Source: Pelagibacterales bacterium SAG-MED49
Lineage (GTDB): Bacteria; Pseudomonadota; Alphaproteobacteria; Pelagibacterales; Pelagibacteraceae
Assembly (NCBI GenBank): GCA_014653365.1
Contig: JACWEQ010000001.1
Span: 124,001-188,000, forward strand
Direction: 5' to 3'
Length of the DNA stretch: 64,000 nucleotides
This document shows, piece by piece, positions 1 to 64,000 of this stretch (its first letter is position 1; each line of letters opens with the position of its first letter). The notes beneath the pieces are model-generated. The model was given only the letters and a program-made list of their open reading frames with translations. It did not search any database and was not told the DNA's origin. The translations under genes were made by a program, and so were the position numbers.

Positions 1-1123
1 CTATATGCATTACATGTGAATATCTTTCTATAATAAAACTTTCTGTAACTTTAACTGAATTAATTTTTGATACTTTTCCAGCATCATTTCTCCCTAAATC
101 TAGAAGCATCAAGTGTTCTGAAAGTTCTTTTTTATCTTTAAGTAAATCTTTTTCATAAAATAGATCTTCCTTAGCTGTTTTTCCTCTTGGTCTTGTACCT
201 GCTATGGGTCTCACAGTTATTTTGCCATTCCTCAGTCTAACTAGTATTTCTGGGCTAGCACCAATTATTTGAAAATCATCAAAATTAAAGAAAAACATAA
301 ACGGAGAGGGATTTGTAATTCTTAATTTTTTATAAATATCTAATGGTTTTTTCGTTAATTTTGCCTCAAATCTTTGACTTAATACAACTTGAAAAATATC
401 TCCCAATTTAATGTAATCTTTAGCTTTATTGACCATTTTAATAAACTTGTTTTTAGGAGTGTTGGATTTAACCTTAATATTTTTAGCAATATGATTTATG
501 GAACTATTTAGACTTTTTGTGGAAGATTGAATTAATATTTTTGAAAGTTGCTTTTTGATTTCATCATATTTTTTTTGGTAATTATTAATTTTTTCATCAT
601 TAAAAATATTAATTATATAAAATATTTCTTTTTTTAAATTGTCATAAATTACGAGTGTTTTTGGTCTTAATAATCTGACATCAGGTAAGTTTAAATCATT
701 TTTACAATTGTTAGGTATTTTCTCAATATATCTAATTGAGTCATATGAAAAATATCCCGATATTAATGAACAAATTTTAGGTAATTTTTTTGGAGTTTCA
801 AATTTGAACTCCTCAATTATTTTCTCTATTAATTGATCTGGTTTTTCTTTTAATTTAATTTTTTTATTATTTTTAATTAAAAATGAGTTATTGTTATTGA
901 ATTCCCAAATTTTATCAGGATTTTTACCAAAAATTGTATATCTGCCTTTAATTTTACCTTTTTCAACAGACTCAAATATGAAGCTATTTTTTTCTACTAG
1001 AAAATTATCAATTAAATTAAGAACCTCATCATCATTCTTTACTTTTTTTGACGTATAGATTATTTGATTTTTCTTGCTTCTGTGTCGAAACTTAAAATCT
1101 TTGAAGCTTCGATTAATGATCAT
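1..1123 (-). CDS. trpE: Anthranilate synthase component I (3' end cut by window edge)
   Basis: Catalyses chorismate plus an amino donor to anthranilate, the first step of tryptophan synthesis. Not in the ORF track because it runs off the left edge; I translated the minus strand from the ATG at 1123. About 374 codons are present of the roughly 490 usual. An N-terminal 'FES...KGRY' element resembles the tryptophan-binding region of TrpE, followed by chorismate-binding signatures 'GDIFQVVLSQRF', 'PIAGTRPRG' and 'LLDLGRNDAGKVSK'; the last visible residues 'ERYSHVMHI' fit just before the catalytic C-terminus. Its start overlaps the stop of the PpiD-like gene (ATGA), so the two are co-transcribed. 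PabB is the alternative, but the feedback-site element and the ppiD-trpE order, common in alphaproteobacteria, favour TrpE. Confidence 0.93.
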   Translation of the reverse strand, partial: MIINRSFKDFKFRHRSKKNQIIYTSKKVKNDDEVLNLIDNFLVEKNSFIFESVEKGKIKGRYTIFGKNPDKIWEFNNNNSFLIKNNKKIKLKEKPDQLIEKIIEEFKFETPKKLPKICSLISGYFSYDSIRYIEKIPNNCKNDLNLPDVRLLRPKTLVIYDNLKKEIFYIINIFNDEKINNYQKKYDEIKKQLSKILIQSSTKSLNSSINHIAKNIKVKSNTPKNKFIKMVNKAKDYIKLGDIFQVVLSQRFEAKLTKKPLDIYKKLRITNPSPFMFFFNFDDFQIIGASPEILVRLRNGKITVRPIAGTRPRGKTAKEDLFYEKDLLKDKKELSEHLMLLDLGRNDAGKVSKINSVKVTESFIIERYSHVMHI

Positions 1124-2541
1124 TTGAAATAGTTTTTAACTCTATCAATAGTTTTTTGATTTAATTGTACTTGATATTTATCATTGAGTAATTGATCGTA
1201 AGACTGAAGAATAGTTTTTCTACTGTTGGTGTTTTGATTGTTTGCAAATTTTAGATAATTTTCATCAGTTCTGTTAAAGATATTTTTCTTTGAGCTTGCT
1301 AATTTAACTAGATATATATTATCATCTTTATCATTAACTAATGTAAAAGAATTAACAGGTAAAGAATAAAGAATTTTTACTGAATTTGTTTCGAATTTAC
1401 TATTATCATCGATGGAATTTAGAGTTAAGTATTCAATATTAGCACTACCCATTTCTAAAAATTTATTATTATCAAATTCTTTTTTTTGTATTTCTTCTAA
1501 AACACTTCTATTTTGATCAAACTTACCTTTTTGATAAATTAAATTACGTATTTCATTTTTAGTTGTTTGATTTGTTAAGTCAGGACCTCGATCATATTGG
1601 TTAGTAATAGAATATAATAAAAAGTTATCTCCATTTTCAATAAGATCTATTTTTGATGATCTTTTGGAATAGATTTTATCTTCGTTTAATTTTTCAATTG
1701 ATGTTGGAGTAAATTCCTTAATTTCTAAGACATTAACCTTAATATTCTTAAGAATTGTTTCAAAAGTATCTCCTTGAGAAATTTTATTTTCAATTTTGTC
1801 AATTTCATCAAAAAATTCTTGATTGAATTCCTCTAATCCAATCAAATTTTTAGGATTTAATACAACATATTTAAAATCAATATATTCTCTTTTTAATTGA
1901 TCTTTATTTTCTTCTAAAAATTTTTCAATTTCTAAATCAGTATAATCATTTTTTTCTTTATAAAAATTTATCATCGAAAAATATTCAAGATCTAAAGATT
2001 TGTTCTGTTCCTCAAATTTTTTTTCAATTAAAAATTTTGGAGTTATTGTTCCAGCACCAATTAAATCAAAGAGATGTTTTTGAAGTTCTCTATTTTTAAG
2101 TCGAAGTTCAAACATTGGTGCAGACATATTATTTGATAGTAAGAATTTTTCATATTTAGTTCTTTGAAATACTTTATTTTCATCAAGAAAGTTTTCATTT
2201 TCTTTTATCTTTTTTAAAACAGTAAATTCTGTAATAGATAAATCGAAGTCTTCTACTTCCAAATCTATCAAGGTTGTTGAGATAAGACCTGATAACAATT
2301 CTTCTATAATGTTGTTGTCTAAATTTTCCCTAATTGCCTGCTGTGAAATTTTACTTTCATTAAGGTAATTCATGAAATCTTGAGCCGTTACATTAGTTTT
2401 ATTTATTTTTGCAATGTTATTTTGATTGTTAGTACTGAAACCACCACCAAAACCACCAAATCCAAATGCAATGATAATTACTGCTATTAGGATTAGTCCA
2501 CCTAATTTTTTTCCACCAAAATTTTTTAAAGTTTTTATCAT
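1120..2541 (-). CDS. ppiD: PpiD-like membrane-anchored periplasmic chaperone
   Basis: Likely an inner-membrane-anchored periplasmic folding factor of the SurA_N/PpiD type. From the preferred ATG at 2541 (MIKTLKNFGGKK) it has one N-terminal membrane segment (about residues 13-31, with a glycine/phenylalanine-rich end), then a long helical periplasmic region typical of SurA_N. The track start at 2574 would leave only 23 bases to the divergent tpiA, so the internal ATG is preferred. At 473 aa it is shorter than the roughly 620 aa of E. coli PpiD. I cannot find the usual parvulin 'ARHIL'-type signature, so the isomerase domain may be degenerate or absent and the protein a chaperone only. Co-transcribed with trpE. 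Confidence 0.75.
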   Translation of the reverse strand: MIKTLKNFGGKKLGGLILIAVIIIAFGFGGFGGGFSTNNQNNIAKINKTNVTAQDFMNYLNESKISQQAIRENLDNNIIEELLSGLISTTLIDLEVEDFDLSITEFTVLKKIKENENFLDENKVFQRTKYEKFLLSNNMSAPMFELRLKNRELQKHLFDLIGAGTITPKFLIEKKFEEQNKSLDLEYFSMINFYKEKNDYTDLEIEKFLEENKDQLKREYIDFKYVVLNPKNLIGLEEFNQEFFDEIDKIENKISQGDTFETILKNIKVNVLEIKEFTPTSIEKLNEDKIYSKRSSKIDLIENGDNFLLYSITNQYDRGPDLTNQTTKNEIRNLIYQKGKFDQNRSVLEEIQKKEFDNNKFLEMGSANIEYLTLNSIDDNSKFETNSVKILYSLPVNSFTLVNDKDDNIYLVKLASSKKNIFNRTDENYLKFANNQNTNSRKTILQSYDQLLNDKYQVQLNQKTIDRVKNYFK

Positions 2542-2597
2542 CGTGTCATTAATATATTGATCTGTAAAAAACAAATCTATAGATTAAAAATTCAATT

Positions 2598-3338
2598 ATG
2601 ACAAATAAATATATGTATTTTATAGCTAATTGGAAAATGTTTGGCGATTTAAAAACTCTAAATTCACTGGATAAAGTTATAAAATTTTTAAAAGCTAATA
2701 AAAAAAATAAATTTAAATTAATTTATTGCCCTCCAAACACACTTATCCGTCCTTTATCAAAAAGACTTAAAAATACAAATATAGAAGTTGGCGCACAAAA
2801 TAGTCATGAAAATGAAAACTCTGGACCTTACACAGGTCATGTTAACTCAAAAATGTTAAAAAATGTTGGAGCCAAATACGTAATTTTAGGTCATTCAGAA
2901 AATAGACAAGAAGGTGAGAATGATAAATTAATTAATTTAAAAATTAAGAGTGCAATTAAAGCAGGCTTGAAGATTATTTTTTGTGTAGGAGAAACTTTAA
3001 AAGAAAAAAGAAACAGAAAAACTAATCAAGTTTTAGCAAGACAAATCAACAATGGCTTAAAATTGATTAATAATAAATCTAAAATCATTATTGCATATGA
3101 ACCTGTTTGGTCTATTGGAACAGGAGTAATTCCAAAATCAGAAGATTTAAAAAAATCTATATCGTTTATAAAAAGTAAATTTAGAAAAAAATCTCCAAAA
3201 GTCTTATATGGTGGCTCTGTTAATGCAAATAACATTATTGAATTAAAAAATATTAGTATGATTGATGGTTTTTTGATTGGTGGTGCCTCTCAAGACTCAA
3301 AAAAATTTATTGATATAATTAAAAAAACCTATAATTAG
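2598..3338 (+). CDS. tpiA: Triosephosphate isomerase
   Basis: Interconverts dihydroxyacetone phosphate and glyceraldehyde 3-phosphate in the cytoplasm. The 246-aa TIM barrel is of normal length. Visible active-site elements are 'NWKM' (Asn11, Lys13), 'ILGHSENR' with the electrophilic His, 'AYEPVWSIGTG' with the catalytic Glu and flexible-loop hinge, and the phosphate-binding 'YGGSVNANN'. An in-frame ATG five codons later (Met6) is an alternative start. It heads a plus-strand run with secG (7-base gap) and pyrG, an arrangement common in alphaproteobacteria. Confidence 0.97.
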   Translation: MTNKYMYFIANWKMFGDLKTLNSLDKVIKFLKANKKNKFKLIYCPPNTLIRPLSKRLKNTNIEVGAQNSHENENSGPYTGHVNSKMLKNVGAKYVILGHSENRQEGENDKLINLKIKSAIKAGLKIIFCVGETLKEKRNRKTNQVLARQINNGLKLINNKSKIIIAYEPVWSIGTGVIPKSEDLKKSISFIKSKFRKKSPKVLYGGSVNANNIIELKNISMIDGFLIGGASQDSKKFIDIIKKTYN

Positions 3339-3344
3339 TCCGTC

Positions 3345-3644
3345 ATGGAAACATTGCTTTTAGTTATTAACATCATCTTGGCTGTAATTTTGGTTTTACT
3401 GATTTTGTTGCAAAAATCAGAAGGTGGAGCATTGGGGATTGGTGTTTCTCAAGAAAACTTTATGTTATCAAGATCTGCTGGTGGCTTTATGACTAAAGCA
3501 ACCGCTGTTGTTGCTACTTTGTTTATAATTTGTAGCCTAGCATTAACTATAATTTCAAGAGCAGAATTAACACCCACAAGTTCTGTTTTAGACACTGTTG
3601 AAGAAAAAACTGAAGATACTCCTTCAATTCCAGAAAATAATTAA
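3345..3644 (+). CDS. secG: Protein-export membrane protein SecG
   Basis: Small subunit of the SecYEG translocon that assists SecA-driven export. The 99-aa protein has two predicted membrane segments (about residues 2-22 and 52-72) joined by the conserved loop 'LLQKSEGGALGIG', and a short acidic, proline-containing tail. It sits between tpiA and pyrG, its usual alphaproteobacterial position. Family and length agree well. Confidence 0.94.
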   Translation: METLLLVINIILAVILVLLILLQKSEGGALGIGVSQENFMLSRSAGGFMTKATAVVATLFIICSLALTIISRAELTPTSSVLDTVEEKTEDTPSIPENN

Positions 3645-3688
3645 TTAACTCTTTTCAATTCATTCTTTATTCGCTATAAGATAATTCC

Positions 3689-5305
3689 ATGGCGCGATAT
3701 ATATTTGTCACCGGCGGCGTGGTTTCTTCTTTAGGTAAAGGTCTTTCTTCAGCATCCCTAGCTTATCTTTTACAATCCAGAGGTTATAAAGTTAGATTAA
3801 GAAAATTGGATCCATATTTAAATGTTGATCCAGGAACAATGAGTCCATTTCAACATGGTGAAGTTTATGTAACAGATGATGGTGCAGAAACTGATTTAGA
3901 TTTAGGACATTATGAAAGATTTTCAGGAGTATCAGCAAAAAAATCAGACAATATTACAACGGGTAAAATTTATAGTGATGTTTTAAAAAAAGAACGTAAA
4001 GGCGAATACTTGGGTAAAACAGTTCAAGTTATTCCGCATATAACTGATCGAATAAAACAGTTTATTAAAAATGATTCATCAAAAGAGGATTTTGTTATTT
4101 GTGAAATAGGTGGAATTGTTGGTGATATCGAAAGCTTACCATTTGTTGAAGCTATTAGACAATTTGCAAATGATGTTGGAAAAAAAAATGCATTGTTTAT
4201 TCATTTAACATTAGTGCCATACCTAAAAGCATCTGATGAGATTAAAACAAAACCCACTCAACATTCAGTTAAAGAATTAAGAAGTATAGGTATCCAGCCT
4301 GATATTATAATTTGTAGATCTGAAAGACCAATACCACTAGAGCATAGAAAGAAAATCTCATTATTTTGTAATGTTGATATTAAAAATGTAATTGAGACAG
4401 TAGATGTTAGAACTATTTATGAAGCTCCTATGAGTTTTTATAGAGAGAAATTAGATCTTCAAGTATTGAATTATTTTAAATTAAAATCTAAAAAATCTGC
4501 AAACCTAAGTCCTTGGAAAAAAATCACTAAAATTATTTTACAAAATAAAAAACAAGTAAACATAGCAATTATTGGAAAATATGTAGAATTAAAAGATGCT
4601 TATAAATCTTTAGATGAAGCCTTAACTCACGGAGGTATAAATAATAAAATTAAAGTTAATTTAGTTAGAATAGATTCTGAAAAATTAAAAGTTTCAGAAA
4701 TTAAGAAAAAACTTAAAAATATTTCAGGGATATTAATTCCAGGTGGATTTGGCAAAAGGGGAACAGACGGAAAAATTGAAGCTATAAAACATGCAAGAGT
4801 AAACAAAATACCTTTTTTAGGAATTTGTTATGGAATGCAGATGGCAATTATTGAATTTGCTAGAAATCAATTGAATTTAAAAAATGCTACATCCAGTGAA
4901 TTTGATAGAAAAGGTTTACCAATAATTGGATTAATTAATGAGTGGTCTAAAGATGGAAAAATGATTAAAGGTACTGATAAAGACTTAGGTGGTACGATGA
5001 GATTAGGTTCATATAATGCAAAACTTAAAGACAATTCTTTAATTAGAAAAATTTATAAGTCAAAAATTATTAAAGAAAGACATAGACACAGATATGAAGT
5101 GAACATTGCTTTTAAAGATAAATTTGAAAAAAAAGGTATGATTTTCTCAGGATTATCGCCAGACAATAAGTTACCAGAGATTATAGAGTTAAAAAATCAT
5201 CCTTGGTTTATAGGAGTTCAGTTTCACCCAGAATTTAAATCTAGACCTTTAGCTCCTCATCCTTTATTCTCATCTTTTATCAAAGCAGCAAAAAATCATA
5301 AATGA
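3689..5305 (+). CDS. pyrG: CTP synthase
   Basis: ATP-dependent amination of UTP to CTP using glutamine. At 538 aa it is full length. The N-terminal synthetase domain begins '[15 protein letters not shown]' (nucleotide-binding loop). The C-terminal class I glutamine amidotransferase domain shows 'PGGFGKRG', the nucleophile in 'GICYGMQM' (Cys380) and the His/Glu pair in 'GVQFHPEF'. Its stop overlaps the kdsA start (ATGA), indicating translational coupling. Confidence 0.98.
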
Positions 5306-6126
5306 GTAGCATTAAAGTTAATTGTAACAATATAGAAATTTCAAACGATAATAAGATTTGTATTATTGCTGGACCTTGCCAACTTGAAACAGAACAACAT
5401 GCAATGGATATGGCGGGTAAAATCAAAGAAATTACAAATAAATTTGGTTTAGGATTTATTTACAAAACCTCGTTTGATAAAGCGAACAGAACCAGTCTTA
5501 AAGGACAAAGAGGAGCAGGTCTTGAGGCTTCACTTCCAGTATTTGATAAAATTAAAAAAGAATTAAATGTTCCAATTTTAACTGATATTCATAATGCAGA
5601 GCAATGTTCACTTCTAGCAAACCATGTTGATATATTGCAAATCCCAGCTTTTTTATGCAGACAGACAGATTTATTAATTGCTGCTGCAAAAACAAATAAA
5701 ATAATAAATGTAAAAAAAGGTCAGTTCTTAGCTCCATGGGATATGGTTAATGTTACAAAAAAAATTGCAGATTCTGGCAATCAAAATATTTTGGTAACTG
5801 AAAGAGGTGCAAGCTTTGGATATAATACATTAGTTTCTGACATGAGATCTTTACCAATCATGGCAAAGAATGGTTATCCAGTAATTTTTGATGCTACTCA
5901 TTCTGTTCAGCAACCTGGCGGACAAGGAGAATCTTCTGGTGGTCAAAGAGAATTTGTTGAATATCTAGCAAGGGCAGCGGTAGCTGTAGGTGTAGCTGGT
6001 GTTTTTATTGAAACTCATCAAGATCCAGATAACGCACCCTCAGATGGACCAAATATGGTTCCATTAGATAAATTGGAAAATTTGTTAAAACAATTAAACG
6101 ATATTGATAATTTAATAAAAAAATAG
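5302..6126 (+). CDS. kdsA: 3-deoxy-D-manno-octulosonate 8-phosphate synthase
   Basis: Condenses phosphoenolpyruvate with arabinose 5-phosphate to KDO8P, the precursor of the LPS inner-core sugar Kdo, so the cell makes Kdo-containing LPS. The 274-aa protein carries 'IAGPCQLET', 'KTSFDKANR' and '[12 protein letters not shown]', all hallmarks of KdsA rather than DAHP synthase. It overlaps pyrG by four bases and eno by one, in the pyrG-kdsA-eno order seen in many alphaproteobacteria. Confidence 0.97.
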
Positions 6127-7382
6127 TGAGTAAAATTTTAAAAGTAAAAGCACGTCAAGTATTTGACAGTAGAGGAAACCCCACAGTTGAAGCAGAAGTA
6201 TATACCAAAAATATTAGCGCTACTGCTATATGTCCATCTGGTGCATCTACTGGAACTTATGAGGCTTTTGAAAAAAGAGATAAGAATAACAAAAGATATT
6301 TAGGAAAAAGTGTATTTAGTGCTGTTAGCTTAGTTAACACTAAAATTTCAAACAAACTTAAAGGTCAAAGTGTCCATAATCAAGAACGGATTGATACTAT
6401 ATTAATCAATCTTGATGGCACAAGGCAAAAAACTAATCTTGGAGCAAATGCAATGTTAGCTGTTTCAATGGCTGTAAAAAAACTTTCAGCAAAAGTAAAA
6501 AAGGTACCTCTATATAAAACATTTACTGTTAAAAAAAATTTTCAATTACCTTATCCTTTAATGAATATTATTAATGGTGGAGCACATGCTAATAATGGCC
6601 TTAGAATTCAAGAATTTATGATTAGACCCGATAGAGCTAAAAGTTTCACTGATGCCATGAGAATTTGTTTTGTAGTTATTAAAAACTTAAGCAGAATAAT
6701 TAAAGATAAAGGTTTATCAACGTCTGTAGGTGATGAGGGTGGATTTGCTCCCATGATAAGTAGCAACAATCAAGCTTTAGATTTAATTGTTTTAGCTATT
6801 AAAAAATCAGGTTTTAAAAATGGAAAAGATGTTTCAATTTGCCTGGATGTTGCAGCTAATGAGTTATTTAAAAAGAGTAAATATTCAATTCATTCAAAAA
6901 ATTATATTTCAGTTGAAAAATCTATTAAAGAATATCAAAAAATTATAAAAAAATATAAAATTAAATCTATCGAAGATCCATTTGCAGAAAATGATTGGCT
7001 TGCTTGGAGTAAATTAATGAAATCAATAAAAGATGTTCAAATTGTTGGTGATGATTTGTACGTAACTAACCTTGAAAGGTTGAAAAAAGGTTTCTTAAAT
7101 ATTTCATCAAATTCAATTTTAATTAAATTGAATCAAATAGGTACCGTATCTGAAACATTGGATGTTATAAAATTTGCTCAAACTATAGGTTATAAAACAA
7201 TTATATCTCATCGATCTGGTGAAAGTGAAGATACATTCATTGCTGATTTAGCTGTTGGAACAAATTCTAATCAAATTAAAACAGGATCATTAGCTAGATC
7301 CGAACGTGTTGCAAAATATAATCAATTAATTCGTATCGAAGAAGAACTAGGAAAAAAAGCAAAGATGAATAAGATCAATTAA
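6126..7382 (+). CDS. eno: Enolase (GTG start)
   Basis: Glycolytic/gluconeogenic 2-phosphoglycerate dehydratase producing PEP, which also feeds kdsA next door. The 418-aa protein is of normal length with 'SGASTGTYEA', 'GDEGGFAP', metal ligands in 'CLDVAANE', 'SIEDPF' and 'VGDDLYVTN', and the C-terminal 'SHRSGESEDTF' loop. The start is a GTG embedded in the kdsA stop (TAGTG); the alignment of 'ILKVKARQVFDSRGNPT' with enolase N-termini supports it. The stop overlaps the start of the FtsB-like gene. Confidence 0.98.
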   Translation: MSKILKVKARQVFDSRGNPTVEAEVYTKNISATAICPSGASTGTYEAFEKRDKNNKRYLGKSVFSAVSLVNTKISNKLKGQSVHNQERIDTILINLDGTRQKTNLGANAMLAVSMAVKKLSAKVKKVPLYKTFTVKKNFQLPYPLMNIINGGAHANNGLRIQEFMIRPDRAKSFTDAMRICFVVIKNLSRIIKDKGLSTSVGDEGGFAPMISSNNQALDLIVLAIKKSGFKNGKDVSICLDVAANELFKKSKYSIHSKNYISVEKSIKEYQKIIKKYKIKSIEDPFAENDWLAWSKLMKSIKDVQIVGDDLYVTNLERLKKGFLNISSNSILIKLNQIGTVSETLDVIKFAQTIGYKTIISHRSGESEDTFIADLAVGTNSNQIKTGSLARSERVAKYNQLIRIEEELGKKAKMNKIN

Positions 7383-7684
7383 TGTTGACACTAATAAAAA
7401 GAAATTATTTTTTATTAACATCAATATTTTTGATTTTTTACTTTGCCTTTAATTTAGTATCAGGTGAAAGAGGTCTTTTTTCATATAATGATAAAAAAGA
7501 TCTTTTGTCTAACTTGAAAAAAGAAGAATTATTATTAACTAATAAAATAAAAGATTTGGATCATAAAAATTCGTTATTAAGTACAAATTTAGATCTTGAT
7601 TATGTCGAAATCTTAATAAGAGAAAGATTTTTGTTTGGTAAAAAAGATGAGACAATCTATATAATAAAAAAAGATGACAAATAA
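7382..7684 (+). CDS. ftsB: Septum formation initiator family protein (FtsB/DivIC-like)
   Basis: Probable divisome subunit of the FtsQ-B-L complex. The 100-aa protein has a short cytoplasmic N-terminus, one membrane segment (about residues 10-27) and a periplasmic helix predicted to be coiled coil (heptad-like leucines from '[16 protein letters not shown]'), ending in the family-typical '[20 protein letters not shown]'. Position directly after eno is characteristic. It overlaps the lipA start by 11 bases. Function is inferred from family and context. Confidence 0.85.
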
Positions 7685-8600
7685 AATTAGACATCCTGAA
7701 AAAGAAAATAAACCAATAAATCCTATTAAAAAAAAACCTGATTGGATCAGATCAAAACTTACGAACAGCAAAGAATTTTTCTTAACAAAAACAATTGTAA
7801 ATAATAATAATTTAGTAACTGTTTGTCAGGAAGCCAACTGTCCTAATATTACTGAATGTTGGAGTAAAAGACACGCAACATTTATGATTATGGGTGATAC
7901 TTGCACAAGAGCTTGTGCATTTTGTGATGTAAAAACTGGTTTACCTGGAAAATTAGATCAATTAGAGCCAGTTAAAATTGCTGAAGCTGTAAAAAAATTA
8001 AATTTAAAACATGTTGTGATCACCTCTGTTGATAGAGACGACCTTGAAGATGGTGGTTCAGAACATTTTTTTGAAGTAATTACTCAAACTAGAAAACAAA
8101 ATCCTGAAACTACTATTGAAGTTTTAACCCCTGATTTTTTAAGAAAAGGTGATGCTTACAAAAGAGTATTAGACGCTAATCCTGATGTGTTTAATCACAA
8201 TATTGAAACAGTACCAAGTCTATATTTAAAAGTTAGACCAGGTTCTAGATATTTTTCATCTTTGGAACTTTTAAAAAATGCAAAAAATGTTAACAAAAAT
8301 GTTTTTACAAAATCTGGCATTATGCTTGGTTTAGGTGAAAGTAGAGACGAAATTTTACAAGTCATGGATGATCTTAAAGCTGCAGAAGTAGATTTTTTAA
8401 CTATAGGACAATATTTGCAACCATCAACAAAGCATTATCCATTAGATAGATATTATACACCAAAAGAATTTGATGACTTAGGAACAATTGCTAAAGCAAA
8501 AGGTTTTCTTTTAGTTTCATCATCTCCTTTAACTAGATCGTCTTATCACGCCGATGAAGACTTTGCTAAACTACAACAAAACAGATTAAATAAACATTAA
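7674..8600 (+). CDS. lipA: Lipoyl synthase
   Basis: Radical-SAM enzyme inserting two sulfurs into octanoylated 2-oxoacid dehydrogenase and glycine-cleavage H proteins. The 308-aa protein shows the auxiliary-cluster cysteines '[12 protein letters not shown]' (Cys51, 56, 62), the radical-SAM cluster motif 'CTRACAFC' (Cys77, 81, 84) and the C-terminal serine in 'RSSYHADE'. It starts inside ftsB and ends overlapping the COQ10-like gene. In many alphaproteobacteria pyruvate dehydrogenase genes lie between ftsB and lipA; none do here. Confidence 0.97.
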
Positions 8601-9037
8601 TGCCCAAAGCCTCAGTAACTAGGCAGATAGCGCGTGAAAAGCAAAAATTAATTGATTTTGTTTTAGATATTGAAAAATATCCTGAATTCATTCCTTTTTG
8701 CATAGATTCAAAAGTTTATGAAAAAGAAGATAAAGAAGATGAGATAGCAATTATTGCAGATCTCACTATTGGTAAAAAACCTTTTGTGGACACTTATAAA
8801 AGCGATGTTCGTTATGATAAAAAAAATGACTCAATTTATGTAACAAATATTGGGGGTCCTTTAAAACATCTTGAAAACAACTGGAAATTTATACAAAAAG
8901 AAAATTATACTGAAGTACGATTTGATGTTGATTTTGAAATTAAAAATAAGTTTTTAAATTTAATTATGACAAAATCTTTTCAATTTGGTTTAAATAAAAT
9001 TGCCGATGCTTTTCAGAAAAAAGCCGAAAGTCTCTGA
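8600..9037 (+). CDS. COQ10/RatA-type START-domain protein
   Basis: Member of the polyketide cyclase/START family related to mitochondrial COQ10 and bacterial RatA. The 145-aa single domain starts with 'QLIDFVLDIEKYPEFIPFC'-like sequence, typical of these hydrophobic-ligand binders, and ends in the long C-terminal helix 'FGLNKIADAFQKKAESL'. In alphaproteobacteria the gene regularly follows lipA, and a role in ubiquinone handling is usually inferred. The start is a one-base overlap with lipA (TAATG). Confidence 0.85.
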   Translation: MPKASVTRQIAREKQKLIDFVLDIEKYPEFIPFCIDSKVYEKEDKEDEIAIIADLTIGKKPFVDTYKSDVRYDKKNDSIYVTNIGGPLKHLENNWKFIQKENYTEVRFDVDFEIKNKFLNLIMTKSFQFGLNKIADAFQKKAESL

Positions 9038-9068
9038 TAACAATAAGTTTTATATCTAAATAATATCT

Positions 9069-9527
9069 TTAAATTAAAGATTTTATAATTCTTATAGTTC
9101 TTTTAACTGTAGCTTTCTGAATAGCTTTTCTACTTTTTTGTTTAAATAGATTTTTAGTAATCAGAATTTTATTATTTTTTTTCACTCCAATATAAACTAA
9201 TCCTACAGGTTTAGATTTTGTTCCACCATTAGGTCCAGCAATGCCAGTAATTGAAACATTAATTTGAGCTTTAGAAATTTTTGCTAAATTTTTAACCATA
9301 GCCTCACAACACTGAGGGCTTACAGCACCATATTTTTGAATAATACTTTTGTTTACTCTTAAAACACTTATTTTTGCTTGATTTGAATAAGTAACAAGAC
9401 CTAGACTAAATACTTTTGATGCTCCACTTATTGAAGTTGTTTCTGAAGCAAGCATCCCACCAGTACAGGATTCAGCAAAAGCAATTTTAAATTTTTTTTT
9501 AGTAAGTATTTTTACAAGGTTCTTCAT
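9069..9527 (-). CDS. pncC: CinA C-terminal domain protein / nicotinamide-nucleotide amidase
   Basis: Stand-alone CinA-C domain, probably NMN amidohydrolase recycling nicotinamide mononucleotide in NAD metabolism. From the preferred ATG at 9527 it is 152 aa, with the family motifs 'AFAESCTGGMLASE', 'GAVSPQCCEAM' and 'ITGIAGPNGGT'. The longer track ORF adds 22 residues read through pgpA; the ATG at 9527 forms TAATG with the pgpA stop, so I choose it. Operon order ispDF-pgpA-pncC on the minus strand. Confidence 0.9.
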   Translation of the reverse strand: MKNLVKILTKKKFKIAFAESCTGGMLASETTSISGASKVFSLGLVTYSNQAKISVLRVNKSIIQKYGAVSPQCCEAMVKNLAKISKAQINVSITGIAGPNGGTKSKPVGLVYIGVKKNNKILITKNLFKQKSRKAIQKATVKRTIRIIKSLI

Positions 9528-10030
9528 TATAAAATGTAGCTTTTTAAAACCATGAAGCAAATTAAAGATAAGACAACGTAAAATCCAGCGCAAACATCAT
9601 CCATTATCACGCCAAAACTATTTTTATGTTTTTTATCAAAATAACTAACTGGAAATGGTTTTACGATGTCAAAGTATCTGAATAATATAAAGCAAACACC
9701 ATAAAATATTATTGCTTCATCCGGCTCTTTAACATTTCCATGTGAAACTTCGTAAAGGAATATAGGTATTGATTGTCCAATAAATTCATCAATAACTATT
9801 TCTCCTGGATCCTTGTTTTCACTATTTTTAGTGTGATTTGTGACAGCAATGAACGAATATATAAAAATTATTAATATTCCTAAAAGTATTAAGTTCGAAT
9901 TTATATTTAAAACATGAAAACAAAAATAAAGGATTAATACTGTAGCTAATGAACCAATCGTACCTGGTATATACTTTATTTTACCAAGCCCAAACATAGT
10001 AACAAATAAAAGATTAAATGTTTTAATCAT
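9527..10030 (-). CDS. pgpA: Phosphatidylglycerophosphatase A
   Basis: Removes the terminal phosphate of phosphatidylglycerophosphate to give phosphatidylglycerol at the inner membrane. From the ATG at 10030 it is 167 aa. Diagnostic features are 'GLGKIKYIPGTIGSLATVL', several membrane spans and the 'DPGEIVIDEFIGQ' metal/phosphate-binding stretch. A longer start at 10048 (six more residues) is possible; both overlap the ispDF 3' end. It belongs to the ispDF-pgpA-pncC run. Confidence 0.93.
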   Translation of the reverse strand: MIKTFNLLFVTMFGLGKIKYIPGTIGSLATVLILYFCFHVLNINSNLILLGILIIFIYSFIAVTNHTKNSENKDPGEIVIDEFIGQSIPIFLYEVSHGNVKEPDEAIIFYGVCFILFRYFDIVKPFPVSYFDKKHKNSFGVIMDDVCAGFYVVLSLICFMVLKSYIL

Positions 10031-11132
10031 CTTTATTAAGCGAGACAATTACCTCACAAGCAATTGCTTTTTCCTTTCCAATTAAACCTAATTTTTCAAC
10101 AGTTTTACCTTTAAGGTTTATTAAATCTTTATCTAACTTTAATAAATTTGATAAAGATTTTAATATTTTATTTCGGTATTTCGATACTTTAGGTTGTTCA
10201 CAAATTAGATTAATATCCAAATTATTAATATAAAAATTATTTCTATTCAAAATTTCAATAATAGGTTTTAGCATTTTTGGAGATCTTATATTCTTAAACT
10301 GTTTTTTGTTATCTGGAAAAAAAGTACCAATATCCTTTTTCCTCATAGCACCTAAAATTGCATCAATTATTGAATGTAATATTACATCTCCATCTGAGTG
10401 ACCTTTTAATCCTGAGTGAAAAGGTATTTTAATACCACCTAAGTAAAGTTTCTTATTTTTGATTAATCTATGAATATCAAAGCCAATACCAAAATAGTTT
10501 TTTGTATTTATAATATCTTCTTTAAAAGTAATTTTAGTATTTAAGTTTTCACCTTTAATGAATTTAACTTTCAAATTATTTTCAATAAATAAAGTTGCTT
10601 CATCTTGTATTTTAGTTTTTTGACTTATTGATAGTTTGTATAAATCGTTAAATCTAAAGGCTTGGGGAGTTTGTGTTAAAAATGAACTTTCTCTCTTTAA
10701 ATTAAATAATTGATTTTTAACTTTGTATTTAATTGAATCTTTTGAGCTAATAACTGGAATAATTGCTTTATTCTTTTTTAAAGAATTAATTAAATTATTT
10801 AAAAGTTTGATAGTAAAATTTGGTCTTGCAGCATCGTGAATTAAAACATTATTTGGTTTAAATTTTTTGATATATTTTAACCCTAGAAGAGACGAATCTG
10901 ATCTTTCCTTACCACCTTTAATGACGATAACATTTTTGGGATATTTATATTTGATTTGTTTTTTATCATTTATAACTAGAATAATTTTCTTAAACAGTTT
11001 TGAGTTTAATGCTTTATCAATAGAGTGCTCAAAAAGAGCTTTATTTTTATACTTAATAAATTGTTTAGGCTTTGCAGAATTAAATCTTTTGCTTTGTCCT
11101 GAGGCAAGTATTATAAAATAATTGTTCATCAT
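10023..11132 (-). CDS. ispDF: Bifunctional IspD/IspF isoprenoid enzyme
   Basis: Fusion of MEP cytidylyltransferase (IspD) and MECDP synthase (IspF) of the non-mevalonate isoprenoid pathway. The 369-aa protein has an N-terminal IspD domain (about 1-210; 'FIILASGQSKRF', 'LIHDAARPNF', 'LTQTPQAF') and a C-terminal IspF domain (about 215-369; 'GIGFDIHRL' with the metal-binding Asp-His, 'GHSDGDVILHSIIDA', 'GTFFPD'). The fusion is common in alphaproteobacteria. Start is either of two adjacent ATGs. It is transcribed divergently from ntrY, sharing a very short promoter region. Confidence 0.96.
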   Translation of the reverse strand: MMNNYFIILASGQSKRFNSAKPKQFIKYKNKALFEHSIDKALNSKLFKKIILVINDKKQIKYKYPKNVIVIKGGKERSDSSLLGLKYIKKFKPNNVLIHDAARPNFTIKLLNNLINSLKKNKAIIPVISSKDSIKYKVKNQLFNLKRESSFLTQTPQAFRFNDLYKLSISQKTKIQDEATLFIENNLKVKFIKGENLNTKITFKEDIINTKNYFGIGFDIHRLIKNKKLYLGGIKIPFHSGLKGHSDGDVILHSIIDAILGAMRKKDIGTFFPDNKKQFKNIRSPKMLKPIIEILNRNNFYINNLDINLICEQPKVSKYRNKILKSLSNLLKLDKDLINLKGKTVEKLGLIGKEKAIACEVIVSLNKDD

Positions 11133-11154
11133 TATTGGTGATTATTTATTTAAA

Positions 11155-12936
11155 ATGTACGATTTTATCAAAAAAAATATATACCTTATATTTCTATTTA
11201 TTATCACATTATCAGTGGGTTTTTTAACCTTTTTAACTTTTATAGATAAAGGTTTTATTGAGCTATCAGACCAAAATTTACAATTTTTATTAATATTAAA
11301 TATAGCACTATTATTTCTTCTATTTATTTATATTTTTCTAGAAATTAAAAAAGCCATTAAAAATGATATTGATAGAGATGGATTAAAATCAAATAAAAAA
11401 TATATTACATATTTTGCTCTATTTACATTTATACCTTCTCTACTAATTTCTATATTTTCACTATTTTTATTTTCTTTTGCACTAGAAAAATATTTTGATA
11501 AAAAAGTAACTACAGTTGTAAATAACTCCTATGAACTTGCCAAAGACTATGTTGAAGAAGTAAGAAACAAAATCCAATCTGAAATAGTACTTATAGCCTT
11601 TGATACCAACAAAAGTAAAAAATTTTTAAATGACAATAAAAATGAATATTCAAGATTTTTAAAAACCCAAAGATTAATAAGACGTGTCGATGAAATACAT
11701 ATAATTGATATCGACAAAAGATTGTTATTTTCAACTCTTGAAGATGATCAACCGTATATCCCCCCGGTGGATAAGGCTCTTAATCTTGTATTAGACGATG
11801 ATCGACCCTTAAAAATTATTAATGCTCCAGGAAATCGATCAGCCGCAATTATGAGACTACAAAATTTTGATGATAGATTTCTTTATGTTGTAAAATATTT
11901 GGATAAAGACATTTCAAGATATTTAAATGAGTCACAAGAAGCTATCAATTTTTACTACACTGTTGAAGAAAAAAGTACTGGAATAAAGATTTCATTTGCA
12001 ATCATATATATAATAATTGTCTCTTTATTATTATTTATATCAATATCTATAGCTATTAGATTTTCATCAAGATTTTTTAGATCTATTAATAACTTAATTT
12101 TTGCATCCACATCAATTGGTGAAGGTAATTTAGATATAAAAGTTCCAGAAGTTAAAACAGATAAAGATTTAGAAATATTAAATAAAAATTTTAACTTAAT
12201 GATTGAGAAACTTAAAAATCAACAAGAAAAACTAATTATCAATGAACGGCACGAAGCCTGGGGAAGTTTAGCTAGAAAATTAGCACATGAGATTAAAAAT
12301 CCATTAACGCCAATTCAATTAACTATTGATAGATTGAAAAGTAAGTATTCAAGTCAATTATCAGAAAAAGATAAAGATAAATTTAAAGAAAATTTGAAGA
12401 TTATTAATAATCAAATTAAACAAATTGAAAAATTAGTTAATGAATTTTCAGACTTTGCCAGGATGCCCAAGCCTATTTTTCAAAAAAATGATCTTGCTGA
12501 ACTAATAATGGAAAATATTAAATTATTACAAGAATTAGACATTTCTATTAATATTAAATTCGAAAGTAATTTGCCTATTATTAATTTGGAAAGTGACAAA
12601 GAGCAGTTAAGCAGAGTTTTTTTAAATCTAATAAAAAATTCAATAGAAAGTATCCAACAAAAAGTTCAAAATGATAGTAATACCAACAAAAAAATTGACA
12701 TTGAACTAAATGATCATGATGATCATATAAATCTAACTATCATTGATACTGGGATTGGATTTGAAAACTTGAAATCTAATATTAAAGATATCTTAAATCC
12801 ATATTTTACAACAAAAAAAAATGGTACAGGTTTAGGGTTATCAATAGTTAATAAGATTATAAATGACCATAATGGTAATATTGAATTTATACCAATTAAT
12901 GATGGAGCAAAAATAAAAATTATATTTAAAAAATAA
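11155..12936 (+). CDS. ntrY: Sensor histidine kinase NtrY
   Basis: Membrane sensor kinase of the NtrYX pair, tied to nitrogen/redox signalling in alphaproteobacteria. From the ATG at 11155 it is 593 aa (the track's earlier start overlaps divergent ispDF). N-terminal membrane helices flank a periplasmic region; then a membrane helix, HAMP region, the phosphoacceptor in 'LARKLAHEIKNPLTP' (His near residue 378), N-box 'NLIKNSIES', G1 'DTGIGF', F-box 'PYFTTKK' and G2 'GTGLGLSIV'. The stop overlaps the ntrX start. Confidence 0.94.
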   Translation: MYDFIKKNIYLIFLFIITLSVGFLTFLTFIDKGFIELSDQNLQFLLILNIALLFLLFIYIFLEIKKAIKNDIDRDGLKSNKKYITYFALFTFIPSLLISIFSLFLFSFALEKYFDKKVTTVVNNSYELAKDYVEEVRNKIQSEIVLIAFDTNKSKKFLNDNKNEYSRFLKTQRLIRRVDEIHIIDIDKRLLFSTLEDDQPYIPPVDKALNLVLDDDRPLKIINAPGNRSAAIMRLQNFDDRFLYVVKYLDKDISRYLNESQEAINFYYTVEEKSTGIKISFAIIYIIIVSLLLFISISIAIRFSSRFFRSINNLIFASTSIGEGNLDIKVPEVKTDKDLEILNKNFNLMIEKLKNQQEKLIINERHEAWGSLARKLAHEIKNPLTPIQLTIDRLKSKYSSQLSEKDKDKFKENLKIINNQIKQIEKLVNEFSDFARMPKPIFQKNDLAELIMENIKLLQELDISINIKFESNLPIINLESDKEQLSRVFLNLIKNSIESIQQKVQNDSNTNKKIDIELNDHDDHINLTIIDTGIGFENLKSNIKDILNPYFTTKKNGTGLGLSIVNKIINDHNGNIEFIPINDGAKIKIIFKK

Positions 12937-14291
12937 TGAGTGCTGAAATTTTAATTGTTGATGATAATGCTGATATTAGAAATATTATTAACGAATTGAT
13001 ATTAGACGCTGGTTACAAAACAAGAATTGCTGCGAATTATAATCAAGCATTAACAGAAATAGATAATAAGCTGCCTGATGTTGCAATTTTAGATGTTAAA
13101 TTAGATAAGGGTGATAATGATGGTATTGAATTATTATCTCACATCAAATCTAAAAATAAAGATGTTCCAGTAATAATTATTTCTGGCCATGCCAATATTG
13201 AAATGGCTATTAAATCTTTACAAAAAGGTGCTTTTGAATTTATAGAAAAACCATTTGATCAAGAAAGATTATTAAATTTTATAAGTAGAGCAGTTGAAAA
13301 TTTCAACTTAAAAAAGCAAAATAAAGAATATGAGACTAAATTATTTTCTTCATATGATTTAATTGGCGATAGTAAAAATATACTAAATATTATTGATCAG
13401 ATTAAAAAGATTTCACTAACAGAAAGTAGAGTTTTTATTAATGGTCCTTCAGGATCAGGTAAAGAATTAATTGCAAGAAAGATTCATAAAAATTCGTCAA
13501 GAAATAAAAGTCCATTTATTATTTTAAATGGTGCATTATTAGATTCAAATAAATATGAATTAGAATTGTTTGGTGAAGAAAAAAGTAATGGATCAATATC
13601 TTATGGAGCATTAGAAAAAGCTAATAAAGGAACTCTTTTAATAGATCAGGTTTCAGAAATTCCTTTAGATATACAATCAAAAATTTTAAGAGTACTTATT
13701 GATCAAAAATTTAAAAGAGTTAATGGAAGTAATGATGTATCTGTTGATGTTAGATTAATCTGCTCTTCTAGTAAGGATTTAAAAGATGAAATTAGAATTG
13801 GTAATTTCAGAGAAGATCTGTTTCATAGAATTAATGTGTTTGAGATTAATATCGAACCTTTAAATCAAAGAATATCTGATATTCCACATTTAATTAAATA
13901 TTTTTCAAAAAAAATATCTGAGAATTATAATATTAAAGAATTAGAAATTGATCCTGATAATAGCTATATTTTAAATCATAATTGGAAAGGTAACGTAAGA
14001 GAGTTAAGAAATTTAATTGAAAGAGTAGCAATCTTGCAACCAGATACTAAAGATAAAATTTCGAATATTATCAAAGAGTCACTAAAAAATGATAATTTTG
14101 ATAATCAAATAGCAGAAAACAGCCTATCTGTGCCATTAAAAGAAGCTAGAGAAAAGTTTGAAAAAGAGTATTTAACTATTCAACTGAAGAAGTTTAATGG
14201 CAATATTTCTAAAACAGCCAATTTTGTTGGCATGGAAAGAAGTGCATTACATAGAAAATTAAAAGGCTTAGGAATAAAAGAATTTAATTAA
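12936..14291 (+). CDS. ntrX: Response regulator NtrX
   Basis: Partner of NtrY. The 451-aa protein has a receiver domain (about 1-120; phosphoacceptor in 'VAILDVKL', Lys in 'IEKPF'), an AAA+ domain ('GPSGSGKELIARKIH' Walker A, 'KGTLLIDQVSEIP' Walker B) and a Fis-type HTH at the end ('NISKTANFVGMERSALHRKL'). The GAFTGA loop needed to contact sigma-54 is not recognisable: the region reads 'GSISYGALEKA'. NtrX therefore probably acts on the housekeeping holoenzyme, as reported for other alphaproteobacterial NtrX proteins. Confidence 0.93.
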   Translation: MSAEILIVDDNADIRNIINELILDAGYKTRIAANYNQALTEIDNKLPDVAILDVKLDKGDNDGIELLSHIKSKNKDVPVIIISGHANIEMAIKSLQKGAFEFIEKPFDQERLLNFISRAVENFNLKKQNKEYETKLFSSYDLIGDSKNILNIIDQIKKISLTESRVFINGPSGSGKELIARKIHKNSSRNKSPFIILNGALLDSNKYELELFGEEKSNGSISYGALEKANKGTLLIDQVSEIPLDIQSKILRVLIDQKFKRVNGSNDVSVDVRLICSSSKDLKDEIRIGNFREDLFHRINVFEINIEPLNQRISDIPHLIKYFSKKISENYNIKELEIDPDNSYILNHNWKGNVRELRNLIERVAILQPDTKDKISNIIKESLKNDNFDNQIAENSLSVPLKEAREKFEKEYLTIQLKKFNGNISKTANFVGMERSALHRKLKGLGIKEFN

Positions 14292-14292
14292 A

Positions 14293-15684
14293 ATGAACAT
14301 TATCATCTGTGGTGCTGGTAGAGTAGGGTTCACTATTGCTAAACAATTAAGTGAGCAAGGTCATTCTATAACTGTTATTGACCAATCTAGTGAGGATATT
14401 CAAAAAATTGATGAAGCTTTAGATGTAAAGGCTATCGTTGGTAAAGCAACCTATCCATCAATTTTAGAAAAAGCAAATGCCACAGAAGCTGACATGATAA
14501 TTGCTGTTACCAGGAATGATGAAATTAATATGGTAATTTGTCAGATCGCTTTTTCTATTTTTAATATACCAAAAAAGATTGCAAGAATAAGATCACAAGA
14601 TTATCTAAATCCAAAATTTACACGAGTTTATAATAAAGAAAATTTACCAATTGATGTAATTATTTCTCCTGAAATTGAAATAGCTAAATCTATTAAAAGA
14701 AAATTAGAAGCTCCGGGTACCTTAGATAGTGTGCCATTTGCTGATAATAAAATTAGATTATTAGAAATTTTAATTAATGATAATTGTAATTTAATTAATA
14801 TTCAGCTAAATGAATTAACAAAAAAACATCCCAATCTAGACGCTAATATAATTGGAATAATTAGAGATGATAAATTTTTAATTCCAAAAAAAAATGATGA
14901 TATAAAAAAAAATGATAAGATTTATGTTATAATTAATTCATCTCAAATGGCTGAAACACTAGAAGCTTTTGGTCATAATGAAAAAATTTCTAAAAAAATA
15001 TTAATTGTTGGCGGTGGTAATATTGGATTTAATTTAGCTAAAAATTTGGAAGAAACACTAGACTCCACAAGAGTTAAGATTGTTGAAAAAGATAAAGATC
15101 GTGCAGAATTTTTAGCAAATGAACTTAATAATACAATTGTTATCAATGGTAACGGTCTTGATGAAGAAGTTTTAATGGAAGCTAATTTAGAAGAGGCTGA
15201 AACAGTACTTGCTTTAACAAATGATGACGAAGACAATTTAATGGTTAGTGTATTAGTTGAAAAATTCGCTCAAGACGAAAAAACTATTGATGACAAAAGA
15301 ACCATGGCATTAATTAATAAACCTAATTATTCACTATTGCAAAATTCACTTAAAATTGATGATTTAATTGATCCAAGAATGAATACTGTATCAAGCATTT
15401 TAAAACATATCCATAAAGGTACAATAGAAACTGCTTACACGATAATGAATGGTGAGTATGAGGTGATCGAGGCTGAAATAATAGAAACATCAGAATTAAT
15501 TAATAAAGAACTAAAAAATTCAAATTTACCTGAAGAAATTAGAATTGGAGCAATATTACGGGAAGATAAGGTAATTATACCAAGATCAAATTTTGTATTT
15601 CAAAAAGAAGATAGAGTAGTCTTTTTAGCCAAAAAAGATTCAATTTCAGTTGTGGAAAATATATTTAGAATTAGCTCAATTTAA
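14293..15684 (+). CDS. trkA: Trk potassium uptake regulator TrkA
   Basis: Cytoplasmic NAD-binding gating subunit of the Trk K+ system. The 463-aa protein is a tandem duplication: RCK-N fold 'IIICGAGRVGFTIAKQL' near residue 3 and again 'ILIVGGGNIGFNLAKNL' near residue 236, each followed by an RCK-C domain. It follows ntrX by one base and precedes trkH by four, so ntrYX-trkAH is one transcription unit, a variant of the common ntrYX-trkA(-hfq) order; no hfq is seen here. Confidence 0.95.
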   Translation: MNIIICGAGRVGFTIAKQLSEQGHSITVIDQSSEDIQKIDEALDVKAIVGKATYPSILEKANATEADMIIAVTRNDEINMVICQIAFSIFNIPKKIARIRSQDYLNPKFTRVYNKENLPIDVIISPEIEIAKSIKRKLEAPGTLDSVPFADNKIRLLEILINDNCNLINIQLNELTKKHPNLDANIIGIIRDDKFLIPKKNDDIKKNDKIYVIINSSQMAETLEAFGHNEKISKKILIVGGGNIGFNLAKNLEETLDSTRVKIVEKDKDRAEFLANELNNTIVINGNGLDEEVLMEANLEEAETVLALTNDDEDNLMVSVLVEKFAQDEKTIDDKRTMALINKPNYSLLQNSLKIDDLIDPRMNTVSSILKHIHKGTIETAYTIMNGEYEVIEAEIIETSELINKELKNSNLPEEIRIGAILREDKVIIPRSNFVFQKEDRVVFLAKKDSISVVENIFRISSI

Positions 15685-15688
15685 TTGA

Positions 15689-17095
15689 ATGCAATTCTTT
15701 AGAGTAAAATATCTTAGTTTTTTCTTTGCATTAGTTTCGATATTCTCTTTTTTTAATATTATCTATTCTTATTATTTTAATTTTTTTCTAAATTTAAACA
15801 CTTATTACATAAGTTTAACATTATCTTTGTTAATCAGTATATTATTTTATCAAATCAAAACTAATCCAAATAAACCGAGTATTTTTGAAAAAATTTTAAC
15901 AGTTATTTTAGGCTATATTTTATTACCTTTAATTTTATCAATACCATTTTACTTTAGTATTTATAATTTATCTTTTTTAAACGCATTGTTTGAAACTGTT
16001 TCTGGTTTTACTTCAACAGGTTTTACAATTTTTGATGAAATTAATTATATGGATCAAGGTCTTATTTTATGGAGATCTTCAGTACAATGGATAGGTGGGT
16101 TGTATTTTTTATTTTCAATTATTTTCTTAATTGATATTTATGATGAAAGTTTAAAAAAATCGCTTACAAATTTTATATCTTTTAATAGTTCAGAAATATT
16201 GAAACAAACAATAAAAATATTTTTGCTATATTCTGGCTTAACTGTTGCTATTTTTATAATCTTAAATATCACAGGGATAAGATCCTTCAATTCTCTTAAT
16301 TTAGCAATGACCATCATTTCATCTGGTGGATTCTTACCAACAAATGAGCTTTCTTCTATTTTAGTTAATAATACTCAAATTGTCGTTTTTTCTTTTTTAA
16401 TGTTAGTTTCTTTTTTTAGTATCTTTTTTATTTATAATTTAATTTTTTTAAGAGATAAAAATCTTAATTTTTTTTATGAAGATATTCATTTATTTTTATA
16501 TTTTGTGATTACTACTACAATTTTTTTTATATTCTTTAGTTTTAATACTGATTTTACACATAGTTTTTTATCTTTAACTAGTAGTATTTCAAATATTGGT
16601 ATTTCTCTTAAATCAGATCAAACAAATTTAAACTTTATTTATTTAATACTAGTAATAATTGGTGGATCTTTTTTTTCTACTAGTTCTGGACTAAGATTTT
16701 TAAAAATTTATGCATTAACAAAATATTCATTAAATCAAATTCTTTCTTTCAGTAAACCAAAGAATATTTTTATGAATAAACTAATGTTTTCAAAAATTAA
16801 TTTTGATTTTAGAGAAATAAATAAATATTTTTTAACTATCGTAATTTTTATTATTTCTTTATTTATTCTGACATCTATTTTAAGCTTAAGTGGTATAAAT
16901 TTTGAAGGATCTTTCAAGCTTAGTATTTTAACATTAATGAATACTGTAAATTCATCAGCTTACGGTATTGATGATTTTGATTTTCAAAATTTACATTTTT
17001 TAACTAAATATTTTCTTATTTTTTTCATGATTATCGGTAGAGTTGAACTTTTATCCTTGTTGCTAATAGCTAAAAAATTTCTTTTTAAATATTAA
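15689..17095 (+). CDS. trkH: Trk potassium transporter membrane subunit TrkH
   Basis: K+-translocating membrane subunit that works with TrkA. The 468-aa, strongly hydrophobic protein carries TrkH pore-loop signatures 'FETVSGFTSTGFTIF', 'TIISSGGFLP' and 'GGSFFSTSSGLRF', and a fourth degenerate loop near 'NTVNSSAYG'. It ends the ntrYX-trkAH operon just before a tRNA gene. Family assignment is secure. Confidence 0.92.
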   Translation: MQFFRVKYLSFFFALVSIFSFFNIIYSYYFNFFLNLNTYYISLTLSLLISILFYQIKTNPNKPSIFEKILTVILGYILLPLILSIPFYFSIYNLSFLNALFETVSGFTSTGFTIFDEINYMDQGLILWRSSVQWIGGLYFLFSIIFLIDIYDESLKKSLTNFISFNSSEILKQTIKIFLLYSGLTVAIFIILNITGIRSFNSLNLAMTIISSGGFLPTNELSSILVNNTQIVVFSFLMLVSFFSIFFIYNLIFLRDKNLNFFYEDIHLFLYFVITTTIFFIFFSFNTDFTHSFLSLTSSISNIGISLKSDQTNLNFIYLILVIIGGSFFSTSSGLRFLKIYALTKYSLNQILSFSKPKNIFMNKLMFSKINFDFREINKYFLTIVIFIISLFILTSILSLSGINFEGSFKLSILTLMNTVNSSAYGIDDFDFQNLHFLTKYFLIFFMIIGRVELLSLLLIAKKFLFKY

Positions 17096-17129
17096 TTAAG
17101 TATTATATATGTATCAGTATTTTATTAAT

Positions 17130-17206
17130 GCGCCCTTAGCTCAGCTGGATAGAGCATCGGTTTTCTAAACCGAGGGTCGCACGTTCGAGTCGTGCAGGGC
17201 GCACCA
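17130..17206 (+). tRNA. tRNA-Arg (TCT), CCA encoded
   Basis: Complete cloverleaf: acceptor GCGCCCT pairs with AGGGCGC, the D-arm contains 'AGCTCAGCTGGATAGAGC', the anticodon stem TCGGT/ACCGA encloses loop TTTCTAA (anticodon TCT), and the T-arm contains 'GTTCGAGTC'. The discriminator A is followed by encoded CCA at 17204-17206. It reads AGA codons, a major arginine codon in this AT-rich genome. Confidence 0.97.
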
Positions 17207-17250
17207 CTATCAATATATATTTATCAAAAATTTATTCACACTACATATAG

Positions 17251-17353
17251 TTAGAATAGTTCTAATTAGTCTAATTTTTCTTTGATCAACTTTATATAAT
17301 GATAGAAACTTGTTCTGATTCAAATTTATTTTGAATTATTTGTTAACAAATAA
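17251..17353 (+). promoter_or_regulatory. Leader/promoter region of aapJ with two perfect palindromes
   Basis: The 168 bases between tRNA-Arg and aapJ hold TTAGAATAGTTCTAA (17251-17265, six-base arms) and an uninterrupted 18-bp palindrome TTATTTGTTAACAAATAA (17336-17353) ending about 10 bases before the AAAGGAAG ribosome site. Either could be an operator; the second could also fold in RNA as a seven-pair stem with loop TTAA. A TATAAT lies between them (near 17295) but I see no well-spaced -35. The regulator is unknown; chance palindromes are possible in AT-rich DNA. Confidence 0.4.
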
Positions 17354-17374
17354 AAATAACTAAAAGGAAGAATA

Positions 17375-18415
17375 ATGTTTAAATACTTAAAACAATTAAC
17401 TTCTTTAGTAGCAATGGTTGCTGTGTTGTTTACTTTTACAACTGAAACTTTCGCTGCTAAAAAATCTAAGACACTTAAAAACACTCAGAAGAAGGGTTTT
17501 GTAAGATGTGGAGTATCTCAAGGTCTACCAGGATTTTCTAATGCTGACGCTGCAGGAAATTGGACTGGTGTTGACGTTGATGTATGTAGAGCGGTAGCTG
17601 CTGCAGTACTAGGTGATGCAAACAAAGTTAAGTTTACACCATTAAGTGCTAAAGAAAGATTTACAGCTTTAACTTCTGGTGAGATTGATATCTTATCAAG
17701 AAACACAACTTGGACTCTTTCTAGAGATGCTGACATTGGACTAACTTTCGTTGGAGTAAACTTCTACGATGGTCAAGGTTTTATGGTTAGAAAAGACTCT
17801 GGAATTACTTCAACAAGCCAATTCAAAAATGGAATCTCAGCTTGTACTAACATTGGTACAACAACTGAGTTAAACATGAGAGACTTCTTTAATTCTAAAG
17901 GAATTTCTTACACTCCAGTAGCTTTTGAAAAAGCTGATGAAGTTGTAGCCGCTTATGATGCTGGTAGATGTGATACATACACTACTGACAAATCTGGACT
18001 TGCTGCACAAAGAACTAAAATGAGTAATCCTGATGATCACATGGTATTACCTGAAACTATTTCAAAAGAGCCTTTAGGCCCTGTTGTTAGACAAGGTGAT
18101 TCAGTATGGGAAGATATCGTAAGATGGTCTTTAAATACTATGATCGAAGCTGAAGAGTATGGTGTTACTTCTGCTAATGCTGATATGATGAAAACTTCAG
18201 AAAACCCACAAATCAAAAGATTAGTTGGTGCTGAAGGTGAAATGGGTGCTGCATTCGGTTTAGATAATGAGTGGAACTTAAGAATTATCAAACAAGTTGG
18301 AAACTATGGTGAAAGTTATAAGAGAAATATAGCTGACACTGGTATCTTACCAGACAGAGGTCCAAATGAATTATGGACTAAAGGTGGTATTTTATACGTT
18401 CCACCATCAAGATAA
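17375..18415 (+). CDS. aapJ: General L-amino-acid ABC transporter, periplasmic binding protein
   Basis: Binds amino acids in the periplasm for the AapJQMP (YhdWXYZ) importer. The 346-aa precursor has a signal peptide (about residues 1-28, cleavage after '...ETFA') and the SBP family 3 body: 'GFVRCGVSQGLPGFS', 'WTGVDVDVCRAVAAAV', 'SRNTTWTLSRDADIGLTF'. It has a strong ribosome site (AAAGGAAG). A terminator separates it from the permease genes, suggesting excess binding protein over permease. Codon and base use are less AT-extreme than neighbours, as expected for a very highly expressed SAR11 gene. Confidence 0.96.
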   Translation: MFKYLKQLTSLVAMVAVLFTFTTETFAAKKSKTLKNTQKKGFVRCGVSQGLPGFSNADAAGNWTGVDVDVCRAVAAAVLGDANKVKFTPLSAKERFTALTSGEIDILSRNTTWTLSRDADIGLTFVGVNFYDGQGFMVRKDSGITSTSQFKNGISACTNIGTTTELNMRDFFNSKGISYTPVAFEKADEVVAAYDAGRCDTYTTDKSGLAAQRTKMSNPDDHMVLPETISKEPLGPVVRQGDSVWEDIVRWSLNTMIEAEEYGVTSANADMMKTSENPQIKRLVGAEGEMGAAFGLDNEWNLRIIKQVGNYGESYKRNIADTGILPDRGPNELWTKGGILYVPPSR

Positions 18416-18435
18416 TTTAAAGTTATAAATTAATT

Positions 18436-18468
18436 AAAAAGGGCTAGATTTATCTAGCCCTTTTTTTA
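18436..18468 (+). terminator. Intrinsic terminator/attenuator between aapJ and aapQ
   Basis: Stem GGGCTAGA / TCTAGCCC with loop TTTA, preceded by A's and followed by seven T's. It ends about 14 bases before the aapQ start, inside the operon, so it probably acts as a partial terminator that lowers permease expression relative to the binding protein. Confidence 0.9.
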
Positions 18469-18481
18469 TAGTATCGACCAA

Positions 18482-19627
18482 ATGAAATTTAAAAAAATCT
18501 TACCTCAATTTTTAACTTTATTATTTATAGTTTTAATCTTTGGATTCTTTACTATGAATGCTCAAGAGAACATGGATACACGTGGTATTGAGTTTGGATT
18601 TGGTTTTTTATCAAAAGAAGCTTCATTTGATATTCAGTTTTCGCTAATTGATTATGATGGCTCCATGTCATATGGGCGTGCTTATTTAGTTGGACTTTTA
18701 AATACACTGTTAGTCTCATTTATTGGTATTATTTTAAGCACAATATTAGGAGCCGTAATTGGAGTAGCTCGATTGTCACCAAACTATTTAATTAATAAAA
18801 CCGCTAGTTTTTATGTAGAATTTTTTAGAAATGTCCCTTTATTATTACAAATCTTTTTTTGGTATTTTGCAGCTTTAAGAGCACTGCCAATGCCTGAGGA
18901 TGCTCCATTAATTTTTGGCTCATCTTTTATGACAATAAAAGGCCTTTATACACCAGCACCAATTTGGAACAATTTAGATGTATTTATGATTGCTTTGATT
19001 GTTGCAATGATTGTTATTTACTTTTTCAATAAATTTGCAAAAAGAAAGCAGGAAGAAGAGGGTAAGCAGTATCCAAAATTTTTAATTTCACTTGGAATTT
19101 TTGTTATTTTACCTGCATTAACATTTTTTGTTGGAGGTGTTGATGTAACTTGGAGTTTTCCAGAATTGAAACAATTAGCCAAAACATCTTTTACATATGA
19201 GGGTGGTTTAGGGATACCCCCTGAACTTATTGCATTAACATTAGCATTAACCCTATATACAGCAACTTTTATTGCTGAAAATGTAAGGGCTGGAATTCAA
19301 GGTATAGGTAAAGGTCAAAAAGAGGCAGCTGCTTCTGTTGGGTTAACACCTGGTCAAGTTTTAAAATTAGTAGTTTTACCTCAGGCATTAAGAATTATTA
19401 TTCCTCCTACTACAAATCAATATCTAAATTTAACAAAAAACTCATCTCTTGCTGCAGCAATAGCTTACCCTGACTTAGTATTAGTTTTTGCAGGTACTGC
19501 TATGATGCAAACCGGTAGAGCAATTGAGATTGTAGGAATTACCATGGCTACTTATTTAACAATCAGTTTAACAATCTCTCTATTTATGAACTGGTACAAT
19601 AAAAGAATTGCGATACAGGAAAAATAA
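18482..19627 (+). CDS. aapQ: General L-amino-acid ABC transporter permease (AapQ/YhdX)
   Basis: First inner-membrane subunit of the amino-acid importer. The 381-aa protein has an N-terminal anchor, the His/Glu/Gln/Arg-opine TM-subunit element 'GLLNTLLVSFIGIILSTILG', and the ATPase-docking EAA loop 'ENVRAGIQGIGKGQKEAAASVGLTPGQVLKLVVLPQA'-like region near residues 265-300. It is longer than minimal HisM-type permeases, as is usual for AapQ. The gene follows the aapJ terminator and is two bases upstream of aapM. Confidence 0.95.
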   Translation: MKFKKILPQFLTLLFIVLIFGFFTMNAQENMDTRGIEFGFGFLSKEASFDIQFSLIDYDGSMSYGRAYLVGLLNTLLVSFIGIILSTILGAVIGVARLSPNYLINKTASFYVEFFRNVPLLLQIFFWYFAALRALPMPEDAPLIFGSSFMTIKGLYTPAPIWNNLDVFMIALIVAMIVIYFFNKFAKRKQEEEGKQYPKFLISLGIFVILPALTFFVGGVDVTWSFPELKQLAKTSFTYEGGLGIPPELIALTLALTLYTATFIAENVRAGIQGIGKGQKEAAASVGLTPGQVLKLVVLPQALRIIIPPTTNQYLNLTKNSSLAAAIAYPDLVLVFAGTAMMQTGRAIEIVGITMATYLTISLTISLFMNWYNKRIAIQEK

Positions 19628-19629
19628 CA

Positions 19630-20901
19630 ATGAATAATGTAAATTTTTTAAAACCCAATAAAGAAAATTTAAATTTATTTTTATTTTTAGGGACTATTTT
19701 TTTTGGATTAGGATTAATTGATTTTTGTCTAAATAATTTTTATGAAAAAAATATAACTAGTTTTTTACCTAGTTTTGTAAGTTTTTTTACACCTTTAATT
19801 TTTGGAATGATTGGACTTCATTTTATAAGAATAGAATTTTCTGGTATTAAATTTTTAGATGAACTGAATAAAAATATTAATACTAGTAATTTTAACGCTG
19901 CTTTAAGTATATCTATAATTATTTTAATCATATTTAGTGTTGCTCCTTTACTTAATTGGTTCATTCTAGACGCTACTTTTTTTGGTGATAGCAAAGAAGC
20001 TTGTACGGGAAGTGGTGCATGTTGGGTTTATATAAAAACTTGGTTTAATAGATTTATGTATGGAATGTATCCTAACGCTGAACAATGGAGAGTTAATGCA
20101 ACATTTATTATTGTTTTAGGATTGATGGCAGCAGGTTATTTTTTTCCTTTAAAATATAAAAAATATTTAACTTTTTATTATGTAATTTTATTACCAATTA
20201 TATCATTTCTTCTAATTTATTATCTAATCTCAGGTGGAGAGTTTGGCTTAGAGTGGGTCGAAACTGGAGCTTGGGGTGGGTTATCACTAACTTTTATTGT
20301 TTCGTTCTTTTCATTAATATTTTGTTTCCCGATAGGAATGATGTTAGCGCTTGGCAGAAGATCTGATTTAGCAGTTGTTAAATATTCATCACTTTCTTTT
20401 ATTGAGTTTTGGAGAGGTGTACCGTTAATCACAGTTTTATTTATGTCAGCAGTGATGTTTCCAATGTTTTTACCTGATGGTACTTATGTTGATAAATTAA
20501 TTAGAGTGATTGTTGCAATAACCCTATTTGAAGCTGCATATACAGCCGAAGTTATAAGAGGTGGTTTGCAAGCCTTACCAAGAGGCCAGTATGATGCTGC
20601 AAAATCTTTAGGTATGGGTTATTGGAGACTTCACTTATTAGTTATTTTACCTCAAGCCTTAAAATTAGTAATACCAGGTATTGCTAATACTTTCTTAGCT
20701 TTGGTTAAAGATACTCCATTAATCTTTGTAGTAGGATTACTAGAGTTAGTTGGAATGTTAAATTTAGCAAAGACAAATCCTAAATGGTTAGGTTTTTCAA
20801 TGGAAGGGTATGTGTTTGCTGGAATAATATTCTGGATTATTTGCTACAGTATGAGTAAATATAGTCAAAAATTAGAATTAAAATTTAAAACAGATAGATA
20901 A
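19630..20901 (+). CDS. aapM: General L-amino-acid ABC transporter permease (AapM/YhdY)
   Basis: Second permease subunit. The 423-aa protein has several N-terminal membrane segments, a periplasmic loop containing 'GSGACWVYIKTWFNRFMYG' (conserved in AapM), the permease core 'GGLSLTFIVSFFSLIFCFP' and EAA loop 'VIRGGLQALPRGQYDAAKSL'. Length matches AapM rather than AapQ. It precedes aapP by three bases. Confidence 0.95.
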   Translation: MNNVNFLKPNKENLNLFLFLGTIFFGLGLIDFCLNNFYEKNITSFLPSFVSFFTPLIFGMIGLHFIRIEFSGIKFLDELNKNINTSNFNAALSISIIILIIFSVAPLLNWFILDATFFGDSKEACTGSGACWVYIKTWFNRFMYGMYPNAEQWRVNATFIIVLGLMAAGYFFPLKYKKYLTFYYVILLPIISFLLIYYLISGGEFGLEWVETGAWGGLSLTFIVSFFSLIFCFPIGMMLALGRRSDLAVVKYSSLSFIEFWRGVPLITVLFMSAVMFPMFLPDGTYVDKLIRVIVAITLFEAAYTAEVIRGGLQALPRGQYDAAKSLGMGYWRLHLLVILPQALKLVIPGIANTFLALVKDTPLIFVVGLLELVGMLNLAKTNPKWLGFSMEGYVFAGIIFWIICYSMSKYSQKLELKFKTDR

Positions 20902-20904
20902 ATT

Positions 20905-21639
20905 ATGTCAGATTCAATTATAGAAATTAAAGATGTAAATAAATGGTTTGGTGATTTTCAAGTTCTTAAAGATATTAATCTTGAAGTGAAAGCAAAAGAG
21001 AAAATTGTAGTTTGTGGACCATCTGGATCTGGAAAATCTACTTTAATTAGATGTATTAATAGATTAGAAGAACACCAAAAAGGTAACATCATTGTAGATG
21101 GTACAGAAATATCTGAAGATACTAAAAATATAGAACAAGTTAGAGCTGAAGTTGGAATGGTATTCCAGCAATTTAACCTATTTCCTCACTTATCAATTTT
21201 AGATAACTGCACACTAGCTCCTATTTGGGTTAAAAAAATGCCTAAAAAACAAGCTGAAGAATTGGCTCTTAAACGTCTAGAAAGAGTTCAAATATTAGAT
21301 CAAGCACAAAAATTTCCAGGTCAATTATCAGGAGGTCAACAACAAAGAGTAGCCATAGCTAGAGCTCTTTGCATGGAGCCTAAAATTATGTTATTTGATG
21401 AACCTACATCCGCATTGGATCCTGAAATGATTAAAGAAGTTCTTGATGTAATGGTTGGTTTAGCAAAAGATGGTATGACAATGATTGTTGTTACGCATGA
21501 AATGGGATTTGCTAAAGAGGTTGCTGATAGTATGATTTTTATGGATGAGGGAAAAATAGTTGAAAAGGCTGATACTAAAGAGTTCTTTGCCAATCCTAGG
21601 AGTGATAGAACAAAGCTATTTTTAAGTCAGATTTTATAA
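20905..21639 (+). CDS. aapP: General L-amino-acid ABC transporter ATPase
   Basis: Cytoplasmic ATPase energising AapQM. The 244-aa protein has Walker A '[13 protein letters not shown]', Q-loop '[12 protein letters not shown]', signature '[15 protein letters not shown]', Walker B '[15 protein letters not shown]' and the switch His in 'VVTHEMGFA'. All catalytic residues are intact. It is the last gene of the operon. Confidence 0.96.
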
Positions 21640-21678
21640 TTTTTTTTAAATTTTAAAGCATATATTTAGTGTTTTTAC

Positions 21679-21742
21679 TAACTCATAATGAGTTATTTAA
21701 TATTAACTTATGCTTGACAGGTTTTTTATTTTTCTAATTTTC
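21679..21742 (+). promoter_or_regulatory. Palindrome and -35 element upstream of the XRE regulator
   Basis: The 187-base gap after aapP holds a 17-bp perfect inverted repeat TAACTCATAATGAGTTA (21679-21695), then a consensus -35 TTGACA (21714-21719) and an imperfect -10 candidate TAATTT (21735-21740). The palindrome sits where an activator or the adjacent XRE protein itself could bind. Functional assignment is inference. Confidence 0.45.
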
Positions 21743-21826
21743 TTAAAAAATTATAAATTTTTTTATTGCAGTAACTTTAATAAGTATGTTGAATGAGAAT
21801 TTAAAATTTAATTAAGAGGGGTCTTA

Positions 21827-22198
21827 ATGGAAGATAATTTCAACAAACACTTAGGTAGTAAGCTTAAGCTAAGAAGATTAGCTTTGGGTTTAACTCAAAC
21901 TAAAGTTGCAAAAGCTATTAATGTTACATTTCAACAAATTCAAAAATACGAAAAAGGCACTAATGGAGTAAGCTCAATTAGATTACTTCAATTATCAAAT
22001 TATTTAAAAGTACCAATTAATTATTTCTTTGAAGACTTTTCAGAATACCTGATAAATTTAGAAAAATCTCAAGAAGGTCACATGAATGTTAACTATAATT
22101 TTTTAACAAAATTATATTCAGAACTAAATGCTGATCAAAAGTTAAAATTTAATAAATCTTTACAAATTTCAGGAACAGTTATTTCAAAAGCAGTTTAA
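21827..22198 (+). CDS. XRE/Cro-CI family transcriptional regulator
   Basis: Small DNA-binding protein of 123 aa with an N-terminal helix-turn-helix of the lambda-repressor type (about residues 10-68; 'LTQTKVAKAINVTFQQIQKYEKG') and a short C-terminal helical tail. A GAGGGG ribosome site precedes the ATG. It stands alone between the aap operon and two tRNA genes; its target is unknown. Similar single-HTH regulators are common and conserved in alphaproteobacteria. Confidence 0.88.
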   Translation: MEDNFNKHLGSKLKLRRLALGLTQTKVAKAINVTFQQIQKYEKGTNGVSSIRLLQLSNYLKVPINYFFEDFSEYLINLEKSQEGHMNVNYNFLTKLYSELNADQKLKFNKSLQISGTVISKAV

Positions 22199-22283
22199 TT
22201 TTATTAAGACCCTAAATTAAATAAATAAAACTCAGATCAAAATCTCATTTTTTAAATAGTTAATAATTATTTGAAAATTTGTT

Positions 22284-22359
22284 TGGCTCCTCGGGCAGGA
22301 CTCGAACCTGCGACCAATTGATTAACAGTCAACTGCTCTACCAACTGAGCTACCGAGGA
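22284..22359 (-). tRNA. tRNA-Asn (GTT), CCA encoded
   Basis: Read on the minus strand: acceptor TCCTCGG / CCGAGGA, D-arm 'AGCTCAGTTGGTAGAGC', anticodon loop CTGTTAA (anticodon GTT), T-arm 'GGTTCGAGTCC', with encoded CCA. A standard 76-nt tRNA. Confidence 0.97.
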
Positions 22360-22409
22360 ATGTAAAAAATTCAACTTACTTTTTTTTAGAACTAAAACAA
22401 GATTTTTTT

Positions 22410-22483
22410 TGGAGGCAACGCCCGGAATCGAACCGGGATACAAGGATTTGCAATCCTCTGCGTAACCATTCCGCCACGTTGCC
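22410..22483 (-). tRNA. tRNA-Cys (GCA), CCA encoded
   Basis: Minus strand: acceptor GGCAACG / CGTTGCC, anticodon stem AGGAT/ATCCT with loop TGCAA-type (anticodon GCA), T-arm 'GGTTCGATTCC', discriminator T (U in the RNA, typical of tRNA-Cys) and encoded CCA. It is separated from tRNA-Asn by about 50 bases and is probably co-transcribed with it. Confidence 0.97.
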
Positions 22484-22607
22484 TTCTTGTTTTGACTAAT
22501 AGCTTCAGATGCCTTTTTATATTAAATATTTCTAATTAGTCTATTAAATAACGATCTAAATTGATTATTGTTAATTTAGATTATTAAATTATAAACTTTA
22601 ATCGTAC

Positions 22608-25235
22608 ATGAGTAACGATAAATATATACATTCTGATGTTGAAGATAGAATTTATTCTTATTGGGAAAAAAATGAACTTTTTAAACCAAAAGAAAATACA
22701 AAAAAATTTTCAATTGTAATTCCTCCACCCAATGTAACAGGTAGCCTTCATATGGGGCATGCTTTAAATAACTCAATTCAAGATTTGTTAGTTCGTTATC
22801 ATCGAATGAACAATTTTGAAACATTATGGCAACCAGGAACTGACCATGCTGGAATTGCTACACAGGCGTTAGTGGAGCGAAAACTATCATCAGAAAATAT
22901 TGATAAAAATGAAATTGGTAGAGAAAAATTTATTGAAAAAGTTTGGGAATGGAAAGATCAATATGGTGACATTATTATTAATCAATTAAAAAAACTTGGA
23001 TGTTCTTGTGATTGGTCACGTAATGCTTTCACCATGGATGAAAATCTCTCTAAATCAGTTGTTAAGGTGTTTGTTGATCTTTATAATAAAGAGCTAATTT
23101 ACAAAGATAAAAAATTAGTAAATTGGGATACTGTTTTAAAAACAGCAATATCTGATCTTGAAGTAGATCAAAGGGAAGTAAACTCAAAAATTTATTACAT
23201 TAAATATCCAATTGATGGATCAGATGAATTTATAACAATTGCAACAACAAGACCTGAGACCATGTTAGGTGATACTGCAATTGCAGTAAATCCAAAAGAT
23301 GAAAGGTTTAAATCATTTGTTGGTAAAACAGTTACGATACCAATTGTTGGAAGAAAGATTAAGATTATAGAAGATGATTATGCAGATCCTGAACAAGGAA
23401 CTGGTGCATTAAAGATTACACCAGCACATGATTTTAATGATTATGATGTAGGACAAAGAAATAATCTTGAGATTATCAATATATTTACTGAAGCTGGCAA
23501 TATTAATGAAAATGCACCAAAGGAATATATTGGACTTGATAGATTTGAAGCTAGAAAGAGAATTTTAAAAGTACTTAAAGACCAAGAATTTTTTGTTAAA
23601 GAGGAAAATATTAAGAATAAAGTTCCCTATGGTGATAGATCTAATTCAATAATTGAACCTTTTTTAACAGAACAATGGTTTGCTGATGCAGAAAAATTAT
23701 CTGTAAAAGCTAAAGAGGTAGTTAATTCTAAAAAGACAAATTTTTTTCCTGAAAATTGGTCAAAGACTTATTTTCAATGGATGAACAATATAGAACCATG
23801 GTGTATTTCAAGACAACTCTGGTGGGGTCATCAGATACCTGCTTGGTATGGTCCAGATAAAAAAATCTTTGTAGCTTACAACGAAGATGAAGCAAAAAAA
23901 TTAGCTAATAAACATTATGGTAAAGATGAAGAGTTAATTCGTGATCCAGATGTTTTAGATACCTGGTTTTCATCTGGTCTTTGGCCATTTGCAACATTAG
24001 GTTGGCCAGATGATAAAGATTACGTTGAAAAATTTTATCCAACTACTGTTTTGGTAACTGGTTTTGATATTATTTTTTTCTGGGTTGCAAGAATGATTAT
24101 GTTTGGAACAGAATTTCTAAATAAGGAACCCTTTAAAGATATATATGTTCACGCTTTAGTTAAAGATGAGAAGGGACAAAAAATGTCAAAATCTAAAGGT
24201 AATGTTATTGATCCTTTAGACTTAATTGAAAAATATAGTGCTGATGCATTAAGATTTACTCTTCTTTCAATGGCTTCACCCGGTACAGATGTAAAACTTT
24301 CTGAAGATAGAGTTAAAGGATATAGAAATTTTCTAAATAAACTTTGGAATGCTAATAATTTTTTAATCACAAATGAATGTGACTTCTCAGATATCGATAA
24401 AATTCCAAATTTAACAGTCAATATTAACAAATGGATTTATGCAGAATTAATTGAGGCAAAATCTAAAATTGAGAAAAATTTAGAAGATTACAGATTTGAT
24501 GAAGCTGCCAAAAATGCTTATCAGTTTGCATGGCACTCTTATTGCGACTGGTATTTAGAATTATCAAAAACAATACTATTTTCAGAAAATGAAGAAGCTA
24601 AATCTGAAGTAAAGAAAGTTTCAAGCTATGTATTTAAGCAAATTTTAATTTTATTACATCCATTTATACCATTTGTTACTGAAGAAATTTGGCTTAATAA
24701 TAAATTTGATAACTCTGATAAAAATTTTTTGATGCTAGCTAATTGGCCTAAAGGAGAAATTAAAAAAGACGCTAACACTAAACAAGTTGAAAATATCATA
24801 AGTATAATATCTGAGATTAGATCTTTTAAAAATGAACTAAACGTTGGTCCTGGTTCATTTATTGATATGTCTATAAATAATATTAACGATGACCAGAAAA
24901 AATTTATCAATGATAATGAAATTATTCTTAAGAAATTGGGAAGAATTAATAATATTATGAATGATGATCTGGATAAACCAGCTGCAACAATGGTTGTCTC
25001 GGGTGATTTGTTTAAGATTTATTTTGATAAAGATGTTGATTTAAAACTTATTAAAGAAAATTTAACTAGCAAACAAAATAGAATTAAAGATGAAATGAAC
25101 AAAATATCTCAAAGATTAGAAAACAAAAGTTTTGTAGATAGAGCACCAAAAGAGATTGTTGAACAGGAAAAAACTAATTATAATAATTTAAAGAATGATA
25201 TTGATAAAATATTAGTAACAATAAAGGGTATATAA
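22608..25235 (+). CDS. valS: Valyl-tRNA synthetase
   Basis: Class Ia synthetase charging tRNA-Val. The 875-aa protein has the HIGH-type motif in '[15 protein letters not shown]', the CP1 editing domain with '[15 protein letters not shown]', the 'KMSKSKGN' catalytic loop near residue 525, an anticodon-binding domain and a C-terminal coiled-coil arm (last about 65 residues). Intact and of normal length. Its stop overlaps the ilvD start. Confidence 0.97.
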
Positions 25236-26953
25236 TGGCAAAATTTAATAAAAAGAAACTTCCAAGCAGACATACATCATTAGGAGCAGATAGAGCTCCT
25301 CACAGATCATTTTATTATGCAATGGGTGAAACTGAAAAAGATGTAGCAAAACCATTTGTAGGGGTAGTTTCAACTTGGAATGAAGCAGCACCTTGTAATA
25401 TTGCCCTTATGAGACAAGCTCAATCAGTTAAAAAAGGTGTAAGAGCTAATGGAGGAACACCAAGAGAATTTTGTACAATTACTGTTACGGATGGAATTGC
25501 AATGGGTCATGAAGGAATGAAAGCTTCTTTAATTTCAAGAGAAGTGATTGCTGACTCAGCAGAATTAACTGTAAGAGGACATTGTTATGATGCTTTAGTT
25601 GGTATTGCTGGATGTGATAAATCTTTACCAGCTCTAATGATGTCTATGGTTAGATTAAATGTTCCAAGTGTATTTATTTATGGAGGATCAATTCTTCCAG
25701 GAAGATATAAAGGAAAAGATGTAACAGTTGTTGATGTATTTGAAGCTGTTGGAAAACATTCGTCTGGTCAAATGTCAGCAGCAGAACTTAGAAAACTAGA
25801 ATTAGTTGCTTGTCCTAGTGCAGGTGCTTGTGGTGGTCAATTTACAGCTAATACTATGGCATGTGTATCTGAAGCAATAGGACTAGCTTTACCTTACTCT
25901 GCTGGAACTCCTGCTCCTTATGAAGAAAGAGATAAGTATGCAAAAGAGAGCGGTAAAACTGTCATGAACCTTTTAGCAAAAAAAATTAAACCTAGAGATA
26001 TTGTAACAAAAAAATCTTTAGAAAACGCTGCAACCATTGTTGCTGCAACAGGTGGATCTACTAATGCAGCATTGCATTTACCAGCAATTGCAAATGAAGC
26101 TGGAATTAAATTTGATTTAATGGATGTTGCTAAAATTTTTAAAAGAACTCCTTATCTTGCAGATCTAAAACCAGGAGGAAAATATGTTGCAAAAGATATG
26201 TGGTTAGCAGGTGGTGTACCTATGCTTTTAAAAACACTTTACGATGGTGGATTTATTCATGGGGACTGTTTGACAGTTACTGGAAAAACGATGAAGGAAA
26301 ATTTAAAAAAAATTAAATTTAACCCTAAACAAAAAGTTTTAAGAAAATATGATAACCCATTATCTCCAGATGGAGGTGTTGTTGGGTTAAAAGGTAATTT
26401 AGCTCCTGATGGAGGAATTGTTAAAATTGCAGGACTTAAGAAATTACAATTTACTGGTAAGGCAAGATGTTTTGATAATGAAGAAGCAGCAATGGATGCT
26501 GTACAAAACAAAAAGTACAAAGATGGTGACGTTATTATTATTAGATATGAGGGTCCTGTAGGAGGACCTGGTATGAGAGAAATGCTATCTACAACTGGTG
26601 CAATTTATGGTCAGGGAAAAGGGGAGAAAGTAGCTCTTATCACTGATGGAAGGTTCTCAGGAGCCACTAGAGGCTTTTGTGTGGGTCATGTAGGCCCTGA
26701 GGCGGCTCTAGGAGGCCCTATAGCTCTATTACGTAATGGAGATATGATTGATATCGATGCTAAAAAAGGGACCATTAATGTAAGACTTTCTAAAAAAGAA
26801 TTGGCTGCAAGAAAAAGAAAATGGAAACCTAGAAAATCTGATTTTGGTTCAGGAACTTTGTGGAAATATGCACAAACTGTTGGTCCAGCTTATTTAGGAG
26901 CACCAACTCATCCGGGAAAGAAAAAAGAAGTGAAGGATTATTCAGAAATTTAA
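25235..26953 (+). CDS. ilvD: Dihydroxy-acid dehydratase
   Basis: Iron-sulfur dehydratase of isoleucine/valine synthesis. The 572-aa protein shows the cluster/Mg-binding cysteines in '[12 protein letters not shown]' and '[16 protein letters not shown]' and the C-terminal '[15 protein letters not shown]' element. Located between valS and manC with one-base overlaps on both sides; the valS link to branched-chain supply may be coincidental. Confidence 0.97.
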
Positions 26954-28158
26954 TGAAAATTCGTCCAGTCATTTTATGTGGAGGTGCTGGAACAAGACTT
27001 TGGCCTAATTCTAACAATCATCAAGCAAAACAATTTATTGATTTTGGTAATTGGACTTTATTAGACAAAACTTTAGAAAGAACCAAAGCATCTATTTATG
27101 ATACACCGATTATAAGTACTAATAAAAAATATCTAAAACAAGTTAAACAACACCTTAAGAAAAATAAGATCAAAAAATATAAAATAGTTTTAGAACCTTC
27201 AAAAAGAAATACAGCGCCAGCTATTTTAAGCACCGCCTTGATTAAAGATATTCCAAATGAGCAACCGCTAATGTTCTTTTCTGCAGATCATTTAATTGAA
27301 AAAATGAGTGTATTTAATAAAGCTATAAATAAAAATAAATCAAAATTAACAGATCAAAATATCTTTATTTTTGGTATTAAACCAACATCACCCTCAAGTG
27401 AATATGGGTATTTTGTAACTAAAAAAGTTAAAGGAAACATTAATAAAGTAACTAAATTTATTGAAAAACCAAAAGAAGCTAAAGCTAGACAAGTTATAAA
27501 GCAAAAAGGATATTGGAATTCTGGAATGTTTTTCCTTAGAAAAGATTCAATAATTAATAATTTTAAAAAGCTTCAGCCAACTATTTATAGAAATTGTGTA
27601 AACGCAGTTAAAAAAGCTAAATTAAAATCTAATACTTATTATTTAAACAAAGCAGCATTTGAAAAAGCTACTGCTAAATCATTTGATTATGCAATTTTAG
27701 AAAAGACAAAACAAATCAATGCAATTAAATTAGATATTCCTTGGTCAGATCTTGGTAGTTGGAAAGAGATCTTAAAAATGTATGGAATGAATAAAAATAA
27801 GTATATTAAAAAAAAGAATATTTTTTACAGACCGTGGGGCAGATACACTAATTTATTTGAAGGAAAAGAATTCTTAATTAAAGAATTATTCGTAAAACCA
27901 AAAGGTATTTTAAGTTTACAAAAGCATCATCATAGAGCTGAACATTGGTTGGTTACACAAGGAAACCCAAAGATTACTCTAAATAAAGATAATTTTATTA
28001 AAAAACCTAATGATCATATTTTTATTCCGCTAGGATCTATACACAGAATTCAAAATCCTGGAAAAAAACCTGTAAAAATTATGGAAGCTCAAATAGGATC
28101 AATTCTCAAGGAAACAGATATTGTTAGATATCAAGATGTTTATGGAAGAGTTCTTTGA
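26953..28158 (+). CDS. manC: Mannose-1-phosphate guanylyltransferase
   Basis: Makes GDP-mannose from mannose 1-phosphate and GTP, for surface polysaccharide or LPS. From the ATG at 26953, in a TAATG overlap with ilvD, it is 401 aa; the longer track ORF reads through ilvD. The nucleotidyltransferase domain starts 'PVILCGGAGTRLWPNS', with 'FSADHLI' and 'FIEKP' later. A C-terminal cupin-like domain ('HHHRAEHWLVTQGNPKITL') matches type II ManC. The isomerase activity of bifunctional relatives is possible but not shown. Confidence 0.9.
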   Translation: MKIRPVILCGGAGTRLWPNSNNHQAKQFIDFGNWTLLDKTLERTKASIYDTPIISTNKKYLKQVKQHLKKNKIKKYKIVLEPSKRNTAPAILSTALIKDIPNEQPLMFFSADHLIEKMSVFNKAINKNKSKLTDQNIFIFGIKPTSPSSEYGYFVTKKVKGNINKVTKFIEKPKEAKARQVIKQKGYWNSGMFFLRKDSIINNFKKLQPTIYRNCVNAVKKAKLKSNTYYLNKAAFEKATAKSFDYAILEKTKQINAIKLDIPWSDLGSWKEILKMYGMNKNKYIKKKNIFYRPWGRYTNLFEGKEFLIKELFVKPKGILSLQKHHHRAEHWLVTQGNPKITLNKDNFIKKPNDHIFIPLGSIHRIQNPGKKPVKIMEAQIGSILKETDIVRYQDVYGRVL

Positions 28159-28285
28159 GATTAATATAATTGTAATACTAGATAAATATTTTTGTAACTA
28201 AAATCATCTAAAAAATCTTTAACAAAATTTATAGTTTAATAAAATTTATTCTCTCCCTTTTAACTTAAATTTTGTTAATTAACTA

Positions 28286-28319
28286 CTTTCTCTCTTCTAC
28301 TAATTTAGAAGAGAGAAAG
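28286..28319. terminator. Strong hairpin between convergent manC and the lysine-rich gene
   Basis: A 14-bp perfect stem, CTTTCTCTCTTCTA against TAGAAGAGAGAAAG, with loop CTAATT. It lies between the 3' ends of convergent genes and so probably stops transcription in both directions. No clear T-run follows on either strand, so it may instead protect mRNA ends or act as a small RNA element. Confidence 0.55.
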
Positions 28320-28332
28320 ACAAATTTAGATA

Positions 28333-28542
28333 TTAATTATTTACAGATGCTGGGCTTTCACTAGCTTGTTTCCTAGCTATTTTTTTTGCTTTTTTTTCAG
28401 CAACTTTTTTTTCTAAACTTGCAATTTTTATATTAATTTTAGATAATTTTTTTTCTTTTAAATTTATCTTATTTTTGAACTTATTAATTGATTTACTAAT
28501 TTTTTGTTTCTTTTTTGCAAAGTTTTTAAGTTTTTTTTTCAT
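28333..28542 (-). CDS. Small lysine-rich coiled-coil protein, unknown function
   Basis: Unrecognised 69-aa protein. The start at 28542 is set by a good GGAGG ribosome site seven bases upstream (track start is four codons earlier). About a third of residues are lysine; the central part has heptad-like I/L spacing ('INKFKNKINLKEKKLSKINIKIASLEKKV') suggesting a coiled coil, followed by an Ala/Ser-rich tail 'KQASESPASVNN'. The basic, histone-tail-like composition suggests nucleic-acid binding, but this is speculation. The strong ribosome site argues it is expressed. Confidence 0.6.
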   Translation of the reverse strand: MKKKLKNFAKKKQKISKSINKFKNKINLKEKKLSKINIKIASLEKKVAEKKAKKIARKQASESPASVNN

Positions 28543-28611
28543 CTCAACCTCCAATTGTATGAGTTTAATAATATATTATTGCAAAATATCAAAATTAAGT
28601 AAATGAAATAT

Positions 28612-29502
28612 TTAAGCTGCTTTTAGGATATTAAATACTTGTTTTGAAGACGAAATAATTATTTTTTTGTGCTCACCAAAATTATCACCATCAATTTGTA
28701 CAGGTATATTATTTCCCAAACCGTCAAATTTAATTTCATCTACATTTACAGTAATCACAGATTTAGATTTATTCAAATTTCCATATACAGCTATTAAATA
28801 AATATAATAAAGTAATTTATATCTTTTGAGATCCTTAAAAATATAGGTAGTAAATTTTTTATCAAATATATGTGTATCAGTAATTTTATGGTGCCCAGCA
28901 TAGTATTTGCTATTTGAGCAAAGCACCCAATCAGCAAATATATCTTCTTTATCTATCGACACTTTAATTTTTTTATTATTCATTGATAAAAATTTTTGGA
29001 AACCTTTTATACCAAAAATAACTTTTCCTAGAATTTTCTTTAATAAAGAGTCAATCGAATTTACAATTTGAGCGTCCCATCCAATACCTGCCATTAAAAT
29101 AAAATGCTTGTCATTAATTTTAACCAAACATGTTTTGTCATAATTATCTGAAGTAAGCGTATTAGCTATATGTTTTACATTTTTGGTCATACCTAATTCT
29201 GCTTGCAAAATATTAGCTGTACCAGCTGGAATATATCCAATTGCAAAATTTTCAGGGAGATTGAAATTATTTTTTATTAATTCATTAATTGCAAAAGAAA
29301 CAGAACCATCTCCACCTGCAACTAACAATCTATCGTATTTATTTATCTCAAAGTTTTTTATTATTTCAGAGGCTTCAGACTCACTTGATGTTTCAAACAA
29401 ATCAACTTTGTGGTGATTCGATATTTCTTCAAGTATTTTTTTGATAAATTTTGACTTTCTTCCACCTGCTGATTTCTTATTATATATAAGACAAAATTTC
29501 AT
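28612..29502 (-). CDS. Diacylglycerol kinase-family lipid kinase
   Basis: Member of the DAGK_cat/LCB5-YegS family phosphorylating diacylglycerol or a related lipid. From ATG 29502 (MKFCLIYNKKSAGG) it is 296 aa; the track start overlaps divergent plcP. Visible motifs are 'NKKSAGG', 'VAGGDGSVSFAINEL' (GGDGT-type nucleotide loop) and 'GYIPAGTANILQAEL'. Divergent to a PlcP-like phosphatase and an Agt-like glycosyltransferase, it would return diacylglycerol to phosphatidic acid or tune the lipid pool during phosphate limitation. SAR11 lipid-renovation studies report such a kinase in this set (recalled, not checked). Confidence 0.85.
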   Translation of the reverse strand: MKFCLIYNKKSAGGRKSKFIKKILEEISNHHKVDLFETSSESEASEIIKNFEINKYDRLLVAGGDGSVSFAINELIKNNFNLPENFAIGYIPAGTANILQAELGMTKNVKHIANTLTSDNYDKTCLVKINDKHFILMAGIGWDAQIVNSIDSLLKKILGKVIFGIKGFQKFLSMNNKKIKVSIDKEDIFADWVLCSNSKYYAGHHKITDTHIFDKKFTTYIFKDLKRYKLLYYIYLIAVYGNLNKSKSVITVNVDEIKFDGLGNNIPVQIDGDNFGEHKKIIISSSKQVFNILKAA

Positions 29503-29513
29503 ATTTAATAAAA

Positions 29514-29559
29514 CTGTAACATAAAAATGTACTATTGAGTTAACGATTCTACTTATAAT
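29514..29559 (+). promoter_or_regulatory. Candidate Pho-regulated promoter of the plcP-agt unit
   Basis: The 83-base divergent gap contains CTGTAACATAA followed by AATGTACTAT, one good Pho half-site and a weaker one spaced 12 bases, then a perfect -10 hexamer TATAAT at 29554-29559, 26 bases before the plcP ATG. No good -35 is present, as expected for an activator-dependent promoter. Weaker than the pstS and phnX sites. Confidence 0.5.
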
Positions 29560-29585
29560 AGAAACACTAATTATAACAAGAAAAT

Positions 29586-30419
29586 ATGGAAACAAAAAAA
29601 TCTTTAATTACATATAAAAGCTTATTTATTTCAGATGTGCATCTAGGAACTAAAGGATGTCAGGCAGATAAATTATTAGAATTTTTTAAATGTTCAAGGT
29701 CAGAGAATTTATATCTAGTAGGAGATATAATTGACGTGTGGGCTATGCAGAAAACGTTTTATTGGCCTCAATCACACAATGACGTAATCCAAAAAATTTT
29801 AAGAAAAGCGAGGCATGGTACTAAAGTATTTTATATAATTGGAAACCATGACGAGGTTTTTAGAAAATTTATACCAATGCATTTTGGGGATATCAATATA
29901 GTTAACAGAGTTATTCATGAGACACCGCTTGGAAAAAAATATCTCGTAGTCCACGGTGATGCTTGGGATGGTGTAATGAAATATGCAAAATGGTTATCTA
30001 AGTTAGGGTCAGTTGCATATGAACTATTACTTAAATTAAATAATATTATAAATTTCTTTAGAAAATTAAGAGGAAAAAGTTATTGGTCTCTCGCAAAATT
30101 TTTAAAATATAAAGTTAAAAATGCAGTTAAATATATTGGTGAATATGAAAGAACAGTATCAGATTATGCCAAAAGAAAAAAATTTGATGGAATAATTTGT
30201 GGTCACATACATCATGCAGAAGACCAAAATTTTAATGGTGTTAATTATTTAAATTGTGGAGACTGGGTAGAGTCTTGTACTGCATTAGCTGAAAAATATG
30301 ATGGAACCTTTGAAATTATTTATTGGGATAATGTTAGGAAAGAATTCGTAACAGAGGATAAAGAGAAAAAAGAAATAGAAAAAAAATACAACGTAGAAGA
30401 TTTAAAGCGAGCTTCTTAA
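29586..30419 (+). CDS. plcP: PlcP-like metallophosphoesterase (lipid-remodelling phospholipase C)
   Basis: Calcineurin-like phosphoesterase of the UDP-2,3-diacylglucosamine hydrolase superfamily. The 277-aa protein has all metal-binding motifs: 'SDVHLGTKG', 'GDIIDVW', 'IGNHDE', 'VHGDAWD' and 'CGHIHHAE'. Adjacent to a family 4 glycosyltransferase, it matches PlcP, which removes phospholipid head groups under phosphate starvation so that diacylglycerol can be glycosylated. LpxH of lipid A synthesis is the alternative from fold alone; the neighbourhood favours PlcP. Confidence 0.82.
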   Translation: METKKSLITYKSLFISDVHLGTKGCQADKLLEFFKCSRSENLYLVGDIIDVWAMQKTFYWPQSHNDVIQKILRKARHGTKVFYIIGNHDEVFRKFIPMHFGDINIVNRVIHETPLGKKYLVVHGDAWDGVMKYAKWLSKLGSVAYELLLKLNNIINFFRKLRGKSYWSLAKFLKYKVKNAVKYIGEYERTVSDYAKRKKFDGIICGHIHHAEDQNFNGVNYLNCGDWVESCTALAEKYDGTFEIIYWDNVRKEFVTEDKEKKEIEKKYNVEDLKRAS

Positions 30420-30421
30420 GC

Positions 30422-31426
30422 GTGAAAATTTTAATCGTAACAGATGCATATTTTCCACAAGTGAATGGTGTAGTTCGAACTCTCCATGAAACTGGTGAAA
30501 TTCTTAAATCTCAAGGTCACACAATTGAATATATTACTCCTCAACAATTTCTTACTGTGCCTATGCCTAAATATAATGAAATTAGATTATCATTAAATGT
30601 TTGGCCACGTGTAAGTAATTTAATTAATTCAATTAAACCTGATGCAATACATATTGCAACAGAGGGACCTCTTGGTTTTATGGCAAGAAGGCATTGTATT
30701 AAAAAAGGCTTAAAATTTACAACAAGTTTTCATACAAGATTTGATAAATACATTAAACTTTATATGCCTATCATTCCAGCAAAATGGTCAGAAAAATTTT
30801 TATGTAACTTCCACAATAAAGCTGAAAGAATTTTAGTAACAACAGAGTCTATGCGTGATGAGTTAATAGCGCTAGGTATCGATAACAATAAAATGGTTAC
30901 ATGGACTAGGGGAGGTAATCATGGTGCATTTAAAAATCCTGTTAAAAGAGATTTGCCTTATAAAAGACCTATATGGATATACGTCGGTAGAGTTGCAGTT
31001 GAAAAAAATATTAAAGCATTTTTAGATCTAGATCTCGAAGGCACTAAAGTTATAATTGGAAAAGGTCCTAACTTAAACAAATTAAAAAAAAAATATCCAA
31101 ATGATTTTTTTTTAGGTGAAAAAACTAATGGAGAATTAGCATCTCATTTCGCATCATCTGATGTTTTTGTATTTCCTAGTAAAACAGATACTTTTGGTAT
31201 TGTGGTTTTAGAGTCTTTAAATTGTGGAACACCAGTTGCTGCCTACCCTGTTACAGGCCCGAAAGATATATTAGGTGGGAGTAACATAGATACATTAGAT
31301 AATGATCTTAAAGCTTCTGCACTTAAGGCATTAAAAATTAGTAGAGAAGATTGTTTAGAATTTGCTAAAAAATATAGCTGGGAAGAAACAGCTAAAATAT
31401 TCTTCGAGAATATCTCCCCTAATTAA
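30422..31426 (+). CDS. agt: Agt-like family 4 glycosyltransferase for glycolipid synthesis
   Basis: Probably transfers a sugar to diacylglycerol to make phosphorus-free glycolipids. The 334-aa GT-B protein starts 'ILIVTDAYFPQVNGVVRTL', has 'IHIATEGPLG', 'TTSFHTRFDKY', a donor-domain start 'WIYVGRVAVEKN' and the EX7E-type motif 'KTDTFGIVVLESLNCGTPV'. Starting with GTG two bases after plcP, it forms the plcP-agt pair known from marine bacteria. Sugar specificity cannot be read here. Confidence 0.85.
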   Translation: MKILIVTDAYFPQVNGVVRTLHETGEILKSQGHTIEYITPQQFLTVPMPKYNEIRLSLNVWPRVSNLINSIKPDAIHIATEGPLGFMARRHCIKKGLKFTTSFHTRFDKYIKLYMPIIPAKWSEKFLCNFHNKAERILVTTESMRDELIALGIDNNKMVTWTRGGNHGAFKNPVKRDLPYKRPIWIYVGRVAVEKNIKAFLDLDLEGTKVIIGKGPNLNKLKKKYPNDFFLGEKTNGELASHFASSDVFVFPSKTDTFGIVVLESLNCGTPVAAYPVTGPKDILGGSNIDTLDNDLKASALKALKISREDCLEFAKKYSWEETAKIFFENISPN

Positions 31427-32156
31427 TATTTAAAACTAAAGATCTGAGTTTGTCGACTATTTGTCTATTATTTAATCTTTCTTCGTGTAGTGATGAAATT
31501 TTTTTTCCAATACTAAGCTTAAATGTTTGATTTTTTTTATTTAATAATTCTCGTATAAATAAAATTCTTCTTAAATTATTATTTACAAAACCTAATGTGT
31601 GAAAAAGTAAGCTATTTTTTCCAAAAAAACGTACAGGAATAATTGTAGCATTTGTCTTATTAATTATAGATCCAATTAATGGTTTCCATCTTCTTTCATT
31701 AGCCTCATTAAAAATTAGAGAAGAAGTTGCAACTTCTCCTGAAGGAAAGGTTATTAAAATTCCATTTGAATTTACGTGCTCAATTGCTTTTTTTTTAGAA
31801 ATGATGTTTTTTTTAATATCTTCTGTTAATTTTGAAAATTTAATTGGTAACAAGTATTCTCTTATTTGGTCAATTTGTGAAACTTCATCGTTAATTAAAA
31901 TTTTATAATCCTTTCGGATATCACATATTATTGAACAAATTATTAGTCCATCTAATAATCCAAATGGATGATTTGCAACTATTATACTTGATCCTGCTTT
32001 AGGTATATTGTCAACATTTTCTGCAATGTAATTTATTTTTAAAATATCTAAAGTTTTTTTCCAAAAATTATTTGATAGTTTTAATTCCTTGTAATTAACT
32101 TTATACAAAGATTTGATTTCATCAATTTTTGAAATTTTCTCTAAGATTTGCTGCAT
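31419..32156 (-). CDS. olsA: PlsC-type acyltransferase, possible OlsA (lyso-ornithine lipid acyltransferase)
   Basis: 1-acylglycerol-3-phosphate-type O-acyltransferase of 245 aa. The catalytic 'IIVANHPFGLLDG' (NHxxxxD type) is near residue 60, and 'ITFPSGEVATS' resembles the second substrate-binding motif. It directly follows an OlsB-like gene with a TAATG overlap; together they would N- and O-acylate ornithine to make phosphorus-free ornithine lipids. A general PlsC role cannot be excluded. Its 3' end overlaps that of agt by 8 bases. Confidence 0.75.
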   Translation of the reverse strand: MQQILEKISKIDEIKSLYKVNYKELKLSNNFWKKTLDILKINYIAENVDNIPKAGSSIIVANHPFGLLDGLIICSIICDIRKDYKILINDEVSQIDQIREYLLPIKFSKLTEDIKKNIISKKKAIEHVNSNGILITFPSGEVATSSLIFNEANERRWKPLIGSIINKTNATIIPVRFFGKNSLLFHTLGFVNNNLRRILFIRELLNKKNQTFKLSIGKKISSLHEERLNNRQIVDKLRSLVLNIN

Positions 32157-32983
32157 TAGTCCAAAATTTTATTTACATATTCTTTATTTATTTTTTCAAT
32201 TGGTAAAAAAATAAAAACATCTGTTGTCTTGAATTTATTGTCAATTACAGCACCTGTCCCGATAGATGCATTAAACTTTAAATATGCTTTGATTAAAGTG
32301 GGTAATTTTGCAAATAATCTAATATTTAAATTAATTTTCTTTTGGTAATCAATATTTACTCTATATTTTGGTAAAGCACTGACCGTAATGTTATCTGGCA
32401 TTTTGTGATGATGATTAAGATATATTAACTGATCCTCAATCTTGCTAACATTAGTGCTTAAGAAACTGGCTGTACCAAACAAAGCATCGATATTATTTTT
32501 ATTAATATAATGATGAATTTCTTTCCACATTAATTGTAGTACATTTTTATTTCTAAATTTTTGAGATATACATGATCGACTTAATTCAAGCATATTATTA
32601 TAAATTCTTGAATTTAATAAATTCTCTAAATTAAATTCATCGCAACTATAAAAACCTGATTTTTTTTCTGCAACAGATTGCCTAAGTAAACGATAAGTAC
32701 CTATTACTTTTGTTTTCGAAAATTTTGATTTTCTGTGGTTCACAATTATGTGATCTGCATAATTATCAAATTTATCAGAGTCTCTTCTAAAATTTCCTAT
32801 ATTTAATATAGGGTTTTTAATTCTTTCAGAGAAGAAGACTTTATATCTAAGTTTTTGTGCAAGTTTTATTTCACCTCTGCTTTCAGCTAGTTTCACATTA
32901 AACGTAGGTTTAAAAAAATCATAAGTATTAATATTAAACCTTTTGTTCTGATTAACTTTTCTTAATAGAGTATTTATTGTCAT
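32156..32983 (-). CDS. olsB: GNAT-type N-acyltransferase, OlsB-like (ornithine lipid synthesis)
   Basis: Likely L-ornithine N-acyl-ACP acyltransferase, the first step of ornithine lipid synthesis. The 275-aa protein belongs to the OlsB/hemolysin-like acetyltransferase group: 'EIKLAQKLRYKVFFSE' near residue 37, 'VIGTYRLLRQ', and 'LELSRSCISQKFRNKNVL' (core cofactor-binding region). The olsB-olsA order and position beside phoR and the glycolipid genes support a role in phosphorus-free lipids. The related N-acyl amino acid synthases remain possible. Confidence 0.78.
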   Translation of the reverse strand: MTINTLLRKVNQNKRFNINTYDFFKPTFNVKLAESRGEIKLAQKLRYKVFFSERIKNPILNIGNFRRDSDKFDNYADHIIVNHRKSKFSKTKVIGTYRLLRQSVAEKKSGFYSCDEFNLENLLNSRIYNNMLELSRSCISQKFRNKNVLQLMWKEIHHYINKNNIDALFGTASFLSTNVSKIEDQLIYLNHHHKMPDNITVSALPKYRVNIDYQKKINLNIRLFAKLPTLIKAYLKFNASIGTGAVIDNKFKTTDVFIFLPIEKINKEYVNKILD

Positions 32984-33003
32984 GAATCTTTGATAAAAGA
33001 TTC
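32984..33003. repeat. Inverted repeat in the olsB-phoR divergent region
   Basis: Perfect 8-bp arms GAATCTTT / AAAGATTC around GATA, immediately adjacent to the olsB ATG on the minus strand. As RNA it would form a stem just before the start codon; as DNA it could be an operator. The rest of the 71-base gap shows only weak TGTGTAAT-like half-sites. Confidence 0.4.
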
Positions 33004-33054
33004 ACATGTATTTAATGTTAAAAAATTATTTCAAATTTATTACACAATAATATT

Positions 33055-34203
33055 ATGGATTTACTTACTATTTTTTTTATTATCGTCATAATAGTATTAG
33101 GTTATTTTTTAGTTAAAAAAAATGTAAAACCTGAAAACACTGCTACTGTTGAAAACAAATCTAATAAAAACGATTTAAGTAAAAGAGTTATAATTGAAGA
33201 ATTAGAAGATCAATTTTTTGCATTAGATAGGTATAATCAAATTAAATATCTTAATAAAAGTGCAAAACAGCGATTTGGGCAAAATCTAATAGACAAAAAT
33301 ATATCTACTGTAATCAGAGATACCAAACTACTTGAGTCAATAGAAAAAACTATTGAGACACAGGTGACCCAAAATATTGACGTTGAAATTAACCTTCCGT
33401 CATATCAACTTTACAAAATTTACATCATTCCTGGACCTACATATTTGTTTCCAGAAAATAATTCTGTTGTTTTGTTTTTGAAAGATTTTACAGAAATTAC
33501 AAAAGCTCAAAAATTTAAAACAGATTTTGTTGCTAACGTTAGCCACGAGTTAAGAACACCTTTAGTCTCTATAAAAAGTTCTTTAGAAACTATTTTGGGG
33601 CCAGCATCAGATGATGCAAAAGCTCAAAAGAAATTCATGAAAATTATGTTAGATCAAGTTGTAAGAATGGAGAATTTAATTAATGATTTGTTAATATTAA
33701 GTAGAATTGAACTTGAAGAACATATCAAACCAAACCAAATTGTAGATATTAATGATATTGTTTTAAATATTAAAAGTAATTTTGAGTTACCTCTAAAAAA
33801 GAAAAAACTAAATTTAAAAGTTAATTTAATGCAGCCAACATTAGTGTATGGAGACACCGATAAACTTTTTACTGTTTTTTCTAACCTAATTGATAATGCA
33901 ATAAAGTATTCAGAGGAAAATAAAAATATAATAATAAAAAGTGAAGATTGTGATGGTAAGTTAATAGATAAACATTTAATGATTAGTGTAAAAGATTATG
34001 GAATAGGTATCCCACAGGAATTTATTCCAAGAATTACTGAAAGATTTTTTAGAGTTGATACTGAAAAAAGTAAAAAAATTGGTGGCACAGGTTTAGGGTT
34101 AGCAATTATGAAACATATAATCACCCAACATAGAGGAGATTATGAGATTCTTAGTTCTGTTAACAAAGGCACAGAAATAAAAATTTATCTTCTAACAAAA
34201 TAG
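33055..34203 (+). CDS. phoR: Phosphate-regulon sensor histidine kinase PhoR
   Basis: Senses Pst-mediated phosphate status and phosphorylates PhoB. The 382-aa protein has one N-terminal membrane helix (about 2-20), a PAS-like region ('LEDQFFALDRYNQIKYLN'), HisKA with 'VANVSHELRTPLVSIKSSLE', N-box 'NLIDNAIKYS', G1 'DYGIGIP' and G2 'GGTGLGLAIMK'. No large periplasmic domain, as in other PhoR proteins. It stands upstream of pst, divided from phoB by the transporter genes. Confidence 0.93.
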   Translation: MDLLTIFFIIVIIVLGYFLVKKNVKPENTATVENKSNKNDLSKRVIIEELEDQFFALDRYNQIKYLNKSAKQRFGQNLIDKNISTVIRDTKLLESIEKTIETQVTQNIDVEINLPSYQLYKIYIIPGPTYLFPENNSVVLFLKDFTEITKAQKFKTDFVANVSHELRTPLVSIKSSLETILGPASDDAKAQKKFMKIMLDQVVRMENLINDLLILSRIELEEHIKPNQIVDINDIVLNIKSNFELPLKKKKLNLKVNLMQPTLVYGDTDKLFTVFSNLIDNAIKYSEENKNIIIKSEDCDGKLIDKHLMISVKDYGIGIPQEFIPRITERFFRVDTEKSKKIGGTGLGLAIMKHIITQHRGDYEILSSVNKGTEIKIYLLTK

Positions 34204-34298
34204 CAAAAACTAAAAAAGTGTTAAAAATTAAATAAGATACGTTAATAATTTAACAAATCTTTTGTTGATTATTGTTACAGTTTATTTAAATTTTTTGA

Positions 34299-34907
34299 AT
34301 GTTAAAAATATTTAAAAGTATTTTAATTTCATTTGTTTTTATTTTCTCATCAATTTTGAATAGTTATTCTTTAGATATTTCAACAATTTTGAGAAATCAA
34401 CAATTAACCGTGTTTGATATAGGTGTCTTTAGATTGCAGGAGGATTTAAAAAAAACCTATCCGGTAATAAAGCAGCATTCTGCTGCTAAGTATGAGGAAA
34501 TTTATTTGGATGTTGTTTCATCTTGGTGGAGAAATAGTGTGGATATGCTTGTATCTATACCAATGAAAGAGGGCCTCGATAAATCTACTTATATGTCTGA
34601 CTCATTTAGATGCAGAAATATATTTAATTCTGTTAGGGACCATCTTTTAAAAGATCAAAATTTGAGTAATTATAGGTACACTATGGCAACAAGTTATCTT
34701 ACTTCAATATTCTCAACACCATCTAATTGGCCTAAATGGAGATACGATCCAATGGTATTAGAAGAACTTGTAAATTTAGTTAGACTTGAAGTTACTTTAT
34801 ACCCTACACCTGACCTCGCTTTTAGTAATGATTCTAATCCTGTTTCTTGCAAAGGGGGCTTAGAAACTGAAACTAATGAGATAGTTATCTCAATGAAATA
34901 CAACTAA
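34299..34907 (+). CDS. Exported protein of unknown function between phoR and pstS
   Basis: Unrecognised 202-aa protein. It has a hydrophobic signal peptide (about residues 1-24, 'LISFVFIFSSILNSYS') and is then soluble, with tryptophan pairs ('SSWWRNSVDM', 'NWPKWRY') and two cysteines (105 and 184) that could form a periplasmic disulfide. It lies between phoR and pstS, with the pstS Pho box starting 11 bases after its stop. The position suggests a link to phosphate capture; no function can be stated. Confidence 0.8.
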   Translation: MLKIFKSILISFVFIFSSILNSYSLDISTILRNQQLTVFDIGVFRLQEDLKKTYPVIKQHSAAKYEEIYLDVVSSWWRNSVDMLVSIPMKEGLDKSTYMSDSFRCRNIFNSVRDHLLKDQNLSNYRYTMATSYLTSIFSTPSNWPKWRYDPMVLEELVNLVRLEVTLYPTPDLAFSNDSNPVSCKGGLETETNEIVISMKYN

Positions 34908-34917
34908 AAAGTTATCA

Positions 34918-34971
34918 TTTTAACAAAAGTGTAACAAATCTGTAATATTAAAGATTCAATGAATTTGTACT
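34918..34971 (+). promoter_or_regulatory. Pho box and promoter of pstS
   Basis: Three 11-base units: TTTTAACAAAA, GTGTAACAAAT, CTGTAATATTA. The core 18-mer GTGTAACAAATCTGTAAT (34929-34946) matches 14 of 18 positions of the E. coli Pho box CTGTCATAWAWCTGTCAY by my count. A -10 candidate TGTACT lies at 34966-34971, about 40 bases before the preferred pstS start. Confidence 0.85.
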
Positions 34972-35013
34972 AGTCGATCATCTTTTAATTAATTAATGAA
35001 AGGATTAAAGATA

Positions 35014-36045
35014 ATGAAAAAACTAACTATAATAATTGCTTCACTAGTTGCACTAACAATTGCAACAGTTGCACAAGCAAGAGATCAAATAAAAATAGTT
35101 GGTTCATCTACAGTATTCCCTTATGCGACTGTTGTTGCTGAAAGATTTGGTGGTTCAGGATTTAAAACTCCTGTGATCGAATCTACTGGAACTGGTGGAG
35201 GAGCTAAACTGTTCTGTGCTGGTGTTGGTGAGAACCATCCAGATATAACAAATGCATCAAGAGCCATGAAAGATAAAGAAAAAGCTCTATGTAAAAAAAA
35301 TGGTGTTAATGAAATCGTTGAAATCGTAATTGGTAATGACGGTATTACTTTAGCATACAGCTTAGATGCAAAACCAGTAAACTTTACTAAAGAACAATTG
35401 TATTTAGCACTAGCTGCTCATACAGTTGTTGATGGTAAATTAGTTCCAAATATTTATAAAACTTGGGACCAAATTGACTCTAGTTTACCAAAACAAAAAA
35501 TTTCAGTAATGATCCCTCCAGGAACTTCTGGAACAAGAGATGCTTGGAATTCTTTGGTAATGAAAAAAGGTATGACTAAAGAAGCTAAAGCTCTTTACAA
35601 AGCAGGTTTTGAAGCTGGAAACAAAAAATATAAAAAACCACAAAAACTTTACAGAGAAGATGGTGCTGCAATTGAGGTAGGTGAAAATGATAGTTTAATT
35701 ATCCAAAAACTTACTCAAGATAAAGATATGTTTGGTTTCTTTGGTTTCAGTTATTTCTTAGCTGCTAAAGATAAACTTCAAGCTGCAAGTATTGAAGGTG
35801 GTCAACCTTCTTTAGAATCTATTCAAGATTACAGCTATGCAGTTGCAAGACCTTTATTTTTCTACGTTAAAAAGGCTCACGTTGGTGTGATCCCTGGTTT
35901 GCATGAATTTGTAAAAGAATTCACTACAACTAAAGCGATAGGTAAAAGAGGTTATTTAGCTGATATTGGATTAGTTCCATTAGATAAGAAGTTGTATAAA
36001 ACAACTAGAACTAATGCGAAAGATCTAGTTGCAATGGCTGATTAA
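35014..36045 (+). CDS. pstS: Phosphate ABC transporter, periplasmic binding protein PstS
   Basis: High-affinity phosphate-binding protein. I prefer the ATG at 35014 (MKKLTIIIASLVAL), which has AAAGGA nine bases upstream, over the track ATG at 34996; this gives 343 aa with a signal peptide ending '...VAQA'. The mature start 'IKIVGSSTVFPYA' and 'TGTGGGAKLFCAG' are typical phosphate-contact regions. It is followed by a terminator, then pstCAB. The gene has the less AT-rich look of very highly expressed binding proteins. Confidence 0.96.
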   Translation: MKKLTIIIASLVALTIATVAQARDQIKIVGSSTVFPYATVVAERFGGSGFKTPVIESTGTGGGAKLFCAGVGENHPDITNASRAMKDKEKALCKKNGVNEIVEIVIGNDGITLAYSLDAKPVNFTKEQLYLALAAHTVVDGKLVPNIYKTWDQIDSSLPKQKISVMIPPGTSGTRDAWNSLVMKKGMTKEAKALYKAGFEAGNKKYKKPQKLYREDGAAIEVGENDSLIIQKLTQDKDMFGFFGFSYFLAAKDKLQAASIEGGQPSLESIQDYSYAVARPLFFYVKKAHVGVIPGLHEFVKEFTTTKAIGKRGYLADIGLVPLDKKLYKTTRTNAKDLVAMAD

Positions 36046-36069
36046 TTAAATCTGGTTAACAAATAAAGA

Positions 36070-36099
36070 TTAAGGGGTCTTTTTAGACCCCTTTTTTTT
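36070..36099 (+). terminator. Intrinsic terminator between pstS and pstC
   Basis: Stem GGGGTCT / AGACCCC with loop TTTT followed by eight T's. It lies inside the pst operon, just as at aapJ/aapQ, and would let pstS be made in excess over pstCAB. Confidence 0.92.
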
Positions 36100-36132
36100 A
36101 AGAAGGTGTAAAATAAAACTTTAGGAGATTCT

Positions 36133-37518
36133 TTGAACTTAGTCATATTCATCTTTATAGTACTTCTTGGTTTTACTAGTTACTATTTTGGAAGAAAAAA
36201 AGCATACACAATTCAATCAACTAATAAAAGATTAACAGCGCTCCCACAATTCTATGGATACTATCTTGCTATATGGTGTGCTATTCCAGCATTTATTATT
36301 TATTCTTTATGGGCAATTTTTGAACCAACGATCGTAAAACTATTAATTTTAAGTGACTATGCAAATCAAGGTTATCTCGATGACGAATTAAATTTAATTT
36401 ATGAAAAGACAAAAGCACTTTCACGTGGTCAATTTACAGGAGAGGTTACATCTTTTATCCAAACATCTTCAGAAAAATATTTAAATCTTCGTTCAATAGC
36501 TCAAAGCTCAAAAGTTGTTATAGTTTTATGTATTATTATTGCTTCTGTAGCTTATGCATACAAAAGAATCTCATCGAATAATCGAACGAGAGAACCAGTA
36601 GAAAAGTTTTTTAACGCAGTTTTATTTACTGCTTCTTTAGCTGCAATTTTAACTACTGTTGGAATTGTCTTTTCATTGATATTTCAAACAATAGATTTTT
36701 TTAAAGTAATCCCTTTGTTTGACTTTGTTTTTGGAACACATTGGTATCCTGCAAAAGCTTTTGTAAGAGACTCCTCCGAGGCTTTGGATCCAACTATGTA
36801 TTCAGATACTTTTGGTGCGGTTCCAATTTTTGCAGGTACTTTTTTTATAGCTTTTATTGCAATGTGTGTTGCTATCCCAATTGGACTAATGAGCGGTATA
36901 TATTTAGCTGAGTATGCATCATATAAAGTGAGACAGTACGCTAAACCTTTAATAGAGATCTTAGCAGGTATACCAACAGTGGTTTATGGTTTTTTTGCAG
37001 CTTTAACTGTTGGACCATTTTTAAAAGATATAGGAACTGCAATGGGACTAGAAGTATCTGCTGAGAGTGCTCTTGCTGCTGGTGGAGTGATGGGAATTAT
37101 GATTATTCCATTTATATCTAGTCTTAGTGACGATGTTATTACAAGTGTTCCTCAAAGTCTTAGAGATGGAAGTTATGCAATGGGTGCAACTAAATCAGAG
37201 ACAATTAAAAAAGTTATTTTTCCTGCAGCCTTACCTGGAATTGTTGGATCAATATTATTAGGTGTTTCAAGAGCAATAGGTGAAACAATGATTGTAGTGA
37301 TGGCATCTGGATTAGCTGCGAACTTAACTTTAAATCCACTAGAGTCTACCTCAACAATTACTGCACAAATTGTTGTCATTTTAATTGGTGACCAAGCATT
37401 TGGAGATCCAAAAACGCAAGCTGCATTTGCTTTAGGTATGTCATTATTTATAGTGACTTTGTGTTTAAACATTGTGGCTTTAAGAGTAGTTAAAAAATAT
37501 AGAGAAAAATATGAATAA
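36133..37518 (+). CDS. pstC: Phosphate ABC transporter permease PstC (TTG start)
   Basis: Inner-membrane phosphate channel subunit. The 461-aa protein starts at TTG, supported by AGGAG six bases upstream and the hydrophobic N-terminus. An N-terminal extension with extra membrane helices precedes the permease core ('GTFFIAFIAMCVAIPIGLM'), and the EAA-type loop 'SLRDGSYAMGATKSETIKKV' is intact. The extended length is usual for alphaproteobacterial PstC. It overlaps pstA by 8 bases. Confidence 0.95.
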   Translation: MNLVIFIFIVLLGFTSYYFGRKKAYTIQSTNKRLTALPQFYGYYLAIWCAIPAFIIYSLWAIFEPTIVKLLILSDYANQGYLDDELNLIYEKTKALSRGQFTGEVTSFIQTSSEKYLNLRSIAQSSKVVIVLCIIIASVAYAYKRISSNNRTREPVEKFFNAVLFTASLAAILTTVGIVFSLIFQTIDFFKVIPLFDFVFGTHWYPAKAFVRDSSEALDPTMYSDTFGAVPIFAGTFFIAFIAMCVAIPIGLMSGIYLAEYASYKVRQYAKPLIEILAGIPTVVYGFFAALTVGPFLKDIGTAMGLEVSAESALAAGGVMGIMIIPFISSLSDDVITSVPQSLRDGSYAMGATKSETIKKVIFPAALPGIVGSILLGVSRAIGETMIVVMASGLAANLTLNPLESTSTITAQIVVILIGDQAFGDPKTQAAFALGMSLFIVTLCLNIVALRVVKKYREKYE

Positions 37519-38779
37519 AAATAAAGAAAAACTGTTAGCAAAAAGATATTCCTCAGAAAAAAGATTTCAGTTTTTGGGTAAAAGTGCAATTTTTATGGCA
37601 CTTCTGTTTTTAGCATTTTTTATATTTAAAATTTTTTCAACCGGTTATACGGCTTTTCAAAAAACTTGGTTGATAGTACCTGTCAATTTTGATGTTGAAA
37701 CTATGTATTTAGATGCAAATCCGTCCAAAGAGGATTTGGAAGACGCTGATTATTTTGAAATATCACTCCAGTCAATGTTTAACTTAGATAAAAATGCAAA
37801 TGAGAAACAGCAAAATGAATTAAAAAAAATGGTTTCTTATTTCTTTGAAAGAGAAATTAAACAAGAATTGATTAACGATCCAAGTTTACTAGGTAAAACA
37901 AAAGAGATTTATTTAACTGCATCAGATGATTTAGATCAGGTATTCAAGGGAAATTATCCAAGAGATTTACCTGAAAAGCAAAGAAGAGTTACTGATTATC
38001 AACTAAAAATTTTTGATCAACTTGTAGAACAAGGAAAAGTTGAAAGTAAATTTAATTTAAGTTTCTTTACTTATCCAGACTCTCGTGAAGCTGAGTTAGC
38101 TGGTATTGCAAGTTCATTTATGGGTTCTATATTTTCAATTTTAGTTTGTTTAGCTATTGCTTTTCCAGTAGCTGTTTTAGCAGCAATATACTTAGAAGAG
38201 TTTGCCCCCAAAAATAGATTTACAGATTTTATTGAGGTAAATATTAATAATTTAGCAGCAGTACCATCCATTGTATTTGGTCTTTTAGGTTTGGGAATTT
38301 TATTAGCAGTATTTCAATTACCAAGATCAACACCTTTAGTTGGTGGAATAACCTTATCTTTGATGACTTTGCCAACGATTATTATTGCTTGTAGAGCGTC
38401 TTTAAAAGCAGTGCCACCAAGCATAAGAGAAGCAGCTCTAGCAATGGGAGCTAGCCGTATGCAAACTACAATGCATCATACAGTACCTTTGTCAATGCCA
38501 GGTACGCTGTCAGGAACTATTATTGGATTAGCTCAAGCATTGGGTGAAACAGCGCCATTAATTTTAATTGGTATGGTAGCTTTTGTAAACACTATCCCCG
38601 GCTCACCAATGGACCCTGCTGCAAGTTTGCCTGTTCAAATTTATATTTGGGCTGAAAGTGCTGAGAGAGGATTTGTTGAAAAAGTTTCAGCTTGTATAAT
38701 GGTTTTACTTGGTTTTTTAATAATTATGAATTTGTTCGCACAAATAATAAGACATAAATTTGAAAAAAAATGGAGTTAA
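37511..38779 (+). CDS. pstA: Phosphate ABC transporter permease PstA
   Basis: Second phosphate permease subunit. The 422-aa protein has an N-terminal membrane helix, a long charged loop (about residues 50-185), then the permease core with '[17 protein letters not shown]' and EAA loop '[20 protein letters not shown]'. The insert is typical of alphaproteobacterial PstA. pstB starts one base after its stop. Confidence 0.95.
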
Positions 38780-38780
38780 T

Positions 38781-39536
38781 ATGATAAAGATTAGTGCAAA
38801 AAATGTTGATGTTTTTTATGGAAAAAAACAAGCCTTGTTTAATATAAATTTAGACATTGAAGAAAATCAAGTAACAGCCTTAATTGGACCATCAGGATGT
38901 GGTAAATCTACTTTTTTAAGATGTTTAAATAGAATGAATGATGTAATCGATATATGTAAAGTTCAAGGAGAGATAGTTATAAATGATTTTAATATCAACG
39001 ATAAAGGGTGTGACGTAGTAAGGTTGCGAGAAAAAATTGGAATGGTTTTTCAAAAACCAAATCCATTTCCAAAAACATTATACGAAAATATTTCTTATGG
39101 TCCTTCAATACACGGAATGGCTCAATCAAAACAAGAAATGGATGAAATAGTTGAGATAAGTTTAAAAAAAGCTGCACTCTGGGAAGAAGTAAAAGATAGA
39201 CTTCATGAACCTGGAACAGGTTTGTCTGGTGGTCAACAACAAAGGCTATGTATAGCAAGAGCTATTTCAGTACAACCGGAGGTCATCTTAATGGACGAAC
39301 CTTGTTCTGCTTTAGATCCTATTGCTACAGCTCAAATAGAAGAGCTAATTGATGAATTAAAGAAAGAACATACAATTATTATTGTTACTCACTCTATGGC
39401 TCAAGCAGCAAGGGTCTCACAAAGAACAGGTTTTTTCCATTTAGGAGAATTGATAGAACATGGATTAACTGATAAAATATTTAAGAATCCAGATAATACA
39501 AAAACGCAAGATTATATTACAGGGAGGTTTGGCTAA
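38781..39536 (+). CDS. pstB: Phosphate ABC transporter ATPase PstB
   Basis: ATPase of the Pst system. From ATG 38781 ([14 protein letters not shown]), with GGAG just upstream, it is 251 aa; the track ATG at 38760 lies inside pstA. Motifs: Walker A '[13 protein letters not shown]', '[19 protein letters not shown]' (PstB-specific Q-loop region), signature '[14 protein letters not shown]', Walker B '[12 protein letters not shown]'. Its stop overlaps the phoU start. Confidence 0.96.
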
Positions 39537-40243
39537 TGTCGGAAGCACCACACACAGTAAAATCCTATGAGGAAGAACTTAAAAATTTAAATAGCAATAT
39601 TGTTAAGATGGGCGGCTTTTGTGAAGAAGCTTTAGTAAAAGCCACTCAAGCTATAATATCGAGAAATAGTGATAATGCTGAAACTGTTATTAAAAATGAC
39701 GAAAAAATTGATAAATTTGAAACTTTAGTTGAACAGCAGGTTGTAAACTTAATTGCCTTAAGACAACCAATGGCAATTGATCTTCGAGAGACCGTTACTG
39801 CATTAAAAATATCTTCTGATCTTGAACGAATAGGTGATTTAGCAAAAAATATTTCAAAAAGAACTCTTTTATTAAATGAAAATTTACCAAAAAATTTAAT
39901 TGATGCACTTGTTAGAGTTTCATCAAATGTTCAAAAACAACTCAAATCTATTTTAGATGCATATTTAGATAGGTCATCTGCTATGGCTGTAAATGTCTGG
40001 GAAGGTGATGAATATATAGATGATTTAACTAATTTATGTATGCAAGAGGTAATAAAATATTTGAAGGAAAATGAAAAAAATCTAGATGATGGTACTCATT
40101 TACTATTTGTTACTAAAAATATTGAACGTATAGGTGATCATACAACTAATATAGCAGAACAAATTTATTATTTAGTTACTGGTGAATATTTAGAAGGTGA
40201 TAGACCCAAGGGCACAGAGCCAGTAGTAACAGGAGAAAAATAA
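39536..40243 (+). CDS. phoU: Phosphate signalling complex protein PhoU
   Basis: Adaptor linking Pst transport to PhoR and repressing the Pho response when phosphate is ample. The 235-aa protein contains two PhoU three-helix repeats with metal-binding motifs 'ALKISSDLERIGDLAKNI' and 'FVTKNIERIGDHTTNIAE'. It follows pstB with a one-base overlap and precedes phoB by three bases. Confidence 0.96.
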   Translation: MSEAPHTVKSYEEELKNLNSNIVKMGGFCEEALVKATQAIISRNSDNAETVIKNDEKIDKFETLVEQQVVNLIALRQPMAIDLRETVTALKISSDLERIGDLAKNISKRTLLLNENLPKNLIDALVRVSSNVQKQLKSILDAYLDRSSAMAVNVWEGDEYIDDLTNLCMQEVIKYLKENEKNLDDGTHLLFVTKNIERIGDHTTNIAEQIYYLVTGEYLEGDRPKGTEPVVTGEK

Positions 40244-40246
40244 AAA

Positions 40247-40930
40247 ATGTCAGCTCATGTTTTTATAGCTGAAGATGAAACCTCTATAGTTACTCTTTTA
40301 AAATATAACTTAGAGAAAGAAGGTCATAAAGTTAGCTTCTGTGAAAATGGAGAGGAAGCTCTTAAACAAATTAAAGACAAGCAACCTGATTTGATTTTGA
40401 TGGACTGGATGCTTCCAGATTTGTCAGGTGTTGAAATATGTAAGAATTTAAAAAAAGATAAAAAATATAATGATATACCGGTAATAATGTTAACAGCAAA
40501 AGGTGAGGAAGAAGATAAATTAAAAGCATTTGATACAGGTGCAGATGATTACGTCACTAAACCATTTAGTCAAAAAGAACTCAATGCTAGAATAAAATCA
40601 TTGTTAAGAAGGTCAAAACCACAGGTATCTGTTGATGTTGTTGAATTTACTGACTTAAAAATTGATAGAATTACAAAACGTGTTTACAGAAAAAATACTG
40701 AAATTTCATTAGGACCTACTGAGTTTAAATTACTAGATTTTTTTATTAAAAATCCAAAAAGAGTTTATTCGCGGGAGCAGCTCCTGAATAATGTTTGGGG
40801 AGAAAATATTTATGTAGAGTCAAGAACTGTTGATGTTCATATACGAAGATTAAGGCAAGCAATCAATATTGAAAATACGAAGCCATTAATTAGAACAGTT
40901 AGGTCTGCAGGTTATTCTTTAGAATCTTGA
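40247..40930 (+). CDS. phoB: Phosphate regulon response regulator PhoB
   Basis: OmpR-family regulator that binds Pho boxes. The 227-aa protein has a receiver domain (acidic pair 'EDE', phosphoacceptor in 'LILMDWMLP', 'VTKPF') and a winged-helix output domain ('LGPTEFKLLDFFI', 'VDVHIRRLRQAI'). The presumed regulator of the Pho boxes in this window. Its 3' end overlaps the convergent sixA by 19 bases. Confidence 0.95.
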   Translation: MSAHVFIAEDETSIVTLLKYNLEKEGHKVSFCENGEEALKQIKDKQPDLILMDWMLPDLSGVEICKNLKKDKKYNDIPVIMLTAKGEEEDKLKAFDTGADDYVTKPFSQKELNARIKSLLRRSKPQVSVDVVEFTDLKIDRITKRVYRKNTEISLGPTEFKLLDFFIKNPKRVYSREQLLNNVWGENIYVESRTVDVHIRRLRQAINIENTKPLIRTVRSAGYSLES

Positions 40931-41436
40931 AGGTCTTTGGGTCTAATGAATTCTTTAAGCAAACCATTTTTATCTAATTGACTCCAATTATTAAAATTAA
41001 AATGAATTTTTGCAAATGCAGCAGTTGGAAATTTATAATTTAATAATTTAAAATGATTATTATTTTGATTGTTTGTTATAGATTTAACTAAATTTCTTAC
41101 TGCTGGTTCATGATTGATTAATAAAACTGATCTAAATTTTTTTGGTATTTCTTTAATCGTATCAATAATTATATCTTCACTTGTAAGATACAACTTTTTT
41201 GAAGATATGATTTTTTTTGGTTTTTCAATTTTTTTTAACAAAATTTTCAGTGTTTTTACTGTTCTTTTTGACGACGAAACTAGGACATAATCAAATTTAT
41301 ATTTTCTTTTAACAAAAAATTCACAAACCTTTTTTGCATTTTTCTTGCCTCGTTTGTTCAAAGATCTATCGTAATCATCTATAGTGAGATCATGCCAGCT
41401 AGATTTTGCGTGTCGCATGACATATAATTTAAACAT
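40912..41436 (-). CDS. sixA: SixA-type histidine phosphatase
   Basis: Histidine phosphatase-superfamily protein of 174 aa with the RHG-type motif 'LYVMRHAKSSWHD' at the N-terminus and a second catalytic His in 'LLINHEPAVRNLV'. SixA relatives dephosphorylate phosphohistidine in phosphotransfer proteins. Lying between phoB and ppk it might tune PhoR/PhoB or act on small phosphoesters; the substrate is unknown. Confidence 0.85.
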   Translation of the reverse strand: MFKLYVMRHAKSSWHDLTIDDYDRSLNKRGKKNAKKVCEFFVKRKYKFDYVLVSSSKRTVKTLKILLKKIEKPKKIISSKKLYLTSEDIIIDTIKEIPKKFRSVLLINHEPAVRNLVKSITNNQNNNHFKLLNYKFPTAAFAKIHFNFNNWSQLDKNGLLKEFIRPKDLQDSKE

Positions 41437-41449
41437 ATAGCGTAAATAT

Positions 41450-43600
41450 ATGACTGCATTAAAAAAACAACTTAAAGAAGAGTTAAAATCTAAATATATT
41501 AATAGAGAGCTATCTTGGCTTAAATTTAACGAAAGAGTACTTCTGGAAGCTCAAGATCTAGATAATCCTCTTTACGAAAGAGTTAAATTTTTATCCATTG
41601 CTGGCTCAAATTTAGATGAATTTTTTATGGTTCGAGTTGCTGGATTATATAGCCAAATTAAGCAAGATGTAGATTCGCTTAGTTCTGACGGTTTAACTCC
41701 AGATGAACAAATGGCTGACGTTATAGTAGAAACAAAAAACCTTCTTAATAAACAAAATAAGATTTATACAGATCTAATATCTCGATTGAAAAAAACCAAT
41801 ATAAGTTTAATCAAGCCAGAAAATCTCAATAAATCAGATCAAAAAAAACTATTACAAACCTTTAATGAAGAAATTTATCCATTATTGACACCGTCAGCAA
41901 TTGATCCTGCTCATCCTTTTCCTTTTATAGCAAACCAAGGAAGAGCTCTTGTAATGAAATTAAAAAAGAGAAATAAAAAAAGAGTTTTAAATTCTATAAT
42001 AGTTATACCTAAAGCTTTACCCAGATTTATTGAGATTCAACGAGGTAAAAATTTTATGAAATATGTCATTATTGATGATGTCATAAGTTTTTTTGCTTCA
42101 GAAATTTTTCCAGACCACAACTTAGAAAAAAAAATGTTGTTTAGAGTTATTAGAGATAGTGATGTTGAAATTCAAGAGGAAGCGGAAGATTTAGTTAGAT
42201 CTTTTGAGCTTGCATTAAAAAGAAGAAGAACTGGAGATATTGTTCGATTAGAAATTCTAAAAAATAGTAATAAAGAATTAGTTAAGTTTATTGTTAATAA
42301 ATTAAAAGTAAATCAAAACTATATTTATGAAATTGAGGGACTTGTAGGCATTCAAGATATAGATCAAATTTGTAAAATTAAAAACCCTAAGCTGAGATTT
42401 AAACATTTTAACCCAAGAGAAGTCGATAGATTAAAAGAATTTAATAATAATTTTTTTGACACTATTAAAAAAAAAGATTTGATTGTTCATCATCCATTTG
42501 AAACATTTGATGCTGTAATTGAATTTTTAAGTCAAGCCGCTTATGATAAAAAAGTTATAGCAATAAAACAAACTCTATATAGAACCACTTTAGATTCTCC
42601 TATAGTTAAAGCTTTAATATTGGCTGCTGAAAATGGAAAAACTGTAACTGCTTTAATAGAAATTAAAGCAAGATTTGATGAAGAGGCTAATATACAACTT
42701 TCGAGAAGTTTAGAAAAAGCAGGTGTGCAGATAGTCTATGGTTTTGCAAAATATAAAACTCACGCAAAATCATCGTTAATATTGAGAAGAGAAAGTGGTA
42801 AAATTCAAACTTACATTCATTTAGGAACGGGTAATTATCACCCTGTTAATGCTAAAATTTATACAGATTTATCATTATTTAGTTCAGATAAAAAATTGGC
42901 GTCTGATGTAGAAAAATTTTTTAATTATGTAACTGGATATGCAAAACCAAGAAATCTAAATAAAATTTCTATATCTCCTATAAATCTTAGAAATACATTA
43001 AATTCTAACATTGATCGAGAAATTTCAAATGCAAAAAAAGGAAAAAAAGCTGAAATATGGGCAAAAATGAACTCATTGGTTGACCCGCTGATAATTGATA
43101 AACTTTATGAGGCTTCAAATGTTGGTGTTAGGATATTTTTATCTGTTAGAGGAGTTTGCTGTCTAAGACCAGGGATCAAAAATAAATCGGAACATATAAT
43201 AGTTAAAAGTATTATTGGCAGATTTTTAGAACATTCAAGAATTTATTGTTTTTCTAATGGTAACAAAATGCCTAGTAGAGATGCAAAAGTTTTCATTTCT
43301 TCAGCAGATTTAATGCCAAGAAATCTAAATAGAAGAATCGAACTTCTAGTGCCAATTGAAAATCAAACAGTTCATGAACAAGTTTTAGATCAAATTATGT
43401 TAGCTAATTATCTTGATCAAAAACAAAGTTGGCTACTCGATGCAAGTGGTAATTACAAAAAAATTAAATATAGTGGAAGTGATTCTTTTTCAGCACATGA
43501 TTATTTTATGAATAATCCTAGTTTGTCTGGAAGAGGTAAAGCTAAACTAAAAATGCAACCAAAAAAACTAAATTTAAAGTTAATAAAAAGTGGAATTTAA
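41450..43600 (+). CDS. ppk: Polyphosphate kinase 1
   Basis: Reversibly polymerises ATP gamma-phosphate into polyphosphate, a phosphate store. The 716-aa protein has the N-terminal 'YINRELSWLKFNERVL', the two phospholipase D-like histidine domains (autophosphorylated His in 'AKYKTHAKSSLI', second in 'LEHSRIYCF') and 'IKQTLYRTT'. Full length. It starts 13 bases from divergent sixA and overlaps ppx at its 3' end. Confidence 0.96.
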   Translation: MTALKKQLKEELKSKYINRELSWLKFNERVLLEAQDLDNPLYERVKFLSIAGSNLDEFFMVRVAGLYSQIKQDVDSLSSDGLTPDEQMADVIVETKNLLNKQNKIYTDLISRLKKTNISLIKPENLNKSDQKKLLQTFNEEIYPLLTPSAIDPAHPFPFIANQGRALVMKLKKRNKKRVLNSIIVIPKALPRFIEIQRGKNFMKYVIIDDVISFFASEIFPDHNLEKKMLFRVIRDSDVEIQEEAEDLVRSFELALKRRRTGDIVRLEILKNSNKELVKFIVNKLKVNQNYIYEIEGLVGIQDIDQICKIKNPKLRFKHFNPREVDRLKEFNNNFFDTIKKKDLIVHHPFETFDAVIEFLSQAAYDKKVIAIKQTLYRTTLDSPIVKALILAAENGKTVTALIEIKARFDEEANIQLSRSLEKAGVQIVYGFAKYKTHAKSSLILRRESGKIQTYIHLGTGNYHPVNAKIYTDLSLFSSDKKLASDVEKFFNYVTGYAKPRNLNKISISPINLRNTLNSNIDREISNAKKGKKAEIWAKMNSLVDPLIIDKLYEASNVGVRIFLSVRGVCCLRPGIKNKSEHIIVKSIIGRFLEHSRIYCFSNGNKMPSRDAKVFISSADLMPRNLNRRIELLVPIENQTVHEQVLDQIMLANYLDQKQSWLLDASGNYKKIKYSGSDSFSAHDYFMNNPSLSGRGKAKLKMQPKKLNLKLIKSGI

Positions 43601-45098
43601 AGTTCTTAATAATAAACAAAATTTAAAATTAAAACAAGCCAGACTAGCGATAATTGATATAGGCTCAAATTCAATTAGAATGCTAATTTATGATGATTTT
43701 AGTTCATCGCGTGTACCTTTTTTTAATGAAAAAGCAGTTTGTGAATTAGGAAAAAATTTAGATAAATCAAAAAAACTTCATAAATCAGGAGCTGAATATG
43801 CTTACCGTGTATTAAAAAGATTTTATGAAATTTTAAATGTTTCAAAAATTTCTAATATAAAAATAATAGCCACTGCAGTATTACGGGAAGCTACCGATGT
43901 AAGACCATTTATAGAAAATATAGAAAAATTATTTAAAAAAAGAATTGAAATTTTAAGCGGTGATGAAGAAGCCATATGTTCAGCTGAAGGTGTTAAAATT
44001 GGATTTGATAATGTTGACGGATTAGTAGCTGATTTAGGTGGTGGTAGCTTAGAATTAGCTAGAGTTGAAAATGGAAATATTACAAATAAAACCTCATTAC
44101 CTTTGGGTGTATTAAGATTACTTAATAACCCAATAGTTAAAAAGAGAAACCTTTCTAAATATATTAAAAATTTATTAAAAGATGAAAAGTGGTTATCCAA
44201 AAAGAAATTTGAAAATATGTATTTAGTTGGAGGTACTTGGAGAGCATTATTTAAATTACATCTTTTTCAAAATGATCATCCTGTTCATATTATTCATCAA
44301 TATTCTGTTAATTACGATACTATATCAAAATTTGTGGATAAAATTTCATCCTTTAATAAATCAAAACTTAAAACTGTAGAGTATATTTCAAAATCTAGAA
44401 CACAATATTTACCTTATAGCTCTATAATTTTAGGTGAAATATTGAATTCAACAAATCCAAAAAACATAATATGCTCCATAAGTGGACTAAGAGAAGGGTC
44501 TTTAGCAAAAGATCATTTTAAGAATATTGATGACTCTCAGGTTTTTGAAAAATCATTAGTGTTTATTGCTAAGAAACGAGGCGATTTAGGATTAACTTTT
44601 AAAAAGTATTTTAATTTTATTAAACCAGTATTTGATGGAAATGAATACTTTGATGAAAAATTGCTTAATTTAGCATGTGTATTGAGTCATATGGATTGGG
44701 GCTTAGGTGCTTTTCAAAAAGCAGAATTAGTTTTTCAGGAAACATTGAACACTCCATTATTGAGACTTTCTCATAAAGAAAGAATACAAATCGCATTGTC
44801 TTGTTATTGGAGATATTGCAGCATTAAATACAACCCAAAAATTGAGTATTTAACTTTTTTAAACAATAATGAAATTTTTTCTAGTAAACAAGTTGGATCT
44901 GCATTGAGATTTGCACATTCTTTAACCTCTATATCAACAATTTTTTTAGAGGAATTTAAACTATATAGAAGAGGTAATTCAGTATTTTTAAAAATTCCAT
45001 CTCAACATCAAGAAATAATTTCAAAACAAGTAACAAAAAAATTTAAAGCTCTGGCGAGAGAATTATTTTTAGAACCTAGGGTAATTTATTCAAATTAA
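43590..45098 (+). CDS. ppx: Exopolyphosphatase / Ppx-GppA family
   Basis: Hydrolyses terminal phosphates of polyphosphate, and possibly pppGpp. The 502-aa protein has the ASKHA-fold motifs 'LAIIDIGSNSIRMLIYD', 'ATAVLREA' and 'LVADLGGGSLELA', and a C-terminal HD-like helical domain. It starts at GTG overlapping ppk by 11 bases; an alternative start closer to residue 18 is possible. The ppk-ppx pairing allows a storage/release cycle. Confidence 0.93.
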   Translation: MEFKVLNNKQNLKLKQARLAIIDIGSNSIRMLIYDDFSSSRVPFFNEKAVCELGKNLDKSKKLHKSGAEYAYRVLKRFYEILNVSKISNIKIIATAVLREATDVRPFIENIEKLFKKRIEILSGDEEAICSAEGVKIGFDNVDGLVADLGGGSLELARVENGNITNKTSLPLGVLRLLNNPIVKKRNLSKYIKNLLKDEKWLSKKKFENMYLVGGTWRALFKLHLFQNDHPVHIIHQYSVNYDTISKFVDKISSFNKSKLKTVEYISKSRTQYLPYSSIILGEILNSTNPKNIICSISGLREGSLAKDHFKNIDDSQVFEKSLVFIAKKRGDLGLTFKKYFNFIKPVFDGNEYFDEKLLNLACVLSHMDWGLGAFQKAELVFQETLNTPLLRLSHKERIQIALSCYWRYCSIKYNPKIEYLTFLNNNEIFSSKQVGSALRFAHSLTSISTIFLEEFKLYRRGNSVFLKIPSQHQEIISKQVTKKFKALARELFLEPRVIYSN

Positions 45099-45194
45099 TT
45101 AAATATTAATTTAAATTAGATTTAATATTTTATTAATTTATCAGAAATATTTCATCATTAAACACATAATCGAATTCGTTATTCTTCATTTTAT

Positions 45195-45222
45195 AAAGGG
45201 TGCTTATTTTGTAGGCACCTTT
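45195..45222. terminator. Candidate bidirectional terminator between ppx and the Nudix gene
   Basis: Arms AAAGGGTGC and GCACCTTT (one bulged G) around TTATTTTGTAG form a hairpin that includes the last codons of the Nudix gene on the minus strand. T-rich tracts follow on the plus strand but are interrupted. The rest of the 105-base gap shows nothing else. Confidence 0.5.
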
Positions 45223-45704
45223 ATAACTTTAAAAAATGAAGCCACATGAGAGGCATTACAAAATTTTTCACCTAAAATTAATTTATTTATTTCTTCTTTA
45301 GATAGTAAATGAATTTTAATACCTTTTTCAGGTCCTTTCTTTTTAATTATTCTATTTGAATAATAGCAGTAAATTTTAGTTGTTAACCTTCCAGGCTCAC
45401 AATTAATTGTAAATAATTTTTTTGGTCTTCTTAATATTTTATATCCTGTTTCCTCATAAAATTCTCTACAAGCAGCACTTATAGAATTTTCTCCTTTATC
45501 AATTATACCAGATGGAAATTCATAGTTGATTTTATTAACTGGAATTCTTTTTTGACTAACTACAACAAAAACGTTTTTCTTAATTTCCGCAACCACCAAA
45601 GATAAATCAGATGTTTTTAAGAAATGATAATATTCTTTTTTTTTGAAGGGCTTATTAATTAAAGTTATATTATTTGTAAGTTTAACATTTTTTAAATAAT
45701 TCAT
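45204..45704 (-). CDS. Nudix hydrolase
   Basis: Diphosphate-cleaving hydrolase of 166 aa. A complete Nudix box is visible: 'GIIDKGENSISAACREFYEETGY'-type sequence (GX5EX7REUXEEXGU) around residues 66-88, followed by 'NCEPGRLTTKIYCYYS', which resembles ADP-ribose pyrophosphatases. The substrate is not determinable. It lies in the phosphorus island but no Pho box is seen upstream. Confidence 0.88.
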   Translation of the reverse strand: MNYLKNVKLTNNITLINKPFKKKEYYHFLKTSDLSLVVAEIKKNVFVVVSQKRIPVNKINYEFPSGIIDKGENSISAACREFYEETGYKILRRPKKLFTINCEPGRLTTKIYCYYSNRIIKKKGPEKGIKIHLLSKEEINKLILGEKFCNASHVASFFKVIKVPTK

Positions 45705-45753
45705 AATTTTACTATATTTGAATAATATTAAAGATATTTTACAGATAAATTAA

Positions 45754-46305
45754 TTATATTGTTTTTTCTTTAATTAATTTGGAGACTTTGTTTATTTGAT
45801 TTATTGCATCCGTATTCATCGGGTTTATATATGAAGCTTCTAAATAACTATTGTAGGCTTTTTCGTAATCTTTCATTTCCATGTATACTTGTCCTTTTCC
45901 AATTAGAGCACCGAAATGCCTACTCTCAAGTTTTAAGACCATATCAATATCTCTAAGTGATTTTTTATACTTACCCATAAAATATAAAGATGTTGCTCGT
46001 CTATTCCAAGCCTCAGACCAAATAGGATCTTTTTCTATAATTTTACTAAAAATCCCATATGCTTTTATATAATTTCCGTTTTGAACTAGTCTTGAGCCCT
46101 CTTTTAAGTCAATAGTTAATTGAAAATTAGATGGATGTGTCTCCCACAAATTCCATATACTTTTTTCTAAAATTTTTGCTTCACTTTGTGTATTGCAATC
46201 TTTTAACATACTCAAAAGTTTGTTTAAATTTAACTCATCTGTTTTTGCCGTTGAGGTCAAACATACTGTTGCAGTTATCAATAAGAAATTAAGTATTTTC
46301 TTCAT
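45754..46305 (-). CDS. Exported TPR-repeat protein
   Basis: A 183-aa protein with a signal peptide (about 1-20, 'ILNFLLITATVCLTSTA') and at least two or three tetratricopeptide repeats ('EAWNRRATSLYFMGKYKKSLRDID', 'ALIGKGQVYMEMKDYEKAYNSY'). Probably a periplasmic protein-interaction scaffold; similar small exported TPR proteins are common in alphaproteobacteria and of unknown role. It is divergent from phnX, and the Pho box begins directly upstream of its start codon, so PhoB binding could also repress it. Confidence 0.82.
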   Translation of the reverse strand: MKKILNFLLITATVCLTSTAKTDELNLNKLLSMLKDCNTQSEAKILEKSIWNLWETHPSNFQLTIDLKEGSRLVQNGNYIKAYGIFSKIIEKDPIWSEAWNRRATSLYFMGKYKKSLRDIDMVLKLESRHFGALIGKGQVYMEMKDYEKAYNSYLEASYINPMNTDAINQINKVSKLIKEKTI

Positions 46306-46355
46306 CTGTAATAAATTTGTAATATTTTTGTAACATTAATTAAACAAGTTAAAAT
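46306..46355 (+). promoter_or_regulatory. Pho box and promoter upstream of phnX
   Basis: Three consecutive 11-base units in the plus direction: CTGTAATAAAT, TTGTAATATTT, TTGTAACATTA. The first 18 bases match 15 of 18 Pho-box positions by my count. A -10 candidate TAAAAT at 46350-46355 lies 11 bases after the third unit, the spacing expected for a PhoB-activated promoter. It should drive phnX (start 46451, leader about 90 bases). Confidence 0.85.
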
Positions 46356-46450
46356 CAAAATTATTTCAATAAAATCAGCGTTTTTATTCTATTAAAGATA
46401 TAATTAATTTCAAAAATAAAATTCAAATTAAAAGATTCGAAAAAAAACAT

Positions 46451-47245
46451 ATGAAAAATTCCAAAGTAGAAGCAATAGTATTTGATTTAGCTGGTACATT
46501 AATAGATTTTGGAAGCCTTGCACCATCTCAAGTTCTTATTGAATTATTTGATAGGTTTGGAATTAAAATTACCCGAAAACAAGCCATAGGACCAATGGGG
46601 ATCGAAAAACGATCCCATATAAAAGCATTACTAACAACAAAAATAATTAATTTACAGTGGAAAAAAAAATTTAAATCAAAACCTACAGATAAAGATATTG
46701 ATAAATTGTTTAAACTTTTTAATCCAGAATTAAAAAAAATAATTAAGAAACATTCAAAATTTATATCAGGAAGCAAAAATACTATAGATTTTATAAAAAA
46801 TAAAAAAATAAAAATAGGAATCAATACTGGATATTCAGAAGAAATTCTAAACGTTATATTGTCAGAATTAAAAAAACAAAGATTTATACCCGATGTGTCA
46901 TATAGTTCTTCATACACAAAAATTGGAAGACCTTCTGCAGAGATAATTTATAGGATCTTTTCTGATTTAAATATAACCAAGGGATCAAATTGTATTAAAG
47001 TTGATGATACTATTCCTGGACTACAGGAGGGATTAAATGCTGGAATGTGGGTAATAGGAGTAATATTTTCTGGAAATGAATTTGGTAAAAATGAAAATGA
47101 ATTTAATAAATTAACCAACAAAGAAAAATTAAAATTTAGAAAAAAAATCTCTTACAAGTTTAAGAAAATGGGTGCACATTACGTAATTGATACAATTAAG
47201 GATTTACCGAAAATAATTGATCAAATTGAAAATAAAATTATTTAG
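46451..47245 (+). CDS. phnX: Phosphonoacetaldehyde hydrolase (phosphonatase)
   Basis: HAD-superfamily enzyme that cleaves the C-P bond of phosphonoacetaldehyde to acetaldehyde and phosphate. The 264-aa protein keeps the family hallmarks: nucleophile Asp12 in 'FDLAGTLIDFGSLAP', Schiff-base Lys53 in 'GPMGIEKRSHI' (same position as the B. cereus enzyme), 'GRPSAEIIYR' and the C-terminal 'KVDDTIPGLQEGLNAGMW'. Its usual partner, 2-aminoethylphosphonate transaminase PhnW, is not in the window. A Pho box precedes it. The 3' end overlaps the convergent aquaporin gene by 8 bases. Confidence 0.93.
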   Translation: MKNSKVEAIVFDLAGTLIDFGSLAPSQVLIELFDRFGIKITRKQAIGPMGIEKRSHIKALLTTKIINLQWKKKFKSKPTDKDIDKLFKLFNPELKKIIKKHSKFISGSKNTIDFIKNKKIKIGINTGYSEEILNVILSELKKQRFIPDVSYSSSYTKIGRPSAEIIYRIFSDLNITKGSNCIKVDDTIPGLQEGLNAGMWVIGVIFSGNEFGKNENEFNKLTNKEKLKFRKKISYKFKKMGAHYVIDTIKDLPKIIDQIENKII

Positions 47246-47897
47246 TAAATAGCATTTTTTTTATTACAAATATTGCTAATAGTGCTCCTAATAACTCTGC
47301 AATTATAAAGAAAGGTGTATTTAAATAATTTATTCCAGTGAATGTATCTGTAAAAGTTCTAGCTATTGCAACAGCAGGATTTGCAAAAGAAGTTGATGAA
47401 GTGAACCAATATCCAGCTGTAATATAAAAACCAACACATGCAGCGGTTACAACTTTTCCACTTTTCATTGCTCCAAATATAATTAAAATTAATCCAAAAG
47501 TTGCGACTATTTCTGCAACAAATATATAAACTCCATCCCTTGTTTTAGATGACAACTCATAAATAGGTAGTTCAAAAAAAAAATTAGCCAAGCCTACACC
47601 GGCTAGACAACCAAATATTTGTGATAAGATATATATATGAATTAATTTTGATTTTAATCTTCCAGTAAAATACATACTTAGTGTAACAAATGGATTGAAG
47701 TGAGCTCCAGATATATCAGAAAAAACCGTAATAAGTACAAATAGACCTGCACCAGTAGCTATAGTGTTTGCTAATAGCATGACGGCTACGTCATTTGTAA
47801 GATTTTGTGCCATAATACCAGATCCAACAACTATCATTACCAGGAAGCAACTACCTATAAATTCACTGTAAATTATTTTTTTTTTGCTATTTTTCAT
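47238..47897 (-). CDS. aqpS: Aquaporin/MIP-family channel, AqpS-like
   Basis: Major intrinsic protein channel. From ATG 47897 (MKNSKKKIIYSEF) it is 219 aa with six predicted membrane helices and the two pore half-helices 'GAHFNPFVTLS' and 'SFANPAVAIAR'; the first NPA is changed to NPF. Directly downstream of and overlapping arsC, it matches the AqpS-ArsC arrangement of rhizobia, in which arsenate is reduced and arsenite leaves through the channel. An unspecific glycerol or water channel is the alternative. Confidence 0.88.
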   Translation of the reverse strand: MKNSKKKIIYSEFIGSCFLVMIVVGSGIMAQNLTNDVAVMLLANTIATGAGLFVLITVFSDISGAHFNPFVTLSMYFTGRLKSKLIHIYILSQIFGCLAGVGLANFFFELPIYELSSKTRDGVYIFVAEIVATFGLILIIFGAMKSGKVVTAACVGFYITAGYWFTSSTSFANPAVAIARTFTDTFTGINYLNTPFFIIAELLGALLAIFVIKKMLFTK

Positions 47898-48342
47898 AAT
47901 TTTTGATCCAATCATTAATTCTTGTTTCTAAATTGGAGTAAGTTTTATGTATTTCTATCGAAATTAATTCCTCTTTATTAGGTTTATCACTATTTTCTAA
48001 ATCATTAATAACATAAACGGGATCCTCAATGTCCCAATGAACTATTTTTTCAGGAGATGGCCAGACTGGACAAACTTCATCACTAGCATTGTTGCATACA
48101 GTAAATACCTGGTCAAATATTGTTTTTTCATCCAAAAATTTATTAAAGTTTTTAGAAGATAGATTTTTTGTATCAAAATTATTTTCATTTAGATATTTAA
48201 TGACATATTTATTAATTATTCCAGATGGTTTGCTACCCGCACTGTAACCAATAAATTTATCTTTATGATATTTATTAACTACACTTTCAGCCAATATGCT
48301 TCTATGAGAATTGCCAGTACAAACAAATAAAAGTTTTTTCAT
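47887..48342 (-). CDS. arsC: Arsenate reductase ArsC, LMW-phosphatase (thioredoxin) type
   Basis: Reduces arsenate to arsenite. The 151-aa protein has the P-loop 'CTGNSHRS' (Cys8, Arg14) and the redox pair Cys83 and Cys91 in 'VCNNASDEVCPV', matching the three-cysteine relay of thioredoxin-coupled ArsC. It forms an operon with the aquaporin. In a cell that induces Pst under phosphate limitation, arsenate enters as a phosphate mimic, so placement in the Pho island makes sense. Confidence 0.92.
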   Translation of the reverse strand: MKKLLFVCTGNSHRSILAESVVNKYHKDKFIGYSAGSKPSGIINKYVIKYLNENNFDTKNLSSKNFNKFLDEKTIFDQVFTVCNNASDEVCPVWPSPEKIVHWDIEDPVYVINDLENSDKPNKEELISIEIHKTYSNLETRINDWIKNYEK

Positions 48343-48400
48343 TTTTAACTTTTATTACTATATATTATTTTTTCTATACTTAATGAGTACTAAATCTAAA

Positions 48401-48429
48401 TTGTAATAAAACTGAAACATTGTTAATTT
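48401..48429 (+). promoter_or_regulatory. Pho box upstream of the PhnZ-like gene
   Basis: Units TTGTAATAAAA, CTGAAACATTG, TTAATTT. The 18-mer TTGTAATAAAACTGAAAC matches 14 of 18 Pho-box positions by my count. It ends only about 12-22 bases before the ATG at 48441, so the transcript would be almost leaderless, or the site may act by another geometry. Confidence 0.65.
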
Positions 48430-48440
48430 AAAAGAGTAAA

Positions 48441-48992
48441 ATGGACATTAAATCAAATATTGTCAATTTATTTAAAATTATAGAGGAAATTGGATCAAAC
48501 AAACAATATGGAAATGAAAAAGTTTCACAACTAGAACATGCAATTCAATGTGCATTGTTGGCAAAAAAAAACAATGAAAACCATTTTTTCATTACTGCAG
48601 CTCTATTCCATGATATTGGTCACTTAATTAATAATGACAAAGAAGCCATAAAAAAAGGAATAGATAAAAAGCATGAAAATTCAGGATCTTTTTTTCTTTC
48701 TAGATTTTTTCCAGAAGATGTTACAAGATTAATTAAAGGACATGTGCCAGCTAAAAGATATTTAGTTTATTATGAAAAAGGTTACTATGAAACTTTATCT
48801 ATTGCCTCAAAAAAAAGTTTAGATGTCCAAGGGGGAAGTTTTTCTACAGATGAAGCAAATGATTTTATCAAACAACCTTTTATGAAAGATGCAGTCAGGT
48901 TAAGAAAATATGATGATCTTGCTAAAGTTGAAAATTTAGAAATTCCAAATATAAATTTTTTTTATAAATATGTAGAAAGCAGCTTTAAATAA
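48441..48992 (+). CDS. phnZ: PhnZ-like HD-domain oxygenase (phosphonate C-P bond cleavage)
   Basis: Resembles PhnZ, the mixed-valence di-iron HD oxygenase that cleaves 1-hydroxy-2-aminoethylphosphonate to glycine and phosphate. In the 183-aa sequence I see His33 in 'VSQLEHAIQCALLAKK', His57-Asp58 in 'FHDIGH', 'KGHVPAKRYLV' (His101) and an Asp pair near 158. Tyr23 and Glu26 have the spacing of the PhnZ iron-capping Tyr and substrate-binding Glu. The dioxygenase partner PhnY is not in the window. TmpB or other PhnZ relatives with different phosphonate substrates are alternatives. A Pho box precedes it. Confidence 0.82.
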   Translation: MDIKSNIVNLFKIIEEIGSNKQYGNEKVSQLEHAIQCALLAKKNNENHFFITAALFHDIGHLINNDKEAIKKGIDKKHENSGSFFLSRFFPEDVTRLIKGHVPAKRYLVYYEKGYYETLSIASKKSLDVQGGSFSTDEANDFIKQPFMKDAVRLRKYDDLAKVENLEIPNINFFYKYVESSFK

Positions 48993-50157
48993 ACTTTTTT
49001 TTGTTTAGAAAAATAGCTGTTATGTTCCCAATAATTGCTAAAATAAAAAATAACAAAATAAGCAAATCGTATCCTCCGATAATCCATATTAATGAGCCAA
49101 TCCAGGGGCCTAAAATACTACCAATCATATATTGCAAAGCTAAAATACCATGAACATTACCAAAGTTTTTTTGACCAAAAACATCATTTTGAACTAAAGG
49201 TTTTAAAATCGCCATACTTCCATATGCTGAGCTATTAAATAAAACAAACAAAAATGCTAAATAATGATTAATATTTATAAAGTATAAAAATATCATTCCA
49301 ACTACCATCGAGTAAAAACAAATAACAAATAATTTTAGATTTGATTTATTTCCTCCAAATATCATTACCAAAATTCTTCCAATTACTTGACCAGGTCCAA
49401 ACATTGATGCGGTCAGTACAGCTAGTGACAGACTCATTCCTTTTTCCTGTAACATTGGAATTACATGAGTTGTAATAGCACCAATATTAAATCCAATAAT
49501 AAACAATGAAAAACTAAATAACCAAAACCTATAGTCTTTAAGTATTATTTTAAGCTTTGAATTTTGATTGTTTTGTTTTTCAATATTTTTAAATTCTTTT
49601 CGAATTATATTTTTAAAACCAAAATAATTAGCTGGTGAACTAATCAGTATATTTATTATTCCAAAAATAAATACAGTAAACCTCCAGTCATATTGTTCTG
49701 TTAAATAAGTTGCAGTAGGAAATGTATATGTGCTTGCAAATCCCGCAAACAAAGTAATAATTGCAATAGATGTCTTAGCCTTTGATTTTAAATTAATAGT
49801 AATGACGCTAAAAAGTATCGTGTAAAGACAACCACCAGAGGTTGCACTAACAAGTATCCAAGCAACTAAAAATCCACCATATGTATCTACTAATGAAAGA
49901 TAAATTACACTTAGTCCTAACAGTATAGGGCTGGCCCACATCATTGGAAAACTTAGATTTCTATCTACAATCTTACCTAGAAAAGGTAAAAGTAAACTAT
50001 GCACAACTAAGCCTAGAGAATAAATAAAAGTTAAGTTGCTTCTTGAAATACCAAGTTCATTTTCCCAAGTTAACAATAGTGCTGAAAATAAGTACATGCA
50101 GCTGCTGTAACAAAAGGTAACCGATATACCTATTAAAAATGCAGGTAAATATTTCAT
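48985..50157 (-). CDS. Major facilitator superfamily transporter
   Basis: A 390-aa protein with about twelve membrane helices and MFS features: the cytoplasmic loop after helix 2 reads 'LGKIVDRNLSF' and the equivalent in the second half 'IGRILVMIFGG'; a charged central loop ('IIRKEFKNIEKQNNQN') separates the halves. It resembles monocarboxylate/oxalate-formate type MFS permeases. The cargo is unknown; position suggests phosphonate products, organophosphates or arsenicals. Its 3' end overlaps phnZ by 8 bases. Confidence 0.85.
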   Translation of the reverse strand: MKYLPAFLIGISVTFCYSSCMYLFSALLLTWENELGISRSNLTFIYSLGLVVHSLLLPFLGKIVDRNLSFPMMWASPILLGLSVIYLSLVDTYGGFLVAWILVSATSGGCLYTILFSVITINLKSKAKTSIAIITLFAGFASTYTFPTATYLTEQYDWRFTVFIFGIINILISSPANYFGFKNIIRKEFKNIEKQNNQNSKLKIILKDYRFWLFSFSLFIIGFNIGAITTHVIPMLQEKGMSLSLAVLTASMFGPGQVIGRILVMIFGGNKSNLKLFVICFYSMVVGMIFLYFININHYLAFLFVLFNSSAYGSMAILKPLVQNDVFGQKNFGNVHGILALQYMIGSILGPWIGSLIWIIGGYDLLILLFFILAIIGNITAIFLNKKKFI

Positions 50158-50171
50158 AAAATTTTTTATTT

Positions 50172-50193
50172 CTTTAACATTTTTTTAACAAAA
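50172..50193 (+). promoter_or_regulatory. Weak Pho-box-like repeat upstream of the exported KPWWKFW protein
   Basis: Two 11-base units CTTTAACATTT and TTTTAACAAAA in the 54-base divergent gap. They resemble the degenerate first unit of the pstS site more than a full Pho box; the TGT cores are reduced to TTT. Low confidence. Confidence 0.3.
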
Positions 50194-50211
50194 GTAAGTT
50201 AATAGATTATT

Positions 50212-50634
50212 ATGAAAAAAATCTTAATCTCATTTATATTAACTTTATCCACAATCTCTATTACTCAAGCTGACAACCATGTCAAAATAACAGAACAACA
50301 AGCTGGTAGTAGTTATTCACAAAACACTGAGGACACATTTAAAAATGAAATAGGGAATTGTGAAGACTCTGGCGTACTTATGTTAAGAGCCACTGTTAAA
50401 AACGATATTTCAAGATCTAGTCCCGAAAAAGCATCTGAGGCAGAAGCATTAATGAAAGAGGGTATGAAATTGTGTAATGAAAATAGAGTTTTTGAAGCAA
50501 AACTAAAATTAGAAGACGCTAAAACAACTGCTAGAGCAGGATTAGTAGATGGAGAGGATCCATCTATAACTAAAGTTGTTGTTGACAATAATGAGATAAC
50601 AAAGGAAGAAAAACCTTGGTGGAAATTCTGGTAA
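50212..50634 (+). CDS. Small exported protein of unknown function with C-terminal KPWWKFW
   Basis: Unrecognised 140-aa protein. A signal peptide (about 1-20, '...STISITQA') precedes an acidic, helical mature region with two cysteines (50 and 88) that may pair. The last residues, 'KPWWKFW', form an unusual aromatic/basic tail that could touch the membrane or be a recognition motif. It sits alone between the MFS gene (divergent) and the phosphonate permease genes (convergent), inside the Pho island. Confidence 0.78.
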   Translation: MKKILISFILTLSTISITQADNHVKITEQQAGSSYSQNTEDTFKNEIGNCEDSGVLMLRATVKNDISRSSPEKASEAEALMKEGMKLCNENRVFEAKLKLEDAKTTARAGLVDGEDPSITKVVVDNNEITKEEKPWWKFW

Positions 50635-50707
50635 AATAGATTTTTATCTTTTTAAATTCTTAGATTAAAATTTTTAGAAAAAATATTTGATAAAGATTTT
50701 TTTTTAT

Positions 50708-52108
50708 TTACCTTACAATTAATTGATCTGATCCAATTAATATTCTTCTAAGCCAAGCAGATAATCTATCCATAAATATTACAACTGCTAAAACTAATAT
50801 TGCCATGTAGGCAACATTTTCAAAATCATTTCCAGTACCTAGTGCACCTAAAAATTGCAACCCAATTCCTCCAGCACCCATTGCTCCAATAATTACAGCA
50901 CCTCTAGTATTTGACTCTAAATAGTATAAGGATTGTGATACAAAAATAGGAAGTATTTGAGGAATTATACCAAATCTATGTTGTAGAAATTTACTAGCCC
51001 CCGTTGATTGAACTCCTTCTTGTTGTTTCTTCTCGGTATTTTCAATTGCTTCAGAATACAATTTACCTAAAGTACCTGTATCGGTAAAACCAATTGCAAA
51101 AATTCCAGTAAAGGGTCCTGGACCAAAGGCTCTTAAAAATATTAAACTCCAAATTAAAAAATCTATTCCTCTTAAAGTGTCAAATAATCTCCTCAACGTA
51201 AATCTTAGAGCTTTAATGGGTGTAACGTTGTACGCCGCAAGAAAGGATAGGGGTAGAGCCATCACTGTAGCAAACATTGTTCCTAGCACAGCCATAACTA
51301 TGGTTTCGAGCATTGCCCACCAAACTCTACCGTGCATGAATGCTTCATTGTCTTTAATTTCTGTAAAGAAAAGTTTTAAATTAGACATTTCAGGAACAAC
51401 TCTTTCTTTAGAAAAAGTCAAACCTAATGCTTCGAAAAAGCTATATGGTTCTAACGGACTTGAGAAATCAAACCAAAAATATTTCCATCCGATACTGTAA
51501 CGATGAATTTCAACTTTTCTTGGATATACTTGAATTCTCTCATACAAAGTTGGTCTAAATTCAACCCTGTTTTCTGTAATTCTAAAACCCTTTAAATCGT
51601 CTTCAGCTAAATCTTCTGAACCAACAAGGTAAGGTTTACCATTAGTATTTAATTTTATAGTAAAATCTCTTTCATATTTAGGAAAATTTACAATCTCTAC
51701 TCTATCTTTGTATAATATTGCTTTACCTTTATTATTAAATTCAACTACATTGCCAACATTATCAGAATTTTTGTAAAACCAATCTGGAATTGATTTATCT
51801 AGATTGTCTCTTCCATAAACACTTCTATAGTTACCTTCAAAAGCTATCTTAATATCATCATGATTTTCCCATTTCATTGTTACATGATCTTTGTGCGCAT
51901 ATGTATCTAAAGCAAACATAGCGGCATTTTGTGGTTTCCATTTTTTTGGAATATCAACAACGTCTAGAGTAAAAAAACCTACTATTAAATATAACATAAT
52001 AAGAAAAAAAATTATTTGGCCTTTTAATCTACTCTTCCTGGCCTGTTTAAATGTATCAGGAAATAATTTTCGAATATTATCTCTTTCAATTGCTAAACTA
52101 GAACTCAT
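50708..52108 (-). CDS. phnE2: Phosphonate ABC transporter permease, PhnE2 type with extended N-terminus
   Basis: Membrane subunit of the phosphonate importer. The 466-aa protein is far longer than a typical 260-290-aa PhnE. After a first membrane helix (about 30-50) a soluble, probably periplasmic region of roughly 200 residues precedes the permease core ('ETIVMAVLGTMFATVMALP'), with the PhnE signatures 'DTLRGIDFLIWSLIFLRAFG', 'GTLGKLYSEAIEN' and 'GAMGAGGIG'. Its start overlaps the phnE1 stop. Long second PhnE subunits occur in alphaproteobacteria. Confidence 0.92.
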   Translation of the reverse strand: MSSSLAIERDNIRKLFPDTFKQARKSRLKGQIIFFLIMLYLIVGFFTLDVVDIPKKWKPQNAAMFALDTYAHKDHVTMKWENHDDIKIAFEGNYRSVYGRDNLDKSIPDWFYKNSDNVGNVVEFNNKGKAILYKDRVEIVNFPKYERDFTIKLNTNGKPYLVGSEDLAEDDLKGFRITENRVEFRPTLYERIQVYPRKVEIHRYSIGWKYFWFDFSSPLEPYSFFEALGLTFSKERVVPEMSNLKLFFTEIKDNEAFMHGRVWWAMLETIVMAVLGTMFATVMALPLSFLAAYNVTPIKALRFTLRRLFDTLRGIDFLIWSLIFLRAFGPGPFTGIFAIGFTDTGTLGKLYSEAIENTEKKQQEGVQSTGASKFLQHRFGIIPQILPIFVSQSLYYLESNTRGAVIIGAMGAGGIGLQFLGALGTGNDFENVAYMAILVLAVVIFMDRLSAWLRRILIGSDQLIVR

Positions 52109-52959
52109 TGATTTACCCCAATTAATTTATGTCTCCAATATGCAGACAAATAATCTAATGCAATTATTGTACCAACCAGTAAGAACATACAAGCCAAAAC
52201 ATCAGCTCCATAATTCCACTGAATTAAAGCTGCTAACATTTCTCCAATTCCTCCTGCACCAACAAAACCTAATATAGTAGATTCTCTGACATTTATTTCT
52301 AACCTCAATATTCCATAACTTAGAAAAAGAGGGAGCACTTGTGGAAGAACTGAGAATCTTATCTTTTGTGTCCAAGTTGCACCAACAGAACTTAAACCTT
52401 CAATAGGTTTTCCATCACAATTTTCTATAGCTTCCGTGAATAATTTACCAAGTGCTCCTGCAGTATGTATTGTTATGGCAATCACTGCTGGTAAAGATGA
52501 TTTACCCATTAAATATAAAAACACCATTGCTATTATTAATGTTGGAAATGATCTTGTCACATCCATAAAAAATTTTGTAAATTGAATAACCCTTTTATTT
52601 CTTATTAAATTTCTACTTGAGAAGATTGCAAAAATAACTGCCAAAACAAATCCGATCGAAGTTGAAAATAATGCAATATTTAAAGTTATAATTAATTCAG
52701 GAATGTACTTAATAACTCTTGGCCAATATTTCCATCCCATCTCAAATGTATCAACAAATAAATCTCTTGGATAATTAAAAAAATTAGCTATACCTCTACC
52801 AAAAGATCCTGCATTTGCCTCTAACGATACCAGGGTGCCACCAAAAAAAACTAATATTAGAATTGCAATTCCCAGTAACGAGGACCTAGTTCTTTGATTT
52901 GTTAATTTTTTTAAATTAACTTCAATTTGTTCTAAGTTTGCAGGTAATGCTTTTGACAT
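52105..52959 (-). CDS. phnE: Phosphonate ABC transporter permease PhnE1
   Basis: First phosphonate permease subunit. I choose ATG 52959 (MSKALPANLEQ), giving 284 aa, because the track start lies inside the terminator that follows phnD. Core features: 'TLNIALFSTSIGFVLAVIFAI', 'MDVTRSFPTLIIAMVFLYL', 'GALGKLFTEAIENCD' and 'GFVGAGGIGEML'. It overlaps phnE2 by four bases. Confidence 0.94.
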   Translation of the reverse strand: MSKALPANLEQIEVNLKKLTNQRTRSSLLGIAILILVFFGGTLVSLEANAGSFGRGIANFFNYPRDLFVDTFEMGWKYWPRVIKYIPELIITLNIALFSTSIGFVLAVIFAIFSSRNLIRNKRVIQFTKFFMDVTRSFPTLIIAMVFLYLMGKSSLPAVIAITIHTAGALGKLFTEAIENCDGKPIEGLSSVGATWTQKIRFSVLPQVLPLFLSYGILRLEINVRESTILGFVGAGGIGEMLAALIQWNYGADVLACMFLLVGTIIALDYLSAYWRHKLIGVNQ

Positions 52960-52965
52960 AATTTT

Positions 52966-53004
52966 AAAAAAAAACAGAGGCAAAGATTTTAAGTCTTTGC
53001 CTCT
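52966..53004 (-). terminator. Intrinsic terminator between phnD and phnE1
   Basis: On the minus strand an 11-bp perfect stem, AGAGGCAAAGA / TCTTTGCCTCT, with a 7-base loop, is followed by nine T's after one G. It is placed exactly between binding-protein and permease genes, ending a few bases before the phnE1 ATG: the third case of this layout in the window. Confidence 0.92.
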
Positions 53005-53021
53005 AATTTATAGGGGTTTAA

Positions 53022-53972
53022 TTAATTATTCTTTTGTGCTTCAATTTTAGCTTTTCTTGCTGCTACAACTGATTCATAGAAAGAGTGATCTACAGCTACC
53101 CATTTTTTTACAATCCCGTTTGCAACGTTTTCACTACATTTTGGATCGTTTTCGTGTATCCATTTTTTCAATCCAATCATTACTTGATGTGCTCTAACAG
53201 GTAAAAAAGTAGGCATTACAATTGGACCATTAGGAATTAATTTTGAAGACCAAATTTGAACAATGTCGTCCATATTTAAAATCCCTTTATCAACCATTTT
53301 TCTTAAATTCCCTGATGAATATCCTTCTTCCCAGCTACCAACGCCAGACACCCATGTTACAGCAGCATCAACGTCACCATTCATTAATGCTAATACATTG
53401 TTTTCATGTCCTCCAGAAAACTGTGTTTTTGAAAAATATGTATCTGGATCCATACCCATAGCTTTTAATTCAATTGATGGAATTAAAAAACCTGATGTAG
53501 AGTTAGGGTCAGCCCAACCAAATGATTTACCTTTAAGATCTGCCATTGATTTAATTCCAGATGCTTTAGTTGCTACTGCTACTGAGTAATAACCCATGTC
53601 TCCAGTTGGTTGCATTCTTGTTAATACTGGCACTACAGCAGTTGGATCTTTAAGATACATACCTGCATATCCAGAAGAACCAAACCATGTATAATCTAGA
53701 TTTCCACCTAGCATCGACTCCATTGTTCCAGCATAGTCTTTAAATGTAAAAAATTTAGCTGGTACACCATAAGCTGCTTCGATATATGGCATGAAACAAT
53801 CATTTCTAGCGATAATATCTTGAGCTGCTTCGTCACCTAAAAAACCAACTCTAAATTCCGGTTGGTATTTACTTAAGTCCATTTTTGGACCTGTGTAAGT
53901 TACTGCATTAGCCTGAGTTGCAAACAATATCATAGCCAAAAGTGCAATAACTCTTGTTAGTTTATTAAACAT
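53022..53972 (-). CDS. phnD: Phosphonate ABC transporter, periplasmic binding protein PhnD
   Basis: Captures alkylphosphonates in the periplasm. The 316-aa precursor has a signal peptide (about 1-23, 'ALLAMILFATQANA') and PhnD-type motifs 'AGTMESMLGGNLDYTWFGSSGY', 'FGWADPNSTSGFLIPS' and 'GDVDAAVTWVSG'. A strong AAGGAG ribosome site precedes it and a terminator follows. The ligand (methylphosphonate, AEP or other) cannot be read from this; SAR11 with this system use methylphosphonate. Confidence 0.95.
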   Translation of the reverse strand: MFNKLTRVIALLAMILFATQANAVTYTGPKMDLSKYQPEFRVGFLGDEAAQDIIARNDCFMPYIEAAYGVPAKFFTFKDYAGTMESMLGGNLDYTWFGSSGYAGMYLKDPTAVVPVLTRMQPTGDMGYYSVAVATKASGIKSMADLKGKSFGWADPNSTSGFLIPSIELKAMGMDPDTYFSKTQFSGGHENNVLALMNGDVDAAVTWVSGVGSWEEGYSSGNLRKMVDKGILNMDDIVQIWSSKLIPNGPIVMPTFLPVRAHQVMIGLKKWIHENDPKCSENVANGIVKKWVAVDHSFYESVVAARKAKIEAQKNN

Positions 53973-54032
53973 AATTATCTCCTTTTTTTATTTCTAGTCT
54001 AACGACTTATTTGTACCGATGAGTTATTGACC

Positions 54033-54857
54033 TCATGCAGTTGCAAATTCTTTTTTCAACATCCCTTTTAAATTATTTTTTGTTTTAAGCTCAGTTGATG
54101 TTACTTGTGGCTCAAAAGCTTCATCTGCTTCTGCTCCATAAATTTCTCTTGCAAGTTTATCTGACAATTTTTCTGGTAAATCATCAAAGACAATTGCACC
54201 ATCTTTCATACCAATAATTCTGTCACAGTAAGTTTTTGCTGTATCTAGAGTATGAAGATTTGAAATGACGGTTAAATTTTTTTCATCATGAATTTTTCTT
54301 AATGACTCCATAACCATCCTAGCATTCATTGGGTCTAAAGATGCTATAGGTTCATCTGCTAAAATCATTTTAGGATTTTGCATTAATGCTCTGCATATAG
54401 CCACACGTTGCTGTTGACCTCCAGATAATGTTTCTGCTCTTTGAAGAGCAGTGTTAGCCATACCTAAGTTGTTAAGTAAAATCAAAGCATCAGCTCTTTC
54501 ATCACGAGAAAATATTTTTAAAGATGCCCTAAATGAACCTTGATAATTTAATCTACCTAAAATGACATTTGTTAATACATCAAGTCTTGGCACTAAGTTA
54601 AATTGTTGAAAAATCATTGCACAATTTCTCTGCCAAGATCTTTTTTCTTTGCTTTTAAGTTCTAATATATTTTGACCATCGACTTCTATTTTTCCATCTG
54701 TTGCATCTGTTAGTCTATTAATGATTCTTAGAAGAGTAGATTTACCTGCACCTGATCTTCCAATAATTCCTATCATTTGAGGTTTATTGACCTTAAATGA
54801 GATATTTTTTACGGCATGGTTATTGCCAAAATATTTATTTACATTATTTATGAGCAT
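54033..54857 (-). CDS. phnC: Phosphonate ABC transporter ATPase PhnC
   Basis: ATPase of the phosphonate importer, first gene of the minus-strand phnCDE1E2 operon. The 274-aa protein shows Walker A '[17 protein letters not shown]', Q-loop '[19 protein letters not shown]' (typical PhnC), signature '[15 protein letters not shown]' and Walker B '[14 protein letters not shown]'. No clear ribosome site precedes the ATG. Confidence 0.94.
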
Positions 54858-54910
54858 GCAATTTTATGCACCTCAATTCTTTAGGAAATGTTAAAACTTT
54901 ATTAATAAAA

Positions 54911-54951
54911 TTTATAAGTTTTGTTTAATTATTGTTAAAAATAAACTACAG
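54911..54951 (-). promoter_or_regulatory. Candidate Pho box and -10 for the phnCDE1E2 operon
   Basis: On the minus strand CTGTAGTTTAT followed by TTTTAACAATA (54934-54951 core; 12 of 18 Pho-box matches by my count) and a -10 candidate TATAAA at 54911-54916, spacing 17, close to the 19 seen at pstS. Fits a PhoB-dependent promoter but is weaker than pstS and phnX. Confidence 0.5.
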
Positions 54952-54975
54952 GTAGAAAATACAGTATTTATTACT

Positions 54976-55686
54976 CTAAACTTTAACAAGTATCTGAATT
55001 TTAGACCCATCAAAATAACTTTCACTTAGCTCTATTGGGGTTTTATTAAAGTCAACATTAATAGATGTCGTTTTTATTAAAGGTTTTCCAACATCAATAT
55101 TTAAAAGATTTGATTTTATTTTGTCTGAAATTTCAGCGCTTATTAACGTTTTAGATCTTATTATTTTTTTAACATTTAATAAATTAAAGGCTTTAGTTAC
55201 AGACTGTTTTTTAACAAAATGATTAATAAATTTTGGAAATCTATCATGGGGTATTGATCTAAATGTTATTACAGAAGGAGAATTATTTATATATCCTATA
55301 CTATTTATTCTAGTGACTTTTTCTTTTTTATTTAAATTCAATTCTTTTTTCTCAAATAGATTACATTCTGCAATATCAAAACTTTTGATTTCAATTCGCA
55401 CTGATTTGTTCTCTTCAAGAATATTTTCAGTAAAACGAACATTTTTGCTTATTGAATAATTAATTTTTGATGTTTTTACAAAAACACCCAAACCTCTTTT
55501 TGAATATATTAAATTATCATTTTTAAGTTCTTTAAAAGCTCTTCTTATAGTGTGTCTATTAACATTGAACTGTTTTGCATACTCACCCTCGGAATCTAAT
55601 TTTTTATTAATTTTGTACTTATTTAAAACAATTTCTCTTTTAATTGAATTGTATATTTCTTTCCAAAGCAAATCCTTTGATGTCAT
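54976..55686 (-). CDS. phnF: GntR/HutC-family regulator, PhnF-like
   Basis: A 236-aa transcription factor with an N-terminal GntR winged helix ('LDSEGEYAKQFNVNRHTIRRAFKEL') and a UTRA ligand-binding domain. PhnF proteins next to phosphonate genes typically repress them and respond to phosphate or phosphonate compounds. Divergent from phnG and upstream of phnC, it is well placed to control both. The ligand is unknown. Confidence 0.87.
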   Translation of the reverse strand: MTSKDLLWKEIYNSIKREIVLNKYKINKKLDSEGEYAKQFNVNRHTIRRAFKELKNDNLIYSKRGLGVFVKTSKINYSISKNVRFTENILEENKSVRIEIKSFDIAECNLFEKKELNLNKKEKVTRINSIGYINNSPSVITFRSIPHDRFPKFINHFVKKQSVTKAFNLLNVKKIIRSKTLISAEISDKIKSNLLNIDVGKPLIKTTSINVDFNKTPIELSESYFDGSKIQILVKV

Positions 55687-55732
55687 AAAATTTTAATAAA
55701 TAATCTATTGAAATTTTTTTCAATTTAGTTAC

Positions 55733-55748
55733 TTGTCTAGTTGTATAG
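55733..55748. promoter_or_regulatory. Possible PhnF operator in the phnF-phnG gap
   Basis: Tandem 8-base repeats TTGTCTAG and TTGTATAG directly before the phnG ATG. HutC-type GntR regulators often bind sequences built on TTGTNTAnACAA-like halves, so this is the best operator candidate in the gap. Assignment is inference. Confidence 0.35.
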
Positions 55749-55752
55749 TATT

Positions 55753-56196
55753 ATGTTAAATGAATCAAGAAAACAATGGTTAAGTTATTTAGCAACTGCT
55801 GATGAAGATTATCTCATTTTGCTTTGGGATAATTTAAATATGAAAATAAAATATAATTGGTTAAGAGAACCTGAGATTGGTAGTGTAATGGTTCAAGGAA
55901 AAGCAGGAGCCACAGGTGATAATTTTAATGTTGGAGAGGTAACTATAACTAGATGTTCAGTTAATTTAGATAAAAAAATTCAAGGTCATGGTTATGTTCA
56001 AGGTAGAAATAAATATAAATCTAAAATTGCAGCTTTGTGTGATGCGTTAATGCAAACTGAAAAAAAAGAAATTATAAAAAAGAATATACTGGATAAATTA
56101 GTTAAATACAAAAATAATAAAAGAAACGAAATATTATCTAAAACAGAAGCTACTAAAGTTGATTTTTTTACCTTGGTAAGAGGTGAGGATAAATAA
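55753..56196 (+). CDS. phnG: C-P lyase core subunit PhnG
   Basis: Subunit of the PhnGHIJ complex, which with PhnI links phosphonate to ribose 5-triphosphate. From the ATG at 55753 it is 147 aa; the track counts an upstream TTG. The family motif 'REPEIGSVMVQGKAGATGDNFNVGE' is clear (split over residues 32-58). No ribosome site is visible, so translation may be leaderless. First gene of phnGHIJKLN. Confidence 0.94.
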   Translation: MLNESRKQWLSYLATADEDYLILLWDNLNMKIKYNWLREPEIGSVMVQGKAGATGDNFNVGEVTITRCSVNLDKKIQGHGYVQGRNKYKSKIAALCDALMQTEKKEIIKKNILDKLVKYKNNKRNEILSKTEATKVDFFTLVRGEDK

Positions 56197-56199
56197 TTT

Positions 56200-56754
56200 A
56201 TGGAAGTTGTTTTTAAAAAAAATAATTCTCAAACGAGTGCTGATTATTTTAGAAGTATTTTGTTTGCAACCTCATATCCTGGTTCAATTGAGACGTTAAA
56301 TAATACAGATCCCCCTTCAAATATGTTTTCAGCTAGTTGTTCAATTATAAAAACTTTTTGTGATAGTTATTCAAATATTTTTTTAGGTGGTGATGTTAAC
56401 AATCCAGAAACCATAGAATGGATTAAATTTAATACAGGTGCAAACATAACTGATAAAAAAAATGCAAATTTTGCAATTGGTTTTTGGAATGATCTCATTC
56501 CATTTGAAGATTTTAAAATTGGTGACGAGCAAAATCCTGATCAATCCTGCACTATAATTTGTCAGTCTCAATTTAAAAAACCAAATGCCAAAATTACTGG
56601 TCCTGGTATTAAAAGTTCTAAAAGTATATTTTTACCCGATAAAGAGATTATAAAAAAAAATAACCAGCAATTTCCTTTAGGGCTTGATTTTTATTTTGTT
56701 GATGATGAAAAATTTTATTCAATACCAAGGTCATTAAAAATAGGAGAGCTATAA
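56200..56754 (+). CDS. phnH: C-P lyase core subunit PhnH
   Basis: Structural subunit of the C-P lyase core complex. The 184-aa protein begins with 'TSADYFRSILFATSYPGSI', corresponding to the conserved 'FR..L.AMs.PG' of PhnH, and ends 'LGLDFYFVDDEKFYSIPRSLKI', typical of the family ('G.D..l'). It lies three bases after phnG and one before phnI. Confidence 0.92.
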   Translation: MEVVFKKNNSQTSADYFRSILFATSYPGSIETLNNTDPPSNMFSASCSIIKTFCDSYSNIFLGGDVNNPETIEWIKFNTGANITDKKNANFAIGFWNDLIPFEDFKIGDEQNPDQSCTIICQSQFKKPNAKITGPGIKSSKSIFLPDKEIIKKNNQQFPLGLDFYFVDDEKFYSIPRSLKIGEL

Positions 56755-56755
56755 A

Positions 56756-57835
56756 ATGTATGTATCAGTAAAAGGAGGAGAAAAGGCAATAAATAACGCA
56801 CATTCCTGGTTATCTGAAATAAGAAGAGGTGATGTAAATATAGCAGAATTAAATATTAAACAAATTAGTGAACAACTAACATTAAGTGTCGACAGAGTTA
56901 TGTCTGAGGGATCTTTGTATGATAAAGACTTGTCGGCTTTAGCAATCAAACAGTCTAGAGGTGACTTGATTGAAGCAATTTTTTTAATTAGAGCCTATAG
57001 AACTACTTTACCTAGAATTGGTTCTAGCAAACCTATCGAAACTGGCAAAATGTTATGTCTTAGAAGAATATCTGCAACATTTAAAGATATACCAGGTAAA
57101 CAAAAATTAGGTCCAACATTTGATTACACACACCGATTACTTGACTTTAAACTTCTTGCTGATGGTGAGTATGATAAAGCTAAGATTGAAAAATATGATG
57201 ACAAAGAAATCCCTCATGTTTTAAGCTTTTTAAATAAAGAAGGATTAATTCAGAAAGAAATACCTAGTGGCAAAACATCTAAAGATATTACAAGAAATCC
57301 AATTAATTTTCCTTTAACAAGATCTGAACGACTGCAATCTCTTTCGAGAGGAGATGAAGGTTTTCTTCTTGGTTTAGCTTATTCAACACAGAGAGGGTAT
57401 GCTAGAAACCATGCATTTGTTGGTGAATTAAGAACTGGTTATGTTGAAGTTAAATTTGAAATTCCTGAACTAGGGATAGAAATAAATATTGCTGATGTCA
57501 TGTTTACTGAGTGTGAGTCAGTAAACCAATTTAAAGGTAGTAAAAAAATACCTGCTCAATTTACCCGTGGATATGGATTAGTTTTTGGTCAATTAGAGAG
57601 AAAAGCAATTTCTATGGCTTTGGTTGATAGATCAATGAGATGGAAAGAGTTTGGAGAGGAATATTTAGGCGTTGCTGCTCAAGATGAAGAATTTATTATA
57701 TCTCATTGTGATAATATTCAAGCTACTGGTTTTTTAGAACATATCAAATTACCTCATTATGTAGATTTTCAGGCGGAATTGGATCTAGTAAGAAAAATTA
57801 GAGAAGAATATAAAAAAAATGAACAACATACTTAA
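56756..57835 (+). CDS. phnI: C-P lyase core subunit PhnI
   Basis: Nucleosidase-like subunit that replaces the adenine of ATP with phosphonate (with PhnGHL). The 359-aa protein has family hallmarks 'YVSVKGGEKAINNAHSWL', 'LSLSRGDEGFLLGLAYSTQRGY'-type sequence (residues about 195-218) and 'AQDEEFIISHCDNIQATGF'. Full length; overlaps phnJ by 17 bases. Confidence 0.96.
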   Translation: MYVSVKGGEKAINNAHSWLSEIRRGDVNIAELNIKQISEQLTLSVDRVMSEGSLYDKDLSALAIKQSRGDLIEAIFLIRAYRTTLPRIGSSKPIETGKMLCLRRISATFKDIPGKQKLGPTFDYTHRLLDFKLLADGEYDKAKIEKYDDKEIPHVLSFLNKEGLIQKEIPSGKTSKDITRNPINFPLTRSERLQSLSRGDEGFLLGLAYSTQRGYARNHAFVGELRTGYVEVKFEIPELGIEINIADVMFTECESVNQFKGSKKIPAQFTRGYGLVFGQLERKAISMALVDRSMRWKEFGEEYLGVAAQDEEFIISHCDNIQATGFLEHIKLPHYVDFQAELDLVRKIREEYKKNEQHT

Positions 57836-58700
57836 ATTTAAAAATAAAAAAGCTAAAGTTTCAGATCAAGATGAAATTTATAATTTTGCTTATTTAGATG
57901 AAAATACAAAAAGAATGATAAGAAGAGCTTTAATCAAAGCTCTTTGTATACCAGGTTATCAAGTCCCATTTTCATCCAGAGAAATGCCAATGCCCTACGG
58001 ATGGGGTACAGGCGGTGTGCAAGTAACTTCATCTTGTTTAACAACAGACGATGTCCTTAAAGTTATTGATCAGGGAGCAGATGACACTACTAATGCAGTT
58101 TCAATAAGAAATTTTTTTAAAAAAACTGCAAATATTGAGACTACTGAAACAACTGAAGATGCTTCAATAATACAAACAAGACATAGAATACCAGAGAATC
58201 AATTAAAGGAAAAACAGATACTTGTTTATCAAGTTCCAATTCCAGAGCCACTAGCTTTTTTAGAACCAAGATATCAAGAGACTAAAAAAATGCATGCACT
58301 ATCAGAATATGGAATTATGCATGTAAAGTTATATGAAGACATTACTAAAAATGGTCATATAGAAACCGCATATGCGTATCCAGTGAAAACAAATGACAGA
58401 TACATAATGGATCCATCACCTATACCAAAATTTGATAATCCAAAGATGAATAACAATCCTGCTATACAATTGTTTGGTGCCGGTAGAGAACAAAGAATTT
58501 ACGCAATTCCACCGTACACACAGGTTACAAGTCTTGATTTTGAAGATTATCCATTTGATCCTTCAAAAGCACCACATAAATGTTCTATTTGTGGATCAAA
58601 TGATAGTTTTTTAGATGAAATAATTACAGACGATGATGGTAATAGATCTTTCATATGTTCAGATACAAATTACTGTAATCAAAGAATGAAAGATAAGTAA
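57819..58700 (+). CDS. phnJ: Carbon-phosphorus lyase PhnJ
   Basis: Radical-SAM enzyme that cleaves the C-P bond of 5-phosphoribosyl 1-phosphonate, releasing for example methane from methylphosphonate. The 293-aa protein keeps the glycine-rich 'PMPYGWGTGGVQVT' region (radical Gly) and the four C-terminal cysteines, 'CSIC' then 'ICSDTNYC', that hold the cluster and the thiyl radical. All key residues are intact, so the pathway is probably active. Confidence 0.97.
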   Translation: MNNILKFKNKKAKVSDQDEIYNFAYLDENTKRMIRRALIKALCIPGYQVPFSSREMPMPYGWGTGGVQVTSSCLTTDDVLKVIDQGADDTTNAVSIRNFFKKTANIETTETTEDASIIQTRHRIPENQLKEKQILVYQVPIPEPLAFLEPRYQETKKMHALSEYGIMHVKLYEDITKNGHIETAYAYPVKTNDRYIMDPSPIPKFDNPKMNNNPAIQLFGAGREQRIYAIPPYTQVTSLDFEDYPFDPSKAPHKCSICGSNDSFLDEIITDDDGNRSFICSDTNYCNQRMKDK

Positions 58701-59468
58701 ATGGAACCAATTTTATCTGTTCAAAATTTAAATAAATATTATGGGGATCAAGTTGGTTGTAAAAATATGAATATGACATTGTATCCGGGTGAAGTCGTTG
58801 GAGTGGTAGGGGAGTCTGGGTCAGGAAAAACAACTTTTATAAACTCAATATCAGGAAATCTTATTCCAGATAGTGGAAAAATCCTAATTAATACAAATAA
58901 TGAAATTATTAATTTCTTAGAAATATCAGAGTCATTGAAAAGATTATTAATAAGAACCGAACTAGCTTTTGTTCACCAAAATCCTAGAGATGGTTTAAGA
59001 TTGGATGTAAGTGCTGGTGGAAATATTAGTGAAAGATTAATGTCCATTGGACAAAGAAATTATGGAAATATTAGGCAAACTATTTTTAAATGGTTAGATA
59101 AAGTGGAAATCGATAAAAGTAGGGTAGATGATTTTCCAAGAACATTTTCAGGTGGAATGTTGCAAAGATTACAAATAGCAAAAAACTTAGTTACGAGTCC
59201 AAAAATAATTTTCATGGATGAACCAACAGGAGGTCTTGATGTTTCTGTTCAAGCCAAAATTTTAGATTTGTTAAGAAAATTAGTTAGAGAATTAAATTTA
59301 TCAGTTGTAATTGTTTCTCACGATCTTGCAGTTATTAGATTGTTAGCTGATAAAATTATTGTAATGAAAAATGGTGAGGCTGTTGAGTCTGGATTGTGTG
59401 ATCAAGTATTAGATGATCCACAACATTCTTACACTCAGTTATTAGTCAGCTCAGTACTTCAGGTTTAA
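58701..59468 (+). CDS. phnK: C-P lyase ABC-type ATPase PhnK
   Basis: Soluble ABC protein that docks on the PhnGHIJ core. The 255-aa protein has Walker A 'GESGSGKTTFINS', Q-loop 'FVHQNPRDGLRLDVSAGGNI' (PhnK-typical), signature 'FSGGMLQRLQIAKNL' and Walker B 'IIFMDEPTGGLDVS'. It starts directly after the phnJ stop. Confidence 0.95.
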   Translation: MEPILSVQNLNKYYGDQVGCKNMNMTLYPGEVVGVVGESGSGKTTFINSISGNLIPDSGKILINTNNEIINFLEISESLKRLLIRTELAFVHQNPRDGLRLDVSAGGNISERLMSIGQRNYGNIRQTIFKWLDKVEIDKSRVDDFPRTFSGGMLQRLQIAKNLVTSPKIIFMDEPTGGLDVSVQAKILDLLRKLVRELNLSVVIVSHDLAVIRLLADKIIVMKNGEAVESGLCDQVLDDPQHSYTQLLVSSVLQV

Positions 59469-59469
59469 A

Positions 59470-60147
59470 ATGATAGAACTTAATAAAATAACAAAAAAAT
59501 TTACACTTCATAATCAAGGCAAAACAAAAATATCAGTTTTTAAAAATTTGAATTTGAAAATAAATCCTGGAGAAATTGTAGCGTTGACAGGACCATCAGG
59601 TGTTGGAAAGTCTAGCATTTTAAAAATGATTTATGGAAACTATGTTTTTCAATCAGGAGAAATTAAAATTAATAATCACAACATAGATCATAAATATCCT
59701 AGAAATATTATTGAACTTAGAAAAAATACAATAGGATATGTTAGTCAATTTCTAAGAGTGATACCTCGTGTTCCTACGATTGAAATTGTTATGGAGCCCT
59801 TATTAGAAATAAATTCAGATCAAGATGAAGTTCGTGAAAAAGCTGAAAAAATTTTAATAAAACTTAATATAGATAAAAACTTATGGAATTTATCGCCACT
59901 TACTTTTTCAGGAGGAGAACAACAAAGAGTTAATGTAGCTAAGGGACTGATTAGGAATTATCCATGTTTATTACTAGATGAACCAACAGCTAGTTTAGAT
60001 AGTGTTAACAAAGATATTGTTTTGAATTTGATTAATGAAAAAAAAGATAAAGGATCTTCAATAATTGGCATTTTTCATGATAAATATTCACGTAAATATT
60101 TAAATGCTAGGGAAATAGATATTACAAAAATATCAAATGCAAAATAA
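59470..60147 (+). CDS. phnL: C-P lyase ABC-type ATPase PhnL
   Basis: Second ABC protein of the C-P lyase, required with PhnGHI for the nucleosidase step. The 225-aa protein has Walker A 'GPSGVGKSSILKMIYGNY', 'IGYVSQFLRVIPRVPT', signature 'FSGGEQQRVNVAKGL' and Walker B 'LLLDEPTASLDS'. It lacks the oligopeptide-type tail of PhnK. Overlaps phnN by 11 bases. Confidence 0.95.
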   Translation: MIELNKITKKFTLHNQGKTKISVFKNLNLKINPGEIVALTGPSGVGKSSILKMIYGNYVFQSGEIKINNHNIDHKYPRNIIELRKNTIGYVSQFLRVIPRVPTIEIVMEPLLEINSDQDEVREKAEKILIKLNIDKNLWNLSPLTFSGGEQQRVNVAKGLIRNYPCLLLDEPTASLDSVNKDIVLNLINEKKDKGSSIIGIFHDKYSRKYLNAREIDITKISNAK

Positions 60148-60673
60148 CGGTCAGCTTATTGTAGTCGTTGGACCATCAGGATCAGGAAAAGATACATTGT
60201 TAAAAAAAGTAATTAAAAAAATTCCTAATTCTATTTTGGTTAAGAGATACATTACTAGGAAAAAAGATATTAAAAATGAAGATCATTACAGTATATCGAT
60301 TAAAAATTTTGAAGATAAGATTTCAAAAAAACATTTCTTCGTTTACTGGAATGCTCATGGTTTTTCATACGGTATTCCATTTAAAGAAATAAAAAAAATA
60401 GAGCAAGGTAAAACAGTAATTTTTAATGGATCAAGAAAAGTACTTTTTAAAGTAAAAAAAAAAGTTAATAACGTTAAAATAATTAATATTACTGCCCCAT
60501 CAACAATTATTAAAAAGAGACTTGTAATTCGAGCTAGAGAAGACAAAAAATCAATTAATAAAAGGATAAAAAGAAAAATTAATTTACTTCCGAAAAATAT
60601 AATTACTATAAATAATAATAAATCAATATCTATCGGTGCAAATAAATTAAAAAAAATAATTTTAGCTAAGTGA
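60137..60673 (+). CDS. phnN: Ribose 1,5-bisphosphokinase PhnN
   Basis: Makes PRPP from ribose 1,5-bisphosphate, the last step of C-P lyase product recycling. The 178-aa guanylate-kinase-like protein begins 'LIVVVGPSGSGKDTLL' (Walker A) and carries 'RYITRK' and 'FFVYWNAHGFSYGIP', typical of PhnN. Last gene of phnGHIJKLN; its end overlaps the convergent DUF1045 gene by 12 bases. Confidence 0.92.
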   Translation: MQNNGQLIVVVGPSGSGKDTLLKKVIKKIPNSILVKRYITRKKDIKNEDHYSISIKNFEDKISKKHFFVYWNAHGFSYGIPFKEIKKIEQGKTVIFNGSRKVLFKVKKKVNNVKIINITAPSTIIKKRLVIRAREDKKSINKRIKRKINLLPKNIITINNNKSISIGANKLKKIILAK

Positions 60674-61375
60674 AAAATTTTCTAAATTCTCAAACATTCC
60701 TTTTTGGTTTTCACCAAATATATATATTTTATCAAAATTATTTATTTCATTTAAAATGATTTCTTTGTTTTTTTCAATTTTTTTTAACTCAAAGTACAAT
60801 TTGTTTCCTGTGACCTCTGATGCAAGAGTCATATGGAAATTAAATTCTGACATTATATAGGGGTATCCCCATTTATATAAAATATTTAATTGTAATTTAC
60901 TTAGTTTAGAGGGATTTCTTCTATCAATTTCTTTTTTTGTAAGAGGTGACCTAAATTTAAATAATTCTCTAACCAGTCTATTGGATAACTTATTAATGTT
61001 ATTATTTTTTTTATTTTGAACAAAAGCATAAAAATTATTTATTTTTTTTAATTTAAATTTATAAAACTTAAATTTTTTGAATTTTTTTGTTATTTCCTCA
61101 GTTTTTTTAAATAATGTATTGGTACTATAATTTTTGTTTAGTTTAAAAGGAGGAATAAGTGTACCGTGAAACCCATATTTCTTTGGAATTAAAACATTTT
61201 TATCTATGTTTATTAAGTTTTTAATTCCAAATCTGTTTAGATAATTAATTCTATGTTTGTTATTTATTAACTTTGCATTAAGTGGATCCCAACCGAACCA
61301 ATATCTACCAAATTCTTCTAGACTACTCTCTTTTGGAGGTGCATAATAAATAGCATATCTAGAATATTTTTTCAT
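60662..61375 (-). CDS. DUF1045 protein, 2H phosphoesterase-like, phosphonate-associated
   Basis: Conserved companion of C-P lyase operons. The 237-aa protein starts 'RYAIYYAPPKESSL', as in DUF1045, and contains two HxT motifs, 'YGFHGTLIPPF' and 'FNFHMTLASEVTG', the signature of 2H (LigT-like) cyclic phosphodiesterases. No PhnP is found in the window, so this protein is a good candidate for opening 5-phosphoribosyl 1,2-cyclic phosphate. That role is inferred from motifs and context. Confidence 0.85.
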   Translation of the reverse strand: MKKYSRYAIYYAPPKESSLEEFGRYWFGWDPLNAKLINNKHRINYLNRFGIKNLINIDKNVLIPKKYGFHGTLIPPFKLNKNYSTNTLFKKTEEITKKFKKFKFYKFKLKKINNFYAFVQNKKNNNINKLSNRLVRELFKFRSPLTKKEIDRRNPSKLSKLQLNILYKWGYPYIMSEFNFHMTLASEVTGNKLYFELKKIEKNKEIILNEINNFDKIYIFGENQKGMFENLENFSLS

Positions 61376-61424
61376 AATTCAACTTTTAATACTTATATAA
61401 ATTTTTTTCTCAAATTTAAAATAT

Positions 61425-61442
61425 TTGTAACAATTCATGTAT
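61425..61442 (+). promoter_or_regulatory. Weak Pho half-site upstream of phnM
   Basis: TTGTAACAATTC followed by ATGTATATA in the 78-base gap between divergent DUF1045 and phnM: one good TGTAAC half and a second TGTA spaced 12 rather than 11 bases, as at plcP. It could give phnM its own phosphate-responsive promoter. Confidence 0.3.
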
Positions 61443-61453
61443 ATAAAAAAACG

Positions 61454-62590
61454 ATGCATGAATATATTTTAAATAACGCCATGATAATTAAAAAAGATGA
61501 GATTATTCATGGCCATATAAGAATTAAAAATAATAAGATTGTCGATATAAGTAGTGGATTAAGTAATAACAAAAATTCAATTGACTGTGAAAAAGATTAC
61601 ATCTCTCCAGGATTGGTTGAACTACATACCGACAATCTTGAAAGACACATGACACCAAGACCTAAAGTCTCATTTCCAGTAGAAAATGCGATTTTATCTC
61701 ATGATAGAGAGTTAGCATCTGTAGGAATAACTACAGTTTTTGATGCATTAAGAGTTGGTTCTATTGAAAAAACAGGAAAATATAAAAAATATGCAAAAAA
61801 CTGTTCAGATATAATTTCAAGTTTTAAAAAAGATAATATTCTCAAGATTGATCACAAAATACATTTAAGAGCTGAAACTTGTTCGGAAAATTTGATTGAT
61901 GAATTAGACGAATACAATGAAACTCACGATGTAAAACTAATTAGTATAATGGATCATACACCAGGTCAGAGGCAATTTAGAGTTATAGATAAGTATAAAG
62001 AATATCTTTCAATTAAACACGGTATGACAGAAAATGAAATGGAAATTCATTTTGAACACTTAATAAATCTTCAAAAAAAAAATAGCAAGAAACACATAGA
62101 TAGAATTCTAGAATTTAAATCCTCATATGATTGTATTTTGGCTAGTCATGACGATACCACTGAAAATGATGTTCATAACTCAAATAAATATGGAGTAAAA
62201 TTGGCTGAATTTCCAACAACTTTAGAAGCAGCCAAAACTTCTAAAAATTACAATATTAAAGTCATGATGGGATCTCCTAATTTACTTAGGGGAGGTTCTC
62301 ACTCTGGCAATATCTCTGCTAAAGAACTTTTAGAAAATGATTGTCTAGATATTTTAAGCTCAGATTATATTCCATCCTCATTAATTATATCTGTTATTAA
62401 ATGGGGTTTAGAAATTGATAATCTTCCGAAAGCATTTGTAGCAGCTAGTCACGCTCCATCTATAGCTATAAATTTAAATGATAGGGGTTTAATTGACAAC
62501 AATAAAAGAGCAGATTTAGTAAGGTTTAAAATTTATCAAAATTTACCCGTTGTAAAAAACGTTTGGTCAAACGGAATCCAAGTAAGCTAA
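61454..62590 (+). CDS. phnM: Triphosphoribosyl 1-phosphonate diphosphatase PhnM
   Basis: Amidohydrolase-fold enzyme that removes diphosphate from ribose 1-phosphonate 5-triphosphate, giving the PhnJ substrate. The 378-aa protein has metal-binding 'GLVELHTDNLERHMTPRP', 'SIMDHTPGQRQFR', 'ASHDDTTE' and 'GSPNLLRGGSHSGN'. Separated from phnGHIJKLN by the DUF1045 gene on the other strand, so it needs its own promoter. Its end overlaps the decayed gene downstream by four bases. Confidence 0.96.
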   Translation: MHEYILNNAMIIKKDEIIHGHIRIKNNKIVDISSGLSNNKNSIDCEKDYISPGLVELHTDNLERHMTPRPKVSFPVENAILSHDRELASVGITTVFDALRVGSIEKTGKYKKYAKNCSDIISSFKKDNILKIDHKIHLRAETCSENLIDELDEYNETHDVKLISIMDHTPGQRQFRVIDKYKEYLSIKHGMTENEMEIHFEHLINLQKKNSKKHIDRILEFKSSYDCILASHDDTTENDVHNSNKYGVKLAEFPTTLEAAKTSKNYNIKVMMGSPNLLRGGSHSGNISAKELLENDCLDILSSDYIPSSLIISVIKWGLEIDNLPKAFVAASHAPSIAINLNDRGLIDNNKRADLVRFKIYQNLPVVKNVWSNGIQVS

Positions 62591-62811
62591 AATATTCCTG
62601 TTGTATAAGAGTATTTTATAATTCCTGCTATCATTATTGGTATTTGTAATGAAAAATTTGTTAATAAAGGTTTGTCTTTTGTAATGGTACCAACAATTGT
62701 CCAACCGATTATACCTAAACTGTGAGGTATCATGCTATAAGGATAGTAATCTAAATAAAAAGTTAATATTCCTAAAAGTGTTAACACTGTGCTTGTCTAT
62801 TTTAATACCAT
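62587..62811 (-). pseudogene. Broken second copy of the small two-helix membrane protein
   Basis: The open part (66 codons from a GTG) reads 'HSLGIIGWTIVGTITKDKPLLTNFSLQIP', clearly paralogous to 'HGLGVIGWTIAGFISKDKAILTNFGLQIP' of the gene at 63028-63249. Reading upstream in frame, similarity continues through 'TSTVLTLLGIL' (against 'ISTALVLTGIL') and 'LK' to a TAG at 62797-62799 where the intact copy has TGG. The N-terminus is missing and no ribosome site is seen: a remnant fused to the truncated arsC. Confidence 0.7.
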
Positions 62812-63028
62812 TATCTAAGAAATTCTCAAAATTTTTAGACCTATAATTAGAAAGATCAAAATTTTTATTTTTTTCTAAAAATTTATTTATATCTTCATTA
62901 ATTTTACCTGATGGGTTGTTCCCAGCACTATAAGCTTTAAACCTATTTGAATATTCGTTTTTAATAATATTTTCAGCTATTATGCCTCTAGCTGAGTTAC
63001 CCGTACAAACGAATAAGATATTTTTCAT
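62735..63028 (-). pseudogene. Truncated ArsC (LMW-phosphatase type), C-terminal half lost
   Basis: The first about 78 residues match the intact ArsC at 47887-48342 ('NILFVCTGNSARGIIAEN', 'YSAGNNPSGKI', 'NFENFLD'), including P-loop Cys8. Then the frame runs out of homology into 'HSVNTFRNINFLFRLLSL', which is the neighbouring membrane-protein remnant read in another frame. The redox cysteines equivalent to Cys83/Cys91 are gone, and the P-loop has AR instead of HR. It cannot work as a three-cysteine arsenate reductase. Starts in a TAATG overlap with the intact membrane-protein gene. Confidence 0.8.
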
Positions 63029-63249
63029 TAGAAAATAATTTTATAAATTCCAATTACAAACAATGGTATTTGTAATCCAAAGTTAGTTAAAATAGCTTTA
63101 TCTTTTGATATAAAACCAGCTATCGTCCAACCAATAACGCCAAGTCCATGGAAGTAGATATTAATAGGGTAAATATTTAGATTAGTTAACAATATTCCTG
63201 TTAAAACAAGAGCTGTACTAATCCATTTTAGATATTTTTTGATAAACAT
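63028..63249 (-). CDS. Small two-helix membrane protein, unknown function
   Basis: Unrecognised 73-aa protein with two predicted membrane helices (about 9-30 and 52-72) and the conserved centre 'HGLGVIGWTIAGFISKDKAILTNFGLQIP'. A GAGGAGA ribosome site precedes the ATG. It is directly coupled to a (now truncated) arsC and preceded by a Pho-box-like site, so the ancestral unit probably served phosphate/arsenate stress. A half-size, SemiSWEET-like or sensor-type channel is conceivable but unproven. Confidence 0.7.
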   Translation of the reverse strand: MFIKKYLKWISTALVLTGILLTNLNIYPINIYFHGLGVIGWTIAGFISKDKAILTNFGLQIPLFVIGIYKIIF

Positions 63250-63272
63250 AGTCTCCTCTATATGTAATTTTT

Positions 63273-63290
63273 GTTACAAGGTTATTACAA
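63273..63290 (-). promoter_or_regulatory. Pho-box-like repeat upstream of the membrane protein/arsC' unit
   Basis: On the minus strand TTGTAATAACC and TTGTAACAAAA in tandem, 11-base spacing; 12 of 18 Pho-box matches by my count. The site ends 24 bases before the ATG at 63249, a distance similar to that at the PhnZ-like gene. Confidence 0.55.
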
Positions 63291-63323
63291 TTATAGAGGA
63301 AACTAAAATCTAAATTTTATAAT

Positions 63324-63440
63324 CTAATTTTTTTGAAGCTCATAAATAGAAACATAATGTTTCTTCTTAGGAAGTGGGATTATTGTTGGAACTTTAGTTA
63401 ATCTTGGTTTTATTGACTTATTTCCTACGTATTTTTTTAA
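63324..63440 (-). pseudogene. Possible gene remnant (start-less open stretch)
   Basis: The minus strand has about 37 open codons between stops with no ATG/GTG/TTG start, reading 'KPRLTKVPTIIPLPKKKHYV' and ending 'SIYELQKN'. The protein-like composition suggests the C-terminal end of a lost gene whose 5' part is now the zur promoter. Chance is also possible. Otherwise the 233-base gap 63250-63482 holds only the Pho-like site and the zur operator. Confidence 0.3.
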
Positions 63441-63448
63441 TTAAAGTA

Positions 63449-63481
63449 TTGACAAAAATATGTTATGTTATAACATAACAT
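63449..63481 (+). promoter_or_regulatory. zur promoter with perfect 22-bp palindromic operator
   Basis: A consensus -35 TTGACA (63449-63454) is followed by a perfect 22-bp palindrome (63460-63481), half-site ATGTTATGTTA, which covers the -10 position and ends one base before the zur ATG. It resembles Fur/Zur boxes (TGTTATA...TATAACA type). Autorepression by Zur is the simplest reading; the transcript would be leaderless or nearly so. Confidence 0.8.
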
Positions 63482-63482
63482 T

Positions 63483-63848
63483 ATGACTAACAAAGAATTA
63501 GTTTTTAATATAATTAAAAAATCATCTAAGCATCTAACTGCTTATGAAATTCTAGATAAACTTCAAAAGATTAAAAAAACACAAGCTATGACTGTCTATA
63601 GAGCATTAGATAGTTTAATAGGTGAAGAGAGAATTCATAAATCTAATCAAACAAAAACCTATATTTTGTGTAATCATAGACATGAAGATAATCATAATAC
63701 TGCAATAGCTATTTGTAAAAAATGTGGTGACACTGAAGAACTTAAATCAAATATCTTTTTAGATTTCTTTAAAAAAAATAATATTAAAAAGTACGATTTT
63801 AGTACTTTTAAAATGGAGGTTTTAACAACTTGTAAGGATTGTAATTAA
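63483..63848 (+). CDS. zur: Fur-family zinc uptake regulator Zur
   Basis: Zinc-responsive repressor. The 121-aa protein has a winged helix ('HLTAYEILDKLQ', 'MTVYRALDSLIGEERIHK') and a C-terminal metal-binding domain with two CxxC pairs, 'CKKCGD' and 'CKDCN', for the structural zinc, and a His-rich 'CNHRHEDNHNTA' segment. These features favour Zur over Fur or PerR. It is directly coupled (TAATG) to an exported His-rich protein. Confidence 0.88.
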   Translation: MTNKELVFNIIKKSSKHLTAYEILDKLQKIKKTQAMTVYRALDSLIGEERIHKSNQTKTYILCNHRHEDNHNTAIAICKKCGDTEELKSNIFLDFFKKNNIKKYDFSTFKMEVLTTCKDCN

Positions 63849-64000
63849 TGAAGAAAATAACAATATTATCAATAACAGCGTATATATTTGGTTTTACATA
63901 TCTTCATGCTGCAGAAGGTCATTCTCATGATTTACCTGAATTTCTTCATTTTTTAGAAGAACTAGTTGAAGAACATGGTATTTTAAGAGGTTTTGTTTTT
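63848..64000 (+). CDS. N-terminus of a His-rich exported protein (cut by window edge)
   Basis: Too short for the ORF track. The ATG overlaps the zur stop; 51 codons are visible. It starts with a signal-peptide-like segment 'KKITILSITAYIFGFTYLHA' followed by 'AEGHSHDLPEFLHFLEELVEEH', rich in His and acidic residues. Coupled to zur, it is probably a zinc-related periplasmic or outer-membrane protein such as a metal-binding protein or receptor; the fragment is too short to name. Confidence 0.65.
   Translation, partial: MKKITILSITAYIFGFTYLHAAEGHSHDLPEFLHFLEELVEEHGILRGFVF

Follow-up and report, generated by a model that had tools for sequence, protein, structure and literature searches.

An unpaired PhnZ-type diiron oxygenase gene behind a Pho box in the phosphonate island of SAR11 bacteria

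The window analysed here, a 64,000-nucleotide stretch of contig JACWEQ010000001.1 from Pelagibacterales bacterium SAG-MED49, carries a gene for a PhnZ-type HD-domain diiron oxygenase (TIGR03276/PhnHD class) at 48441..48992 on the forward strand. The gene encodes 183 amino acids, stands behind a conserved Pho box and belongs to a set of seven SAR11 genomes (group A) in which no PhnY* hydroxylase was found. The protein is probably a mixed-valent diiron oxygenase, induced by phosphate (Pi) starvation, that cleaves imported alpha-hydroxyphosphonates. Of these, (R)-1-hydroxy-2-aminoethylphosphonate (R-HAEP) would be the likeliest substrate, with hydroxymethylphosphonate (HMP) second. A missing PhnY is common in the family, and TIGR03276/PhnZ genes that stand without a partner next to phnWX, phnWAY or PhnX operons are already in print (PMC8154272, PMC11203657), so the finding adds a member to a known type.

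Ocean surveys count PhnZ genes as evidence of 2-AEP oxidation. If an unpaired PhnZ acts alone on ready-made hydroxyphosphonates, part of these counts measures something else. If HMP is the substrate, the enzyme would open a formate-yielding route beside C-P lyase, which makes methane from methylphosphonate.

Sequence, metal ligands and fold

By sequence and by fold, the only close solved relatives of the SAR11 protein in the PDB are PhnZ (4mlm; sequence E = 1.8e-27) and TmpB (6npa; E = 1.1e-25). NCBIfam ranks TIGR03276 first, at 201.1 bits under a curated cut-off of 214.6, followed by hydroxymethylphosphonate dioxygenase PhnZ1 (NF052439; 154 bits) and TmpB (NF049941; 139 bits), both short of cut-offs of 300. 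A fragment of authentic PhnZ (residues 12-183) also stays under the TIGR03276 cut-off, with 188 bits, and such a failure therefore does not exclude PhnZ function. The Pfam match is to the general HD domain only.

The six diiron ligands are complete (H33, H57, D58, H78, H101 and D158, equivalent to PhnZ H34, H58, D59, H80, H104 and D161), so that the retention of the PhnZ metal set claimed in an earlier note on this DNA holds, with both iron sites intact. The YxxE loop is kept as Y23-G-N-E26, corresponding to PhnZ Y24/E27. This substrate loop is a mark of HD mixed-valent diiron oxygenases; the PhnZ substrate is an alpha-hydroxyphosphonate, and the Tyr quits Fe2 upon substrate binding, opening the site to O2 (PMC8177086). 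Conservation of the eight positions, ligands plus Tyr/Glu, is 93-100% in the family sample (Tyr 99%, Glu 93%). The pair had been read as a sensor of the substrate amine: it is present, but at 93-99% conservation family-wide it is no proof of an amine substrate, and for the same reason Glu26 cannot choose between R-HAEP and HMP. Lys105, Ser123, Gln130 and Arg155 are conserved as well, matching PhnZ K108, S126, Q133 and R158.

An AlphaFold model that used 59 homologs (pLDDT 93.8; a single-sequence run at pLDDT 35 was discarded) superimposes on R-HAEP-bound PhnZ (4mln) with a TM of 0.91 and on TmpB with about 0.87. A fold search returned PhnZ and TmpB at E about 1e-11, whereas HD hydrolases trailed at E 0.06 or worse (TM 0.51 or less) and MIOX is far from the model (TM 0.49). 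The earlier assignment to a PhnZ-like oxygenase rather than a hydrolase is thereby upheld. Identity to the R-HAEP dioxygenase PhnZ of bacterium HF130_AEPn_1 is 35%; the two share fold, ligands, the Tyr/Glu pair and the four further residues, but the SAR11 protein has no PhnY* partner. TmpB of Leisingera caerulea also shares fold, ligands and YxxE loop, yet it belongs to another clade, and the SAR11 gene has no adjacent TmpA. GmPhnZ1 of Gimesia maris, a hydroxymethylphosphonate dioxygenase, is of the same enzyme class and provides the second-best family model, although the SAR11 score is far under the cut-off and GmPhnZ is paired with GmPhnY (PMC10574752). The dN/dS between gene copies is about 0.07-0.15, which places the HD gene under purifying selection.

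Island context and Pho boxes

The HD gene lies in a neighbourhood of phosphonate catabolism, with phnX on one side and a C-P lyase island on the other. Upstream on the forward strand are phoR, pstS and then pstCAB-phoU-phoB (33055..40930; phoR and pstS by domain scans, the rest by sequence) and phnX, encoding phosphonoacetaldehyde hydrolase (46451..47245; TIGR01422, 276 bits, cut-off 220). Domain scans identify an aquaporin of the MIP family (47238..47915) and, as divergent neighbour, an ArsC-like arsenate reductase of the LMWPc type (47887..48342), both on the reverse strand; a SAR11 arsenic module including such a pair has been described (PMC6426599). An MFS transporter gene (48985..50157, reverse; ArsK-like, 128 bits, cut-off 400) converges on the HD gene with an 8 bp overlap and is a possible importer of its substrate or exporter of its product. 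Farther on lie a phosphonate ABC transporter with two phnE-like permeases, phnD and phnC (50708..54857, reverse; by sequence and position), a phnF-like GntR regulator (54976..55686, reverse; TIGR02325, 147 bits, cut-off 156.8) and the C-P lyase genes phnGHIJKL (55741..60147, forward; PhnJ by PF06007, the others by order). The stretch 60137..62590 holds phnN (forward), a TIGR03223 phosphonate-operon protein (reverse) and phnM (forward). Beside C-P lyase and PhnX, the HD protein would naturally supply the third C-P cleavage chemistry that had been suggested for this island. The P island differs between strains, since in G286 (L035, 1664-8188) and G166 (L036) a ugp-like ABC transporter with a GDPD-like gene, as read from the sequence, is inserted between phnX and aquaporin, an interval shared by a 239-aa protein.

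Pho boxes were scored over 20 positions against a consensus of the E. coli type. The box of the HD gene, TTGTAATAAAACTGAAACAT (48401-48420, forward), lies in the arsC/HD divergent intergenic region, 20 bp from the start codon, and scores 16/20. Six sites of at least 16/20 occur in the window, against about 1.0 expected from first-order Markov sequences. All six are shortly upstream of gene starts, mostly of P-island genes (phnX, phnG, phoR, pstS), and one falls within a divergent neighbour ORF. A 17/20 box precedes phnX (46306-46325), another stands before the C-P lyase genes at phnG (55680-55699), and the phoR/pstS region has boxes at 32977 and 34929. The Pho box proposed earlier for the HD gene is confirmed as a conserved site: it is kept at 15-16/20 in 7/7 genomes carrying the gene, where no longer run of conserved sequence lies between arsC and the HD gene. 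Upstream of 19 other SAR11 homologs examined, the best match is 13/20. This site suggests that PhoB would induce the HD gene under Pi starvation.

Two of the Pho-box-like sites also touch other genes. One (32977-32996) lies between phoR and OlsB-like ornithine-lipid genes; the other (29503-29522) precedes a pair at 29586-31426 that reads as a phosphoesterase and a glycosyltransferase. Both gene sets would be fitting for lipid renovation under Pi stress.

Distribution in the SAR11 family

HD homologs are present in 37 of 297 family genomes, where they form two distinct sets. The set to which the window's gene belongs, group A, comprises seven genomes with 85-100% identity. One of them, G035, is a closed chromosome (99% complete), and the window's genome is 89% complete; a 96%-identical copy of the gene resides in a closed chromosome. 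In group A the HD gene is always flanked by the ArsC-like/aquaporin pair on one side and by the MFS gene on the other; the MFS gene itself occurs in exactly the same 7/297 genomes. The HD gene is co-inherited with C-P lyase: PhnJ is found in six of the 297 genomes, all group A, and in the seventh, G166, where PhnJ was not found, the contig ends inside the MFS gene. PhnX exceeds its cut-off in 6/7 group A genomes and in one genome outside; phnX is present in G286 and G166, and none turned up in G288, whose HD contig was followed only over the locus stretch. Phage carriage of the HD gene was rejected, as the viral contigs searched contained no relative.

Search for a partner hydroxylase

That no PhnY accompanies the gene, as first noticed, is true near it and throughout the seven group A genomes. 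The suggestion of a distant PhnY fared worse: all seven, the closed one included, are without a PhnY*-type protein and at least two are without a TmpA-type hydroxylase. Distant PhnY* and TmpA candidates were sought by PhyH and TauD searches, NCBIfam scans and a PhnY* model in the seven genomes, and none reached cut-off. The PhnY* model was made from three PhyH proteins encoded next to HD genes of other bacteria and, by construction, scores 403-483 bits in the genomes that supplied them. In each of the seven SAR11 genomes its best score is about 29-45 bits, and four sister-clade genomes, one Pelagibius and one Burkholderiales genome reach at most 77 bits. PhyH/TauD proteins sampled from the seven genomes, with part of the TauD hits taken, include none at the NCBIfam PhnY or TmpA cut-offs, and all three PhyH hits of the closed G035 are under them. 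A TmpA/BBOX-type protein is absent from G140 (96% complete) and G262 (91%), both of which bear the HD gene, so the gene does not depend on a TmpA partner. The worry about a hidden PhnY is largely answered by these genomes; a hydroxylase from another family could supply the substrate.

PhnX (46451-47245) is likewise an orphan in group A. PhnW and the TIGR03364 FAD oxidase were considered as its feeders and rejected, neither being found over cut-off in the seven genomes. The best PhnW-like match in G000 resembles, on reading its sequence, a serine-glyoxylate aminotransferase.

Phylogeny and relatives

A tree of 105 rows pairs group A with a clade of marine Alphaproteobacteria as its sister (support 98/82) and sets it apart from the TmpB clade, in which the members from beyond SAR11 adjoin TmpA-type genes. 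PhnZ itself has a weak position (87/71) on a long branch. Throughout the sister clade the HD gene stands beside phnW (6/6 rows, with phnA too in two) and no hydroxylase is nearby, which points to aminophosphonates. Because group A has no PhnW, this link carries over incompletely.

Across phyla, the neighbourhoods of relatives consist of phosphonate genes. No PhyH/TauD ORF occurs in the fetched stretch for 14/14 of the named phnW-linked relatives, 8/8 of the FAD-oxidase-linked and 13/16 of the C-P-lyase-linked ones; the flanks span at most 8 kb, so partners in those organisms may lie farther away. Paired relatives are also present (seven TauD/BBOX-type, six PhyH-type), and the unpaired state is the commoner one in the family sample. 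In the literature, PhnHD (TIGR03276) adjoins phosphonatase operons without PhnY*, and its function has been termed a conundrum (PMC11203657). phnZ homologs have been reported in 15 of 1186 phnWX and 24 of 75 phnWAY clusters; pbfA was absent from all of these, which suggests interchangeable roles on R-HAEP (PMC8154272).

With the TIGR03276/PhnHD genes beside phosphonatase or C-P lyase operons, the SAR11 gene shares the top family model, five invariant histidines, phosphonate-gene neighbours and the absence of a hydroxylase (PMC11203657, PMC8154272). It differs in its streamlined host, its arsenic-module and MFS neighbours, the lack of PhnW and a score below cut-off. From the two-step PhnY*Z pathway it is set apart by the missing PhnY*.

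Proposed function and alternatives

Phosphate scarcity would, through PhoB, induce the HD gene, and an alpha-hydroxyphosphonate would be imported ready-made via PhnCDE and/or the adjacent MFS transporter. A Fe2/Fe3 mixed-valent diiron site would oxidatively cleave the C-P bond and release phosphate, together with glycine from R-HAEP or formate from HMP. The predicted enzyme would work without PhnY* or TmpA because its substrate enters already hydroxylated. R-HAEP is placed before HMP on the literature, namely the phnZ clusters that never contain pbfA, the range of GmPhnZ, which accepts both compounds (PMC10574752), and growth of Prochlorococcus MIT9301 on HMP (PMC6581173). Among the points that weigh against this explanation, the Pho box, so close to the ATG, leaves little leader, and records of R-HAEP in nature are sparse (PMC8154272, PMC12366243). 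C-P lyase could process the same substrates, leaving the predicted enzyme partly redundant.

Alternatively, the enzyme might carry out the second step of a two-step pathway, with the hydroxylase (TmpA-like, PhyH or TauD) encoded elsewhere in the genome. G000 indeed has a protein with TmpA as its best NCBIfam model (341 bits, cut-off 400), as well as several TauD/PhyH proteins with no assigned role. The failure of every scanned protein to reach the PhnY or TmpA cut-off, the seven genomes without a PhnY*-like protein, the persistence of the HD gene in G140 and G262 and its place outside the TmpB clade make such a pathway unlikely. The phosphonate neighbourhoods of relatives, the two-metal ligand set with its YxxE loop and the wide gap in the fold search speak against an ordinary HD phosphohydrolase with a phosphate ester or nucleotide as substrate; for all that the general Pfam match would suit one, we regard it as very improbable.

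Slightly less probable than the two-step pathway is a substrate outside the known set, be it another alpha-hydroxyphosphonate or an organoarsenical that has been hydroxylated. PhnZ chemistry requires an alpha-hydroxyl, which methylarsonates do not have; the sister homologs adjoin phnW rather than arsenic genes, and the island is mostly phosphorus-related. Yet the HD gene adjoins the arsenic module, and HTCC7211 is able to demethylate DMA, with the responsible enzyme awaiting identification (PMC6426599). The co-distributed MFS transporter could import a distinct compound, and closely related enzymes vary in substrate (PMC10574752). We give similarly low odds to group A being a partner-free PhnZ branch with a substrate beyond R-HAEP, HMP and hydroxy-TMAEP, imported by the MFS transporter from a ready-made pool on which SAR11 truly draws for phosphorus. 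Cleavage of imported R-HAEP, or else HMP, is the explanation that we favour.

Other HD proteins of SAR11

The remaining 30 SAR11 homologs have 37-47% identity and belong to the TmpB side of the tree. This second lineage (L040-L069) adjoins TmpA/BBOX-like or carnitine/betaine-type genes, and many of its loci appear to hold a GMC oxidoreductase, a TauD-like gene, a carnitine-type dehydrogenase, a BKACE-like gene and a thioesterase; the lineage may take part in the metabolism of quaternary amines or TMAEP. A second HD protein in G000 (contig 37; L004, 1195-1752), downstream of a PurF-like gene, bears a weak resemblance to TIGR03276 (38 bits).
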